From positions 3,596,001 through 3,660,000 of the forward strand of contig OY730173.1 in NCBI GenBank assembly GCA_963422465.1: a stretch of DNA of 64,000 nt, written 5' to 3'. Below are positions 1-64,000 of the stretch, one piece after another. The stretch's first letter is position 1. Every line of letters begins with the position of its first letter. Position numbers and translations under genes: made by a program. This DNA is from Lichina pygmaea. Lineage: Eukaryota; Ascomycota; Lichinomycetes; Lichinales; Lichinaceae. The notes beneath the pieces were generated by a model that did no database searches, had not been told where the DNA came from, and saw nothing but the letters and a program-made list of their open reading frames with translations.

Positions 1-346
1 CTTCGACTGAGGAGGGCAGGGACTCAATAGATGAATAGCAAGGGGGGTAACTCTCTTGCTATTGTCGCTCGTAATGTGTGTTCAGCCTGGAGAGCTATTC
101 TCTCTGGCTATCTGGGTTCTTATATACAGGAGCCTGAGGGGGGGGGGTCCTCCCAAGGGGTATCAGCTTTCTGCGTGGATAAGCTGGACGAGCTGGTTAC
201 ACGTCATCCACCTCGTCCACCGTGGACGAGCTGGACAAGCTGGTTACACATCGTCCACCTTGTCCACCGGGTCGGGTGAACATTGTTCCGTGTACCTCTG
301 TACACTCGCTTCAGTCGGCTCAGCCGTTCCGGCCTGGGCCTTAACA
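1..346 (-). repeat. Gy1 LTR, cut by the window start
   Basis: Reverse complement of the 391-bp LTRs at 9612-10002 and 15535-15925, including the G-run near 136-150, the TATATA stretch and the terminal CCTTAACA. The outer ~45 bp lie left of the window. It abuts Gy2 sequence at 347, whose first five bases (AGGCT) would be the target-site duplication. Whether it is a solo LTR or the edge of a full Gy1 element cannot be told here. Confidence 0.9.
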
Positions 347-668
347 AGGCTCAGCTATCCCTCGAACAATAGGACAACTACGATCAGACATTGGAAGCAG
401 CCCACCAACTGGCAACATCAGGAGGCAAGGACCTACCAGAACAGACAGGTCAGGACAAGGGACAGGAGCCCTTAACCACCTCTGATGGAGACCAAGACAA
501 ACCTGTGTCTATCAAAGAAGAAATACCACAAGGAAGCTATGCTTACAGCATGGACCCACGAAATCTACAGCACGGCGAACTACAGTGGAGGATTTGCACA
601 AAGCACTACTGCACCTACCATGAACAACTACGAAGGTACGGAGGACATTCACCCTACCACACCACCTA
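347..668 (+). pseudogene. Gy2 gag C-terminal fragment
   Basis: Closely matches 41491-41810 of Gy2a, the stretch downstream of the gag zinc knuckle. It encodes one W-x2-C-x4-C-x2-H motif (W-R-I-C-T-K-H-Y-C-T-Y-H). It is broken by a TAG at the position of the TGG in Gy2a (near 371) and ends abruptly at 668, where the R unit of a LINE chimera begins. Non-functional remnant. Confidence 0.85.
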
Positions 669-970
669 TATAATGGCAGTGACGGCAGTAGGGTCTGGGC
701 CTACTACGAGACTGTCTATATGGCCCGAGAGGACGGAAGCGCATGCCGGTCCGTACAGAGTGCAGGCTCAGGCTGCAAATAACAGGCTCAAGGAGCAAAC
801 TGCAGTTGGAGCGTGGGCTTCGGGCTGGCAACCCAGCGCTCCGAAGCAGGACCTACGGGTGAGCGTACACGGCGGAGCGCAAAAGACCTCAGGACTGCGG
901 GGAAGCGTGGCAGAGACCCTGCACAGGATGTCGACTCTGCGCTATGCCTCGGCATAGCTCAACTGTGGCC
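669..970 (+). repeat. R unit, 5'-truncated, fused to a LINE
   Basis: Matches the last ~300 bp of the R unit at 28827-29952 and ends at the same R terminus (CAACTGTGGCC). The next base belongs to LINE ORF2. Open frames cross it, but the most conserved one is not preserved in the copy at 29953-30832, so I treat the unit as non-coding. It lacks the 5' ribozyme-like part seen in the full-length copies. Confidence 0.8.
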
Positions 971-3937
971 CTGACTGGTCAAAGAAAAGAAGACTATATT
1001 CTGACACTGCACACAAGTTCCAAACTCTAATGAAAAACTCAAATCTGGAGTTAGCTATTGCACCTTTTACACCCACAAGAGCTAGATCTCTTTCCCACAA
1101 ACCCTGTTCACCTATTGATCTTTCCTTTATATCTTCTTCTCTTTCTAACTCTCTAATCTTTTCTAAAATTGCTTTGCAGTTCTTTCATGGGTCTGACCAC
1201 AGACCTGTGCTAACTAGCCTGGACCTGGACTCACCAAGAAAAACCTGGAAGCCAGAAAGGAACTGGAAAACACTGGACACAAACCTGGCAAAACAAGAGT
1301 GTAATAATTTGCAGCTGCCCTTCCACTTTCAAGATAAACATGAAGTGGACGAGTACTTGGAATATCTTAACCACTTTCTCCAAGAAATAGCAGACAGATG
1401 CACAGAACTCCAGAAGCAATCTAGCCACTCAGTCCCCTGGTGGAACCAAGAGATCCAAACTAAAGTTAAGCAGGAAAGAAGAATAAGAAGACAAGTGCTC
1501 AGAGGACAGGCAAGCCAAGAAGAGCTAGAAGAAGCAACTAAGCTCAAGAAGAAAGCTGTCAGAGAAGGCAAACAGAACACCTTCAGAAAACAAGTTCATG
1601 AGCTAGCCAGTTCCTCAAAATTCTGGAAGCTTGCAAAGTGGGGAAAATCAAAAGCTAACAAGACCCCTGATCTTTCTCTGGTCCCTGATCTGGAGACTCA
1701 AGAAGGACTAGCCAAAAGCTTTGAGGAGAAGACAAAATCTTTCTCAGCTCAATTCTTTCCAGAAGCACGTGTTCCAGAACCAAGTACAGAAAGTCACCAG
1801 AGTACCCCAGAGATCCAGCTTTCTCAGGAGGTTACCACTGAAGAAGTGGAGCAAATTCTGAACAAGAAGAAACCTTTTACAGCAGGAGGAAAAGACAAGC
1901 TGCCAAATAGATTTCTGAAAGCTCTGGGTCCCAAGTTCTGCCAAGCTATAGCTGTTCTCACATCAACATGCTGGAGACTGGAATACTTTCCAGAGAAATT
2001 CAAGAATGCAAAAACAGTCTGTCTAAGAAAACCTGGCAAGGGAATCTATAACCAAGCTAAAGCCTGGTGCCCTATAGCTCTGCTAAACACAACTGGCAAG
2101 CTGATGGAAGCTATTACAGCAGCCAGACTAAGCAAGGTAGTAGAAGAGGCTAAACTCTTGCCAGAAATCCAGATGGGGTTCAGGAAAGGCAGATCAACTG
2201 AATCAGCACTTTTCCTTCTAACTTCCCAAGTGGAAAAAGTCTGGAAAGAAGGCATGGTTGCATCTCTACTTTCTCTGGACATCTCAGGAGCATATGACAG
2301 AGTTCTTCCAGAGATTCTTCAAAAGATTCTGGAGAGAAAAGGAATCCCTCTCTGGCTAACTTCTTGGATCTTCTCTTTCTGTACCAGACGTACCACCACC
2401 CTAGTTTTTGATGACTCTGAGTCCTCTTCTATTCCTATTCACTGTGGAGTTCCCCAAGGTTCCCCTTTGTCTTCTATTCTTTTTCTATTCTATATTTCTG
2501 AACTTCATGAGACTGTACATTCTCCTACTACTGGTGTTTCTGCTCTGGGATTTGCAGATGATACAAATCTGCTTGCATTTGGACACTCTCTTAAAAGCAA
2601 CCTTCTGAAGTTGAAGAATACACATCTTAAATGTCTATCTTGGGCTGCAAGACATGGAATGGTCTTCTCTCCTGAGAAATATGAAATACTTCATTTTTCC
2701 AGAAGAAGATCAGACAATCTGCAGCTCAAGCTTAGACTTGGGAATGTGATTCTAAAACCAAAAGAAGAAGTGCGAGTATTGGGAGTGTACCTGGATGCCA
2801 AACTCCACTGGCACAAACACCAGAGAATTATTCTTCAAAAAGCACAAAAAGCACTATCTTCTCTTTCTAGAACCTCTTACTCCACCTGGGGCTTTCCAGT
2901 TCTCACAGCACGCCTTGTGTACACTGCAATACTCAGATCTGTACTGAGCTATGCAGTGGGAATTTGGTTCAACCCACTCAGAAAATCCTCTAATATTTCC
3001 TCTCTTATCATATTCCAAAACAAATGTCTGAGACTTATTGGGGGTGCTTTCAAAGCCACTCCTTCTTTTCTATTAGAGAGTGAGCTTTTTCTTTTACCTC
3101 TAGATCTCTATTTTAAATTTCGCACAGCTTGTTTTCTATCTTCTATCCAAACCTCCTCTCTGAAAGACTTTCTTGACAGTACCTTTTCTACTATTTCTTC
3201 CTATGCTTCTTCACTGAGGAAACCTTTAAAGAAATCCTCAACTATCTCTCCTAATTGGAAGTTCACTTGGTTAAGTCAAATAACTACTAACCAGGCTAGT
3301 TCAAAGAAAGAACTACAAATACTCTTTACTAAAGAGTGGGAAAACCAATAGGAGGAGAAGAAAAGAAAAGGCTATGCTGGATGGCAGGTGTTTTGCCAAA
3401 AACCTCACTACAACAACCTAAAGCTCTACAAAGAGCTACAGAAAGCTGAGGCAAGTCTACTACTGCAAACCAGAACTGGGAGAATTGGTCTAGCAAGTTT
3501 TCTTTTCAGAGCTGGAGTCCCTGACTTTCCTACCCCCCTATGCATGTGTGGTCAAGCAGAAGAGACAGTAAAGCATATCACCTCTTCATGCTCTCTCTAC
3601 TCAAGTCAAAGACAACATGCTCTCTTTAACCCCCAAGATTTCACTACTATTATTTCAAACCCAGAGCTTCTACAGAAGTTTCTGTACTGGTTTATGTCTT
3701 TGAAAAGACTAAACCAATTTAATCTGGCTTTCAAACTTCACTATTCACACTCCAACATCTAGAAGCTTTTCCTACCAGACACTACAAGATTTCCTTTTGC
3801 TACACTTTCTAGTCACCTCCCTGTCTTCAGTTTTTATTCCTTTAAAGGTTTTCTGAAGAAGTTCACTATTAGCTGGAAGATCTGCATGGCTGTAAAGCTA
3901 CAAACAGTGTAAGAATCAAATCAAATCAAAATCAAAA
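971..3937 (+). mobile_element. LINE Li1, 5'-truncated copy (R-LINE chimera)
   Basis: LINE body starting inside the endonuclease domain of ORF2 and ending with the family's 3' sequence and tail of AATCAAA-type repeats at about 3913-3937. The left flank is Gy2 in + orientation and the right flank is Gy2 gag in - orientation. No target-site duplication is visible, so the locus was probably rearranged after, or during, insertion. Confidence 0.85.
973..3762 (+). pseudogene. LINE ORF2 (endonuclease C-term, reverse transcriptase, CCHC)
   Basis: One reading frame, missing the ORF2 N-terminus. In order: the end of the APE-type endonuclease (F-x-G-S-D-H-R-P near 1189), the thumb-and-fingers region, the RT core with G-F-A-D-D near 2550, and a C-terminal C-x-C-x8-H-x4-C knuckle near 3543. 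There is no RNase H domain. A single in-frame TAG at 3349-3351 replaces the TGG (W-E-E-K-K) of the copies near 27950 and 31960. Otherwise the frame is open, so this is a recently active family although this copy is truncated and dead. Confidence 0.9.
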
Positions 3938-4138
3938 AGTGGTTGCGAAGAGGGGCCACTTCTCCTTAGGCAGCTTTGTCTCTGGTTGGAATTGAAAGTA
4001 GACTTGGAGTTGCATGAGCCAGTCGTCAACCTTGTTTCTTTCGCTGTAGAACAGGTCTGGCTTGGTGACGCTAATCTTTCCATCTGGGAAGTTGGGGTTG
4101 GTTGCTCCTGAGGTACTCATCCTTGAGGGTCTTCAAAG
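3938..4138 (-). pseudogene. gag: Gy2 gag N-terminal fragment
   Basis: The minus strand carries the start of Gy2 gag (ATG at 4118-4120, beginning M-S-T-S-G-A-T), ending after ~62 codons where the LINE tail abuts. It keeps TGG at the codon that is TAG in Gy2a (40761-40763), direct evidence that the stop there is a mutation. Adjacent to a Gy2 LTR at 4139. Confidence 0.85.
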
Positions 4139-4823
4139 TGTTGCAGTCTGTACTGTACTGTCCTATCCAAGTATAGGATTAGGGCGAGAGGTGGAAGGCA
4201 GGTTGGTTCTCGCAGGAGAGGAGTGTCAAGGAGTGCGAAGGGGTTTGGTGGAATGTGGTGGTGGTGACACCTGATCAACAGCTTTGTACAAAAGGATTGT
4301 ATTGAAGTAGATCTAGTTGTCTGGATCACAACATGAGTTGAAGACAATTGTTCTATAAGAGAACTATCACTGGACTATATAGTGCTGGCCTGTCAAGACA
4401 ATCAAGATTGTCTTGACAGTCTTGATGTCAAGACAGGTGAGATTGTCTCGACAGTCCCACCATGTTATGCACTCTGCGTCAAGACAGGTGAGATTGTCTC
4501 AATACTTCATGCATCCTGCGTTGAGACTGGTGAGATTGTCTTGATGCTTCATGCATCCTGCGTCAAGACTGGTGAGATTGTCTCGATGCTTCATGCATCC
4601 TGCGTTGAGACTGGTGAGATTGTCTTGATGCTTCATGCATCCTGCGTCAAGACTGGTGAGATTGTCTCAATGCTTCATGCATGCTGCGTCAAGACTCCCG
4701 TGTGTGTCTTGACAGTCACGTGACCCCTTGTTGGTTGGTCACTTGACTTCCATGGTGTCCTCTTGCCTGGCCTGCAGCCTGATTGCCTATAAATGAGTGG
4801 CTCCCATCCCCTGAGTCATAACA
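4139..4823 (-). repeat. Gy2 LTR with ~42-bp tandem repeats
   Basis: A 685-bp LTR (TGTT...AACA ends), reverse orientation. About 4475-4690 holds five to six imperfect 42-bp units with the core TTCATGCATCCTGCG and GGTGAGATTGTCT, more units than in Gy2a, which explains the extra length. The TATA motif CTATATAG lies at ~4376. It joins Gy3a pol at 4824 with no trace of the other Gy2 end, so the element or its host was truncated. An open frame crossing the repeats is an artefact of the period being divisible by three. Confidence 0.85.
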
Positions 4824-6836
4824 AGGAAGCCATTGGACCCAGTCATCTTGGAGATAGTTGACATAGAATCTCAGGTAGTGTTCAAGCTCCTGATTCTCTT
4901 GTTCTGTCTGACTATCTGTCTCTGGGTGGTGTCCTGAGGATAGTTGTAGCATGACGTTGAGATGGGCACAGAGTGCTTTCCAGAATAAGCTGACAAACTG
5001 ACCTTCTCTGTCTGAGACAATACTCCTGGGCAAGCTATGGGTACAGACAACAAACTGGATGAACATCTAGACAAGATGTGAGGTTGTTATCTCAGCAAAT
5101 AGCACAAAGTGGTGTTCTTTGGTGAGACAGTCAGTGATGACCCAGATGTGCTTGGCACCAGGGAAGCAGACATCTCTTGACTTGGGCAAGTCAGTAATGA
5201 AATCTATAGCCAGATCCTGCCAACATTGCTGAGGCACAGCAAGAGACAGCAGCTCTCCTTGACGATCACAGGCAGGCTTTGCTTGAGAGTAGACATGACA
5301 ATTCCTGATGTACTGCTGTCTGATGTTCACTATCTTTGGCCAATAGTACCAACAAGACAGGAGATTGTGGGTCTTGGCAATCCCAGTGTGGCCAGCCATT
5401 GCTTGGTCATGGGCTTCTTGGAACAGGTGTAGGCGTAGCTCATTGTTCTCTGGGATCCAGAGTCAGTTCTTGTAGAAGAGACAGTCATTTTCCAAGCTGC
5501 AGTCTGAGAGAGACACTTCTTGACTGTGTCTGACACTATCCCTTAGCATCTGTGACACTGTTGCCACTGGATCACCTTCAGCAAGGTTGTTATAGGTAGC
5601 TTGGATGATGTCTGAAAAAGGTGCAGCACCAGGTTCAGTGTCAACTGGTGCAGCTTCTGAACATCTCAGGATCTGGATGGGCTTGACTTGAACCTCTGAA
5701 TGTGCAAGATTCTTGGGCTTGAGGATGACTTGCTCTATGAAGTCTTGACAGGGATCACTGTCTGACAGGAGGTCTTGGGAACATCAAGTGAGAGTGTTGG
5801 CCTTGCACTGACTGCCTGGACAGTAGCTGATCTTGAAATCGAAGTGTGACAAGAACTTGCTCCAACAGGCTTGACAGCAGGAAAGGCACTTTGATGACAT
5901 GAAGTACTCCAAGTTCTTGTGATCAGAGATCACCTTGACAGGTTCTGGAGATTCTTCAAGCTCTGCTCGCCATTCTTCAAAGACACAGACAATTGCCAGC
6001 AACTCTTTGTCGTAGATCTTGTAGTTGCATTCTGCCAGCAGGTGGCAGTGTGACAAGAAGGCAACAGAGCGTAGAACTCCTTCATGATCTGGCTGTGACA
6101 GGATGGCACCAGAGATGTAGTCAGAAGTGTCAGTCTCAACAACACACTCCTTCTCCAGATCAAAGTGCTGCAGGATGGGTGCAGTGCTGAACACTTTCTT
6201 GATACTTTCAAACAATCACTGCTCTGGGGTTTCCCACTTGAAGGCAACATTCTTCTTGGTCAGAGCTGTGAGTGGGGATGCAAGCTTAGCAAAGTCTTTG
6301 ATGAACCGGTGGTAGAAGTTTGTAAAGGCAATAAAGCTCTGCACTTCCTTGAGACTGGCAGAAGGATTCTACTCCTTGATGGCGTCAGTCTTGGCTGGGT
6401 CCATGCTCACAGATCTGGGTCAGCCATCTTCAGTGGCAGACTGAATGATAAGGCCAAGGTACTTGACTTGATACACTTCAAAGTCACACTTGGAGATGTC
6501 AACTTGCAGACTTGCATCTTGTAGTCGACTGAGAACAAGCTTGACATACTTCTGGTGTTTCTTGAGTGTCTGACTGTAGACAAGGATGTCATCCACATAG
6601 GCAGTGCCAAAGATGTCAAGGATGTCAGGTCCCAAAACATCATTGATGTAGTTCTGGGATTTGCTTGGAGTATTGGCAAGACTAAAGAGCATGATAAGGT
6701 ATTTGTAGAGGCCTGAGCGTGTGCGGAATGCAGTCTCCCCTTCTTCACCTTCCTTCATGCGGATACAGTTGAAGGCACCAACAATGTCAAGCTTGGTGTG
6801 CCACACAGCTTTGCAAAGCTGGTCCAACATCTCCCG
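4824..6836 (-). pseudogene. pol: Gy3a pol, 3' half (RT, RNase H, integrase)
   Basis: Minus-strand remains of Gy3 pol split from its 5' half (18927 onward) by the insertion of Gy3b. Recognisable from right to left: RT with Y-V-D-D (~6590), the D-T-S-D RNase H region (~6110), the integrase zinc region (~5290-5390) and the integrase core (~4870-5200). Stops and small shifts break the frame, including the TGA after the A-N-T-L-T motif (~5784) that Gy3b has at the same codon. The end of integrase, the chromodomain and the 3' LTR are missing beyond 4824, where a Gy2 LTR abuts. Confidence 0.85.
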
Positions 6837-7103
6837 TGTCACGGTTCTGGCCCAGTTGCATATCTGGCACAAGTCACACACCTTACTGGAAAGTTCCATC
6901 TGCACTGTTGCCTGCTTGCTCCGCTGTATCCCCTGCCTATAAGAACTTCTCCTGCTCCCCCAGCTTCTTCTCTTCTTCTTTTCTCTTTTCCTTCCTTGTC
7001 TTTCATCTTGTACATCAATCCAAGTCTCAAGTCTCAAGCCAAGTCAGGTCAAGGTTACTGAATCAGTTAGGCTTGAGTTCTGCTCTGCTATTGCCTTGTC
7101 ACA
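6837..7103 (+). repeat. Gy3b 5' LTR
   Basis: 267 bp, TGTCACGG...CTTGTCACA. It contains the CCTATAAGAAC promoter-like motif (~6935) and a C/T-rich stretch before the presumed start of R/U5. The next bases (CTACAAAAGACC) are not a TGG-type primer binding site that I recognise. Confidence 0.9.
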
Positions 7104-7161
7104 CTACAAAAGACCTACCCAACCATAACACACTTCACCAAGCCACATTCATGTTCTTGTC

Positions 7162-8417
7162 ATGTCTCAACAACCAGACCAAGCCATGTCAGTTGCTGGA
7201 AATGACAAGTTCCTCCACAACATGTTTGCAGAGTTCATGCGAATTCAAGCTACCAACACCACTCCCAAGTCCAAGTCCGAACACACTGCTAACCCAGAGA
7301 TCTTCAGTGGCGATAGCAGAAACACGGAAATCACGCATGAGAAGCTTGAGAGCTTCATCACATCACTGTCACTCAAGATGACACTCAACACTGACTGGTA
7401 CCCCACAGAAACATCACAAATTGCGTACATCTTTTCACGCACAACTGGCACTGCACAGTCCTACATCTCAGCTAAGATCATGGCTGGCCAGTACATTGAC
7501 TGGCATGACATCATCCAAGATCTCCAGAACACCTTCTCCGACCCAGACCCAGAGTTCCTAGCTCAGAGAAAGCTCATCACCTTGCGTCAGGCCAACTGTT
7601 CCTTTGCCGAGTTCTTCACAGAGTTCAGGGCAGTATGGTGTAGTGGGAAGCTGGTGAGAGTTTCCCACTACGTGGCACCCATGACCCAGAACTAGTGGTG
7701 TCAGGCCTGGAGAACCTGACTAAACTAGTCGTCAGTTTGAATCTGACCCACCCTACATTCTGCCACAAAAACCCCCAAGATTCATAGAACTTGTCTAAGA
7801 TGTACTCCTCGCAAGATGTATGAAAACCTTCAAGAAATAGCTCACCCAATATCTGTCAAGATCCACAAAACCCTCATTACTGTGGTTTTCCTATTTCCCT
7901 ACAGGGTTTGGGGTTTTCCCACAGTACGTACACTACAAACCATGGGGTGTACAGTAAATGCATGAGGTCCCCGAGTCAAGTCTACCAGAGACAAAAATTC
8001 TTCAAGAAGTTCTGCATGGCTTAACAGCTGAATCAGTGTAAGAATCAAATCAAATCAAAATCAAAAATCTTCACAGAGTTCAATCAGTATGCTCCACACA
8101 CAGGCTTCAACAACAAGGCCTTGAAGTGCCATCTTCGATGCACTGTCTCTGAAGAGCTTGCCAAGCAGCTTGTCAGCATCAACCTCAAGGACATCAGCTA
8201 TCAGAATCTTGTTGAGGAATGCCAGCTGCAGGACAACCAGTTGTGTGCCACTTCTGCCAACTCTCACTGTCCACGTCAAGCACCTCCCACCCAAGTCTCA
8301 GTTCCACAGTCAGGAGCTTCAGTTCTGCGTCCAGGGTTCATCAAGCCAGTCTTCACGCCACAGCCACCAAGTCCTACCATGGATCTCAGCCACTCTAAGC
8401 TGACACCAGAAGAGTGA
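7162..8417 (+). pseudogene. gag: Gy3b gag, split by a SINE
   Basis: ATG at 7162. The frame runs to 7627, is interrupted by the SINE plus its TSD (7628-8082) and resumes in the original frame at 8083. It contains the aromatic-rich capsid region (W-Y-P-T-E near 7397, W-H-D-I-I near 7503, F-A-E-F-F near 7603). A TGA at 8415-8417 interrupts it. A zinc knuckle follows at ~8445 in which the second Cys reads Ser (C-F-Y-S); Gy3a keeps C-F-Y-C at the same place (~20060). Confidence 0.85.
7628..8067 (+). mobile_element. tRNA-derived SINE (Si1), copy 1
   Basis: A 440-bp insertion in Gy3b gag, flanked by a perfect 15-bp duplication TCTTCACAGAGTTCA (7613-7627 and 8068-8082). The head resembles a pol III promoter: an A-box-like segment (TGGTGTAGTGGG, ~7637) and a B-box-like GTTTGAATC (~7735). 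The last ~60 bp (GTTCTGCATGGCT...GTGTAAGAATC) and the AATCAAA-type tail match the LINE 3' end, so it is presumably mobilised by Li1-type reverse transcriptase. Confidence 0.88.
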
Positions 8418-9611
8418 GAACATCACTAAAGCAAAGGCCTCTGCTTCTACTCTGGGAACCAAGGTCACATCTCAACCTTCTGTCCAGTGAAAAGCATGTC
8501 TGTTGTTGCCACCACCACAACCACCACCAAGTCTGCCACTGTTGAGACTACTCCAGAGTCGGAAAACAAGTAGTCCTTGGTCATCATCATGCCCAAGGAC
8601 ATGAAAAGGATCTCTATGTTGGCTATCTGTCTCCAGACCAGTAATTGGACAGCAAGTGCTTGTTTCTTCCTTGTATCCTAGATGGGAAATTCAAGTGCAA
8701 TGCTGTTATTGACTCTGGCTGTTCAGTATTTGGCTGCATTGGTGCTTCCTTTGCGTAATCTCTTCACCAAGAACCTCTCCCCTACCCACGCACATTGTGA
8801 TTGTTTGATGGCAAGACATCACAAACTACACATCTCGCCAAGACAATCATGACCACAGCACATGGCATGCACCAGGAGGAAGTCTCTCTCTTTGTGTCTC
8901 CTGGTCTTCACTATGATGTGATTCTGGGGATGCTATGGCTCCAGAAGCACAGGCCACACATTGATTGGACAAACACCTCAATCATGTTCAAGTCAGATCA
9001 CTGCTGATCAGCATGCCTCAAGTCAAACAATAGCTATCTAATCTCTTTGGATCTTGAAGCCAAGACGTCTGCTGGAAAGTCTCAGGATCCCAAGCCCCTT
9101 TCTGCCATGCCAATCCCCATCAATGCTGCCACATTTTCTCTCCTTGCTGCCAAGCCAGATCACCAGGTGTTCAGTGTTTCTCTGAGAGATATTGAGCAGG
9201 TGTTGAAGCCAAAGAAGCATGTGGATCCTGCCACACTTCTCCCTGCTCAGTACCACAAGTTCCTGGACGTCTTCAGCAAGGATGACGCTGACAAGCTTCC
9301 TTCTCTACGCCCAGGAGTTGACTACAAGATCAAGATGGAACCAGGAACCCAGGCACTCTCTGGACCTCTGTACAGCATGAGCAGAGAAGAACTCGAAGTT
9401 CTCAAGAAGTACCTGACAGAGAACCTGAACAAGAGCTTCATTCAAGTATCTTCATCACCTGCTGCTGCACCAGTCCTCTTTGTCAAGAAGCCAGAAGGTG
9501 GATTGTGTTTCTGTGTAGACTACAGAGCACTCAACACTATCACCATCAAGAACTGTTACCCCCTGCCACTGATCCGGGAGATGTTGGACCAGCTTTGCAA
9601 AGCTGTGTGGT
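8418..9611 (+). pseudogene. pol: Gy3b protease and RT N-terminus
   Basis: Protease active-site motif I-D-S-G-C-S (~8708), then the G-M-L-W-L-Q-K-H region (~8925) typical of the retropepsin C-terminus, then from 9047 the RT fingers ending ...C-K-A-V-W at 9611, where Gy1a is inserted. Several stops lie between 8418 and 9040, including a TAA at ~8757 that Gy3a shares. The linker around 8500-8640 contains Thr- and Lys-rich sequence after the zinc knuckle. Confidence 0.8.
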
Positions 9612-10002
9612 TGTTAAGGCCCAGGCCGGAACGGCTGAGCCGACCGAAGCGAGTGTACAGAGGTACACAGAACAATGTTCACCCGACCCGGTGGACAAGG
9701 TGGATGATGTGTAACCAGCTCGTCCAGCTTGTCCACGGTGGACAAGGTGGACGACGTGTAACCAGCTTGTCCAGCTTGTCCACGCAGAAAGCTAATACCC
9801 CTTGGGAGAACCCCCCCCCCTCAGGCTCCTGTATATAAGAACCCAGATAGCCGGAGAGAATAGCTCTCCAGGCTGAACACACATTACGAGCGACAATAGC
9901 AAGAGAGTTACCCTACTTGCTATTCATCTATTGAGTCCCTGCCCTCCTCGGTCGAAGACAGGACCACCCACATTCTGTGTGAACGTGGACTGGCCGTTAA
10001 CA
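9612..10002 (+). repeat. Gy1a 5' LTR
   Basis: 391 bp, TGTTAAGG...GTTAACA. Imperfect repeats of TGGACAAGGTGGA and CCAGCTTGTCCA lie at ~9697-9785. A TATATAAG box sits at ~9833, downstream of a C-run that is one to two bases shorter or longer in other copies. Confidence 0.93.
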
Positions 10003-10040
10003 GTTTCAGCCTCTAACACATAGGACACCGGCTCAATACG

Positions 10041-11585
10041 ATGGCAGATCCACGCAGCCCTACCCCTTTGCAGGCAGGCCAAGCTTGGGCTGCGCCTCAG
10101 GCACAAGCCCAGGAACCACCTGTCCCTACCACCCTCACCTTACCTCCAAAGCCGTTGAAGGTAGGTACGCCGAAGAGGTACGATGGATCACAAGGGGGAT
10201 TGGAATTATTCTTCTCTCAGCTTGAGCTTTACTACAGATTCAACACCACACAATTCCCTACGGAACAGGAGAAGGTGCTGTTCGCAGCTTCCTACCTGGA
10301 CAGACCGGCATTTGCCTGGTTCAATGTCTACCTACAAGACTTCCTCGACAACAAGGAAGACCCCTCTAGCATGGAGACCACGACACGGCAGATCATTGGG
10401 AGATTCTCTACCTTCAAGACCCAGATGAAGAAGACCTTCGGGGTCATTGATGAAGAACAAGATGTGGAACAAAAGCTCCAAGCACTACGGCAGACAGGGT
10501 CAGCATCAGACTTTGCGGCGAAGTTCCAACAGTTGTCAGTGAGGACACAATGGGGAGACAGTGCCTTGATGGCACTATTCTACCAAGCTTTCAAGGAACA
10601 AGTCAAGGATGACATCGCACGAGGAGACTGACCCACCGACCTCAAGGATATGATTGACACAGCGGTACGCATCGACGACTGACAGTTCAAACAAGAACTC
10701 GAGAAGTGAGGCAAGCATGCAAGGCCATGGGGCAAAAAGACAGCGCCAGCACAAGACAAGTACAGCTTGACACCCATGGAGATTGATGCAACAACACCAC
10801 AGGCAACAAAGAAGAAAGAAACACAGAAGTGTTACAATTGCCAGAAGGTAGGACACCTCGCAGCCAACTGCCAAAGCAAGAAGAAGAAAGAAGGCAAGGG
10901 TAAGCAGTTGAATGCCACTGGCGCCTGGAAAGGCAAGGGCATTCAGGAGCCACTGAGGGCTCCCAGAGGCACGCTACCCATGAACCGGTCAGAAGCAACA
11001 CTCCTCAGACAGAAGGACAATCTCAGACAGCACATCAAAAAACTGGAGAACAATCTGCAGAGGTCACTGGAGGACCTGCACGCAACCCAAGACCAGATCG
11101 ATAAGGTTCATTGGGAGGATGACCTGATCTCTGAATTTGACACAACAGACTACGAGATTGACATAACCGGCATGCCACCAGTTCCCGAGACACCACTACT
11201 CCGACGACAGGATGCGACCTTGTCGGAGGACGGTGAAGCAAGAGTGACACGATGGGTGGACAACACCATCAGCATCTCACAGCCCCAAGACATCGCAGTG
11301 CAAGTGGACCTCCACCAGGCTACGACACCAGCCTGCGGACGTCCTTATTGGAAAGGATGCGAGGACCACCACTGCAAGAAACATCTCCTAGAGAAAAGGA
11401 GAAGGCACCACTTCCCTGGCCCAGAATACCACAAGAAAGCCTGGAGCATCAAGCACCAGCTAAGCCAACAAGGGAAAGAACACGATGATTGTGGAGAAGA
11501 CGCATGGGAGCTATGCTTCACTGAAAAATGCGAAAGACACGCAGCAGAACACCAGGCTCAGGGCCTTGGTTGTTCAAAAAACTAG
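10041..11585 (+). pseudogene. gag: Gy1a gag
   Basis: ATG at 10041, 39 bp after the LTR. The capsid-like region (retrotransposon gag) runs to ~10680 and a zinc knuckle C-Y-N-C-x4-H-x4-C lies at ~10831. Then come an acidic linker and two W-x2-C-x4-C-x2-H motifs (~11346 and ~11508). The frame is broken only by three TGA codons (10629, 10680, 10707), two of which recur in Gy1b. It ends at TAG 11583-11585, directly preceded by a slippery heptamer leading into pol. Confidence 0.88.
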
Positions 11586-11616
11586 CAGTGCTCTTCAAAT
11601 CCGGAGTCGGAAGAGT
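11576..11616 (+). other. -1 ribosomal frameshift signal at the Gy1a gag-pol junction
   Basis: The heptamer A-AAA-AAC (11576-11582) is in the gag frame immediately before the gag stop. Pol is open in the -1 frame across it, with an overlap of 11528-11585. A 7-nt spacer leads to a 7-bp stem GCTCTTC/GAAGAGT (11590-11596, 11610-11616) with a 13-nt loop. The same heptamer, spacer and stem (there with all Watson-Crick pairs) occur in Gy1b. Confidence 0.85.
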
Positions 11617-14600
11617 GGGCAAGACAACACTCCGGAGAGAAGGGGTCGAGCAGAGCCTTGACGCGACAGCCTGCAGTCCGCATTTTCGCATCAAGATGAG
11701 AGTCAACAGGCATCTGACAAACGCCATAATCAACTCTGGAGCTACTGGCAACTTCATGTCAGAAAGTTTTGCCAGGAAGCACAAGATCCCGACTCAGGAA
11801 AAAAGGAATCCATACCAACTAACAGTAGTGGACAGGACACCACTCTCCAACAACCAAGGACGAGTGACAAAGGAGACCAAGAACCTACGACTGTGTGTCG
11901 ACAGTACGACAATCAGATCAGAAGAATTCAACTTGGTCCAGATACCACATGAAGTTATATTGGGTCTTCCGTGGTTGGAAAGTCAAAACCCAAGGATCAA
12001 CTGGAAAAGAAGGCACCTAGTCTTTCTGAAGAGAAGTCTGGCAACTCGAGCAGAGCCAGAGAAAGTGAGAATCAAAGAGATCTTATATGCAGGGTGGAAG
12101 AAGCACCACCGGTGAGGGCAAGCCTATGTGGCTTGGATGAAGCCCCGAAACCATCAACTTTGCACCACGCATGACGCCGTGGGCGAGACTCAGGCACCGC
12201 AGCTGCCAAGTGAGTATAAAGACTACCAGGAGATGTTTGGTGAGGAAGTGGTTGTGACGCTACCAGAACACCAAGAGTGGGATCACGAAATTCTGCTGGA
12301 AGACAGAAAGAAACCCACACACAGCCCTATTTACACTCTATCAGCAAAAGAGCTTGAGGCCTTAAGAGATTACCTGGACGAGAACCTAGCGAAAGAGTTC
12401 ATAAGACCTTCAACATCACCAGCCGGATACCCGATATTGTTTGTGCCAAAGAAGGACAGCAAATTACGACTGTGCGTTGACTACCGGCAGCTTAATGTGA
12501 TCACGATTAAGAATCACTACCCACTACCGTTAATATTGGAAATCCAGGACTGAATCCAAGGAGCCAAGTGGTTTACCAAGTTCGACATCCGAGGCGCTTT
12601 CAACCTGGTTAGGATGAAAGATGGTGAAGAATAGAAGACAGCCTTTCGTACAAGGTACAGGCATTACGAGTATACTGTTATGCCATTCGGCCTTACGAAT
12701 GCACCGGTGACATTCCAATCACTTATTAACGCCATCCTCTGACAATACCTGGATATATTTGTTACCGCTTATATCAACGATGTCTTGGTTTACACCAATG
12801 GAACCCTGGAGGAGCACAGACAGCATGTCAAGAAGATCCTACATGGGCTCCAAGAAGCAGGAATGAGGTTACGCCTTGATAAGAGCGTCTTCCACGTGAA
12901 AGAAGTGGAATATTTGGGATTGATCCTGACGACAGAAGGAATCTGTATGGATGATACAAAAACCACGGCAGTACGAGACTGGCCAACACCCAAAAACCTC
13001 AAAGAAGTCCAATCCTTCCTGGGATTTGCGAACTTCTACTGACGATTCATCAAGGAGTACTCAAGGACAGCAGCACCCTTGACTGAACTAACAAAGAAGG
13101 AAGAAACCTTCACATGGGGGAACAGCCAAGAGAGAGTGTTCCAGGAGCTGAAAGAGAAGTTCACCTCCGCACCCATACTGGCATCATTTGATCCCGGACG
13201 GTGGATCATCATGGAGACGGATGCCTCGGACCAAGCACTTGGATCTTGCTTGTGTCAACCAGACACCAAAAACCGCCTACACCCTGTCGCATACTGATCA
13301 AGAAAGTTCTCTGGCCCAGAACTCAGGTACGATGTTCACGACAAGGAGTTGTTAGTGATTGTTGACGCATTCCAGGAGTGGAGACCTTACCTGGAAGGAG
13401 CAAAGTACACAGTGGATGTGTACTCAGACCACAAGAATTTGGCTTACTTCACGACGACAAAGAAGCTAAACAGACGACAAGTCTGATGGGCAGAGCTTTT
13501 AGCTTCATACAACTTCCAGATCTTCTATCGAAAAGGATCAGAAAACACACGAGCGGACGCGCTTAGCAGGCGGCCTGATATGACGACAGACGACACGACA
13601 GAAGAGCGCCCAATCCTTGTGACAAAAGGACAAACTCTGGTCTATGCTCAACCTCAGTTAGTGAAAACTGAAGAAATGGGTGCACTCCTGACCCTAGGCC
13701 ACAACGTTGCAGCCACGAACAAGGAAGAAGTGCCAGAGAGTGCACAAGAGGACGTGATTTGACAACATCATGATGGACCTCTACACAGACATCCTGGGCG
13801 AGACAAGACCCTGGAAAAGATCTGGAGACATTACCACTTCAACAGAATGAAGTGGAAAGTGACAGAATTTATTCGCAACTGCGAAGAGTGTGCGAAAAAC
13901 AAACCGTCACGCCACAAACCCTATGGAGAGAGTCAACAAATAGACCTCCCAGAAGTGGCTTGGGATACCATCACAATGGATTTTGTGGTGAAGCTGCCAA
14001 GGTCAGAGGACCCAGTAACAAAGGTGAAATATGACAGTATCTTGGTGGTTGTTGACAAACTCACCAAATACGCTCACCTGATCCTGTGGTGAGAGACAGG
14101 AACAGCGAGCGAACTCGCCAATGTCCTGCTCAAAGAATTGGTTAGCCAGCGAGGGCTACCCACGAAGATTATCTCGGATCAAGACAAACTCTTCACCTTG
14201 AAATTCTGGAACACGTGGACAAGACAGCTAGGGATAGACACGAGGATGTCTACTGCCTACCATCCACAAACAGACGGACAAACTGAGAGAACAAACCAGA
14301 CGATGGAACAGTACCTACGCCACTACATCAACCACTGACAGGACGATTGGGTAGAACTGCTACCAATGGCTCAGTTTGCGTACAACGATCAGCAACACAG
14401 CGTGATGGGCATGACGCTGTTCTTTGCGAACTACAGCAGAAACCCCCACTGGGAAGCAATGGCGGCTGGAAGTGGCACTTCAACGAACGTCGAAAAACTC
14501 ACTGCTATGCATGAGGAAATGAAGACTGCAATTGAATCCACACAAAAGACAACAAGCCACCGCCTAAACAGTAAAAGGTTGAAGGGACCAACCCTGGAGA

Positions 14601-15097
14601 GGGGGGATAAGGTCTATTTGTCAACAAAAAACCTGCGCTCGAAGCGACCAAGCAAAAAGCTGGATCACGTATGAATCAGACTGTTTGAGATTGAGAAGCG
14701 CACTGGAGAAGTCAACTACTGACTGAGACTGCCAAAAAAAGCATGGATACACCGAGTATTCCATGTCTCGCTGCTTGAGCCAGCACCCAGCAACGCAGCA
14801 ACCGAAACAGAATGGCACTTCGAGGACGATGAAGAAGGGTACGATGTCGAAAGGATCCTAGACAGCCGGAGAAGTGGACGGAAAATCGAATACCTGGTCA
14901 AGTGGTTAGGGTATGACAATGAGGAGAACTCGTGGGAACCCACCGAGAACTTCAGCCCTGCGACAAACAAGAAACTGCGGAGTTTCCACCGACAAAACCC
15001 GCAGAAGCCAGGATCGATGGAGACAAAGACTCGAGAGAAGCCAAAGCCTCCGAAGAGAAGAAGTCCTCCAAAGGTGGCGGGGACTCCACACGCGTAG
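11583..15097 (+). pseudogene. pol: Gy1a pol (protease, RT, RNase H, integrase, chromodomain)
   Basis: One continuous -1 frame with no indel. Protease N-S-G-A-T-G (~11733; the catalytic Asp is Asn here and in Gy1b). RT with Y-I-N-D (~12770; Y-I-D-D in Gy1b). RNase H with E-T-D-A-S-D (~13215). Integrase zinc region (~13790-13900) and D,D,E core (~13977-14300), then a chromodomain-like end (~14820-14990). Twelve in-frame stops: TGA at 12113, 12551, 12740, 13040, 13295, 13484, 13760, 14090, 14336, 14672 and 14720, and TAG at 12632. Its last ~146 nt overlap the antisense ORF. Confidence 0.9.
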
Positions 15098-15482
15098 CCT
15101 CCTGCTTGAGATTCTCCTGATCCTCGATCGCAGCAAGCTCACACTTGATGGCCTCACCCTCCTTCTTGGACAACACACCCAACTGACGACAGAGACAAAG
15201 TTTGCGAGGAAGGAGAACAGACTCCTGCTCCTCGATCTCCTTCAGTTGAGCCTTGAGCTGAGTGTGCTCAAGCTCCATCTTCTCCCACTCCGACTCCGCA
15301 AGATGGAGATCACAACAGCGACCCTTCTCAAGGCACTGACTGCAAAATGTGGACTCTGAACTGACGACACACTTGGCACAGTCACGACAACATGCGCTGC
15401 ATGAAACTTTGGATACCTTGCCCATCTTGCCAACACGAGAACCGAGGACTCCACGACAATTAACACAAGATGTCCGGGTCAT
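14952..15482 (-). CDS. Antisense Zn2Cys6-like protein of Gy1a (176 aa)
   Basis: Intact ORF on the strand opposite gag-pol, lying between the pol end and the 3' LTR; its start is 52 bp from the LTR. After a C-x2-C pair near the N-terminus, residues ~29-54 hold C-x2-C-x6-C-x8-C-x2-C-x6-C, the spacing of a fungal Zn(II)2Cys6 cluster. Then follows a charged helical segment (S-E-W-E-K-M-E-L...), then a C-terminal F-F-S-S-E-A-L-A-S-L-E motif. Gy1b encodes a homologue with the same cysteine spacing. Similar Cys-rich hypothetical proteins are, from memory, common in fungal genomes. DNA binding is inferred from spacing only; a structural or RNA-binding zinc finger is possible. Confidence 0.72.
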   Translation of the reverse strand: MTRTSCVNCRGVLGSRVGKMGKVSKVSCSACCRDCAKCVVSSESTFCSQCLEKGRCCDLHLAESEWEKMELEHTQLKAQLKEIEEQESVLLPRKLCLCRQLGVLSKKEGEAIKCELAAIEDQENLKQEATRVESPPPLEDFFSSEALASLESLSPSILASAGFVGGNSAVSCLSQG

Positions 15483-15534
15483 GGTAAGAGAAGCGAGAGG
15501 ATCTGGGGACAGAACCTTTGGAAGGAGGGGATGG

Positions 15535-15925
15535 TGTTAAGGCCCAGGCCGGAACGGCTGAGCCAACCGAAGTGAGTGTACAGAGGTACACGGAACAATG
15601 TTCACCCGACCCGGTGGATGAGGTGGATGATGTGTAACCAGCTCGTCCAGCTTGTCCACAGTGGACGAGGTGGACGACGTGTAACCAGCTTGTCCAGCTT
15701 GTCCACGCAGAAAGCTGATACCCCTCGGGAGGACCCCCCCCCCTCAGGCTCCTGTATATAAGAACCCAGATAGCCGGAGAGAATAGCTCTCCAGGCTGAA
15801 CGCACATTACGAGCGATAATAGCAAGAGAGTTACCCCACTTGCTATTCATCTATTGAGTCCCTGCCCTCCTCGGTCGAAGACAGGACCACCCACATTCTG
15901 TGTGAACATGGACTGGCCTTTAACA
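15535..15925 (+). repeat. Gy1a 3' LTR
   Basis: 391 bp, near-identical to the 5' LTR, with mainly transition differences. The central TATATA is close to palindromic (TGTATATAAG read one way, TTATATACAG the other), so it could serve antisense transcription toward 15482, about 270 bp away, as well as sense transcription. Confidence 0.93.
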
Positions 15926-18652
15926 GTGGTACACCAAGATTGACATTGTTGGTGCCTTCAACCATATCCAGATGAAGGAAGGTGAAGAATGGAAGACTGT
16001 GTTCCGCACACACTCAGGCCTCTACGAATACCTTGTCATGCCCTTTGGTCTTGCCAATGCTCCAAGCATGTTCCAGAACTACATCAATGATGTTTTGGGA
16101 CCTGACATCCTTGACGTCTTTGGCACTGCCTATGTGGATGACATCCTTATCTACAGTCAGACACTCAAGGAACACTGGAAGCATGTCAAGCTTGTTCTCA
16201 GTCAACTACAAGATGCAAGCCTGCAAGTTGACATCTCCAAGTGTGACTTTGAAGTGCATCAAGTCAAGTACCTTAGCCTCATCATTCAGTCTGCCACTGA
16301 AGACAGCCGACCGGGATCTGTGAGCATGGACCTAGCCAAGACTGACGCCATCAAGAAGTGGAAGCCTCCTGCCAGTCTCAAGGAAGTGCAGAGCTTCATT
16401 GCCTTTGCAAACTTCTACCACTGGTTTATCAAAGACTTTGCCAAGCTTACATCCATGCTCACAGCTCTGACCAAGAAGAATGTTGCCTTCAAGTGGGAAA
16501 CCACAGAGCAGTGCTTGTTTGAAAGTATCAAGAAGGTCTTCAGCACTGCACCCATCCTGCAGCACTTTGATCTGGAGAAGGAGTGTGTTGTTGAGACTGA
16601 CACTTCTGACTACATCTCTGGTGCTGTCCTGTCACAGCCAGACCATGAAGGAGTTCTACACCCTGTTGCCTTCTTGTCACACTGCCACCTGCCAGCAGAA
16701 TGCAACTACAAGATCTACAACAAAGAGTTGCTGGCAATTGTCTGTGCCTTTGAAGAATGGCAAGCAGAGCTTGAAGGATCTCCAGAGTCTGTCAAGGTGA
16801 TCTCTGATCACAAGAACTTGGAGTACTTCATGTTGTCAAAGCGCCTTTCCCACTGTCAAGTCTGTTGGAGCGAGTTCTTGTCACACTTCAATTTCAAGAT
16901 CAGCTACCATCCAGGCAGTCAGTGCAAGGCCAACACCCTCACTTGATGTTCCCAAGACCTCCTGTCAGACAGTGATCCCTGTCAAGACTTCATGGAGCAA
17001 GTTGTCCTCAAGCCCAAGAATCTTGCACATTCAGAGGTTCAAGTCAAGCCTATCCAGATCCTGAGACGTTCAGAAGCTGCACCAGTTGACACTGAACCTG
17101 ATGCTACACTTCTTTCAGACACCATCCAAGCTGCCTATAACAACCTTGCTGAAGGTGATCCAGTGGCAACAGTGTCACAGATGCTAAGGGATAGTGTCAG
17201 GCACAGTCAAGAAGTGTCTCTCTCAGACTGCAGCTTAGAAAATAACTATCTCTTCTACAAGAACCAACTCTGGATCCCTGAGAATGATGAGCTACACCTA
17301 CACCTGTTCCAAGAAGCTCATGACCAAGCAATGGCTGGCCACACTGGGATTGCCAAGACCCACAATCTCCTGTCTTGTTGGTACTATTGGCCAAAGATAG
17401 TGAACATCATACAGTAGTACATCAGGATTGTCATGTCTGCTCTCAAGCAAAGCCTGCCTGTGATCACCAAGGAGAGCTGCTGTCTCTTCCTGTGCCTCAG
17501 CAATGTTGGCAGGATCTGGCTATGGATTTCATTACTGACTTGCCCAAGTCAAGAGATGTCTGCTTCCCTGGTGCCAAGCACATCTGGGTCATCACTGACT
17601 GTCTCACCAAAGAATACCACTTTGTGCTATTTGCTGAGATAACAACCTCGCATCTTGTCCGGATGTTCATCCAGTTTGTTGTCTGTACCCATGGCTTGCC
17701 CAGGAGCATTGTCTCAGACAGAGGAGGTCAGTTTGTCAGCTCATTCTGGAAAGCACTCTGTGCCCATCTCAACGTCATGCTACGACTATCCTCAGGACAC
17801 CACCCAGAGACAGATGGTCAGACAGAACAAGAGAATCAGGAGCTTGAACACTACCTGAGATTCTATGTCAACTATCTCCAAGATGACTGGGTCCAATGGC
17901 TTCCTCTGGCAGAGTTCACACAGAACAACTCCCAGTCTGATTCCTCTGGCATGTCACTGTTCTTTGCCAACAAAGGGTTCCATCCACAGCTCAGCATCAC
18001 ACCCACAAGTGAAGTCTGCAATCAAGATGCTATGGAAATCTCTGGAGAAATGACACAGATTCTGGAACAGTTACAGGCTGAACTCTGACTATCCCAGGAA
18101 GCTCAAGCTCACGCTGCCAATTTGCATCAAGTCCTGTCACTGTCCTATCAAACTGGAGATCTTGTTTGGCTGAATACCAAGAACATCAGGACACGCCACC
18201 CATGCAAAAAGCTTGACAACAAGTGGATTGGACTATTCAAGGTGTTAAAGACAGTCGGAAGCTGTGCCTGCCATCTGGAGCTTCCACACACTCTCAAGAT
18301 CTACCCTGTCTTTCATGTTTCCCTTCTACGTCTGACACCTGCTAATCCTATCCCTGGCCAATCAAATGAACACTCTGGCCCTGTCATTAGTCAAGACACA
18401 GATGAAGAGTTCCAGGTTGAAGAAATCCTTGACTCCAAGCTAGCAACATCTTGACAGAAGTTCAAGTACCTGGTCAAATAGTCTGGATGGCCAATTGAAG
18501 ATGCCACTGAAGAGTCTATTGAGCATCTTGACAACACCAAAGACGCCATCTACAACTTCCATGACAAATACCCAAGGAAACCACAGCCACAGAATTACAC
18601 CCACAAGCGGCCTGAGGCTCACAGGAGTTTGCCATGTGAAGGAGGGGGGTAA
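15926..18652 (+). pseudogene. pol: Gy3b RT C-half, RNase H, integrase, chromodomain
   Basis: Continues the RT cut at 9611. Y-V-D-D (~16132), E-T-D-T-S-D RNase H (~16591), then a TGA after A-N-T-L-T (16944-16946). Integrase zinc region (~17300-17440, with a frame change near 17400-17430), catalytic core with D-F-I-T-D (~17524), S-D-R-G-G-Q (~17715) and the Glu region (~17830). A chromodomain-like tail runs to G-G-G at ~18650. The stop at 18086-18088 is TGA where Gy3c has CGA (28752-28754). A TAG at ~18479 replaces the TGG seen in Gy3c. Confidence 0.87.
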
Positions 18653-18926
18653 TGTCACAGTTCTGGCCCAGTTGCATATCTGGCACAAGTCACGCACTTT
18701 GCCAGGAAGTTCCATTTGCACTGTTGCCTGTTTGCTCTGCTGTTGCCTGATCCCCTGCCTATAAGAACTTCTCCTGCTCCCCCAGCTTCTTCTCTTCTTT
18801 TCTCTTTTTCTTCCTTCCTTGTTGTTCGTCTTGTACATCAATCCAAGTCTCAAGTCTCAAGCCAAGTCAGGTCAAGGTCACTGAATCAGTTAGGCTTGAG
18901 TTCTGCTCTGCCATTGCCTTGTCACA
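18653..18926 (+). repeat. Gy3b 3' LTR
   Basis: 274 bp, preceded by the polypurine tract GTGAAGGAGGGGGG. It differs from the 5' LTR by small indels and transitions, so the element is not recent. Confidence 0.9.
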
Positions 18927-20926
18927 TCCTGGATCAGTGGCAGGGGGTAACAGTTCTTGATGGTGATGGTGTTGAGTGCTCTGTAGTCTACACAGAAACA
19001 CAATCCACCTCCTGGCTTCTTGACAAAGAGGACTGGTGTAGTAGCAGGTGATGAAGATGCTTGAATGAAGCCCTTGTTCAGGTTCTCTGTCAGGTACTTC
19101 TTGAGAACTTCAAGTTCTTCTCTGCTTATACTGTACAGAGGTCCAGAGGGTGCCTGGGTTCCTGGTTCCATCTTGATCTTGTGGTCAACTCCTGGGTGTA
19201 GAGGAGGAAGCTTGTGAGTGTCATCCTTGCTGAAGATGTCCAGGAACTTGTGGTACTGAGCAGGGAGAAGTGTGGCAGGATCCACACACTTCTTTGGCTT
19301 CAACACCTGCTCAATGTCTCTCAGAGAAACACTGAACAACTGGTGATCTGGCTTGGCAGCAAGGAGAGAAAATGCGGCAGTATTGATGGGGATTGGCATG
19401 GCAGAAAGAGGCTTGGGATCCTGAGACTTTCCAGCAGACATCTTGGCTTCAAGATCCAAAGAGATTGGATAGCTATTGTTTGACTTGAGGTATGCAGATC
19501 AGCAGTGATCTGACTTGAACATGATTAAGGTGTTTGTCCAATCAATGTGTGGCCCATGCTTCTGGAGCTATGGCATCCCCAGAATCACATCATAGTGAAG
19601 ACCAGGAGACACAAAGAGAGAGACTTCCTCCTGGTGCATGCCATGTGCTGTGGTCATGATTGTCTTGGTGAGATGTGTGGTTTGTGACATCTTGCCATCA
19701 AATGATCGCAATGTGCGTGGGTAGGGGAGAGGTTCTTGGTGAAGAGATTACGCAAAGGAAGCACCAATGCAGCTGAATGCTGAACAGCCAGAGTCAATAA
19801 GAGTATTGCACTTGAATTTCCCATCTAGAATACAAGGAAGAAACAAGCACTTGCTGTCCAATTGCTGGTCTGGAGACAGATAGCCAACATGGAGATCCTT
19901 TTCATGTCCTTGGGCACGACGATGACCAAGGACTACTTGTTTTCCGACTCTGGAGTTGTCTCAACAGTGGCAGACTTGGTGGTGGTTGTGGTGGTGGCAA
20001 CAACAGGCATGCTTTTCACTGGACAGAAGGTTGAGACGTGACCTTGGTTCCCACAGTAGAAGCAGAGGTCTTTGCTTCAGCGATATTCTCACTCTTCAGG
20101 TGTCAGCTTAGAGTGGCTGAGATCCATGGTAGGACTTGGTGGCTGTGGTGTGAAGGCTGGCTTGATGAACCCTGACTGTGGAACTGAGGCTTGGGTGGTA
20201 GGTGCTTGACGTGGACAGCGAGAGTTGGCAGAAGTGGCACGCAACTGGTTGTCCTGCAGCTGGCATTCCTCAACAAGCTTCTGATAGCTGATGTCCTTGA
20301 GGTTGATGCTGACAAGCTGCTTGGCAAGCTCTTCAGAGACAGCACATCAAAGATAGCACTTCAAGGCCTTGCTGTTGAAGCCTGTGTGTGGAGCATACTG
20401 ATTGAACTCTGTGAAGAACTCGGCAAAGGAACAGTTGGCCTGACACAAGGTGATGAGCTTTCTCTGAGCTAGGAACTCTGGGTCTGGGTCAGAGAAGGTG
20501 TTCCGGAGATCTTGGACAATGTTGTGCCAGTCAATGTACTGGCCAGCTGTGATCTTAGCTCAGATGTAGGACTGCGCAGTGCCAGTTGTGCGTGAAAAGA
20601 TGTACGCAATCCGCGATGTTTCCGTGGGGTACCAGTCAGTGTTGAGTGTCATCTTGAGTGACAGTGACGTGATGAAGCTCTCAAGCTTCTCATGCGTGAT
20701 TTCTGTGTTTCCGCCATCACCACTGAAGATCTCTGGGTCAGCAGTGTGTTCGGACTTGGACTTGGGAGTAGTGTTAGTAGCTTGAATTCACATGAACTCT
20801 GCAAACATGTTGTGAAGGAACTTGTCATTTCCAGCAACTGGCATGGCTTGGTCTGGTTGTTGAGACATGACAAGGATGTGAACATGGCTTGGTGAAGTGT
20901 GTTATGGTTGGGTAGGTCTTTCGTAG
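18927..20926 (-). pseudogene. Gy3a 5' half: gag, protease, RT N-terminus
   Basis: Minus-strand partner of 4824-6836. From right: gag start at ~20868, capsid region (~20400-20850), zinc knuckle C-F-Y-C-x4-H-x4-C (~20060), protease (~19560-19830) and RT fingers (18930-19459), ending P-L-P-L-I where Gy3b was inserted. Stops are scattered, including one shared with Gy3b at ~19750. The antisense reading of this block is a shadow. Confidence 0.85.
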
Positions 20927-21193
20927 TGTGACAAGGCAATGGCAGAGCAGAACTCAAGTCTAACTGATTCGGTAACCTTGACCTGACTTGGCTTGAGACT
21001 TGAGACATGGATTGATGTACAAGACGAAAGACAAGGAAGGAAAAGAGAAAAGAAGAAGAGAAGAAGCTGGGGGAGTAGGAGAAGTTCTTATAGGCAGGGG
21101 ATACAGCAGAGCAAACAGGCAACAGTGCAGATGGAACTTCCCGGCAAGGTGCATGACTTGTGCCAGATATGCAACTGGGCCAGAACTGTGACA
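20927..21193 (-). repeat. Gy3a 5' LTR
   Basis: 267 bp, reverse orientation (TGTGACAAGG...CTGTGACA). Its outer flank is AAATC (21194-21198), but the other LTR of Gy3a is not in the window, so the duplication cannot be confirmed. It sits in the middle of a Gy2-type antisense ORF. Confidence 0.9.
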
Positions 21194-21580
21194 AAATCCT
21201 CACTATCTGACTCTATCTTTTTCACTAGACACTGAAGTTTCTGCTTCACACAACTCTCAGTCTTTTCCAACATCTTCCACTTTTGAGAAATACAGGACTG
21301 TATCACAGCAAGCTGTTCAAGAAGTGTATTCTGTTTTGTCTTATCAGCAGCCAGACCTTCATGAAAGCTATCCTGGGCTATGTTCAGGGAATCCCAGGAT
21401 AGAGAGACACAAGACTTCCCACAATAAGTGCACTCAGCACACTTCACTTTGCTGCTTTCTTCCAGTATTTAGAAACACAGTTGACCACAGAGAACACAGA
21501 GGTCACAGGGAATAGGTGACACAAAGTTCTGATTGCAGATCTGAGTAGTAAGCTGCTTTCAGCTAACAGTTGCACATGAC
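21194..21580 (-). pseudogene. Decayed antisense Zn2Cys6-like ORF (Gy2-type, third copy)
   Basis: The minus strand encodes a relative of the Gy2a and Gy2b antisense proteins: C-x2-C-x6-C-x11-C-x2-C-x6-C, then S-W-D-S-L-N and the helical L-E-Q-L-A-V region, cut at E-S-D-S-E-D-F by the Gy3a LTR. Two stops interrupt it, one at the serine-arginine codon of the N-terminus and one just after the third Cys. The cysteine spacing is still fully conserved. The rest of its parent element is not adjacent. Confidence 0.75.
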
Positions 21581-21759
21581 TTTTATTTTTATTTTATTTA
21601 TTTGATTCTTACACTGATAGTAGATTTTCAGCCACGCAGATCTTCTAGCTAAGAGTGATTTTCTTCAGAAAACCTTTAGAGGAATAAAAACTGAAGACTG
21701 GGGGTGACTAGAGGATGTAGCAAAAGGAAATCTTGTAGTGACTGGTAGAAAGAAAACTT

Positions 21760-24700
21760 CTAGATATTAGAGTGTGAATAGTGGAGTTTGAAAGCCAGAT
21801 TAACCTGGTTCAGTCTTTTCAAAGACATGAACCAGTATAGAAACTTCTGTAGAAGCTCTGGGTTTGAAATAATAGAAGTGAAATCTTGAGAATTAAAAGG
21901 AGCTTGCTGTCTTTGACTTGAATAAAGAGAGCATGAAGAGGTGATATGTTTCACTGTCTCTTCTGCTTGACCACAGACACATAAAGGGGTAGGAATGTCT
22001 GGAACTCCAGCTCTGAATAGAAAACTTGCCAGGCTAATTCTCTCAGTTCTGGTTTGTAGTAGTAGACTTGCCTCAGCTTTCTGTAGCTCTTTGTAGAGCT
22101 TCAGGTTGTTGTGGTGAGGCTTTTGACAAAACACCTGCCACCCAGACTAGCTTTTTCTTTTCTTCTCCTCCTATTGGTTTTCCCACTCTTTAACAAAGAG
22201 TTTCTGTAGTTCTTTCTTTGAACTCGCCTGGTTAGTAGTTAATTGGTTTAACCAAGTGAACTTCCAATAGAGGGAGATAGTTGAGGATTTCTTTAAAGGT
22301 TTCTTCACAGAAGAGGCATAGTGGGAGATATTGGAAAAGATATTGTCCAGAAGTGTTTTCAGAGAGGAGGTTTGAATAGAAGAGAGAAAACAGGCTGTGC
22401 GAAATTTGAAATAGAGATCTAGAGGTAAAAGAAAAAGCTCACTCTCTAATAAGAAAGATGGAGTGGCTTTGAAGGCACCTCCAATAAGTCTCAGGCATTT
22501 GTTCTGGAATGTGCTAAGAGAAGAGATATTAGAAGATTTTCTTAGAGGATTGAACCAGATCCCCACAGCATAACTCAGTAAAGATCTGAGTATTGCAGTG
22601 TACACAAGATGTGATGTGAGGACTGGGAAACCCCAAGTAGAATATGAAGTTCTAGAAAGAGAGGAAAGTGCTTTCTGGGCTTTTTGAAGAATAATTCTCT
22701 GGTGCTTATGCCAGTGGAGTTTTGCATCCAGGTACACTCCTAATACTCACACTTCTTCTTTTGGTCTTAGAATCATATTCCCCAGTCTGAGCTTAAGCTG
22801 AAGATTGTCTGATCTTCTTCTGGAAAAATAAAGTATTTCATATTTCTCAGGAGAGAAGACTATTCCATGTCTTGCAGCCCATGATAGACATTTGAGGTGT
22901 GTGTTCTTCAACTTCAGAAGGTTTCTTTTTAAAGAGTGTCCAAATGCAAGCAGATTTGTATCATCTGCAAATCCCAGAGCAGAAACACCAGTGAAAGGAA
23001 AGTGTACAGTTTCATGAAGTTCAGAAATGTAAAATAGAAACAGAATAGGAGATAAAGGGGAACCTTGGGGAACTCCACAGTGAATAGGAATAGCAGAAGA
23101 CTCAGAGTCATCAAACACAAGAGTGGTAGAACGACTGGTGCAGAAAGAGAGAATCCAGGAAGATAGCCAGAGAGGAATTCCTTTTCTCTCTAGGATTTGT
23201 TGGAGGATCTTAGGTAGAACTCTGTCATAGGCTCCTGAGATATCCAGAGAAAGTAGAGATGCAACCATGCCTTCCTTCCAGACTTTTTCCACTTGGGAAG
23301 TTAGTAGGAAGAGTGCTGATTCAGTTGATCTTCCTTTCCTGAAGCCCATCTGGATTTCTGGCAAAAGTCTAGCTTCTTCTGCTACCTTGCTTAGCCTGGT
23401 TGCTGCAATAGCTTCCATCAGCTTGCCAGTTGTGTTTAGCAAAGCTATAGGGCGCCAGGCTTTAGCTTGGTTATAGCATCCTTTACCAGGTTTTCTTAGA
23501 CAGACTGTCTTTGCATTCTTGAACCTCTCTGGAAAGTATTCCAGTCTCCAGCATGTTGATGTGAGAACAGCCATAGCTTGGCAGAACTTGGAACCCAGAG
23601 CTTTCAGAAATCCATTTGGCAGCTTATCTTTTCCCCCTGCTGTGAAAGGTTTCTTTTTGTTCAGGATTTGTTCCACTTCTTCAGCAGTAACTTGCTGAGA
23701 AAGCTGGATCTCTGGAGTACTCTGGGAACTCTCTGTACTTGGTTCTGGAACAAGTGCTTTGGGGAAGAACTGGGCTGAGAATGCTTTTGTCTTCTCCTCA
23801 AAGGTTTTAGCTAGTCCTTCTTCAGTTTCCAAGTCTGGGACCAGGGGAAGATCAGGAGTCCTGTTGGCTTTTGTTTTTCCCCACTTTGCAAGCTTCCAGA
23901 ATTTTGAAGAACTGGCTAGCTCATGGACTTGTTGTCTGAAGGTGGTCTGCTTTCCCTCTCTGACTGCTTTTTTCTTGTTCTTAGTTGCTTGCTCAAGGTC
24001 TTCTTGGGATGCCTGTCCTCTGAGAACTTGTCTTCTTACTTTTCTTTCCTCTCTAACCTTGTTTTGGATGTCTTGGTTCCACCAGGGAATTGAGTGACCA
24101 GATTGCTTCTGGAGCTGTGTACATTTGCTTGCCACTTCTTGGAGAAAGTTGTCCAGGTTTTTTTTGATTTTGATTTGATTCTTACACTGATTCGGCTGTT
24201 AAGCTATGCAGAACTTCTTGAAGGATTTTTGTCTCTGGTAGACTTGACTCGGGGACCTCACGCATTTACTGTACACACTGTAGTTTGTAGTGTACGTACT
24301 GTGGGAAAACCCCAAACCCTGTAGGGAAATAGGAAAATCACAGTAATGAGGGTTTTGTGGATCTTGACAGATATTGGGTGAGCTATTTCTTGAGGGTTTT
24401 CATACATCTTGCGAGGAGTACATCTAAGACAAGTTCTATGAATCTCGGGGGTTTTTGTAGCAGAATGTGGGGTGGGTCAGATTTGAACTGACAACTAGTT
24501 TAGTCAGGTTCTCCAGGCCTGACACCACTAGTTCCGGGTCATGGGTGCCACGTAGTGGGAAACTCTCACCAGCTTCCCGCTACACTATGCCGCCCCAAGT
24601 TGTCCAGGTACTCCAAGTACTTATCCACTTCATTTTTGTCTTGAAAGTAGGAAGGTAGCTGTAGCTTCTCACACTCTACTCTTGCAAGTTTTGAGTCCAG

Positions 24701-25453
24701 TGTCTTCCAGTTCCTTTCTGGCTTCCAGGTTTTCCTTGGAGGATCCAGGTCCATGCTAGTTAGTATAGGTCTGTGGTCAGACCCATGAAAGAACTGGAGA
24801 GCCACTTTAGAGAAAATCAGGGAGTTAGAAAGAGAAGAAGAAATAAAAGACAGATCAATTGCAGAACATGGTTTTTCTGAAAGAGATCTTGCTCTGGTGG
24901 GAGTAAAAGGTGCAATAGCTAAATCCAGATTTAAATCTTTTATTAGACCTTGTAACTTGTTTGCAGTGTCAGAGTACAGTCTTCTTTTCTTTGACCAGTC
25001 TGGGTGGTGAAGATTTGAGTCTGTGAGAAGAATATGTTGTCCTTGTTCTTGTAAAGTATTTTGGAGTAAACAGAGAAGAGCTTCTGATGCCTCTGTGTAG
25101 TTTTCTTGACTTGATGGGGTGAAGTAGAGATTATGTACCCAAAGAGAAGTAGAAGAGTTTTCCAAGTAGATTTCAAGAGAAACAAAGTCTTTATTCCAGA
25201 AGGTAGGATGAAGAGAAGAGAGTTTCAGATTTTTATTAATAAGAAAAAGTGTTCTGCCAATCTCTGAACAGTAGAGAGGAAGAAAGGAAGAGAAAACAGT
25301 TGAAGTGCTTGTTTCTAGGTGAGGGTTTTTCCAGGGTTCTTGAAGTGCAATAATGTCCACCTCTTGAAGAGCTGAGGTTGCTAGAAGTAGCTCTTGGACT
25401 GATTGGCTTTTTTGCACATTATACTGGAGAAGTGTGAGCTTTGAGTCTTTCAT
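21760..25453 (-). pseudogene. LINE ORF2: endonuclease, reverse transcriptase, CCHC
   Basis: ATG at 25451-25453. APE-type endonuclease (L-Q-Y-N-V-Q-K-S start, A-L-Q-E-P-W, L-L-T-D-S-N-L-H-H, G-S-D-H-R-P), SINE insertion at 24158-24596, RT core with F-A-D-D (~22960), and a C-terminal C-x-C-x8-H-x4-C knuckle (~21975). Nonsense changes: TGA at 22747-22749, where the other Li1 copies have CGA, and TAG at 22171-22173, where the copies near 27950 and 31960 have TGG. No RNase H domain. Confidence 0.9.
24158..24596 (-). mobile_element. tRNA-derived SINE (Si1), copy 2
   Basis: A 439-bp reverse-orientation insertion in LINE ORF2, flanked by the 12-bp duplication AAGTTGTCCAGG (24146-24157, 24597-24608). 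The A-box-like TAGTGTAGCGGG and B-box-like GTTCAAATC are better preserved than in copy 1. The tail is again LINE-derived. The A-to-B distance (~86 bp) is long for a tRNA, suggesting an insertion in the tRNA-like head. Confidence 0.9.
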
Positions 25454-26250
25454 GTAGACATCTCATCTTCAAAGATCTTGAAAGAATTGGCTGATACTTT
25501 TCCCTTATTATTTGTTGATCTTGCCCCAAGAATTTGAACTTCTGGACAGCTTCCCCTGATTCTCTCTGAGCTTCTGGTTGGCTCAGCTGTTTTATGTTTT
25601 TTCCCCCCTGGGAGTGGCTGGGAGAAAGAGAAAGATGTAGCTGGAGATTGGGGTACTGGTGTCAGAGATGTAGAGATTGGGATCTCATACTTCCCTGGGC
25701 GTGAAATCCAAGCTTCCCTGGCTTTCTTGGCTGCTTCCTGGCGTACTGGGCATGTGCTAGCCCAGGCTGGGTGAGATCCCTGGCAATTGCAGCATGTTGG
25801 TTTCAGCAAGTTTTCAGGAATTGGGCATGCTCTCCTCTCATGTTGTCCACCACATGCTCCACAGGCAGTTCTGTTCCTGCAGGCATGAGCTTGGTGGCTA
25901 TAGCCAAAGCACTTGAAGCATTGTGCAATAACTGTATTTGCCAGGAAGAGTTCCACTTCACGTAGTCTGTGTCCCAGCACTAGTCCATTCCCAATAAGAA
26001 GATTGGCCTGTTGGGGAGTAGAGAGATCCAGGTGAAGAGAGGTGACCTGTTTCTTTTGAGCTATGGATTTCTTGGACCAATATGCTCTCAGAATAGTGAT
26101 CTGTTTGCCAAGAGAAGGGTTGCTAGTCTGGATTTTTTTGCAGGTGTCCTCCAGATTCTCTGGCTGGATATCTGCTGTTCTGACTCCATGAACCAGAACT
26201 GGGAATCTCTTGGGCTGGACTATTGCCTTTGTGTTGAAGATAGTTGCAGT
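25450..26250 (-). pseudogene. LINE ORF1 (gag-like, three zinc knuckles), 5'-truncated
   Basis: The minus strand encodes an ORF1 nucleic-acid-binding protein: a central region (Q-P-K-R-F-P-V-L-V-H-G) and three Cys/His knuckles (C-F-K-C-x4-H-x4-C, C-G-A-C-x4-H, C-C-N-C-x4-H-x5-C). It ends M-S-T-stop. The stop TGA overlaps the ORF2 start as ATGA (25450-25453), suggesting termination-reinitiation. The N-terminus is missing beyond 26250. Confidence 0.85.
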
Positions 26251-28541
26251 CTCCAAAGCCAACAAGACTCCTGATCTTCCTCTGGTTCCTGACCTGGAAA
26301 CACAAGAAGGAATAGCCAAAACCTTTGAGGAAAAGACTAAAGCCTTCTCACAACAGTTCTTTCCAAAAGCTCTAGTTCCAGAACCAGGCTCAGAAAGCTC
26401 CCAGACTATCTCTGAGATACAGCTCTCCCAGGAGGTAACATGTGAAGAAGTGGAGCAAATTCTGGCCAAGAAGAAACCTTTCACAGCAGGAGGGAGAGAT
26501 AAGCTGCCAAATGGATTTCTGAGAGCTCTGGGGCCTAGGTTCTGCCAAGCTCTAGCTATTCTGACTTCAACATGCTGGAAACTGGAGTACTTCCCTGAAA
26601 GATTTAAGAGTGCAAAAACAGTCTGCTTGAGGAAACCTGGCAAGGGAACCTACAATCAAGCTAAAGCCTGGCGCCCTATAGCTCTGCTAAACACAACAGG
26701 CAAGCTGATGGAAGCTATTGCTGCAGCCAGACTAAGCAAGATAGCAGAAGAAGCTGGACTATTGCCAGATATCCAGATGGGCTTTAGGAAAGGAAGATCC
26801 ACAGAAGCAGCACTTTTCCTTCTAACCTCCCAAGTGGAAAAAGTCTGGAAGGAAGGCATGGTTGCATCCCTACTCTCACTGGATATCTCAGAAGCCTATG
26901 ACAGAGTTCTCCCCAAGATACTACAGCAAATTCTGAAAAGAAAAGGAATACCTGCCTGGCTAGCTTCCTGGATCTACTCCTTCTGTGATAAGCGCTCTAC
27001 CACTCTTGTCTTTGATGATTCTGAGTCTTATTCTATTCCTATTCATTGTGGAGTTCCTCAAGGTTCTCCATTATCCCCTATTCTTTTTCTATTCTACATT
27101 TCTGAATTGCATGAGACTGTGCATACTCCCTCTTCTGGTGTATCTGCCCTGGGGTTTGCAGATGATACAAATCTGCTTGCTTTTGGTCACTCCTTGAAAA
27201 GTAACCTTCTGAAGTTAAAGAACACACACCACAAATGTCTATCCTGGGCTGCAAGACATGGAATGGTCTTCTCTCCTGAGAAATATGAAATACTTCATTT
27301 TTCCAGAAGAAGATCAGACAATTTCAGCTCAAGCTCAGACTGGGGAATGTGATTCTCAAACCAAAAGAAGAAGTGCGAGTACTTGGAGTGTACCTAGATG
27401 CAAAGCTCCACTGGCACAAACACCAGAGGATTATTCTTCAAAAAGCACAGAAAGCACTCTCTTCTCTTTCTAGAACTTCCTATTCTACTTGGGGCTTTCC
27501 AGTTCACACATCATGTCTGGTGTATACTGCTATACTGAGATCTCTACTGAGCTATGCAGTGGGGATCTGGTTTAACTCTCTAAGAAAATCCTCCAATATC
27601 TCTTCTCTTGTTTCATTTCAAAACAGATGCCTAAGACTTATTGGGGGTGTCTTCAAAGCCACTCCTTCTTTTCTATTAGAGAGTGAGCTTTTTCTTCTAC
27701 CTCTAGACCTATACTTTAAATTTCGCACTGCCTGTTTTCTTTCTTCTATTCAAAACTCCCCTCTCAAATACTTTCTTGACAGTATCTTTTCCACTATTTC
27801 CAGCTATGCCTCTCTCTTGAAGAAACCTTTAAAGGAATCCTCAACTATCTCTCCTAAGTGGAAATTCACTTGGTTAAGTCAAATAACTACTAACCAGGCT
27901 AGTTCAAAGAAAGAACTACAAAAGCTCTTTACTAAAGAGTGGGAAGACCAATGGGAAGAGAAGAAAAGAAGAAGCTATCCAGGCTGGCAGACTTTCTGTC
28001 AAAAGCCACACAAAAACAATCTGAAGCTCTACAAAGAGTTACAGAAAGCTGAGGCAAGTCTGCTACTGCAAATCACGACTGGAAGAATTGGTCTGGCAAG
28101 TTTTCTTTTCAGAGCTGGAGCTCCTGACTTCCCTACCCCACTATGTGTGTGTGGCCAAGCAGAAGAAACTGCAAAACATATCACCTCTTCATGCTCTCTT
28201 TATTCAAGACAAAGACAACAAGTCTCTTTTAATCCCCAAGACTTCACCACTATTATTTCAAACCCAGAGCTACTACAGAAGTTCTTGTACTGGTTTATGT
28301 CTTTGAAAAGACTAAACCAGTTTAATCTAGCTTTCAAACTCCACTATTCCCAATCCAATACCTAGATTCTCTTCTCTTACCAGAAACTTCAAGATTCTTT
28401 TTGTTACATTCCCTAGTCACACCCTGCCTTCAGTTTTTATCCCTTCAAAGGTTTTCTGAAGGAGTTCACTATTAGCTAGAAGATCTGCATGGCTGTAAAG
28501 CTACTACCAGTGTAAGAATCAAATAAAATAAAATAAAAAAT
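26251..28541 (+). mobile_element. LINE Li1 (+), 5'-truncated copy
   Basis: Starts inside ORF2 at ~26251, back-to-back with the 5' end of the minus-strand LINE. It ends in an AATAAA-type tail at ~28541 and joins Gy3c. Very similar to the LINE part at 30833-32540, so both are recent or gene-converted. Confidence 0.87.
26257..28365 (+). pseudogene. LINE ORF2 fragment with a frameshift
   Basis: RT core with F-A-D-D (~27157) and the C-terminal knuckle (~28150). One base is missing near 27323 relative to the copy at ~31325 (CAATTTCAG against CAATCTTCAG), which shifts the frame; it is otherwise open to 28365. The endonuclease is absent. Confidence 0.88.
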
Positions 28542-28826
28542 CTCCAAGATGACTGGGTCCAATAGCTTCCTCTGGCAGAGTTCACGCAGAACAACTCCCA
28601 GTCTGATTCCTCTGGCATGTCACTGTTCTTTGCCAACAAAGGGTTCCATCCACGGCTCAGCATCACACCCACGAGTGAAGACTGCAACCAAGATGCTATG
28701 GAAATCTCTGGAGAAATGACGCAGATTCTGGAACAGTTGCAAGCTGAACTCCGACTATCCCAGGAAGCTCAAGCTCATGCCGCCAATTTGCATCAAGTCC
28801 TGTCACTATCCTATCAAACTGGAGAT
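28542..28826 (+). pseudogene. pol: Gy3c integrase fragment
   Basis: Continues as 32541-33454 after removal of the R-R-LINE insertion. It encodes the integrase C-terminal stretch (F-A-N-K-G-F-H-P, E-Q-L-Q-A-E-L-R). It retains CGA at 28752-28754, where Gy3b has TGA. The left part of Gy3c is missing; a LINE tail abuts at 28541. Confidence 0.85.
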
Positions 28827-28895
28827 AGCCTGCGAAGACTCAAACCTCCACGTGGTGCAGGCTGGGAACCTCAGGGCAGCGATGGCAGGCAGTCT
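28827..28895 (+). ncRNA. HDV-like ribozyme candidate at the R 5' end, copy 1
   Basis: P1 pairs 28827-28833 (AGCCTGC) with 28857-28863 (GCAGGCT). P3 is ACC/GGT (28844-28846, 28854-28856) closing the loop TCCACGT, and P3 passes directly into the 3' strand of P1, followed by GGG, as in HDV ribozymes. A 5-bp P2 (AGACT 28836-28840 with AGTCT 28891-28895) completes the pseudoknot. P4 and the catalytic-C junction are not clear. Predicted cleavage is 5' of 28827, exactly the insertion boundary. Confidence 0.55.
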
Positions 28896-29952
28896 CCCAA
28901 GCTGCTTGTAGTCGCTGCACCAAGAGCTAATTGAGTCACCAGTCAAGCTGCTGGTGCCTGTGGAGTGACGGGCCACCGGAGGTGTCGTGCAGGCACCCTG
29001 GATACCCCTGTGAAGCGACATCAGCAGAACAGAGGACTTCGACCAAACTGGTTATGAAAACCACCCGACAGATGTCTACCGTGTACGCTACAGCCTGAAG
29101 CCAGCCTTGCAACTGGTGGATGTGAAGTCTAGACACCCGACAGGGCACCTCTGGAGTAGACAAGAGGAGTTCCTATCACACACCCCCCTTCTGGCAGAGT
29201 CTCCAGCAGCTGATGCATCGAGGATCTTGTTCTAGGAGGGGAGTGATGTCTGTACCGCGGTGTTGTTAATTGAACGGAGACTACATGTTAAAGAAGGTGA
29301 GCAGGTGGCACGAAGGGTTTCCGCCACTCCAGTACCTAAGGGCTGTGTGATAGTCAAACTGCTGGCTTGATGGTTTTGCCTAAGGTCTTGCCACGGATTC
29401 TCTTCGGGCCACCTACGGACCAGGGCTAGGGCACTGGAGGTTCTCCAGTGGACCACCACGTACATCCGGGGTCCCACAGGCAACAGCGGGCAGACGGAGA
29501 CTTCTCCCTACTTGGTTAGTGGGCTGGAAAGGCAGTTCTGCAGGTGCTGGCATAGCCTGCAGAGTCCGTAGAGCCTGCGAGGCATGGTCGGCCTCTGTAC
29601 GAGAGATCTACAGAGATAACACAAAACAGCGAGAGCTGCGGGGTGTGGCATATAATGGCAGTGACAGCAGTAGGGTCTGGGCCTACTACGAGACTGTCTA
29701 TATGGCCTGAGAGGACGGAAGCGCATGCCGGTCCGTACAGAGTGCAGGCTCAAGCTGCAAATGACAGGCTCAAGGAGCAAACTGCAGTTGGAGCGTGGGC
29801 TCCGGGCTGGCAACCCGGCGCTCCGAAGCAGGACCTAGGGGTGAGCGTACACGGCGGAGCGCAAAAGACCTCAGGACTGTGGGGAAGCGTGGCAGAGACC
29901 CTGCACAGGATGTCGACTCTGCGCTATGCCTCGGCATAGCTCAACTGTGGCC
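28827..29952 (+). repeat. R unit, full length (~1.13 kb)
   Basis: GC-rich unit without a convincing protein. It starts at the ribozyme-like hairpin and ends CAACTGTGGCC. The 5' end coincides with that of the minus-strand copy ending at 57432, and the 3' end is the same in all four junctions seen. Fixed ends imply reverse transcription of a discrete RNA. I could not match it to a known structural RNA. Confidence 0.8.
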
Positions 29953-30832
29953 ACCCGACAGACGACTACCGTGTACGCTACAGCCTGAAGCCAGCCCCAC
30001 AGCTGGTGGATGTGAAGTCTAGGCGTCTGATAGGGCACCTCTGGAGTAGTCGAGAGGAGTTCTCGTCATGTCACCCTCCTAGCAGAGTCTCCAGCTAACG
30101 TGTGAGGATCTGCTAGGGGGGGAGTGGCCTTGGCACCATGGTGTTGTTAATCGAACGCAGACCACCTGTTAAAGAAGGAGAGTGGTCGTACGAGGAGACG
30201 TCGCCACTCCAGTGCCTAAGGGCTGTGTGATAGCCAAAGTGCTGGCTTGATGGTTTTGCCTAAGGCCTTGCCACAAAGTCTCTTCGTACAATCCACAATC
30301 TGGGGCCAGGGGACTGGGTTATCCAGTGGGCCAACAGGTGCAACCGGGGCCCCACAGGTGACAGCGGACCAAGGAGAACTCCTCCCTACTTGGTTAGTGG
30401 GCTGGAAAGGCAGCCCTGCAGGTGCTGGCACAGCCTGCAGGGTCCGTAACACCTGCGAGGCATGGTCGGCCTTTGTACAAGAGATCTGCGAAGGTAACAC
30501 GAAACAGTTAACAACTGCGAGGTGTGGCATATAATGGCAGTGACAGAGGTAGGGCCTGGGCCTACTACAAGACTGTCTATATGGCCCGAGAGGACAGATG
30601 CGCATGCCGGTTCGTACGGAGTGCAGGCTTAGGCTGCAAACGACAAGCTCAGAGAGCAAACTACAGTTGGAGTGTGGGCTCTGGGCTGGTGACCCAGCGC
30701 TCCGAAGCAGGATCCCAGGGGTGAGCACGTACAGCGGAGTGCAAGAGACCTCGGGACTGTGGGAAAGCGTGGTAGAGACCCTGTGGGGGGGTGCCAACTC
30801 TACACTATGTTCTGGCATAGTACGACTGTGGC
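29953..30832 (+). repeat. R unit, 5'-truncated, second in tandem
   Basis: Begins at the R-internal sequence ACCCGACAGACG (as at ~29065) and ends at the R terminus, with ~10% divergence from the first unit. The preceding unit joins it at CC, a 2-nt microhomology. The LINE starts at AAGTGGAAAAAG, again sharing CC. Confidence 0.8.
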
Positions 30833-32369
30833 CCAAGTGGAAAAAGTCTGGAAGGAAGGCATGGTTGCATCCCTACTCTCACTGGATATCTCAGGAGCCT
30901 ATGACAGAGTTCTCCCCAAGATACTACAGCAAATTCTGAAAAGAAAAGGAATACCTGCCTGGCTAGCTTCCTGGATCTACTCCTTCTGTGATAAGCGCTC
31001 TACCACTCTTGTCTTTGATGATTCTGAGTCTTGTTCAATTCCTATTCATTGTGGAGTTTCTCAAGATTCTCCATTATCCCCTATTCTTTTTCTATTCTAC
31101 ATTTCTGAATTGCATGAGACTGTGCATACTCCCTTTTCTGGTGTATCTGCCCTGGGGTTTGCAGATAATACAAATCTGCTTGCTTTTAGTCACTCCTTGA
31201 AAAGTAACCTTCTGAAGTTAAAGAACACACACCTCAAATGTCTATCATGGGCTGCAAGACATGGAATAGTCTTCTCACCTGAGAAATATAAAATACTTCA
31301 TTTTTCCAGAAGAAGATCAGACAATCTTCAGCTCAAGCTCAGACTGGGGAATGTGATTCTCAAACCAAAAGAAGAAGTGCGAGTACTTGGAGTGTACCTA
31401 GATGCAAAGCTCCACTGGCACAAACACCAGAGGATTATTCTTCAAAAAGCACAGAAAGCACTCTCTTCTCTTTCTAGAACTTCCTATTCTACTTGGGGCT
31501 TTCCAGTTCACACATCACGTCTGGTGTACACTGCTATACTGAGATCTCTACTGAGCTATGCAGTGGGGATCTGGTTTAACCCTCTAAGAAAATCCTCCAG
31601 TATCTCTTCTCTTGTTTTATTTCAAAACAGATGCCTAAGACTTATTGGGGGTGTCTTCAAAGCCACTCCTTCTTTTCTATTAGAGAGTGAGCTTTTTCTT
31701 CTACCTCTAGACCTATACTTTAAATTTCACACTGCCTGTTTTCTTTCTTCTATTCAAAACTCCCCTCTCAAATACTTTCTTGACAGTATCTTTTCCACTA
31801 TTTCCAGCTATGCCTCTCTCTTGAAGAAACCTTTAAAGGAATCCTCAACTATCTCTCCTAAGTGGAAATTCACTTGGTTAAGTGAAATAACTACTAACCA
31901 GGCTAGTTCAAAGAAAGAACTACAAAAACTCTTTACTAAAGAGTGGGAAGACCAATGGGAAGAGAAGAAAAGAAGAAGCTATCCAGGCTGGCAGACTTTC
32001 TGTCAAAAGCCACACAAAAACAATCTGAAGCTCTACAAAGAGTTACAGAAAGCTGAGGCAAGTCTGCTACTACAAATCAGGACTGGAAGAATTGGTCTGG
32101 CAAGTTTTCTTTTCAGAGCTGGAGTTCCTGACTTCCCTACCCCACTATGTGTGTGTGGCCAAGCAGAAGAAACTGCAAAACATATCACCTCTTCATGCTC
32201 TCTTTATTCAAGACAAAGACAACAAGTCTCTTTTAATCCCCAAGACTTCACCACTATTATTTCAAACCCAGAGCTACTACAGAAGTTCTTGTACTGGTTT
32301 ATGTCTTTGAAAAGACTAAACCAGTTTAATCTAGCTTTCAAACTCCACTATTCCCAATCCAATACCTAG
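30833..32369 (+). pseudogene. LINE ORF2 fragment, open frame
   Basis: The frame is open from the R unit through RT to the C-terminal knuckle. The RT motif reads F-A-D-N (~31165) instead of F-A-D-D, one G-to-A change that would remove a catalytic aspartate. Lacks the endonuclease and the first RT blocks. Confidence 0.88.
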
Positions 32370-32540
32370 ATTCTCTTCTCTTACCAGAAACTTCAAGATT
32401 CCTTTTGTTACATTCCCTAGTCACACCCTGCCTTCAGTTTTTATCTCTTCAAAGGTTTTCTGAAGGAGTTCACTATTAGCTAGAAGATCTGCATGGCTGT
32501 AAAGCTACTACCAGTGTAAGAATCAAAAAAAAAAAAAAAA

Positions 32541-33045
32541 TCAAACTGGAGATCTTGTTTGGCTGAATACCAAGAACATCAGGACACGCCGCCCATGCAA
32601 AAAGCTTGACGACAAGTGGATTGGACTATTCAAGGTGTTGAAGACAGTCGGAAGCTGTGCCTGCCATCTGGAGCTTCCACACACTCTCAAGATCCACTCT
32701 GTCTTTCATGTTTCCCTTCTACGTCTGACACCTGCTAATCCTATCCCTGGCCAATCAAATGAACACCCTGGCCCTGTTATTGGTCAAGACACAGATGAAG
32801 AGTTCCAGGTTGAAGAAATCCTTGACTCCAAGCCAGCAACATCTTGACAGAAGTTCAAGTACCTGGTCAAATGGTCTGGATGGCCAATTGAAGATGCCAC
32901 TGAAGAGTCTATTGAGCATCTTGACAACACCAAAGACACTATCTACAACTTCCATGAGAAATACCCAAGGAAACCACAGCCACGGAACTACGCCCACGAG
33001 CAGCCTGAGGCTCACAGGAGTTCGCCATGTGAAGGAGAGGGGTAA
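32541..33045 (+). pseudogene. pol: Gy3c integrase C-terminus and chromodomain
   Basis: Restarts at the duplicated target. It encodes V-F-H-V-S-L-L-R-L and a chromodomain-like segment (F-K-Y-L-V-K-W-S-G-W) after a TGA at ~32845 that Gy3b also has. It ends with a polypurine tract just before the LTR. Confidence 0.85.
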
Positions 33046-33454
33046 TGTCACAGTTCTGGCCCAGTTGCATATCTGGCACAAGTCACGCACCTTGCCGGGA
33101 AGTTCTATCTGCACGCACCTTGCCGGGAAGTTCCATCTGCACTGTTGCCTGTTTGCTCTGCTATTGCCTTGTTGCATATCTGGCACAAGTCACACACCTT
33201 GCCGGGAAGTTCCATCTGCACGCACCTTGCCGGGAAGTTCCATCTGCACTGTTGCCTGTTTGCTCCGCTGTTGCCTGATCCCCTGCCTATAAGAACTTCT
33301 CCTGCTCCCCCAGCTTCTTCTCTTCTTTTCTCTTTTTCTTCCTTCCTTGTCTTTCGTCTTGTACATCAATCCAAGTCTCAAGTCTCAAGCCAAGTCAGGT
33401 CAAGGTTACCAAATCAGTTAGGCTTGAGTTCTGCTCTGCCATTGCCTTGTCACA
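33046..33454 (+). repeat. Gy3c 3' LTR with internal duplications
   Basis: 409 bp against 267-274 bp in the other copies. The excess is a repeated block (GCACCTTGCCGGGAAGTTCC four times, CATATCTGGCACAAGTCAC twice) at ~33063-33245. The right flank TGATC is Gy4 LTR sequence, so Gy3c was inserted into the Gy4 3' LTR. Confidence 0.88.
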
Positions 33455-33677
33455 TGATCAACAGATGTGGGGCTGCCAGATGTGGGCTATTGTAAGTAGT
33501 TGTTGTGATAGGACTTTACAATTACCCCCCCTCTAACATCATGGTCTCTTGTGATAGTGGCTGTTTCTGGTGACAAAGAGTCTTTGAATATTGCTGTCAG
33601 CAGCAGTTGCCAGTGGTTTGTTGGCAGTCTCTGTTGATTCCCCTATTTGTTGATAGTGGCAACATGTCAATTTTGGG

Positions 33678-33685
33678 TATAAAAG
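33678..33685 (+). promoter_or_regulatory. Antisense TATA box of Gy4
   Basis: TATAAAAG on the strand opposite gag, ~150 bp upstream of the ATG at 33831. The following sequence is C/T-rich, as at many fungal transcription starts. Confidence 0.45.
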
Positions 33686-33830
33686 GTGGCAATCACCTAT
33701 CCTTTTGTTCTGTTCTTCCTCTTCATACCACTTTGCTGACACTGTTTGCTGATCTCTTCTTCACTGATTTTTGCTGTCTGCTCTTGACAACTTCACATAG
33801 GTCTTCACTTGCCTCACCACTCCTGACATC

Positions 33831-34730
33831 ATGTTATTGCTTGTTTCCATCAACTCAAATCTGTCAGTTGGGATTGCTGTGATGTCTGTGTCACTGTCAC
33901 CACCTGCTTGTCCTTTGTCACCCAGTCTTCAGACTGTTCTGTGTATCACTCTGCAGGAGAGTGGATCCTTGTCTGAGCAGTACCATTGTGTCCAGAAACA
34001 CAGTCAGGAGTCTGATGTTTGGTGTGCCTGGTGCCTCAAGCACTACTCCAGCATGCAGGTAAGTGATGATCAGACACTGCATGTCTGTGTGCTGATGCAC
34101 ACACATAACAGCATGATGAAATGTGGCTGCTGCATCAGTTTGTTGAAAGATTATGTCCAAGTGTGCCTAGTTGCTGTCAAGTTGCTGGATTTGACACTGA
34201 CTTCCTATTAGGTGCTGCCACACCTGCAGTTTCTTGTGTGTAAGCTTCAGGGTGAGATGACAGAGCTGAACAGTCTTCAAGGGCTGTGCTATGACACTGA
34301 CTGCAAAGGCCAAGCTTGTGCATTGTGTGAAGCAGGACTGGGATGATTTTGACTGGCAGCACAAGCACTGGGTGAAAGACCACCACACAGACATGGAGGC
34401 TGTCACAAACCAGTCTTGCCTGTCAGTAAACCTCCCTGGCAGTGCCAGACCCCCATCACTTGTTTCCACCTTTTTGTCAGTTGTCAGCAGCCTGACCACT
34501 CCAACTTGCTGTGGCACCACCTTGATATTCAGCTTGCCCTTGCACCCCACCAGCTGACCTATTGTTGACTTCATCAACCAGTTGTCCCAGATGATAACAT
34601 AGCTAATTGAGCACTTTAACAATCTTGAGACATGTGTGGCAGCCTTGGAGGTGTTGGCTCAACAAGAAGGCAGCAATATAGATGTGGACATGGGCTTAGA
34701 CAACATGCCAACATGCCCTTGACAGCTCCC
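33831..34730 (+). pseudogene. Possible antisense gene of Gy4
   Basis: Open from ATG 33831 to 34211, with Cys-containing sequence (C-V-Q-K-H, W-C-A-W-C-L-K-H). A second frame (34291-34557, continuing past TGA and TAG to ~34722) ends with a helical-looking L-E-T-C-V-A-A-L-E-V-L. Possible introns (GTAAGT at 34059) may join them. Position and orientation parallel the antisense genes of Gy1 and Gy2, but I do not see the six-cysteine pattern. Low confidence that it is coding. Confidence 0.35.
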
Positions 34731-36923
34731 TTTCATTTTATTTTGTCAATTTGATACCTGTTCCCAGCACCTACACACCTGTTCCCAGCAGTAAAGCTTC
34801 ACCTGTGGCTGCTTGCACATGTCAACCTTATTAAAAACTGTAAAAAAAATCTTGTAAGAAAAAAACATCATAGCAAAAAGAGTGTTGACAACTTAGCACC
34901 ACCCTAGTGGCACCTTGTACCACTACCTTTGCCTCTGTGTGCAGGCCCCTCCAGCTTCCCTGGGTACTCCTTGTAGAACACATAATCACAGATTCATATC
35001 ACAGTAGTTGTTGCTGTCAATCTTCCACTTGCTATTGTATCATGTTTTTTTTCTGGCTACTTGTGTAGCTTGACTGGCCACTGGTGCAGACTGCCCAAGG
35101 TAGTCCTTTGTGAGAGTGTTCTCTCTTTGAAGACCTCAAACCAGATCCACTAGCACCAGAATACTATCAGTATAGACTGTTTCAGTCTTTGCACTCCATG
35201 ATATAAGAAACCAAGGCACCAGATGTTCTAGTCCACCTTGGCCAGTGACCACCAAGCTGTTGCTTGCACCACCCTGGCTTCCTACCTTATCGTAGTTAGC
35301 CAGTTGATCCCAGACTCCACTGGTTCCCCAAAGGATACTTCTGTAGTTGTGCACCCCAAAGGCAATTCTTGTTTTCATGCCCCACCCTCAGGCTCCCAGG
35401 GTGTGGATCCTCTTGCCTGACAGATCACTTTGCAGAATCATGTCTCCCCAATAGTGAGCAACATCCTCAACCATCTGTCCCACTGCAGCTGTCAGCCACA
35501 AGTTGTTATCCCTTACATGTCTAGTGACATTAGCTTGTGATTCTTCCAGATTGCGCAGTCTGTGGCCTGATAGTTTGCTGATCTGTATTCAAAGCACAGG
35601 TTCCCTTACTTCCTGTGTTCTTGCTCTTGAGGCAGCAACAGCTTGCGCACTCTGTGAACTCTAGGACTGCAGTCTTGGTTATTCAGTCAGTTGTCTGGCC
35701 ACAACTCTCCATCAGTTGGACATGAGTACATGTTGGCAGGTGCTTGAACTCTGTTGTACAGGTGTGAACTCCTGGAGTATAGCTTTTGTGCTAATTCTCC
35801 TGCCCACAGCTCTGACTCACTGTTGTACTGACAATACCCAGAGGTTGACAGAAGTCTGTAGCCTTCTGAGAATAGTCTTGAGTCAGACCAGTAGCTTCTC
35901 TTCCAGTTATTGGTGTATGACTCCAGGTGCAGTGCTCAGCTTGTCACTTCCTCAAGAGTCTGTGGCATATTATAATCTCAAGTTATCTTGTGTTGGAGGT
36001 CTGGCAGCAGTTTGATCAGAAGTTCTTTAGTGTGTTCCACATCTGACTTCAGCCCCAGGTCTTTGCTGAGCCTGTCCAGATAGTTGACAAAGTCTTGCAC
36101 TGACTGTCTGGGTTACTGATAGGTGGTGTCATACTTTTGCAGTGCTGTAAGCTCTCTGTTTGTCAGATACTCAAATTGATCCTTGAGAAGACTTTTGTAT
36201 TAGTCCCAAGTTATTGTCTCTATTTTGCCTTTCTTGTAACAGATCTGTATCACACTCTCAATAGCTCTATCAAGGTACTGCATTGCTTTGAGAACTATCT
36301 TCTTATTGTCTATAACCTCTGAGATCTCAAAACCCAGCTCACATTGATACAGGTATTTCTGCAGTTCTTGTGCACTTCTCCCAGAGTACTTCATGATACC
36401 CCTAAGCTTGAAATCCCCCCTGTATGTCTGGGTAGTTGATGTCCCTGCCTGGGACAGTCCCATGACTATGTCACTGTGGACCAGCTTATTTACAGCCAGT
36501 CCTACATATCTGCTGTCTCCCAGCCCTATGGCTTCAGTTGTGACCCAGTGACTAAGCACCTGTAGTTCAACCCACCTTGCTATAAGGTTTGACTGCTTGT
36601 CAAGTGCCTTCTTTCTGCACTCAAGCTTCTTGAGTTTCTCTGTCAGTGACAAGAGAGTTCTATCACTATACCTGAGAGTGCTGTGTTTATCTGTGACAAT
36701 CTCCTCTGACACACACTTCTGTCCCACATCTCCACTGTTGTGCAGTGGTGATACTGCCTCTCTGGTGAGAGATTGTCCCCCCCCCTGCTGGAGGGAGTCC
36801 TTCTTCTGGATGGCTGGGAGGTGCTGGCCTTTGGTCAGCCAGATCCATCATTTCATCATCTTGTTGTGACAATTCACCAGAAGTCCTCTTGCCACAAAGA
36901 GCTCTGCCTGAGCCAGTCATCAT
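34731..36923 (-). pseudogene. gag: Gy4 gag
   Basis: ATG at ~36921-36923. The N-terminal Pro-rich segment is followed by a frame change at a run of nine C (36777-36785). The capsid-like core lies at ~36200-36720 (Y-L-Y-Q-C-E-L-G, W-D-x-Y-K-S-L-L) and continues through several stops (Q-D-F-V-N-Y-L-D-R-L at ~36085) to at least ~35140. No zinc knuckle or pol is seen; 34731-35130 contains only A/T-rich decayed sequence. Confidence 0.6.
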
Positions 36924-36967
36924 GAACAGACTGCTTCTCTTTTCAGTGAGAGGAAAGTGAACAAAAC

Positions 36968-37318
36968 TGTGAGAACATTACCAGCAGTGTGCTCAGGATG
37001 ACTGCTCAGTGGAAAGGATTGAGTGGTTGCTAGAATTGTTTGCTAGTCTCCAAAGAGAACAGCAAGAGCAGCTCTATATACTATAGAGCTGAGAACAGAG
37101 CATCTAGCTAAGTGACCCCAACTAATCTCCAAGCCACTGCACAGCTGTCTCAAGTAGCCAGCTAGTCATGGCTGGTTGCAGCTGGCTTGTGTTGGCTATG
37201 CAGGTTGGAGCTGTATTCCTCTGTTGGTTATGTGAGTAGAGCCGCATCACGTGATCAACAGATGTGAGACTGCCAGATGTGGGCTATTGTAAGTAGTTGT
37301 TGTGACAGGACCTTACAA
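36968..37318 (-). repeat. Gy4 5' LTR
   Basis: The outer end is TGTAAGGTCC on the minus strand. The inner end is set tentatively at ...TCTCACA (36968), since the 3' LTR is too short to compare. A palindromic TATAGTATATAG stretch lies at ~37073-37086. Confidence 0.55.
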
Positions 37319-38199
37319 AAGATGTCTTGACAGATTATCACACAAGTCAGCATCACATGTGTATTAGGCAACCTCCTACACATAATAGAAAGCAGAATAA
37401 GGTGCTTTTTGTAGGACAAGACACAGAATAAGACACCTGTCACACAATAGCAAGCACAATAAGGCATCTGGCTATTCTATCCCAATGTCTAGATAGTTTT
37501 TTTTTCATCAGTCAGCAACTGATAGTTACTATTCAACATTCTATAGATAATAGAGGACATCCCAATAGTGAGAACCTGTCTGGCAGAGTCAGGTGTGTGT
37601 TGCTTAGCCTACTGTAATTGATAGCTATCATCTAGATGTTTTTTTGACTAGTAGCTGCTATCTTCTGAGTGCCTACTACAAGACATCTAGATGCCACTTA
37701 TCACCTGATGGCAGCTGGCAACTAGCTTTCCTTAGTATGGAACTGACTTCATCTGATAGTTTTGATAGTGCCCAATAGTGTAAATAACAGTGTTTTTTTA
37801 CTTTGGTATCCCAGGTGTCCTGGGCACCCTACACCACAATATGTAAATTCTGTTTTTGCTGATGAACATAGAGCTGTTTCTACAAAGAATGTTCTCTACT
37901 ATTACAAAGTAGAAGATCATTGAGGTTACTTCTACAGTGTGGGTAAACATTTCTCAAGCTTATCTAGATTTATTGATTAAGTTGATACCTTGTTATATCA
38001 AGACTGTCATCAAAGCTCAGAGGTAGTATACAAAGTACTAATTCTACCACTGCTTATTCTCAAGACTATTGTTAGCCCCACCAAATCCTACATAGCTTTG
38101 CTAAGTCAACAAGTACTCAGTTCAATTTTGCCTGGTAACAGGAACTGGAGAGTGCACTCAAACATTCACAATCTAACTGTAGGATGGCAAGAGAGAAGG
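37319..38199. other. Anonymous A/T-rich DNA, no gene seen
   Basis: 881 bp between Gy4 and the Gy1b target site. Homopolymer runs and short repeats (TAGATG, AATAAGGCA) occur, with no ORF, RNA or TE motif that I recognise. It is contiguous with 50855 onward once Gy1b is removed, so it belongs to the NOP10 upstream region. Confidence 0.6.
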
Positions 38200-38556
38200 T
38201 GTTAAAGGCCGGGCCGGGTTCACACAGAAGGTGGCTCAGTCTGTTGCTTTGTGGGGCGGATTCTAGACAGGGACTCGGTAGAGGAATAGACAGGTGGGGT
38301 AACTCTCCTGTGCTATTGTCTCAGTACGATGAGTTTGTATTGTGTGTTCAGCCTGGAGAGCTAATCCCTCCGGGCCCTTTGGGGGGTCTTTATACAGATG
38401 CCCCAAGAGGGGGGGTCTCCTTGAGGGGTATCATCCTTTTGTGTGGACAAGCTCCTCGCTTAGCTTCTGCTCGTCCACCGGATCAGTCGGATGTTGTTCC
38501 GCATGACTAACACTCCTCCCTCGCTTACCTGGGCTGTTCTGGCCTAGGCCTTAACA
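38200..38556 (-). repeat. Gy1b 3' LTR
   Basis: 357 bp, TGTTAAAGG...CCTTAACA, with a G-run and CTTTATACAG at ~38386-38396 oriented toward the antisense ORF. Confidence 0.93.
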
Positions 38557-38617
38557 CTATCCCCTCCCTCCAAGAGTTCTGTCCCCAGATCCTTTTTGTT
38601 CCTGCTCCTCTTTTGTC

Positions 38618-39190
38618 ATGAACCAAAGCCAGACAACTTGAACTTGTCGTCGTGGTTTTCTTTCTTGTCGTATTGGCAAAATAGGCAAGGAATCGAAAAT
38701 CGCATGCGGTGCTTGTTGTCGCAACCACGCCCAGTGTGTTGTGAGCTCCACATCATCTTTTTGTTGTCGGTGTGTTGAGAAGGGTTGTCGCTGCAACCTT
38801 CATCTCTCGGAATCAGAATGGAAGAAGATGGAACTTGAGCGTGAGCAGCTCAAGACTCAGTTGTGGGAGACTGATGACCAATTGTCAAAGTTGCTTCCCT
38901 GGCAGATCTGCCTCCGCTGGCAGCTGGGTCATCTCTCACAGAAGAAGGCTGATACCATCTGTCGTGAGCTGTCCGCCATCAAGGATCAGGAATCCCTTGA
39001 TGCTCAGGAACAGGAGGCTCTCCGCGTTATCTGCGAACAGGAGGCCAGTCAGGCTGCTGCTCCACTGTCCTTTGAGGACATCTTCTCTTCAGAGGCTTTG
39101 GCTTCTCTCGAGCTGTTGTCTCTGTCAGACCTGGTCGCTGTGGGTTTGCTTGGTGGTAATCCACCAGCTTCTGGTTCATCGCAGAGCTGA
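38618..39190 (+). pseudogene. Antisense Zn2Cys6-like ORF of Gy1b, one early stop
   Basis: Homologue of the Gy1a antisense protein. ATG at 38618 and a TGA at codon 8 (38639-38641), where the Gy1a frame has no stop; the frame is then open to 39190. It keeps C-x2-C-x6-C-x8-C-x2-C-x6-C, the S-E-S-E-W-K-K-M-E-L helix and F-S-S-E-A-L-A-S-L-E near the C-terminus. Its last 164 nt overlap the end of pol on the other strand. Conservation despite clear sequence divergence argues for selection on this frame. Confidence 0.72.
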
Positions 39191-39980
39191 AGTTTTCAGT
39201 TAGTTCCCACAAATTCTCCTCTTCGTCAAATTCTAACCACTTCACCAGGTACTCAGTTTTCTGTCTGTTTCTTCGACTATCCAGGATTCTTTCAACATCG
39301 TACTCTTCTTTGTCATCCTTGAAGTTCCATTCTGTCTTGATTTCTGTGTTGCTGGGTGCTGGTTCAAGCAGCAAGACATGGAATACTCAGTGTATCCTTG
39401 CTTTTTGTGGTAGTCTCAGTCGATAGTTGACCTTCCCAGTACACTTCTCAATTTTGAATGGTCTGATTCGTACATGATCCAGCTTTTTGCTTGGTCGCTT
39501 TGAGCGCAGGTTTTTTGTTGATAGGTAGACCTTATCCCCCCTTTCCAGGGTTGGTCCCTTCAACCTTTTGTCATGTAGTCAGCGGGCGGTGGTGTTCTGG
39601 GCACAGTCAATTGTTGTTTTCATTATCTCGTGCATAGCAGCAAGTTTGCTAACATCAACAACATTGCCTTCTGCTGTTGCCTGCCATCAGGGGTTTCTTC
39701 TGTAGTTCGCAAAGAATAGTGTTGTCCCTGTCACACTATGTTGCTGGTCATTGTACGCAAACTGGGCTATTGGTAGCAGTTCCACCCAGTTATCCTGCTG
39801 GTGGTTGACGTAGTGTTGTAGATACTGCTCCATTGTCTGGTTTGTCCACTCAGTTTGTCTGTCAGTTTGTGGGTGGTAGGCTGTTGACATCCTTGTATCA
39901 ATGCCAAGTTGCCTTGTCCACGTGTTCCAGAATTTCAAGGTGAAGAGTTTGTCTTGATCTGAGATAATTGTCTTTGGTAG
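39027..39980 (-). pseudogene. pol: Gy1b integrase C-terminus and chromodomain
   Basis: The minus strand encodes the integrase core end (I-I-S-D-Q-D-K-L at ~39950, the T-D-R-Q-T-E region at ~39850) and the chromodomain-like Y-L-V-K-W-L-E-F-D (~39240), ending near 39027. Several in-frame stops. Joined to 46523 before the insertion of Gy2a. Confidence 0.87.
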
Positions 39981-40580
39981 TGTTACGACCCAGGGATGGG
40001 AGCCACTCATTTATAGGCAATCAGGCCACGGGCCAGGCAAGAGGACACCATGGAAGTCAAGTGACCAACCAACAAGGGGTCACGTGACTGTCGAGACACA
40101 CACGGAAGTCTTGACACATGATGCATGAAGCATCAAGACAATCTCACCAGTCTTGAAGCAGGGTGCATGAAGCATCAAGACAATCTCACCCGTCTTGACG
40201 CAGGATGCATGAAGCATCGAGACAATCTCACCTGTCTCGACGCAGGGTGCATAACATAGTGGGACTGTCAAGACAATCTCACCTGTCTCGACGTCGAGAC
40301 TGTCAAGACAATCTTGATTGTCTTGACAGGCCAGCACTATATAGTCCGGTGATAGTTCCCTTATGGAACGATCGTCTTCAACTCATGTTGTGATCCAGAC
40401 AACTAGATCTACTTCAATACAATCCTTTTGTACGAAGCCGTTGATCAGGTGTCACCACCACCACGTTCCACCAAACCCCTTCGCACTCCTTGACACTCCT
40501 CTCCTGTGAGAACCAACCCGCCTTCCACCTCTCGCCCTAATCCTATACTCGGATAGGACAGTACGGTACAGACCGCAACA
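39981..40580 (+). repeat. Gy2a 5' LTR
   Basis: TGTTACGACC...CCGCAACA. It holds about four imperfect ~42-bp units (40110-40300), then a palindrome TGTCAAGACAAT-CTTG-ATTGTCTTGACA (40301-40328) immediately before the TATA motif CTATATAG (~40337). Near its outer edge ATTTATAGGC gives a TATAAAT box on the opposite strand. Confidence 0.93.
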
Positions 40581-40598
40581 CTTTGAAGACTCTCAAGG

Positions 40599-42098
40599 AT
40601 GAGTACCTCAGGAGCAACCAACCCCAACTTCCCAGATGGAAAGATTAGCGTCGCCAAGCCAGACCTGTTCTACGGCGAAAGAAACAAGGTTGACGACTGG
40701 CTCATGCAACTCCAAGTCTACTTTCAATTCCAACCAGAGACGAAGCTGCCTAAGGAAAAGTAGCCCCTCTTTGCAACCACTTACATGAGAGGCAATGCTT
40801 ATCGATGGATCAAACCCTACGTCAACAAACATCTCTCAGGAAACAGAGACCACGACAGCACATCAGAATGGATGACGAAATGGACGCAATTCAAGGACAA
40901 GATCAAAAGAATCCTTGGACTATCTAATGAAGACAAAGTGGCTATACGAATGATCCAGCACATCAAGCAACAACGCTCAGCCGCAGAGTACACCACGCAG
41001 TTCAAACAATACTCAGTACTGACTGATTGGGATGACGACGCCCTGATAGTCATGTACTGACGTGGACTCAAGGAAAACATGAAGGATGAAATTACCTTCG
41101 ACAGACGAGTGGTCGACACACTGGACAAGCTCATCGCACAAGCAATCAACATCGATGACAAACTATTCAAGCGAGCAATGGAGAAACACCACGACAGAGG
41201 ATACAGCCGCCCTGCATGGCATGTGAGCAACCACTACAAGCTGCCTAACAAGACACCACCACATGATCCATATGGCTATGCACCCATGGAACTGGATGCA
41301 GTCCACCACAAGGGAAGGTTCACGAAGGGAAGGAACAACAAAAAAGGGAAAGCACTGAAGTGCTATGCCTGTGGCAAGCTAGGCCACATAGCGAAAGACT
41401 GTCGTTCAAAGAACAAGGTGCACCGACAGCAACTTAATACACTTGACGGAGACTGGAATGTCATCAAGCCAGAGGACCCACCAGGAGAGGCTCAGCTATC
41501 CCTCAAACAATGGGACGACTACGATCAGATATTGGAAGCAGCCCACCAACTGGCAACATCAGGAGGCAAGGACCTACCAGAACTAACAGGTCAGGACAAG
41601 GGACAGGAGCCCTTAACCACCTCTGATGGGGACCGAGACAAACCCACGTCTATCAAAGAAGAAATACCACAAGGAAGCTATGCTTACAGCATGGACCCAC
41701 GAAATCTACGGCACGGCGAACTACAGTGGAGGTTTTGCACAAAGCACTACTGCACCTACCACGAACAACTACGAAGGTACAGAGGATATTCACCCTACCA
41801 CGCCACCTGCCACAAGCATTGGGTCAATTGCGAGAAGGATGCGTGTGAGATCCACCTTTGGGACAAACGCCAACACACTGCATTCCCCGGGCACACACAT
41901 GATTGGCACGAACACCTCATGTTCCTACAGCAAGGCAACAACCACAACTGCTACGTCAACAATTGGCAGTACTGCCTCAAGCCTGGATGTGACAAGCATC
42001 AGCAAGACAAATTCATGAACGGATTCCTCAGAACTGATGGGAATGGCTGGACCTATTGCCCAGTCAGTGGTAAGACACTTTGATCAGGAAAAGACTGA
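40599..42098 (+). pseudogene. gag: Gy2a gag
   Basis: ATG at 40599, 18 bp after the LTR. Capsid-like region with W-I-K-P-Y (~40807) and Y-T-T-Q-F-K-Q-Y (~40989); zinc knuckle C-Y-A-C-x4-H-x4-C at ~41362. Then three W-x2-C-x4-C-x2-H motifs (~41727, ~41820, ~41961). Stops: TAG 40761 (TGG in two other copies), TGA 41058 (shared with Gy2b) and TGA 42081 (CGA in Gy2b). The natural stop, also present in Gy2b, is TGA at 42096-42098; pol overlaps in the -1 frame. Confidence 0.87.
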
Positions 42099-45000
42099 AC
42101 TCCCTTGTCAAGGGGCGACATCGGGAGCTCAACAACATGACCCCTAGCAACGCAAAGCACCTGCGATTGCCTGTGTCACTACACACCAACACGCCAGTAC
42201 GGACATACACACTTGTTGACTCTGGAGCCAGTGGAAACTACATTTCAAGACAACTTTACGACACCCTCAGCACTGGAAGGAGACGCAAGCAGCAGCCCTA
42301 TCAGCTCACGATGGCAAATGGACAGACAGAGCTAGTCTGCCATGAGACACAGCCAATGGAAATAGTTACCGGACACCATGCTGAAAGGATCCACCTTGAT
42401 ATTGTTGAGTTGGCCACTCAGGATATCTATTTGGGGATGCCTTGGCTAAAGAAGCACAACCCAGTTGTTAACTGGAAGACAGGAGTACTCACGTTTAGGA
42501 ACTGCACTAACAACACAGCTTGGACCTGTTACCAGCCGCAGAAGGTGTGGACAGATGAGGGAAGGAGTCCTCAGTGGAACCTCACTGACAGAAAGGACAA
42601 CTCTCAAGAGAAGAGGTCCGCCTCGACAGGCACACTCCGGAACCAGGTGGCCAAACAGTCAGAGATGAAGAGAGAGGAAGTTGTTAACCCTCTGGAGATC
42701 TCTGAAGAGTACCGACCTGGGTATGATAACCTCTTTCAGGAAGAGACAACGACAGCAGCGTTGCCTAAGCACCAACCTTGGGATCATGAGATCAAGTTGC
42801 AACCAGGGACAGAGCCAGGATTTGGACCAATTTACCAGTTATCAGAGAAAGAGCTCCAAGTACTTCACGAGTACCTGGAGGAAAACCTGAAAAAGGGTTT
42901 CATTCAAGAATCTCAATCGCCAGCAGGATACCCGATACTATTTGCACCAAAGAAAGACAGAAGTCTTCGACTTTGTGTGGACTACAGGAAACTCAACAAC
43001 ATTACCATCAAGAACTGATATCTGTTGCCAAATGCGAACGAATTGTGAGACAGGATCAGTCAAGCTACAATCTTTACCAAGCTGGACTTGAAAGGAGCAT
43101 ACAACCTGATACGCATGAAAAAAGGAGAAGAATGGAAGACAGCCTTCAGAACCTGATACGGACACTACAAGTATCTGGTTATGCCATTCGGACTCACAAA
43201 CACACCAGCAACATGTCAAGCATTGATCAACAACATCATCAGAGCACACCTGGACCAAACAGCTATCGCCTACCTGGACGACATTCTTGTCTACTCGAAC
43301 ACGCAACAGGAACATACCAAACATGTGAAGGATGTTCTACAATGCCTACAAGAGGCAGGGCTCAAGCTCAACCCAAAGAAATGCGAGTTCAACAAACTGG
43401 AAGTTGAATTCCTTGGATACATCATAGGGATTGAAGGGATCAAGATTGACCCTGAGAAAATCAAAGCGATTCAGCAATGGCCAACACTGACATCAGTTAA
43501 GGAAGTACAAGCCTTCCTAGGATTTGCCAACTTCAACTGACAGTTCATCAAGAACTACTCACAGATGGCAACACCACTGACGGAACTCACGAAGAAGGAC
43601 GTGGAGTACCGGTGGACGGAGAGACAACAAAAAGCATTCCAACAGCTCAAGGACGCTTGCGCCAAGGAACCAGTTCTCCTCAACTTCAAGACAGGCCAAC
43701 CGACACAAATCAAGACAGACGCTTCAGATCAGGCAGTGGGAGCATGTCTATGCCAACAGGCAGACGGCAAGTGGCACCCAGTTGCCTACTACTCACGCAA
43801 AATGTCACAAGCGGAACGAAACTATGATATCCACGATAAAGAGCTACTGGCAGTCGTCAACGCACTTGAACACTGGAGAGTGTACGCGGAAAGCAGTTCC
43901 GAACTCACCATTCTCACAGACCACAAGAATCTGACAACGTTCACGACAACCAAGAAGCTGAACAGACGGCAAGTCAGATGGGCTGAACTCCTAGGGCAAC
44001 ACAAGTTCAAGATCTTGTACACCCCTGGACAAGACAATAGGAGAGCAGACACACTAAGCTGACGAAAAGACCACATGGAAGATGATGAACGCCAAGGAAC
44101 GATCTTACAGCAGGACCAGCAAGGAAACCTGGTACCTCAACCACAGATCAACAAGCTCACGGCAGAAGACACTGAAGAACTAATAAGGAACTACCACGAT
44201 AATCCAGCACATGGTCACCCAGGAATCACCAAAACCACAGACCTGATCCAACAGGCAGGGAACAATGTCATCAATCTCTGACAACACGTCACAAGCTACA
44301 TCAACAAATGTCTACTATGCCAGAAAAACAAGCATGGAAGACACAAGCCATATGGAGAAGGACACCCGAACACAATACCGAGAGGCCTGTGGGAAGATGT
44401 GTCAATGGACTTCATCACAAAGCTACCCAAGTCCAAAGACCCAGTCACAGGAATCACCTACGACTCAATTATGGTGATTGTGGACAGATTCACAAAATAC
44501 CTAATAGTGGTACCATTCAAGGAAACCCACACAGCAGAGCAGTTGGGACACCTTCTACTGGACAGATTGGTCAGGGACCACAGAGTTCCAATCACAGTCA
44601 TTACTGACAGAGACAAACTCTTCACATCCAACTACTAGAAAACAATCAGTGCAGCCATGGAAACAAAACCCAAGATGTCTACAGCCTACCACCCACGAAC
44701 TGACGGCCAGACAGAGCAAGCAAACCAAGTCCTGGAGACTTATTTGCGGCATTACATCAACCAGACCCACAGCAATTGGGTACAATTATTACCAGTGGCA
44801 CAGCTGGCAATCAACCAGCACAGATCAGACTCAACAAAGGAATCGCTATTCTTTGCCAATTTTGGACAACACGCAAACATCAGAATGCCAAGCAGAGCTT
44901 CACCAAACGCGGAGAAAGCACTCCAACATGACAAGCTCCTACGACAAACGCACACGATGATGAGGCATTACCTTCAAGAGACCTCAGAAAAGATGCAACG

Positions 45001-45436
45001 CCAAATGGACAAAAAATCGAAAATGGCACCTCAGCTGAAGAAGAGGGATAAAGTCTACCTCCTCACAAAAAATTGGAAAGTCAAGAAACCAAGAACAAAG
45101 AAACTGGACTATGTCAAGGTCAGACTATTTTCAGTCGAAGAAAGAACCGGACCAGTCAACGTCAGACTGCGACTACCGAGAGACGCTCGGGTACACCCAA
45201 ACTTTCACATCTCAATGATCGAATTAGCCGACCAGAGCACACCCTTGCAGGAAACATTTCATTACCAACCAGAGGAAGAACAGGAATTCAAGGCCGAACA
45301 GATCCTGAAGAGAAAAGGTCAGCGATACCTTGTCAAGTGGAAAGACTACCCAGACTCGGAAAATACCTGGGAGCCACTCAGGAACCTCGCGAACTGCCAG
45401 CTCCTCCTGCAGCAGTTCCAGCAGGAGCAGGACTGA
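42074..45436 (+). pseudogene. pol: Gy2a pol (protease, RT, RNase H, integrase, chromodomain)
   Basis: One frame without indels. Protease V-D-S-G-A-S (~42218), RT Y-L-D-D (~43273), RNase H K-T-D-A-S-D (~43712), integrase zinc region (~44190-44330), core D-F-I-T-K-L (~44406), T-D-R-D-K-L (~44604) and T-D-G-Q-T-E (~44700), chromodomain Y-L-V-K-W-K-D-Y-P (~45328). Stops: TGA at 43016, 43154, 43538, 44060 and 44279, TAG at 44636. Of these, 44060 is CGA and 44636 is TGG in Gy2b; the other four recur there. Confidence 0.9.
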
Positions 45437-45878
45437 ACAGCTCGGCCTGCAGCGCGGACGCATCAATGACTGTCATCGACAAGTCTTCACCATCCGCCTC
45501 CATTTCAGCAACAAGGCACTGGAGCTTCTTCTTTGCTCGACCCTCAGCACCCTCAAGAACCTTTCGCTTTCAGGACACACGAGTCTGCAGCTCGGCAAGC
45601 TGCTCAACAAGAGCATCCCGCTTGGCCTCATCAACAGCCAAATCCTCGCGAAGGTTATCCCGAGTCATGTTCAGCGACTCCCAAGAAAGTGACACACAGG
45701 ACTTTCCCCGATGAGTGCACTCAGCGCACTTCAACTTATTGTTGTTGTCAGACATTCGGAAGCAGAGCTTGTGGTTCAAAACACAGAAGTCACACGGAGC
45801 AAGCGACACAAAGTTATGATCACAGATCTGGGCTGCCAGTTGGTTTCGGTAAGCAGAGGCACGTGATTTTGCAGACAT
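45378..45878 (-). pseudogene. Antisense Zn2Cys6-like ORF of Gy2a (166 codons, one TGA)
   Basis: ATG at 45876-45878, stop at 45378-45380. Exactly the same length (501 nt) as in Gy2b, with one internal TGA at 45570-45572 (codon 103) where Gy2b has CAG. Residues ~27-57 contain C-x2-C-x6-C-x11-C-x2-C-x6-C. Then S-W-E-S-L-N and a charged helical region. The last 59 nt overlap the end of pol. A TATAAAT box lies 79 bp upstream within the LTR. Function unknown; a transcription-factor-like or anti-silencing role is inference. Confidence 0.72.
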
Positions 45879-45922
45879 ACTCAAGAATTCATCGGGACGA
45901 TGAATGAAGGAGAGGAGGGTAG

Positions 45923-46522
45923 TGTTACGACCCAGGGATGGGAGCCACTCATTTATAGGCAATCAGACCGCGGGCCAGGCAAGAGGACACCATGGAAGTC
46001 AAGTGACCAACCAACAAGGGGTCACGTGACTGTCGAGACACACACGGGAGTCTTGACGCATGATGCATGAAGCATCAAGACAATCTCACCAGTCTTGACG
46101 CAGGGTGCATGAAGCATCGAGACAATCTCACCCGTCTCGACGCAGGATGCATGAAGCATCAAGACAATCTCACCCGTCTTGACGCAGGGTGCATAACATG
46201 GTGGGACCATCGAGACAATCTCACCCGTCTCGACGTCAAGACTGTCAAGACAATCTCGATCGTCTCGACAGGCCAGCACTATATAGTCCGGCGATAGTTC
46301 CCTTATGGAACAATCGTCTTCAACTCATGTTGTGATCCAGACAACTAGATCTACTTCAATACAATCCTTTTGTACGAAGCCGTTGATCAGGTGTCACCAC
46401 CACCACGTTCCACCAAACCCCTTCGCACTCCTTGACACTCCTCTCCTGCGAGAACCAACCCGCCTTCCACCTCTCGCCCTAATCCTATACTCGGATAGGA
46501 CGGTACGGTACGGACCGCAACA
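45923..46522 (+). repeat. Gy2a 3' LTR
   Basis: 600 bp, near-identical to the 5' LTR with mostly transition differences; tandem units at ~46052-46190 and TATA motif CTATATAG at ~46280. Confidence 0.93.
45951..45957 (-). promoter_or_regulatory. Antisense TATA box in the Gy2a 3' LTR
   Basis: Minus strand TATAAAT, 79 bp before the antisense ATG; Gy2b has TATATAAAG at nearly the same distance (77 bp). The equivalent site in the 5' LTR would drive transcription out of the element. Confidence 0.5.
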
Positions 46523-49098
46523 GGTAGCCCTCGGTGGCTTACCAGCTCTCTGAGTAGGACACTCGCAAGTTTGTTCGTGGTTCCTGACTCTTTCCACAGG
46601 ACCAGGTGGGCATATTTGGTGAGCTTGTCAACAACCACCAAAATGCTATCGTATACCACCTTTGTTGCTGGGTCTGTTGACTTTGGCAACTTGACCACGA
46701 AATCCATCGTGATAGTTTCCCATGGTACCTTGGGTAGGTCTATTTGCTGTGCCTGCCCATAGGGCTTATGTCTTGATGGCTTGTTCTTCGCGCGCTGTTC
46801 GCAGTTGCGGATGAACTCTGTCACTTTACGCTTCATTCTGTCAAAGTGGTAATTCCTTTGGATTTTCTCCAAGGTTTTATCTTGCCCAGGGTGTCTGTGC
46901 AAAGGCCTGTCATGGTGCCTCCGGATCACCTCCTCTTGTGCTCTTTCTGGCACAATTTCCTTTTTGTTTGCCATCTTGTGGCCAAGGGTAAGGAGTGGAC
47001 TCTTTGTTTCTGTTGTTGCCAGTTGGGGTTGGGCATAGACCAGGGTTTGTTCTTTTGTTGCTAGGATTGGGTGTTCCTCTGTTGTTTTCTCATCCATCAG
47101 GTCTGGTCGCCTGCTGAGTGTGTCCGCTCAAGTATTTTCAGTGCTCTTCCAGTAGAGGATTTGGAAGTTGTATGATGCCAACAACTCTGCCTATCGAACT
47201 TGTCGTTGGTTTAGCTTCTTTGTTGTTGTGAAGTAAGCTAAGTTCTTGTGGTCTGAGTACACGTCTACCATGTATTTTGCCCCCTCCAAGTAAGACCTCT
47301 ATTCTTGGAATACGTCGACGATTGCTAGCAACTCTTTGTCGTGAACATCGTACCTCAGTTCTGGGCCAGAGAACTTTCTTGATCAGTACGCGACAGGGTG
47401 TAAGTGGTTGTCAGCGTCTGGTTGACACAAGCAGGATCCCAATGCTTGGTCTGAGGCATCAGTTTCCAGAATGATTCTCTTCTCAGGATCAAATGATGCC
47501 AAAATGGGTGCGGAGATGAATTTATCCTTCAACTCCTGGAAGGCCACTTGTTGGCTCTCCCCCCACCTGAAAGATTTGTTCTTTCTGGTTAACTCTGTCA
47601 AGGCTGCTGCTGTTCTTGAGTAGTCCTTGATGAATTGTTGGTAGAAGTTTGCAAATCCTAGGAAGGATTGTACTTCTTTGAGGTTTTTGGGTGTTGGCCA
47701 GTCTCGTACTGCTGCCATCTTTGTGTCGTCTATTCGGATTCCTTCTGTTGTCAGGATCAACCCCAAATATTCCACTTCTTTTGTGTGGAAAACACTTTTA
47801 TCAAGGTGTAACCTCATGCCTGCTTTCCGGAGCACATGTAGGATTGTTTTGACATGCTGTTTATACTCCTCCAAGGTTCCATTGGTGTATACCAAGACAT
47901 CATCAATATAAGCGGTGACAAATATATCCAGGTATTGTCGGAGGACAGTGTTAATAAGTGATTGGAATGTCGCCGGTGCATTCGTAAGGCAGAATGGCAT
48001 CACAGTATACTTGTAGTGCCTGTACCTCGTACGAAAGACTGTCTTCCATTCCTCGCCATCTTTCATCCTAACCAGGTTGAAAGCATCTTGAATGTCAAAC
48101 TTGGTGAACTATTTGGCTCCTTAGATCCGGTCTTGGATTTCCAATATCAGTGGCAGTGGGTAGCAGTTCTTCACCGTAATCACATTTAGCTGCTGGTAAT
48201 CAACACACAGTCGAAGTTTGCTGTCTTTCTTTGGCACAAACAATATTGGGTATCCAGCTGGTGATGTTGAAGGTCTTATGAACTCTTTCGCTAGGTTCTT
48301 GTCCAGGTAGTCTCTCAGGGCCTCAAGCTCTTTTGCTGACAGAGTGTAGATAGGGCTGTGTGTGGGTTTTTTTCTGTCTTGCAGCGGAATCTTGTGGTCC
48401 CACTCCTGATGTTCCGGTAGCGTCACGATCACTGTTTCTTCGAACATCTCCTGGTATTCTTTATACTCACTTGGCAACTGCGGTGCCTGAGTCTCACCCA
48501 CGGCGTCTTGCGTGGTGCAAAGTTGTTGTGTTCGGGGTTTCATCCAGGCCACACAGGCCTGCCCGTGCTGGTGGTATTTCTTCCAGCGTGTCAGTGAGAT
48601 TTCTTTAATCATCACCCCTGGTTCTGACATGACCAGTGTCTTATCTGGAAAGACTAGTTACCTTCTTCTCCAGTCAATCCTTGGGTTTTGTTTTTCCAAC
48701 CACGGAAGTCCCAATATAACTTCATGTGGTATCCAGACCAAGTCAAATTCCTCTGTTCCGATCATCATGCTATGGACACTCAGTCTCAGGCTCTTGGTCT
48801 CCTTCGTCACTTGTCCCTTGTCTTTGGAGAGTGGTGTTCTGTCCACCACTGTCAACTGGTAGGGGTCTCTCTTGCCTTGGACTGGAACCTTGTTTCTTCT
48901 GGCAAAGCTTTCTGACATGAAGTTGCCAGTCGCACCAGAGTTGATCATGGCCTTAGCCAACCGCCTATTGACTCTGATCTTGATGCGAAAGTGCGGGCTG
49001 CATGCTGTTGCGTCAAGGCTTGGCTTGACTCCTTCCTCCCAGGGTGTTGTCTTGCCTGCTCTTCCAACCCCGGTTTTGAAGAGCGCTGCTAGTTTTTT
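46523..49098 (-). pseudogene. pol: Gy1b pol 5' part: protease, RT, RNase H, integrase N-half
   Basis: The minus strand encodes protease N-S-G-A-T-G (~48940), RT with Y-I-D-D (~47900), RNase H (~47440), then the integrase zinc region and first half of the core up to the Gy2a insertion. Stops include TGA at ~47383 (shared with Gy1a 13295), TAA at ~48120 and TAG at ~47190. It begins after the frameshift signal at 49092-49098. Confidence 0.88.
49058..49098 (-). other. -1 ribosomal frameshift signal at the Gy1b gag-pol junction
   Basis: Minus strand A-AAA-AAC (49098-49092) followed directly by the gag TAG, a 7-nt spacer, then a perfect 7-bp stem GCTCTTC/GAAGAGC (49084-49078, 49064-49058) with a 13-nt loop. 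Identical layout to Gy1a; the G-T pair there is G-C here. Confidence 0.85.
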
Positions 49099-50459
49099 GA
49101 GCCACCTAGGCCCTGGGCCTGACGCTCTACCGTGTGTCGTTTGCATCGTGTGGTGAGGCATCGTTCCCACAGGTCTTGGTTGCAATCATCAGCAATATCT
49201 CTGACCTGTGTGATGCTGAGGGTATCGTCAACCCATCGTGACACTTGTGTCTCCCCTATTTCTGATAGGGTTGCGTCCTGTTGTCGAAGGACAGGTTTGT
49301 TGGGGACTGGTGGTGGCTGGGGTTCTTCGTCATCAACCTGTTCCTCCATATAGCCGGTTGTGTCAAACTCGGAGATCAGGTCGTCCTCCCAGTGGATTCT
49401 GTCGACCTTCCTTCAGACCTTGTCAAGGCAGTCCAAGGTTTCTTGTAGCATGTTCTTGAGTTTTTCGGCATGTTGTCGGAGGTCGTCCTCCTCTCTGAGG
49501 AGTACTGCCTCAGGGTGATTGTAGGGCAGTGTGCCTTGGGGGGCCCTCTGGGGCTCCTCCATCTTCCTGCCTTTCCAGGCGCTCGTGGTGTTCAACTGCT
49601 TCCCTTTGCCCTTCTTGTTCTTCTTCTTGCTCCTGCAGTTCACCGCAAGGTGGCCCACTTTCTGACAGTTGTAACACTTCTGTGTCTCCTTCTTTTGTAG
49701 TTCCACCGCATCAATTTCCATGAGTACCAAGCTGTAGTTATCTTTGGCAGGTGTTGGCTTTTTCTTCACCCATAGTTTCATCTGCTTGCCTCGCTTCTCA
49801 AGCTCTCTCTTGAACTGTCAGTTGTCGATGCGAGCTGCAGTCTCAATCATTTCGTAGAGCTCGGTTGGTCAGTCTCCTCACGCAATGTCATTCTTGACTT
49901 GTTCCTTAAGGCCTTGGTAGAATAGTGCTATTAGTGCACTGTCCCCCCACTGAGTCCTCACTGCTAGTTGTTGGAACTTCGCCGCAAATTCCGATGCCGA
50001 TCCAGTTTGCCGCAGTGCTTGGAGCTTTTGTTCTGCATCCCTTTCCTTGTCAAGAATCCCAAACATCTTCCTCATGGCTGTCTTAAAGGTTTTCAAGCTT
50101 CCCATGACCTGTCAGGTATTGTCTTATTGCTCCTTGGGGTCTGCCTGATTGTCTAGGTAATCTCTTAAGTAGATGTTGAACTAAGCGAAGGCTGGTCCTT
50201 CCAGGTAGGAGGCTGCAAACAGCACCTTCTCCTGGTCTGTCGGGAACTGGGCTGTGTTGAACCTATAGTAGAGCTCCAGTTGTGAGAAGAACAACTCCAG
50301 TCCTCCCCTGGATCTATTGTACCTCTTCAGGGCACCTACCTTCAAGGGCTTCAGGGGTAGGTTAACAATAGGTGCTGCCTGGACAGCCTGGGCCTGAGCC
50401 GCCTGAGCAGCCTGGGCTTGGGCTGCCTGAGAAGGGGTAGGGCTTCGTGGATCCACCAT
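49089..50459 (-). pseudogene. gag: Gy1b gag
   Basis: ATG at 50457-50459 after a 38-bp leader shared with Gy1a. Ala/Gln-rich N-terminus, capsid-like region (~49880-50330), zinc knuckle C-Y-N-C-x4-H-x4-C (~49670), an acidic linker and one W-x2-C-x4-C-x2-H motif (~49160). TGA at ~49818 and ~49870 match Gy1a TGA codons at 10680 and 10629. Confidence 0.87.
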
Positions 50460-50497
50460 CGTATCGAGTCAGTGTCCTATGTGTTAGAGGCTGAAAC

Positions 50498-50854
50498 TGT
50501 TAAAGGCCGGGCCGGGTTCACACAGAAGGTGGCTCGGTCTGTTGCTTCGCGGGGTGGATTCTAGACAGGGACTCGGTAGAGGAATAGACAGGTGGGGTAA
50601 CTCTCCTGTGCTATTGTCTTAGTACGATGGGTTTGTATTGTGTGTTCAGCCTGGAGAGCTAATCCCTCCGGGCCCTTTGGGGGGTCTTTATACAGATGCC
50701 CCAAGGGGGGGGGTCTCCTTGAGGGGTATCATCCTTTTGCGTGGACGAGCTCCTCGCTTAGCTCCTGCTCGTCCACCGGATCGGTCGGATGTTGTTCCAC
50801 ATGACTAACACTCCTCCCTCGCTTACCTGGGCTGTTCCGGCCTAGGCCTTAACA
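50498..50854 (-). repeat. Gy1b 5' LTR
   Basis: 357 bp. It lies only 270 bp upstream of the NOP10 start codon. The plus-strand TTTATACAG (50687-50695), the motif that faces the antisense ORF in the other LTR, here points toward NOP10. Confidence 0.93.
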
Positions 50855-51124
50855 GAAGGGAGTCAGATCTTATAGTGATGACATACAAGTGGGGTGGGAA
50901 GTGAAGCGAGAAGCTTTGCCCAAAGCGGCAGTGGCTTAGCCACAAGAGGCAGTTCGCAGGTACGCTCTTAACTTGCTGTACATACTGGTACGTACTATAC
51001 GAGATCCAGTCAATCCAGCGGACCTATCCAAACCCCACGAACCCCGGCCATACCCTACCGCAAAAGCCCGCCGCAGAGACCCCAGCGCACAAGCTTCACC
51101 CCACAATCCTCGCCGCAGAACAGC
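50855..51124 (+). promoter_or_regulatory. NOP10 upstream region
   Basis: 270 bp between the Gy1b LTR and the NOP10 ATG. Purine-rich, then C/A-rich near the start codon, as in many fungal 5' leaders. No clear TATA box. The original upstream DNA continues at 38199 leftward, so the element has displaced distal promoter sequence by 12.6 kb. Confidence 0.55.
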
Positions 51125-51496
51125 ATGCATCTCATGTACACGATCTCGCCCGAGGGCAAGCGCGTGTACACGCTGAAGAAGATTGCGCACGGCGAAGTCA
51201 CCAAGTCGGCTCATCCAGCGCGTTTTTCGCCGGACGACAAGTATTCGAGGTGAGCAACTTTTTTCAAGCAGGGCATGTTATATGTCGTTGGGTTGTTGGG
51301 TTGCCAGTCCTTGGGAAGGTGGGGTTTGAAGCCCCACGCCCCTTTCTTCCTCACTGCGAAGCAGAGCCGGGCACAAAAACAAGCACAAGCACAAGCACAA
51401 GCATATCCAGCTAACCTTCACGACAGACACAGAGTGACACTGAAGAAGAGATACGGCCTGCTTCTCACGCAGCGAAGTAAGTTGTTCGGGCCCTAG
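51125..51496 (+). CDS. NOP10: H/ACA snoRNP subunit Nop10 (two exons)
   Basis: Exon 1 is 51125-51249 and exon 2 is 51427-51496, giving 64 aa. It begins M-H-L-M-Y-T and contains [16 protein letters not shown], then [10 protein letters not shown] across the junction, the near-invariant Nop10 core. The 177-bp intron has GTGAGC...CAG and a GCTAAC branch point ~17 nt upstream. Nop10 binds the pseudouridine synthase Cbf5/dyskerin in H/ACA particles that modify rRNA and help rRNA processing. The yeast protein is 58 aa. A second GTAAGT at 51477 could start another intron near the C-terminus (acceptor ~51535), so the last residues are uncertain. Confidence 0.93.
51250..51426 (+). other. NOP10 intron
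   Basis: Donor GTGAGC at 51250, branch-like GCTAAC at ~51409, acceptor CGACAG ending at 51426. It interrupts an Arg codon (AG/A) and joins the conserved Y-S-R to H-R-V. It includes a CAAGCA repeat at ~51378-51402. Confidence 0.9.
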
Positions 51497-51827
51497 AGAT
51501 GAATTCTGGAGTAGCGCACTCTGCCCCGCAGTGACATCAGCTGACGAATGCTTGATTTTTGCGCTGGGGTCGCAGAAGATCTCAAGGTTCTCGGCCAATG
51601 ATACCGTCTGGGCTCTTGTCTACTTTGCGAGTTTCGCTTCCAGCGCGGGAGTAACGGGGGACGGCCATCAGAACAAAGATGGAATAAGTCGATTGATACG
51701 AGTGCGCGGTTGCCGTATGATTCTTTGGCTGGAGGATCGCCGCAAAATCTCTACGTTCGCAGAGCTTGACGTCTTGCGAGAAGCGTGCAGCGTATATTCC
51801 TATTCCATCGTCCAAAATCATACCACC
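51497..51827. other. Intergenic 3' region between NOP10 and NOB1
   Basis: 331 bp between convergent genes. Open frames cross it on the plus strand but continue antisense to NOB1 and match nothing I recognise. It presumably holds both 3' UTRs; no clear polyadenylation signal stands out. Confidence 0.6.
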
Positions 51828-53216
51828 CTATCTGCGTCTCTTCGAATTGACGTCCCTGCCGGCACCGACCTTTGGTCTACGGCTCGAACGAGCCCTCTCG
51901 CCCGCGAAGATGCCCGGCAGGTAGTCCTCGTCCAAGAGATTAGTGACCTTGAGCTGTTCGCGGCCCTTGAGGGCGCGCTGATACTCCTTCTGGTCCTCGG
52001 CGAGGATGAGCGACTGGCCCCAGCCGCCCTTGCCGCCGCCTTTACCGCCGCCGCCGACGTTGATCTTGCCGCTCGCCGAGCCACCGACGACTTTCGGGAT
52101 GCTGTACCGGTCGCCGCGCGTGTTCCACTGCATGTTCTTCTTCAGGTGCATGCGGAACTCGCCGCCGCGCGCGTGCGTCGAACACGACACCCGCAGCATC
52201 GTCGGCTTGCCGCACCGGCTGCAGAACTGCCGTGTCATGTCCTTCGTCGTCGCGAAGCAGGCGTGGCAGCGCAGGATGTATGTCTTCAGGTGCCGCACCC
52301 GCTGCAGCGACGGAGACAGCAGGTTCAAGTTCATCTGCAGCAGCACATTCTGCATCGCGAAGTCTGTCGTGAGGGCAGCCGCTTGCATCACTTTCTGTTC
52401 GTGGCTCGTCCCCGAGGCGGATGATTGGTCTTTGGCTTGCCGCTTCTTGATGTTCGATGGCGTGATCCAGCCTCCGTCGTCCGATTCATCGGATGCAGGC
52501 GCCGCTTCTTCTTGCTTTGACTCTGCGGGGACTGCAGTATCAGGCTGCGCTTCATCTGCGGCAGGTGGTGCCTGGGAGAGATGTATATCCTCGAGACGAG
52601 TGCTAATATCGTCTGACGCTGCCTCTGGTGTGTCCGACGGCCCTGGCTCCGCTTGAACTTCGGGTTTCTCATCTGCAGACTTTCTTCCACTTTCTGGCTC
52701 TTCTGTACGAGCTTGCATGAAATCCTTTGCCACGGGGCCATTGCTCCTGTTCTCCGCCAGAGTAGGCCCTTCATACGACGTAGACGCTACCTCGTCCGAC
52801 CTTTCGGGCTTCACCCCATCCGACGGGGTCCCCAGCTTTGGCGGTGCGCCATTGAGCCTCCTTTGGCCAGGAGTCTTTCTCAGCCTCCAGTCACCACCGT
52901 TTCTCTCGCACTCAATCTCGTAGGTAAGCGCAAGGACCAACAAGTCCGTGCGGCTGAGCACTTCATAGTCGCCGGTCTCGCGTGCAAAATCAGACACGGT
53001 GCGTAAGCTTCCAGGGTTTGGATCTTGGAGCGTCAAAAACGGCAGCAGCGTAGTCTCGAGCCTGGGTCTGGCAGTCGCATCTCGGATTTCGGCAATGACG
53101 GCGGGCACCGTAACTAGGGCCTCGGACTGCCCCACCAAAGTAGACACTGCTGGGTCGTTCTTCAAAATCGGACCCGAGTCGAGAATCAGGGTGTGGATCG
53201 GCTTGGGCGAGTCCAT
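51828..53216 (-). CDS. NOB1: Nob1, endonuclease for 20S pre-rRNA (462 aa, no intron)
   Basis: Nob1 cleaves site D of 20S pre-rRNA to make mature 18S rRNA in late 40S particles. N-terminal PIN domain: L-I-L-D-S-G-P (Asp13), A-E-I-R-D (Glu43), T-G-D-Y-E-V-L-S-R-T-D (Asp83, Asp91), matching the acidic catalytic set. A long acidic, low-complexity linker (~130-290) follows. The zinc ribbon C-H-A-C...C-S-R-C (~313-337) is followed by the Gly/Lys-rich stretch and the basic C-terminus (R-P-K-V-G-A-G-R-D-V-N-S-K-R-R-R) typical of fungal Nob1. GC-rich codon use and an intact frame set it apart from the surrounding elements. The 297-aa ORF opposite it is a shadow. Confidence 0.95.
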   Translation of the reverse strand: MDSPKPIHTLILDSGPILKNDPAVSTLVGQSEALVTVPAVIAEIRDATARPRLETTLLPFLTLQDPNPGSLRTVSDFARETGDYEVLSRTDLLVLALTYEIECERNGGDWRLRKTPGQRRLNGAPPKLGTPSDGVKPERSDEVASTSYEGPTLAENRSNGPVAKDFMQARTEEPESGRKSADEKPEVQAEPGPSDTPEAASDDISTRLEDIHLSQAPPAADEAQPDTAVPAESKQEEAAPASDESDDGGWITPSNIKKRQAKDQSSASGTSHEQKVMQAAALTTDFAMQNVLLQMNLNLLSPSLQRVRHLKTYILRCHACFATTKDMTRQFCSRCGKPTMLRVSCSTHARGGEFRMHLKKNMQWNTRGDRYSIPKVVGGSASGKINVGGGGKGGGKGGWGQSLILAEDQKEYQRALKGREQLKVTNLLDEDYLPGIFAGERARSSRRPKVGAGRDVNSKRRR

Positions 53217-54089
53217 CGAAGAGAGCTGCGTATGACTTTACTGCGGTTTGAGAATGTGGCTCGATGTTTTAATGTTCGGTACCCATACGTACATACGTAC
53301 TCGTAGGTGGGGTAGCCCTAACTATGGGTTGTGGTACACTCACCTACCCTGCAGCGACCATCATGCCCAAAGCTGTGCTAGCAAATCACACCAAGACTGA
53401 GTGAAGCCTCTCTGAGCAAACTACTTTTGATAGCACTTGAGAAGTTCTTTTGTTCTCCAGCAAATAGACTCCCAACAGGGTTGCTTACTACCTTGGGAGC
53501 TTGCAAAATATAGTCAGAGCTATTGCCTCAGACAGCACTCTACTAGTGCAGTCTACGTATTACTTGGCAGTCCCAAGGCAGGCACGTACTTACATGTGGT
53601 ACGTATGGGTAGTACGGAGTGAGGACACCAGCTACTAGAGAGGGGTGACTGTAAGTAGCTTGTCACTGACTGGGTGCTTAGCACAGAGTGCAGCACCTGA
53701 CTAAGCAGGTCACGCACAGCCACACCTATATATATGCGAGTCGCGAGGTATCAGGCAGATGCCCGCCACAGTACGGAGTACCCGTGCCGAGGAGGTACTC
53801 TCGTACCACCCACTCTCTTCGCAAGCTTCGGTCGGGACACCTTTACTTCGTAAAGGTGTCTATCACCGGGACGCGACGAATCACCGGGACGCGACGTTTT
53901 TGTCACGATCAAGTCTGCAGTCCTATAACTCCACAACACCACGACTAAATCAAAAGGTAAGTGGCTTATCTGAATCCCCTACTTCTCTAGTATAATCTTT
54001 GAGATTGTAGAAGTCTACTGATTTTTATAGTGTTGCTGAGAAACTACCACAGCTACTAGACCAAAAACAGTCCCTTGACAACAAACACT
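53217..54089. other. Intergenic region upstream of NOB1
   Basis: 873 bp without a convincing gene. It holds GTACGTA-type short repeats (53280-53310, 53600-53620), a TATATATAT stretch (~53727), a perfect 11-bp hairpin (53836-53860), a direct repeat of ATCACCGGGACGCGACG (53862-53897), then A/T-rich DNA up to the LINE target site. The first ~200 bp should contain the NOB1 promoter. Confidence 0.6.
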
Positions 54090-54264
54090 TCAAACACCTA
54101 TATTTTTTTTTTTTAATTCTTACTCTGATTTGGCTGGTGAGCCATGCAGAACTTCTAGATACATACTTTTTTTTCCCAGAAAACCTTTGAAGGAATAAAA
54201 ACTGAGACTTGGGTAAGACTAGGGAATTATCTGGGAGAATATGCAGTGTCTGGAGAAAATAAGA

Positions 54265-56307
54265 TCACAGAGATGATAGGTTTTCTGGTAAGAGTTGGTA
54301 TGCTAAGTTAAACTGGTCTAGTCTTTTCAAAGACATAAACCAGAGAAGAAATTCTTTAAGCACTTTAGGCTTTTGAAGTAAAGTAGAGAAATTGTAGGAA
54401 AGAAAAGTGGCTTGCTGTCTTTGAGTAAGAAACTTGTTACAAGAGAAAGTGATATGTTGAGCAGTCTCTTCTCCAAAACCACAGGAACATAGAGGGGATT
54501 GGAAGTCTGGAACATTTGCTCTGAAAAGAAAGCTGGCTAGTCCTATCCTTGCTGATAGAATCTGCAAGTAAAGACTAGCTTCAGCTTTTCTCAAGTCTTT
54601 GAAAACTTTGACATTTTGCCTTTGGGGTAGTCTGCAAAATAGCTCCCAGACTGGAGAACACTTCTGTCTGTTTGCCTGCCATCTGGCTTCCCACTCTTTC
54701 TGAAACACTTCTTGAAATTGTTTCTTAGAGTAATCTTGGTTAGTGGTTAGTTCTTCTAGCCATCTTGCTTTCCAGTTAGGTGTGACAGTAGACAGAGACT
54801 TTGGAGGTGTTCTCAGAGTAGAAACAAAAACAGTGATCTGGGAAAAGAGCTTATAGAGAAGTGAGGAGAGAGGATTAGAAGAAGTATTAGAAAAATAGAA
54901 AGATTGTAGGAAAGTTGCTGTTCTGAATTTGAAATAAAGATCAAGAGTGTCACGGTTCTGGCCCAGTTGCATATCTGGCACAAGTCACACACCTTGCCGG
55001 GAAGTCCCATCTGCACTGTTTGCCTGTATGCTCCGCCGTTGCCGGGAAGTCCTATCTGCACTGTTTGCCTGTTTGCTCCGCCGTTGCCTGATCCCCTGCC
55101 TATAAGAACTTCTCCTGCTCCCCCAGCTTCTTCTCTTCTTCTTTTCTCTTTTCCTTCCTCGTCTTTCGTCTTGTACATCAATCCAAGTCTCAAGTCTCAA
55201 GCCAAGTCAGGTCAAGGTTACCAAATCAGTTAGGCTCGAGTTCTGCTCTGCCATTGCCTCGTCACAAAGAGGTGGTAGGAATAGTTCTTCTTCAATAAGC
55301 AATGTAGGAGTAGCTTTGAAGACACCTCCTATAGTTTTTAGACACTTAGTCTGGAAAAGATTTAGAGAAGAAATATTAGAAGGTTTTTTGTGGGGATTGA
55401 ACCAGACTCCTACTGCATAGCTGAGAAGTGATCTCAGTATTGCAGTGTAGACAAGTCTAGCAGAGAGAACAGGTAGACCCCATGTAGAAAAAGTAGTTCT
55501 GGAAAGTGCTGAGAAAAACTTGGAAGCTTTCTGTAACATGATTTTCTGGTGTTTTTTCCAGAGAAGCTTGGAATCATAGTGTAGTCCCAGAATACGCACT
55601 TCTTCCTTAGGCTGTAGTACCACTTCTCCAAGTCTTAGACTGAGCTGAAGATTATCTGTTCTTCTTCTAGAAAAATGGAGAAGTTCATACTTTTCAGGTG
55701 CAAACTTCATTCCATGTTTTCTTGCCCAGTCTAAACACTTGGAGTGAGTAGACTTTAGCTTCAGGAGATTGCTTTTAAGAGAAGGGGAAAATGCCAGAAG
55801 GTTTGTATCATCTGCAAAGCCCAGAGCTGATACACTTTTCTCTGGTGTATGAACAATATTATGAAGATCTGAAATATAGAAAAGAAATAAAATAGGAGAG
55901 AGAGGTGAACCTTGAGGGACTCCACAGTGTACTGGAAACAAAGAAGACTCTGAATCATCAAAAACAAGAGAGGTTTTTCTTTGAGTAGTGAAAGAAAAGA
56001 TCCAGTTAACAAACCAGCTGGGGATTCCTTTTCTCTCCAGGATTTTCTTGAGAATTTCTGGCAGAACTCTATCATAAGCTCCTGAGATATCCAGAGAAAG
56101 AAGACTGGCTACCATTCCTTCCTTCCAGACTTTTTCAACTTGGGAAGTGAGTAGAAATAGTGCAGACTCAGTTGATCTTCCTTTTCTGAAGCCCATCTGG
56201 ATTTCTGGTAGCAGGTTTTCTTTCTCAGCCAGTTCACTTAGCTTTGTGGCTGCCAGAGCTTCCGTCAGCTTCCCAATTGTGTTGAGAAGTGCTATTGGCC
56301 TCCAAGC
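54265..56307 (-). pseudogene. LINE ORF2 fragment, diverged subfamily
   Basis: RT from the middle of the fingers (M-G-F-R-K-G-R-S) through F-A-D-D (~55820) and the thumb, interrupted by the solo LTR, then the C-terminal region with a C-x-C-x8-H-x4-C knuckle (~54475). Its 3' end (TTCTGCATGGCTCACCAGCC) is closer to the SINE tail than the other LINE copies are, so this subfamily may be the SINE partner. Confidence 0.87.
54948..55266 (+). repeat. Gy3 solo LTR
   Basis: 319 bp, TGTCACGG...CTCGTCACA, flanked by a perfect AAGAG duplication (54943-54947, 55267-55271). It contains a ~45-bp internal duplication (GCCGGGAAGTCC...CTGTTTGCCTGT), different from that in the Gy3c LTR. Left by LTR-LTR recombination. 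Confidence 0.93.
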
Positions 56308-56312
56308 TTTGC

Positions 56313-57432
56313 CACAGTTGAGCTATGCCAAGGCATAGCGCAGAGTCGCTATCCCTTGCAGGGTCTCTGCCACGCTTCCCCGCAGTCCTGAGGCCTTTTG
56401 CGCTCCGCCGTGTACGCTCACCCCTAGGTCCTGCTTCGGAGCGCCGGGTTGCCAGCCCGGAACCCACACTCCAACTGCAGTTTGCTTCTTGAGCCTGTCA
56501 TTTGCAGCCTGAGCCTGCACTCTGTACGGACCGGCATGCGCTTCCGTCCTCTCGGGCCATATAGACAGTCTCGTAGTAGGCCCAGACCCTACTGCTGTCA
56601 CTGCCATTATATGCCACGCCCCGCAGCTCTCGCTGTTTCACGTTACCTCTGTAGATCTCTCGTACAGAGGCCGACCATGCCTCGCAGGCTCTACGGACCC
56701 TGCAGGCCATGCCAGCACCTGCAGGACTGCCTTTCCAGCCCACTAACCAAGTAGGGAGAAGTCTCCGTCTGCCCGCTGTTGCCTGTGGGGCCCCGGTTGT
56801 ACGTGGTGGCCCACTGGAGATCCAGTGCCCTGGCCCCGGTCCGTAGGTAGCCTGAAGAGAATCTGTGGCAAGACCTTAGGCAAAACCATCAAGCCAGCAC
56901 TTTGACTATCACACAGCCCTTAGGTACTGGAGTGGCGGAAACCCTTCGTGCCACCTGCTCACCTTCTTTAACATGTAGTCCCTGTTCGATTAACAACGCC
57001 GTGGTACAGACATCACTCCCCTCCTAGAACAAGATCCTTGATGCATCAGCTGCTGGAGACTCTGCTAGAAGGGGGGTGTGCGATAGGAACTCCTCTTGTC
57101 TACTCCAGAGGTGCCCTGTCAGGTGTCTAGACTTCACATCCACCAGTTGCAAGGCTGGCTTCAGGCTGTAGCGTACACGGTAGACATCTGTCGGGTGGTT
57201 TTCATAACCAGTTTGGTTGAAGTCCTCTGTTCTGCTGATGTCGCTTCACAGGGGTGTCCAGGGTGCCTGTGCGACACCTCCGGTGGCCCGTCACTCCGTG
57301 GGCACCAGCAGCTTGACTGGTGACTCAATTAGCTCTCGGTGCAGCGACTACAAGCAGCTTGGGAGACTGCCTGCCATCGCTGCCCCGAGGTTCCCAGCCT
57401 GCACCACGTGGAGGTTTGAGTTGTCGCAGGCC
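56313..57432 (-). repeat. R unit, full length (-)
   Basis: Reverse complement of 28827-29952 with matching ends: minus-strand start GGCCTGCGACAACTC at 57432 and end CAACTGTGGC at ~56313. It joins the LINE with a 1-2-nt microhomology. Confidence 0.82.
57364..57432 (-). ncRNA. HDV-like ribozyme candidate at the R 5' end, copy 2
   Basis: Minus strand. P1 GGCCTGC (57432-57426) pairs with GCAGGCT (57402-57396), including a G-U wobble at the first position as in HDV. P3 ACC/GGT closes TCCACGT (57415-57403) and runs straight into P1, followed by GGG. P2 is weakened by an A-C mismatch relative to copy 1. G1 is the first inserted base after the target duplication. Confidence 0.55.
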
Positions 57433-57445
57433 TCAAATACCTATA

Positions 57446-58174
57446 GCTTTATAGAACAACAACCAAATAGTAATTATTATTCACCCATCTGATTCTAGAC
57501 CACTTCATCTATTGGATAGTAGCTTGTCATATTGTTCAGAGCATTGTGGTGTTGGTGGATCGTGGTTGCAATTACAACACCTGCTGTCGTGACTTTGCCT
57601 TGTGTCACTTTGGCTTCCTTTACCTGAGCACGCTCTTCTGCCACCATAGCCTTTACTGCCTGCTTGGCTGCCTGCTCTGCTTTCTTTGCCTGAGCACGCT
57701 TTTCCTTTGCCACAGCTATAGCAGCTTGCTTTACTTCCTTGGCCTGTCACTTTTCCTTCTTTGCGACAATACTGGCAAACTCTGCTGCAGCCTTGGCTAT
57801 TCTTTTTGTTTTCTTCTCCTGAGCACACTTCAGTCACCTCTCTTTGTCCTTTTGTTGTTTCTCTGTGATAGCCCAAGCTTCACTGGCGTACATGACCCCT
57901 CCATTCTGAACCTGCTGACGATTTGCTTGCTGGTGGGTAGTTCGAGCTCTTTTTGCTGCATGTACATGTGCAAGTTTGTCCTTGGTGATTGCTAACTCTG
58001 CTGCCATTGTCAGGCTTCCCTTGATGAACTTCCGGAACTGTGTGGACAATGGTGGTGCATCAGGACCCTCCATATCATCTGCCTGCCTCTTCAACGTATT
58101 GTACGTAGAAGGTGTTGATGGATCTAGACTGGTAGTGGTGATCTGCGTAGGGGGGGTGGCTGGTTGTTGCCCCA
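57446..58174 (-). pseudogene. Pogo-type (DDE) transposase C-terminal remnant
   Basis: The minus strand encodes T-P-S-T-Y-N-T-L-K-R-Q, F-I-K-G-S-L, then Q-N-G-G-V-M-Y-A-S-E-A and a long Ala/Lys/Glu-rich helix, a layout I know from the C-terminal tails of fungal Fot1/pogo transposases. It is interrupted by several stops and a frame change near 57730-57850. The catalytic part is missing: the Gy2b LTR begins at 58175, so the rest may lie right of the window. Confidence 0.6.
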
Positions 58175-58819
58175 TGTTGCGGTCCGTACCGTACCGTCCT
58201 ATCCGAGTATAGGATTAGGGCGAGAGGTGGAAGGCAGGTTGGTTCTCGCAGGAGAGGAGTGTCAAGGAGTGCGAAGGGGTTTTGGTGGAACATGGTGGTG
58301 GTGACACCTGATCAACAGCTTCGTACAAAAGGATTGTATTGAAGTAGATCTAGTTGTCTGGATCACAACATGAGTTGAAGACAATTGTTCCATAGGGGAA
58401 CTATCGCCAGACTATATAGTGCCCAGTTTGTGAGCAGAGTGAGCTCTGCTCACTTTGCTCACTTTTCATGCATGCTGCAGTGAGCTGGGTGAGCTCTGCT
58501 CACTTTGCTCACTTTTCATGCATGCTGCAGTGAGCTGGGTGAGCTCTGCTCACTTTGCTCACTTTTCATGCATGCTGCGGCAAGCTGGGTGAGCTCTGCT
58601 CACTTTGCTCACTTTTCATGCACGCTGCGGTGAGCTGGGTGAGCTCTGCTCACTTTGCTCACTTGTTCGTGCATATGCATGCTGCGGCGAGCACCCCCTG
58701 GTTTGTCTCGCCGGTCACGTGACCGGTTCCCGTGTCACGCTGTCTGGTACTTCCGTCCAGTATCCTGTCTGCTGCTTTCTGTGAGTATATAAAGACTGTG
58801 TTCCTCCTGGGTTGTAACA
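58175..58819 (-). repeat. Gy2b 3' LTR with 51-bp tandem repeats
   Basis: 645 bp, TGTTGCGG...GTTGTAACA. About five units of 51 bp (58430-58690) built on GAGCTCTGCTCACTTTGCTC and TCATGCATGCTGC. They replace the 42-bp units of Gy2a while keeping a TGCATGC-type core. Outer parts (58175-58425) match Gy2a closely. Confidence 0.92.
58786..58794 (+). promoter_or_regulatory. Antisense TATA box in the Gy2b LTR
   Basis: TATATAAAG, 77 bp before the antisense ATG at 58863 and pointing toward it, followed by a C/T-rich stretch. Confidence 0.55.
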
Positions 58820-58862
58820 CTATCCTCCTCTCCATCTTTCATCATCTTGATGAAATCTGGTC

Positions 58863-59363
58863 ATGCCTCCAAAGTCACGTGCGACTGTTAGCCGAACTCA
58901 GCTGGCTGCTCAAATCCGTGATCAGAGTTTTGTTTCGCGTACGCCCTGTGACTTTTGTGTTCTCCGTGGTTGTCTGTGCTTCCAGATGCTGGGAGAAGAT
59001 AATAAGTTGAAATGTGCTGCGTGCACTCAGTGCGGAAGGTCTTGTGTCTCTGTGTCCTGGGAATCTTTGAACATGTCCTGGGACAACCTCCGTGAGGATG
59101 TTGCCGCTGACAAGGCAACACGTGATGCACTCTTTGAACAACTTGCTACAGTGCAGGCTTGTCTGTCTCAGAAGCGAAAGGTGTTGGAGAGCGCTGAGGT
59201 TTGTGCGAAGCAGAAGCTTCAGTGCTTGGTGAAAGAGATGGAGTCGGATGGTGAGGATTTGACTTGATCAGTCATTGACACATCCCTCCTGCAGGCCAAG
59301 CTGTTTGGTCCTGCTCCTGCCGAAACTGTCGCAGAAGAAGCTGGCAGTTCGCGAGGTTCTTGA
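58863..59363 (+). pseudogene. Antisense Zn2Cys6-like ORF of Gy2b (166 codons, one TGA)
   Basis: ATG at 58863, final stop at 59361-59363, one internal TGA at 59265-59267 (codon 135). The first 134 codons are intact: basic N-terminus, C-x2-C-x6-C-x11-C-x2-C-x6-C (residues ~31-61), S-W-E-S-L-N, then a helical Lys/Glu/Leu-rich region. Gy2a has an ORF of identical length whose single TGA is elsewhere. It overlaps the end of pol by ~90 nt. If the TGA is real, a 134-aa product would still contain the whole Cys cluster. Confidence 0.75.
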
Positions 59364-61992
59364 GTGGTTCCCAGGTATTTTCCGAATCTGGGTATCTTTT
59401 CCACTTGACAAGGTATTGCTGACCTTTTCTAGCCAGGATCTGTTCAACCTCGAACTCTTGTTCTTCTTCGGGTTGGTAATGGAATGTTTTCTGCAAGGGT
59501 GTGCTCTGGTCGGCTGGTTCAATCATTGATATATGAAAGTTTGGATGGACTCTGGCATCCCTTGGTAGTCGTATCTTGATGTTGACTGGTCCTGTTTTTT
59601 CTTCGACTGAAAATAGTCCGACCTTGATGTTGTCAAGTTTCTTTGTCTTTGGTTTCTTTGTTTTCCAATTTCTTGTAAGGAGGTAGACTTTATCCCCCTT
59701 CTTTAGCTGAGGTGCCATTTTTGATTTCTTGTCCATTTGACGTTGCATTCTTTCTGAGGTCTCTTGAAGGTAGTGCCTCATCATTGTGTGTGTTTGTTGT
59801 AGGAGCTTGTCATGTTGGAGTGCTTTCTCTGTGTTTGGTGAAGCTCTGCTTGGCATCCCAATGTTCGCATGTTGTCCAAAATTGGCAAAAAATGGTGATT
59901 CCTTTGTTGAGTCTGATCTGTGCTGGTTGATTGCCAGCTGTGCCACCGGTAATAACTGTACCCAATTGCTGTGGGTCTGGTTGATGTAATGCCGTAAGTA
60001 AGTCTCCAGGACTTGGTTTGCTCGCTCTGTCTGGCCATCAGTTCGTGGGTGATAGGCTGTAGACATTTTGGGTTTTGTTCCCATGGCTGCACTGATTGTC
60101 TTCCAGTAGTTGGATGTGAAGAGTTTGTCTCTGTCTGTAATGATCGTGATCAGAACTCCGTGGTCTCTGACCAATCTGTCCAGTAAAAGGTGTCCTAACT
60201 GTTCTGCTGTGTGGGTCTCCTTGAATAGTACTGCTATTAGATATTTTGTGAATCTGTCCACTATCACCATAATCAAGTTGTAGGTGATCCCTGTGACTGG
60301 GTCTTTGGACTTGGGTAGCTTTGTGATGAAGTCCATTGACACGTCTTCCCACAGGCCTCTCGGTATCGTGTTCGGGTGTCCTTCTCCGTATGGCTTGTGT
60401 CTTCCATGTTTGTTTTTCTGGCATAGTAGACACTTGCTGATGTAGTTTGTGACATGTTGTCAGAGGTTAATGACATTGTTCCCTGCCTGTTGGATAAGGT
60501 CTGTGGTCTTGGAGATTCCTGGGTGACCATGTACTGGATTGTCGTGGTAGTTCCTTATTAGTTCTTCAGTGTCTTCTGCCGTGAGCTTGTTGATCTGTGG
60601 CTGAGGCACCAGGTTTCCTTGCTGGTCCTGCTGTAAGATTGTTCCTTGGTGTTCATCATCTTCCATGTGGTCTTTTCGTCGGCTTAGTGCATCTGCTCTC
60701 CTGTTGTCTTGTCCAGGGGTGTACAAGATCTTGAACTTGTGTTGCCCTAGGAGTTCAGCCTATCTGACTTGTTGTCTGTTCAGCTTCTTGGTTGTCGTGA
60801 ACATTGTCAGATTCTTGTGGTCTGTGAGAACAGTGAGTTCAGAACTGCTTTCCGTGTACACTCTCCAGTGTTCAAGTGTGTTGACGACTGCCAATAGCTC
60901 TTTGTCGTGGATATCATAGTTTTGTTCTGCTTGTGTTATTTTTTGTGAGTAGTAGGCAACTGGGTGCCACTTGCTGTCTGCCTGTTGGCATAGACATGCT
61001 CCTACTGCCTGATCTGAAGTGTCTGTCTCGATTCGTGTTGGTTGGCCTGTCTTGAAGTTGAGGAGAACTGGTTCCTTGGCGCAAGCGTCCTTGAGCTGTT
61101 GGAATGCTTTTTGTTGTCTCTCCGTCCACCAGTACTCCACGTCCTTCTTCGTGAGTTCTGTCAGTGGTGTTGCCATCTGTGAGTAGTTCTTTATAAACTG
61201 TCAGTTGAAGTTGGCAAATCCTAGGAAGGCTTGTACTTCCTTAACTGACATCAGTGTTGGCTATTGCTGAATGACTTTGATTTCCTCAGGGTCAATCTTG
61301 ATCTCTTCAATCCCTATAACATATCCAAGGAATTCAACTTCCAGTTTGTTGAACTTGCATTTCTTTGGGTTGAGCTTGAGCCCTGCCTGTTGTAGGCATC
61401 GTAGAACATCCTTCACATGTTTGGTATGTTCCTGTTGCATGTTCAAGTAGACAAGAATGTCGTCCAGGTAGGCGATAGCTGTTTGGTCCAGGTGTGCTCT
61501 GATGACGTTGTTGATCAATGCTTGACATGTTGCTGGTGCGTTCGTGAGTCTGAATAGCATAACCAGATACTCGTAGTGTCCGTATCAGGTTCTGAAGGCT
61601 GTCTTCCATTCTTCTCCTTTTTTCATGCGTATCAGGTTGTATACTCCTTTCAAGTCCAGCTTGGTAAAGATTGTAGCTTGGCTGATCCTGTCTCGCAATT
61701 CGTTCGCATTTGGCAACGGATATCAGTTCTTGATGGTAATGTTGTTGAGTTTCCTGTAATCCACACAAAGTCGAAGACTTCTGCCTTTCTTTGGTGCAAA
61801 TAGTATCAGGTATCCTGCTGGTGATTGAGATTCTCGAATGAAACTCTTTTTCAGGTTTTCCTCCAGGTACTCGCGAAGTACTTGGAGCTCTTTCTCTGAT
61901 AACTGGTAAATTGGTCCAAATCCTGGCTCTGTCCCTGGTTGCAACTTGATCTCATGATCCCAAGGTTGGTGCTTAGGCAACACTGCTGTCAT
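59272..61992 (-). pseudogene. pol: Gy2b pol: RT, RNase H, integrase, chromodomain
   Basis: The minus strand is open from 60342 to 59272 through the integrase core and chromodomain, longer than any pol frame in Gy2a. The RT with Y-L-D-D (~61475) and RNase H (~61020) are broken by TGA at 61727, 61585, 61201 and 60460 (positions approximate), sites also hit in Gy2a, and by a private TAG at ~60760. Confidence 0.88.
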
Positions 61993-62673
61993 TGTCTCTT
62001 CCTGAAAGAGGTTATCATACCCAGGTCAGTACTCTTCAGGGATCTCCAGAGGGTTAACAACTTCCTCTCTCTTCATCTCTGACTGTTTGGCCACCTGGTT
62101 CTGGGGTGTGCCTGTCAAGGCAGACCTCTTCTCTTGAGAGTCGTCCTTTCTGTTGGTGAGGTTCCACTGAGAACTCCTTCCCTCATCTGTCCATGCCTTC
62201 TGCGGCTGGTAACAGGTCCGAGCTATGTTGTTAGTGCAGTTCCTAAATGTGAGTACTCCTGTCTTCCAGTTAACAACTGGGTTGTGCTTCTTTAGCCAAG
62301 GCATCCCCAAATAGATATCCTGAGTGGCCAACTCAACAATATCAAGGTGGATCCTTTCAGCATGGTGTCCGGTAACTATTTCCATTGGCTGCGTCTCATG
62401 GCAGACTAGCTCTGTCTGTCCATTTGCCATCGCGAGCTGATAGGCCTGCTGCTTGCATCTTCTTCCAGTGCTGAGGGTATCATAAAGCTGTCTTGAGATG
62501 TAGTTTCCGCTGGCTCCAGAGTCAACAAGTGCGTATGTCTGTACTGGCATGTTGGCGTGTAGTGACACAGGCAATCGCAGGTGCTTTGCGTTGCTAGGGG
62601 TCATGTTGTTGAGCTCCCGATGTCGCCCCTTGACAAGGGAGTTCAGTCTTTTCCTGATCGAAGTGTCTTACCA
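61993..62673 (-). pseudogene. pol: Gy2b protease region
   Basis: Protease V-D-S-G-A-S (~62520) and G-M-P-W-L-K-K-H (~62300). A TGA at ~62026 is CGA in Gy2a (E-E-Y-R). Otherwise open from the gag overlap. Confidence 0.86.
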
Positions 62674-64000
62674 CTGACTGGGCAATGGGTCCAGCCATTC
62701 CCATCAGTTCTGAGGAGTCTGTTCATGAATTTGTCTTGCTGATGCTTGTCACATCCAGGCTTGAGGCAGTACTACTGATTGTCAACATAGCAGTTGTAGT
62801 TATTGCCTTGCTGTAGGAACATGAGGTGTTCGTGCCAATCATGTGTGTGCCCAGGGAATGCAGTGTGTTGGCGTTTGTCCCAAAGATGGATCTCACACGC
62901 ATCCTTCTCACAATTGACCCAATGCTTGTGGCAGGTGGCGTGGTAGGGTGAATGTCCTCCGTACCTTTGTAGTTGTTCGTGGTAGGTGCAGTAGTGCTTT
63001 GTGCAAAACCTCCACTGTAGTTCACTATGCCGTAGATTTCGTGGGTCCATGCTGTAAGCATAGCTTCCTTGTGGTATTTCTTCTTTGATAGATGTGGGTT
63101 TGTCTCAGTCCCCATCAGAGGTGGTTAAGAGCTCCTGTCCCTGGTCCTGACCTGTCTGTTCTGGTAGGTCCTTACCTCCTGATGTTGCCAGTTGGTGGGC
63201 TGCTTCCAATATCTGATCGTAGTTGTCCTATTGTTCGAGGGATAGCTGAGCCTCTCCTGGTGGGTCCTCTGGCTTGATGACATTCCAGTCTCTGTCGAGC
63301 GTATTAAGTTGCTGTCGGTGCACCTTGTTCTTTGAACAACAGTCTTTCACTATGTGGCCTAGCTTGCCACAGGCATAGCACTTCAGTGCTTTCCCTTTTT
63401 TGTTGTTCCTTCCCTTTGTGAACCTTCCCTTGTGGTGGACTGCATCCAGTTCCATGGGTGCATAGCCATATAGGTCATGTGGCGGTGCCTTGTTAGGCAG
63501 TTTGTAGTGGTTGCTCACATGCCATGCGGGGTGGCTGTATCCTCTGTCATGGTGTTTCTTCATCGCTCGCTCGAATAGCTTGTCATCGATGTTGATTGCT
63601 TGTGCGATGAGTTTGTCCAGTATGTTGACTGCTCGTCCGTCGAAGGTGATTTCATCCTTCATGTTTTCCTTGAGTCCACGTCAGTACATGACCATCAGGG
63701 TGTTGTCGTCCCAGTCAGTCAGTACTGAGTATTGTTTGAACTGCGTGGTGTACTCTGTGGCTGAGTGTTGTTGTTTGATGTGCTGGATCATTTGTATAGC
63801 CACTTTGTCTTTGTTAGATAGTCCAAGGATTCTTTTGATCTTGTCCTTGAATCGTGTCCATTTCGTCATCCATTCCGTTGTGCTGTCGTGGTCTCTGTTT
63901 CCTGAGAGATGTTTGTTGACGTAGGGCTTGATCCATCAATAAGCATTGCCTCTTATGTAAGTGGTTGCGAAGAGGGGCCACTTCTCCTTAGGCAGCTTTG
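62574..64000 (-). pseudogene. gag: Gy2b gag, N-terminus beyond the window
   Basis: The minus strand encodes the capsid-like region (63680-63990), zinc knuckle C-Y-A-C-x4-H-x4-C (~63370) and W-x2-C-x4-C-x2-H motifs (~63010, ~62920). TGA at ~63678 matches the Gy2a TGA at 41058. CGA is kept at 62658-62660, where Gy2a has TGA. Gag ends at the same TGA as in Gy2a, overlapping pol. Confidence 0.86.

Follow-up and report, generated by a model that had tools for sequence, protein, structure and literature searches.

What is the open reading frame that lies antisense to a retrotransposon, between its pol gene and its 3' LTR, and could the element make use of a protein encoded there? The question is raised by Gy1a, a chromodomain Ty3/gypsy element in the 64-kb stretch of DNA that we analyzed as a whole (the window), which is crowded with nested repeats. 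The parts of Gy1a are as follows.

9607-15930, plus strand: Gy1a element (TSD and LTR pair)
9612-10002, plus strand: 5' LTR (TSD GTGGT at 9607-9611)
10041-11585, plus strand: gag, broken, in a frame different from that of pol (PF03732, PF19259)
11528-15097, plus strand: pol, with a chromodomain at its C-terminal end (PF00385, E 1e-15)
15520-15534, plus strand: putative polypurine tract between the start of the antisense gene and the 3' LTR, judged from the sequence
15535-15925, plus strand: 3' LTR (TSD GTGGT at 15926-15930)

The overlap of gag and pol in differing frames (11528-11585) suggests a programmed frameshift. Pol contains 12 premature stops (11 TGA and one TAG) and its own stop at 15095-15097. 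A seemingly intact NOB1 gene, with PIN and Zn-ribbon domains, sits amid the repeats of the window (51831-53216, minus strand).

A sequence-only reading of the window had reported a 176-aa frame with a zinc-cluster-like arrangement of cysteines in Gy1a, and its position, length, and strand are exact. We call this antisense protein gene ASP; it shares 146 nt with the 3' end of pol.

14952-15482, minus strand: ASP of Gy1a, 176 aa (open reading frame; at least 150 scored genomic copies; selection)
15312-15401, minus strand: Zn(II)2Cys6-type cluster, C-2-C-6-C-8-C-2-C-6-C (pattern; PF00172 on less-decayed copies; AlphaFold2 and Foldseek)
15087-15296, minus strand: predicted long coiled-coil helix, residues 63-132 (AlphaFold2; heptad periodicity)
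14955-15098, minus strand: acidic/hydrophobic tail at the C-terminus, residues 129-176, which overlaps the 3' end of pol (charge)

The cysteine spacing is real. A six-frame scan of the 64 kb for C-2-C-6-C-5..12-C-2-C-6..8-C found four sites, every one an ASP frame, whereas 100 dinucleotide-preserving shuffles of the window gave no match. The ASPs of Gy1, of a sister lineage of Gy1, and of the Gy2a and Gy2b elements all have this six-cysteine spacing. In less-decayed Gy1 copies the cluster reads CSACRRDRAKCVVSSESTFCGRCLEKGRRC, with basic loops like those of true zinc clusters; CSACRRDRAKC-X8-CGRCLEKGRRC, the form found in these copies, is a classic Zn(II)2Cys6 motif that includes basic residues. 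The other ASPs of the window are listed below.

21193-21582, minus strand: decayed remnant of a Gy2-type ASP; several stops, one within the cluster (cysteines kept)
38618-39190, plus strand: ASP of the Gy1 sister-lineage element ('Gy1b'), with one early stop (six-cysteine pattern)
45477-45878, minus strand: ASP of Gy2a, with one internal TGA; cluster at 45696-45794 (pattern with X11)
58863-59267, plus strand: ASP of Gy2b, 134 aa; cluster at 58947-59045 (pattern with X11)

The earlier statement that these copies share the cysteine pattern holds for Gy2a and Gy2b; the remnant at 21.2 kb keeps the cysteines but is interrupted within the cluster. 'Gy1b' also has the pattern. It is a single element of the sister lineage, at approximately 38195-39976 plus 46217-50870, that has been split by the insertion of Gy2a. 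TGA codons shorten the Gy2 ASP frames of the window, and less-decayed copies encode 166 aa in Gy2b and no fewer than 152 aa in Gy2a.

In the host genome (32.5 Mb, 8 contigs), whose genes mark it as fungal, at least 150 genomic copies of the Gy1 ASP family (282 candidates) and at least 150 of the Gy2 ASP family (503 candidates) were scored, both counts being lower bounds. Decay of these copies is dominated by CpG-type changes, which make up 798 of the 1074 ASP differences from one reference copy (L045) among Gy1 copies. The six cluster cysteines are retained in 59-61 of 61 Gy1 copies. At several other positions where the window copy has cysteine, many or most copies have arginine, because CpG decay turns the arginine codons CGT and CGC into the cysteine codons TGT and TGC. 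The same decay bears on the argument that ASP stays open while pol beside it holds 12 stops. The stops are there, but the contrast proves little because Gy1 ASP, unlike pol with its many, has no CGA codon that decay could make into TGA, and we did not take the open frame as a sign of selection. Old Gy1-like ASP copies (L062-L070) are nearly free of CpG (0-9 vs 43 in the freshest copy) and offer a natural clock for decay. Three loci for C5 DNA methyltransferases are present in the host (C4:1525480, C7:1329739, and C6:2989554), which fits CpG-directed decay of the elements.

Selection was measured by dN/dS between the least-decayed copies of different lineages, the comparison of Gy1 with its sister lineage covering the 127 codons outside the pol overlap. 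Between Gy1 and the sister lineage, dS is about 1 and dN about 0.2, and dN/dS is 0.18-0.21 (Fisher p 6e-11 to 1e-12); between Gy2a and Gy2b, dN/dS is 0.09-0.13 (Fisher p 8e-18 to 1e-20). These ratios, far from the value near 1 that would have spoken against a protein, are the same after codons with CpG-explainable differences are dropped. In a six-frame control, the other frames gave higher values (pN/pS of 0.53-2.3 for Gy1 and dN/dS of 0.22-2.1 for Gy2), the lowest coming from the reverse frame that mirrors the third positions of ASP and has stops inside. With dN/dS at about 0.1-0.2 and other frames higher, the ASP protein is kept by purifying selection. The zinc cluster is the best-conserved part of Gy1 ASP (pN 0.11) but not of the Gy2a/Gy2b ASPs (pN 0.21 vs 0.14 in the coiled coil).

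What kind of protein is being kept? The Zn_clus profile (PF00172) is the family most often matched by Gy1-type ASPs, at residues 27-58 in 18 of 21, but below the gathering cut-off of 21 bits (15.7-16.6 bits among the matches listed; best E 0.005). A Pfam search with the window copy of Gy1a ASP gave no zinc-cluster match, which we attribute to decay, and the profile matched none of the Gy2 ASPs. The fungal six-cysteine domain DUF3716 (PF12511) weakly matches Gy2 ASP (E 0.08). It occurs at 14 genomic places (e.g. C3:4782557), several of them broken by stops; the one that was read (L137) has no gypsy pol frame alongside, and we do not claim a link to Gy2 ASP. Searching the PDB by sequence with ASP found nothing, and scans of IMG/VR with the Gy1 and Gy2 ASP alignments found no relatives.

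Structure prediction is likewise suggestive of a zinc cluster in Gy1 but does not extend it to Gy2. An AlphaFold2 model of Gy1 ASP, made without templates, has two short helices within the cluster, at residues 29-33 and 48-53, and a long helix at residues 63-132 (pLDDT mostly about 90). Compared with the PDB by Foldseek, 17 of its 19 matches, all with E of at least 0.09, are zinc-cluster transcription factors, among them Put3, Pho7, Leu3, Gal4, Ppr1, Hap1, Lac9, and AlcR. The remaining two are structures of the yeast kinetochore, including CBF3, of which the zinc-cluster protein Cep3 is a component. VIA gave Z 3.0 to GAL4 (4.4 Å over 41 residues) and Z 2.8 to LAC9 (2.0 Å over 33 residues). The model of Gy2 ASP has a helix at residues 66-128 but a poor cluster region, and its only Foldseek match in the PDB is meaningless, with no zinc-cluster protein found, a result that does not exclude the fold. 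The putative homology of Gy1 and Gy2 ASPs has its support in an hhalign alignment with the cysteines in register (E 0.017, probability 2.6%). Heptad periodicity is significant in both (p 0.005 for Gy1 and p 0.01 for Gy2) and, together with the long predicted helix, bears out the helical segment that had been noted after the cluster, now predicted to be a dimer-type coiled coil. The first 60 residues of Gy1 ASP carry a net charge of +12, and the tail is acidic. Sequence and model together support the view that Gy1 ASP combines a Zn(II)2Cys6-type cluster with a coiled coil. It would then be expected to bind zinc and DNA, and its tail might resemble an activation domain.

ASP has the cysteine spacing and basic loop of Gal4, Put3, Leu3, Ppr1, and Hap1, a predicted coiled coil comes after the cluster as in these factors, and the predicted fold of Gy1 ASP yields matches to them (E of at least 0.09). 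It differs from these factors in being encoded by a retrotransposon in antisense, in falling below the Pfam cut-off, and in its length of 166-190 aa, which has no room for a middle homology region.

If ASP binds DNA, where might its sites be? The U3 regions of these elements contain tandem arrays with inverted half-sites, and two of the 3' LTRs contain an antisense TATA box.

9689-9784, unstranded: U3 array in the Gy1a 5' LTR, with the same 47-bp unit as in the 3' LTR (TRF)
15614-15706, unstranded: U3 tandem array in the Gy1a 3' LTR, 47-bp unit, inverted TGGACGA/TCGTCCA half-sites (TRF; inverted repeats vs shuffles; motif density)
46049-46194, unstranded, with a second copy at 40107-40252: U3 tandem array of Gy2a, 42-bp unit, inverted GTCTCGA/TCGAGAC half-sites (TRF; motif density)
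58430-58674, unstranded: U3 tandem array of Gy2b, 50-bp unit, GTGAGC/GCTCAC half-sites (TRF; motif density)
45951-45957, minus strand: antisense TATA box of Gy2a within the 3' LTR (TATAAAT at -79/-80 relative to the ASP start codon, 13 of 13 copies)
58786-58792, plus strand: antisense TATA box of Gy2b within the 3' LTR (TATATAA at -77 relative to the ASP start codon, 30 of 30 copies)

Half-sites per kb number 11.3 in Gy1 and 8.4 in the sister lineage for TGGACGA, 17.4 in Gy2b for GTGAGCA, and 35 in Gy2a for GTCTYGA, over a background of 0.15-0.5; each is practically absent from the other lineages. Inverted 7-mers in U3 are mostly above shuffles (e.g. 15 vs 1.1), and the number of array units differs among copies. 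Both Gy2 TATA boxes face ASP from just inside the LTR edge, in U3s that are otherwise barely alignable, whereas Gy1 has no TATA at the matching place upstream of ASP. A palindrome, GTCACGTGAC, is also common to these dissimilar Gy2 U3s and lies between the antisense TATA box and the array in both (Gy2b copy L107; Gy2a at 45918-46262 of the window).

The arrays look like candidate binding sites for ASP, and U3 would then be its target, although they could serve host factors instead. Gy1 and its sister lineage have the same half-site and a near-identical loop between the second and third cysteines (RRDRAK and RRDHAK); between Gy2a and Gy2b, both the half-site and the loop differ (VLNHKP and VLRGRP). 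With so few lineages, this joint change of loop and half-site is only suggestive.

ASP and U3 also appear to have a history apart from the rest of the element. In one sister-lineage element (L074), gag-pol differs from that of Gy1a at 0-3% of non-CpG sites across 3.4 kb, with a dS of 0.10 in the pol tail, whereas ASP and U3 have diverged by 23-25%. Gy2a and Gy2b differ by 1-4% in gag-pol, 4-16% in the pol tail, 24-29% in ASP, 35-45% in U3, and 2-10% in R-U5. Gy1a and 'Gy1b' alone show no mosaic, with a divergence of about 9-33% throughout; the mosaic emerges with the common copies of the sister lineage. Selection on the protein cannot account for a tenfold gap in synonymous divergence, and the simplest reading is therefore that the segment from ASP through the polypurine tract to U3 has been exchanged as a block between elements. 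Template switching could be the route, with breakpoints at the R jump and near the end of pol. One copy (L087) that combines the common sister-lineage ASP and U3 with the pol tail of a more diverged subtype (compared with L074, L083, and L089) is a further recombinant near the pol end. ASP stays with its own type of U3 in 82 of 82 copies examined, but linkage alone could hold the two together because only about 55 bp separate them.

We therefore return to the suggestion that the frame encodes a regulator. ASP is probably an accessory Gal4-type regulator encoded by chromodomain Ty3/gypsy elements and acting on their own bidirectional LTR, a reading that best fits a coiled-coil protein of the Zn(II)2Cys6 type, under purifying selection and adjoining candidate binding arrays. 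Its mRNA would most likely begin at the outer margin of the 3' LTR, from the TATA box that lies some 30-40 bp within the LTR in Gy2 and from a TATA-less promoter in Gy1. The protein would have the layout of Gal4-type fungal factors, that is, an N-terminal basic stretch with the cluster, a dimerizing coiled coil, and an acidic tail. As a dimer, it could bind the palindromic half-sites in U3, between the outward antisense promoter and the sense promoter, and from there control gag-pol together with its own transcription. Antisense transcription would take place, and ASP may activate rather than repress. When elements recombine, ASP and U3 would move jointly as a cassette. A more tentative proposal, possible but somewhat short of probable, is that this cassette of a Gal4-type factor and the U3 array it recognizes co-evolves to new half-sites and is swapped as a unit between elements sharing gag-pol. 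Such a cassette would be the fungal equivalent of VANC, by which each family could control its own promoter privately or escape silencing there.

Among the alternatives, the likeliest is that ASP is a VANC-like anti-silencing factor, which would bind the U3 arrays and, within its own family, remove or block heterochromatin or the methylation of CpG. We consider it rather unlikely. For ordinary activation, the zinc cluster, the coiled coil, and the acidic tail are enough, and VANC is not known to be a zinc-cluster protein. Anti-silencing would be, moreover, a subset of the regulator reading and not its opposite. The host methyltransferase loci and the mainly CpG decay are nonetheless consistent with methylated elements. 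The design is also alike: VANC proteins of Arabidopsis VANDAL transposons bind short motifs that have multiplied into tandem repeats in the noncoding DNA of the transposon itself and co-evolve with the protein (PMC5735166). ASP, too, is an element-encoded protein accompanied by tandem motifs in the element's own noncoding DNA that differ between families, its binding to them being putative, but VANDALs are DNA transposons and the proteins have no detected relation.

It is unlikely that ASP is a repressor or copy-number limiter, its expression in antisense from the 3' LTR damping sense transcription, in a place like that of HTLV-1 HBZ. HBZ is a DNA-binding dimer, and ASP is a small protein predicted to be the same. 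The position and promoter logic correspond as well: HBZ is read from an antisense promoter in the 3' LTR (cited in PMC7264820). HBZ differs in being a bZIP and not a zinc-cluster protein, and in belonging to an infectious retrovirus. Against repression, the ASP-bearing families grew to hundreds of copies, and the acidic tail is conserved, though partly through the pol overlap.

ASP might instead act post-transcriptionally, as an integration-targeting helper, a zinc-binding nucleic-acid chaperone, or an aid to nuclear import. Chromodomain elements target heterochromatin. Plant antisense genes occupy the same place, and at least one of their proteins is nuclear, according to the account of them in PMC7264820. 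Such roles are nevertheless quite improbable, as Gag has its own CCHC knuckle in its sequence, and such roles explain neither the lineage-specific palindromic arrays of U3 nor the combination of Zn2Cys6 spacing and dimer coil. Antisense lncRNAs do arise from Ty3 elements in fungi (PMC10648671), but the notion that the transcript is the regulator and the frame incidental is very improbable, being largely refuted by a dN/dS of 0.1-0.2 that is specific to the ASP frame outside the pol overlap and by the six conserved cysteines.

The regulator reading must finally be set against known elements. The arrangement had been thought undescribed, and in this respect the sequence-only reading was mistaken. 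The antisense architecture is not new because Boty-like Ty3/gypsy elements of Botrytis cinerea have brtn, an antisense gene, in the corresponding position (Zhao et al. 2011 Virology 417:248, cited in PMC7264820, PMC8365987, and PMC4227169), as Ty3/gypsy elements of plants have the antisense aORF-3R genes (Grande gene23, RIRE2, Retand, and PvRetro13; PMC7264820). We compared brtn through the descriptions in the citing papers, whose passages on it make no claim of a zinc cluster or a U3 array. The plant genes resemble ASP in place and orientation, and that of Grande has its own promoter and a nuclear protein; in the section of PMC7264820 that treats them, a zinc cluster is not described and no clear similarities are reported for the proteins. 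A literature search found no paper that links an antisense gene of a retrotransposon to a zinc cluster, within a coverage that excludes most subscription journals. What appears to be new is the zinc-cluster protein together with cognate-looking U3 arrays.

Overall, a 2020 review still called the function of the antisense accessory genes of LTR retrotransposons unknown. In ASP, a recognizable DNA-binding architecture, measurable selection, and adjoining candidate sites make that question directly testable. If the regulator reading is true, selfish elements encode a private Gal4-type regulator of their own, and the swapping of regulator-plus-promoter cassettes would explain how families built on one gag-pol backbone diversify in their control.
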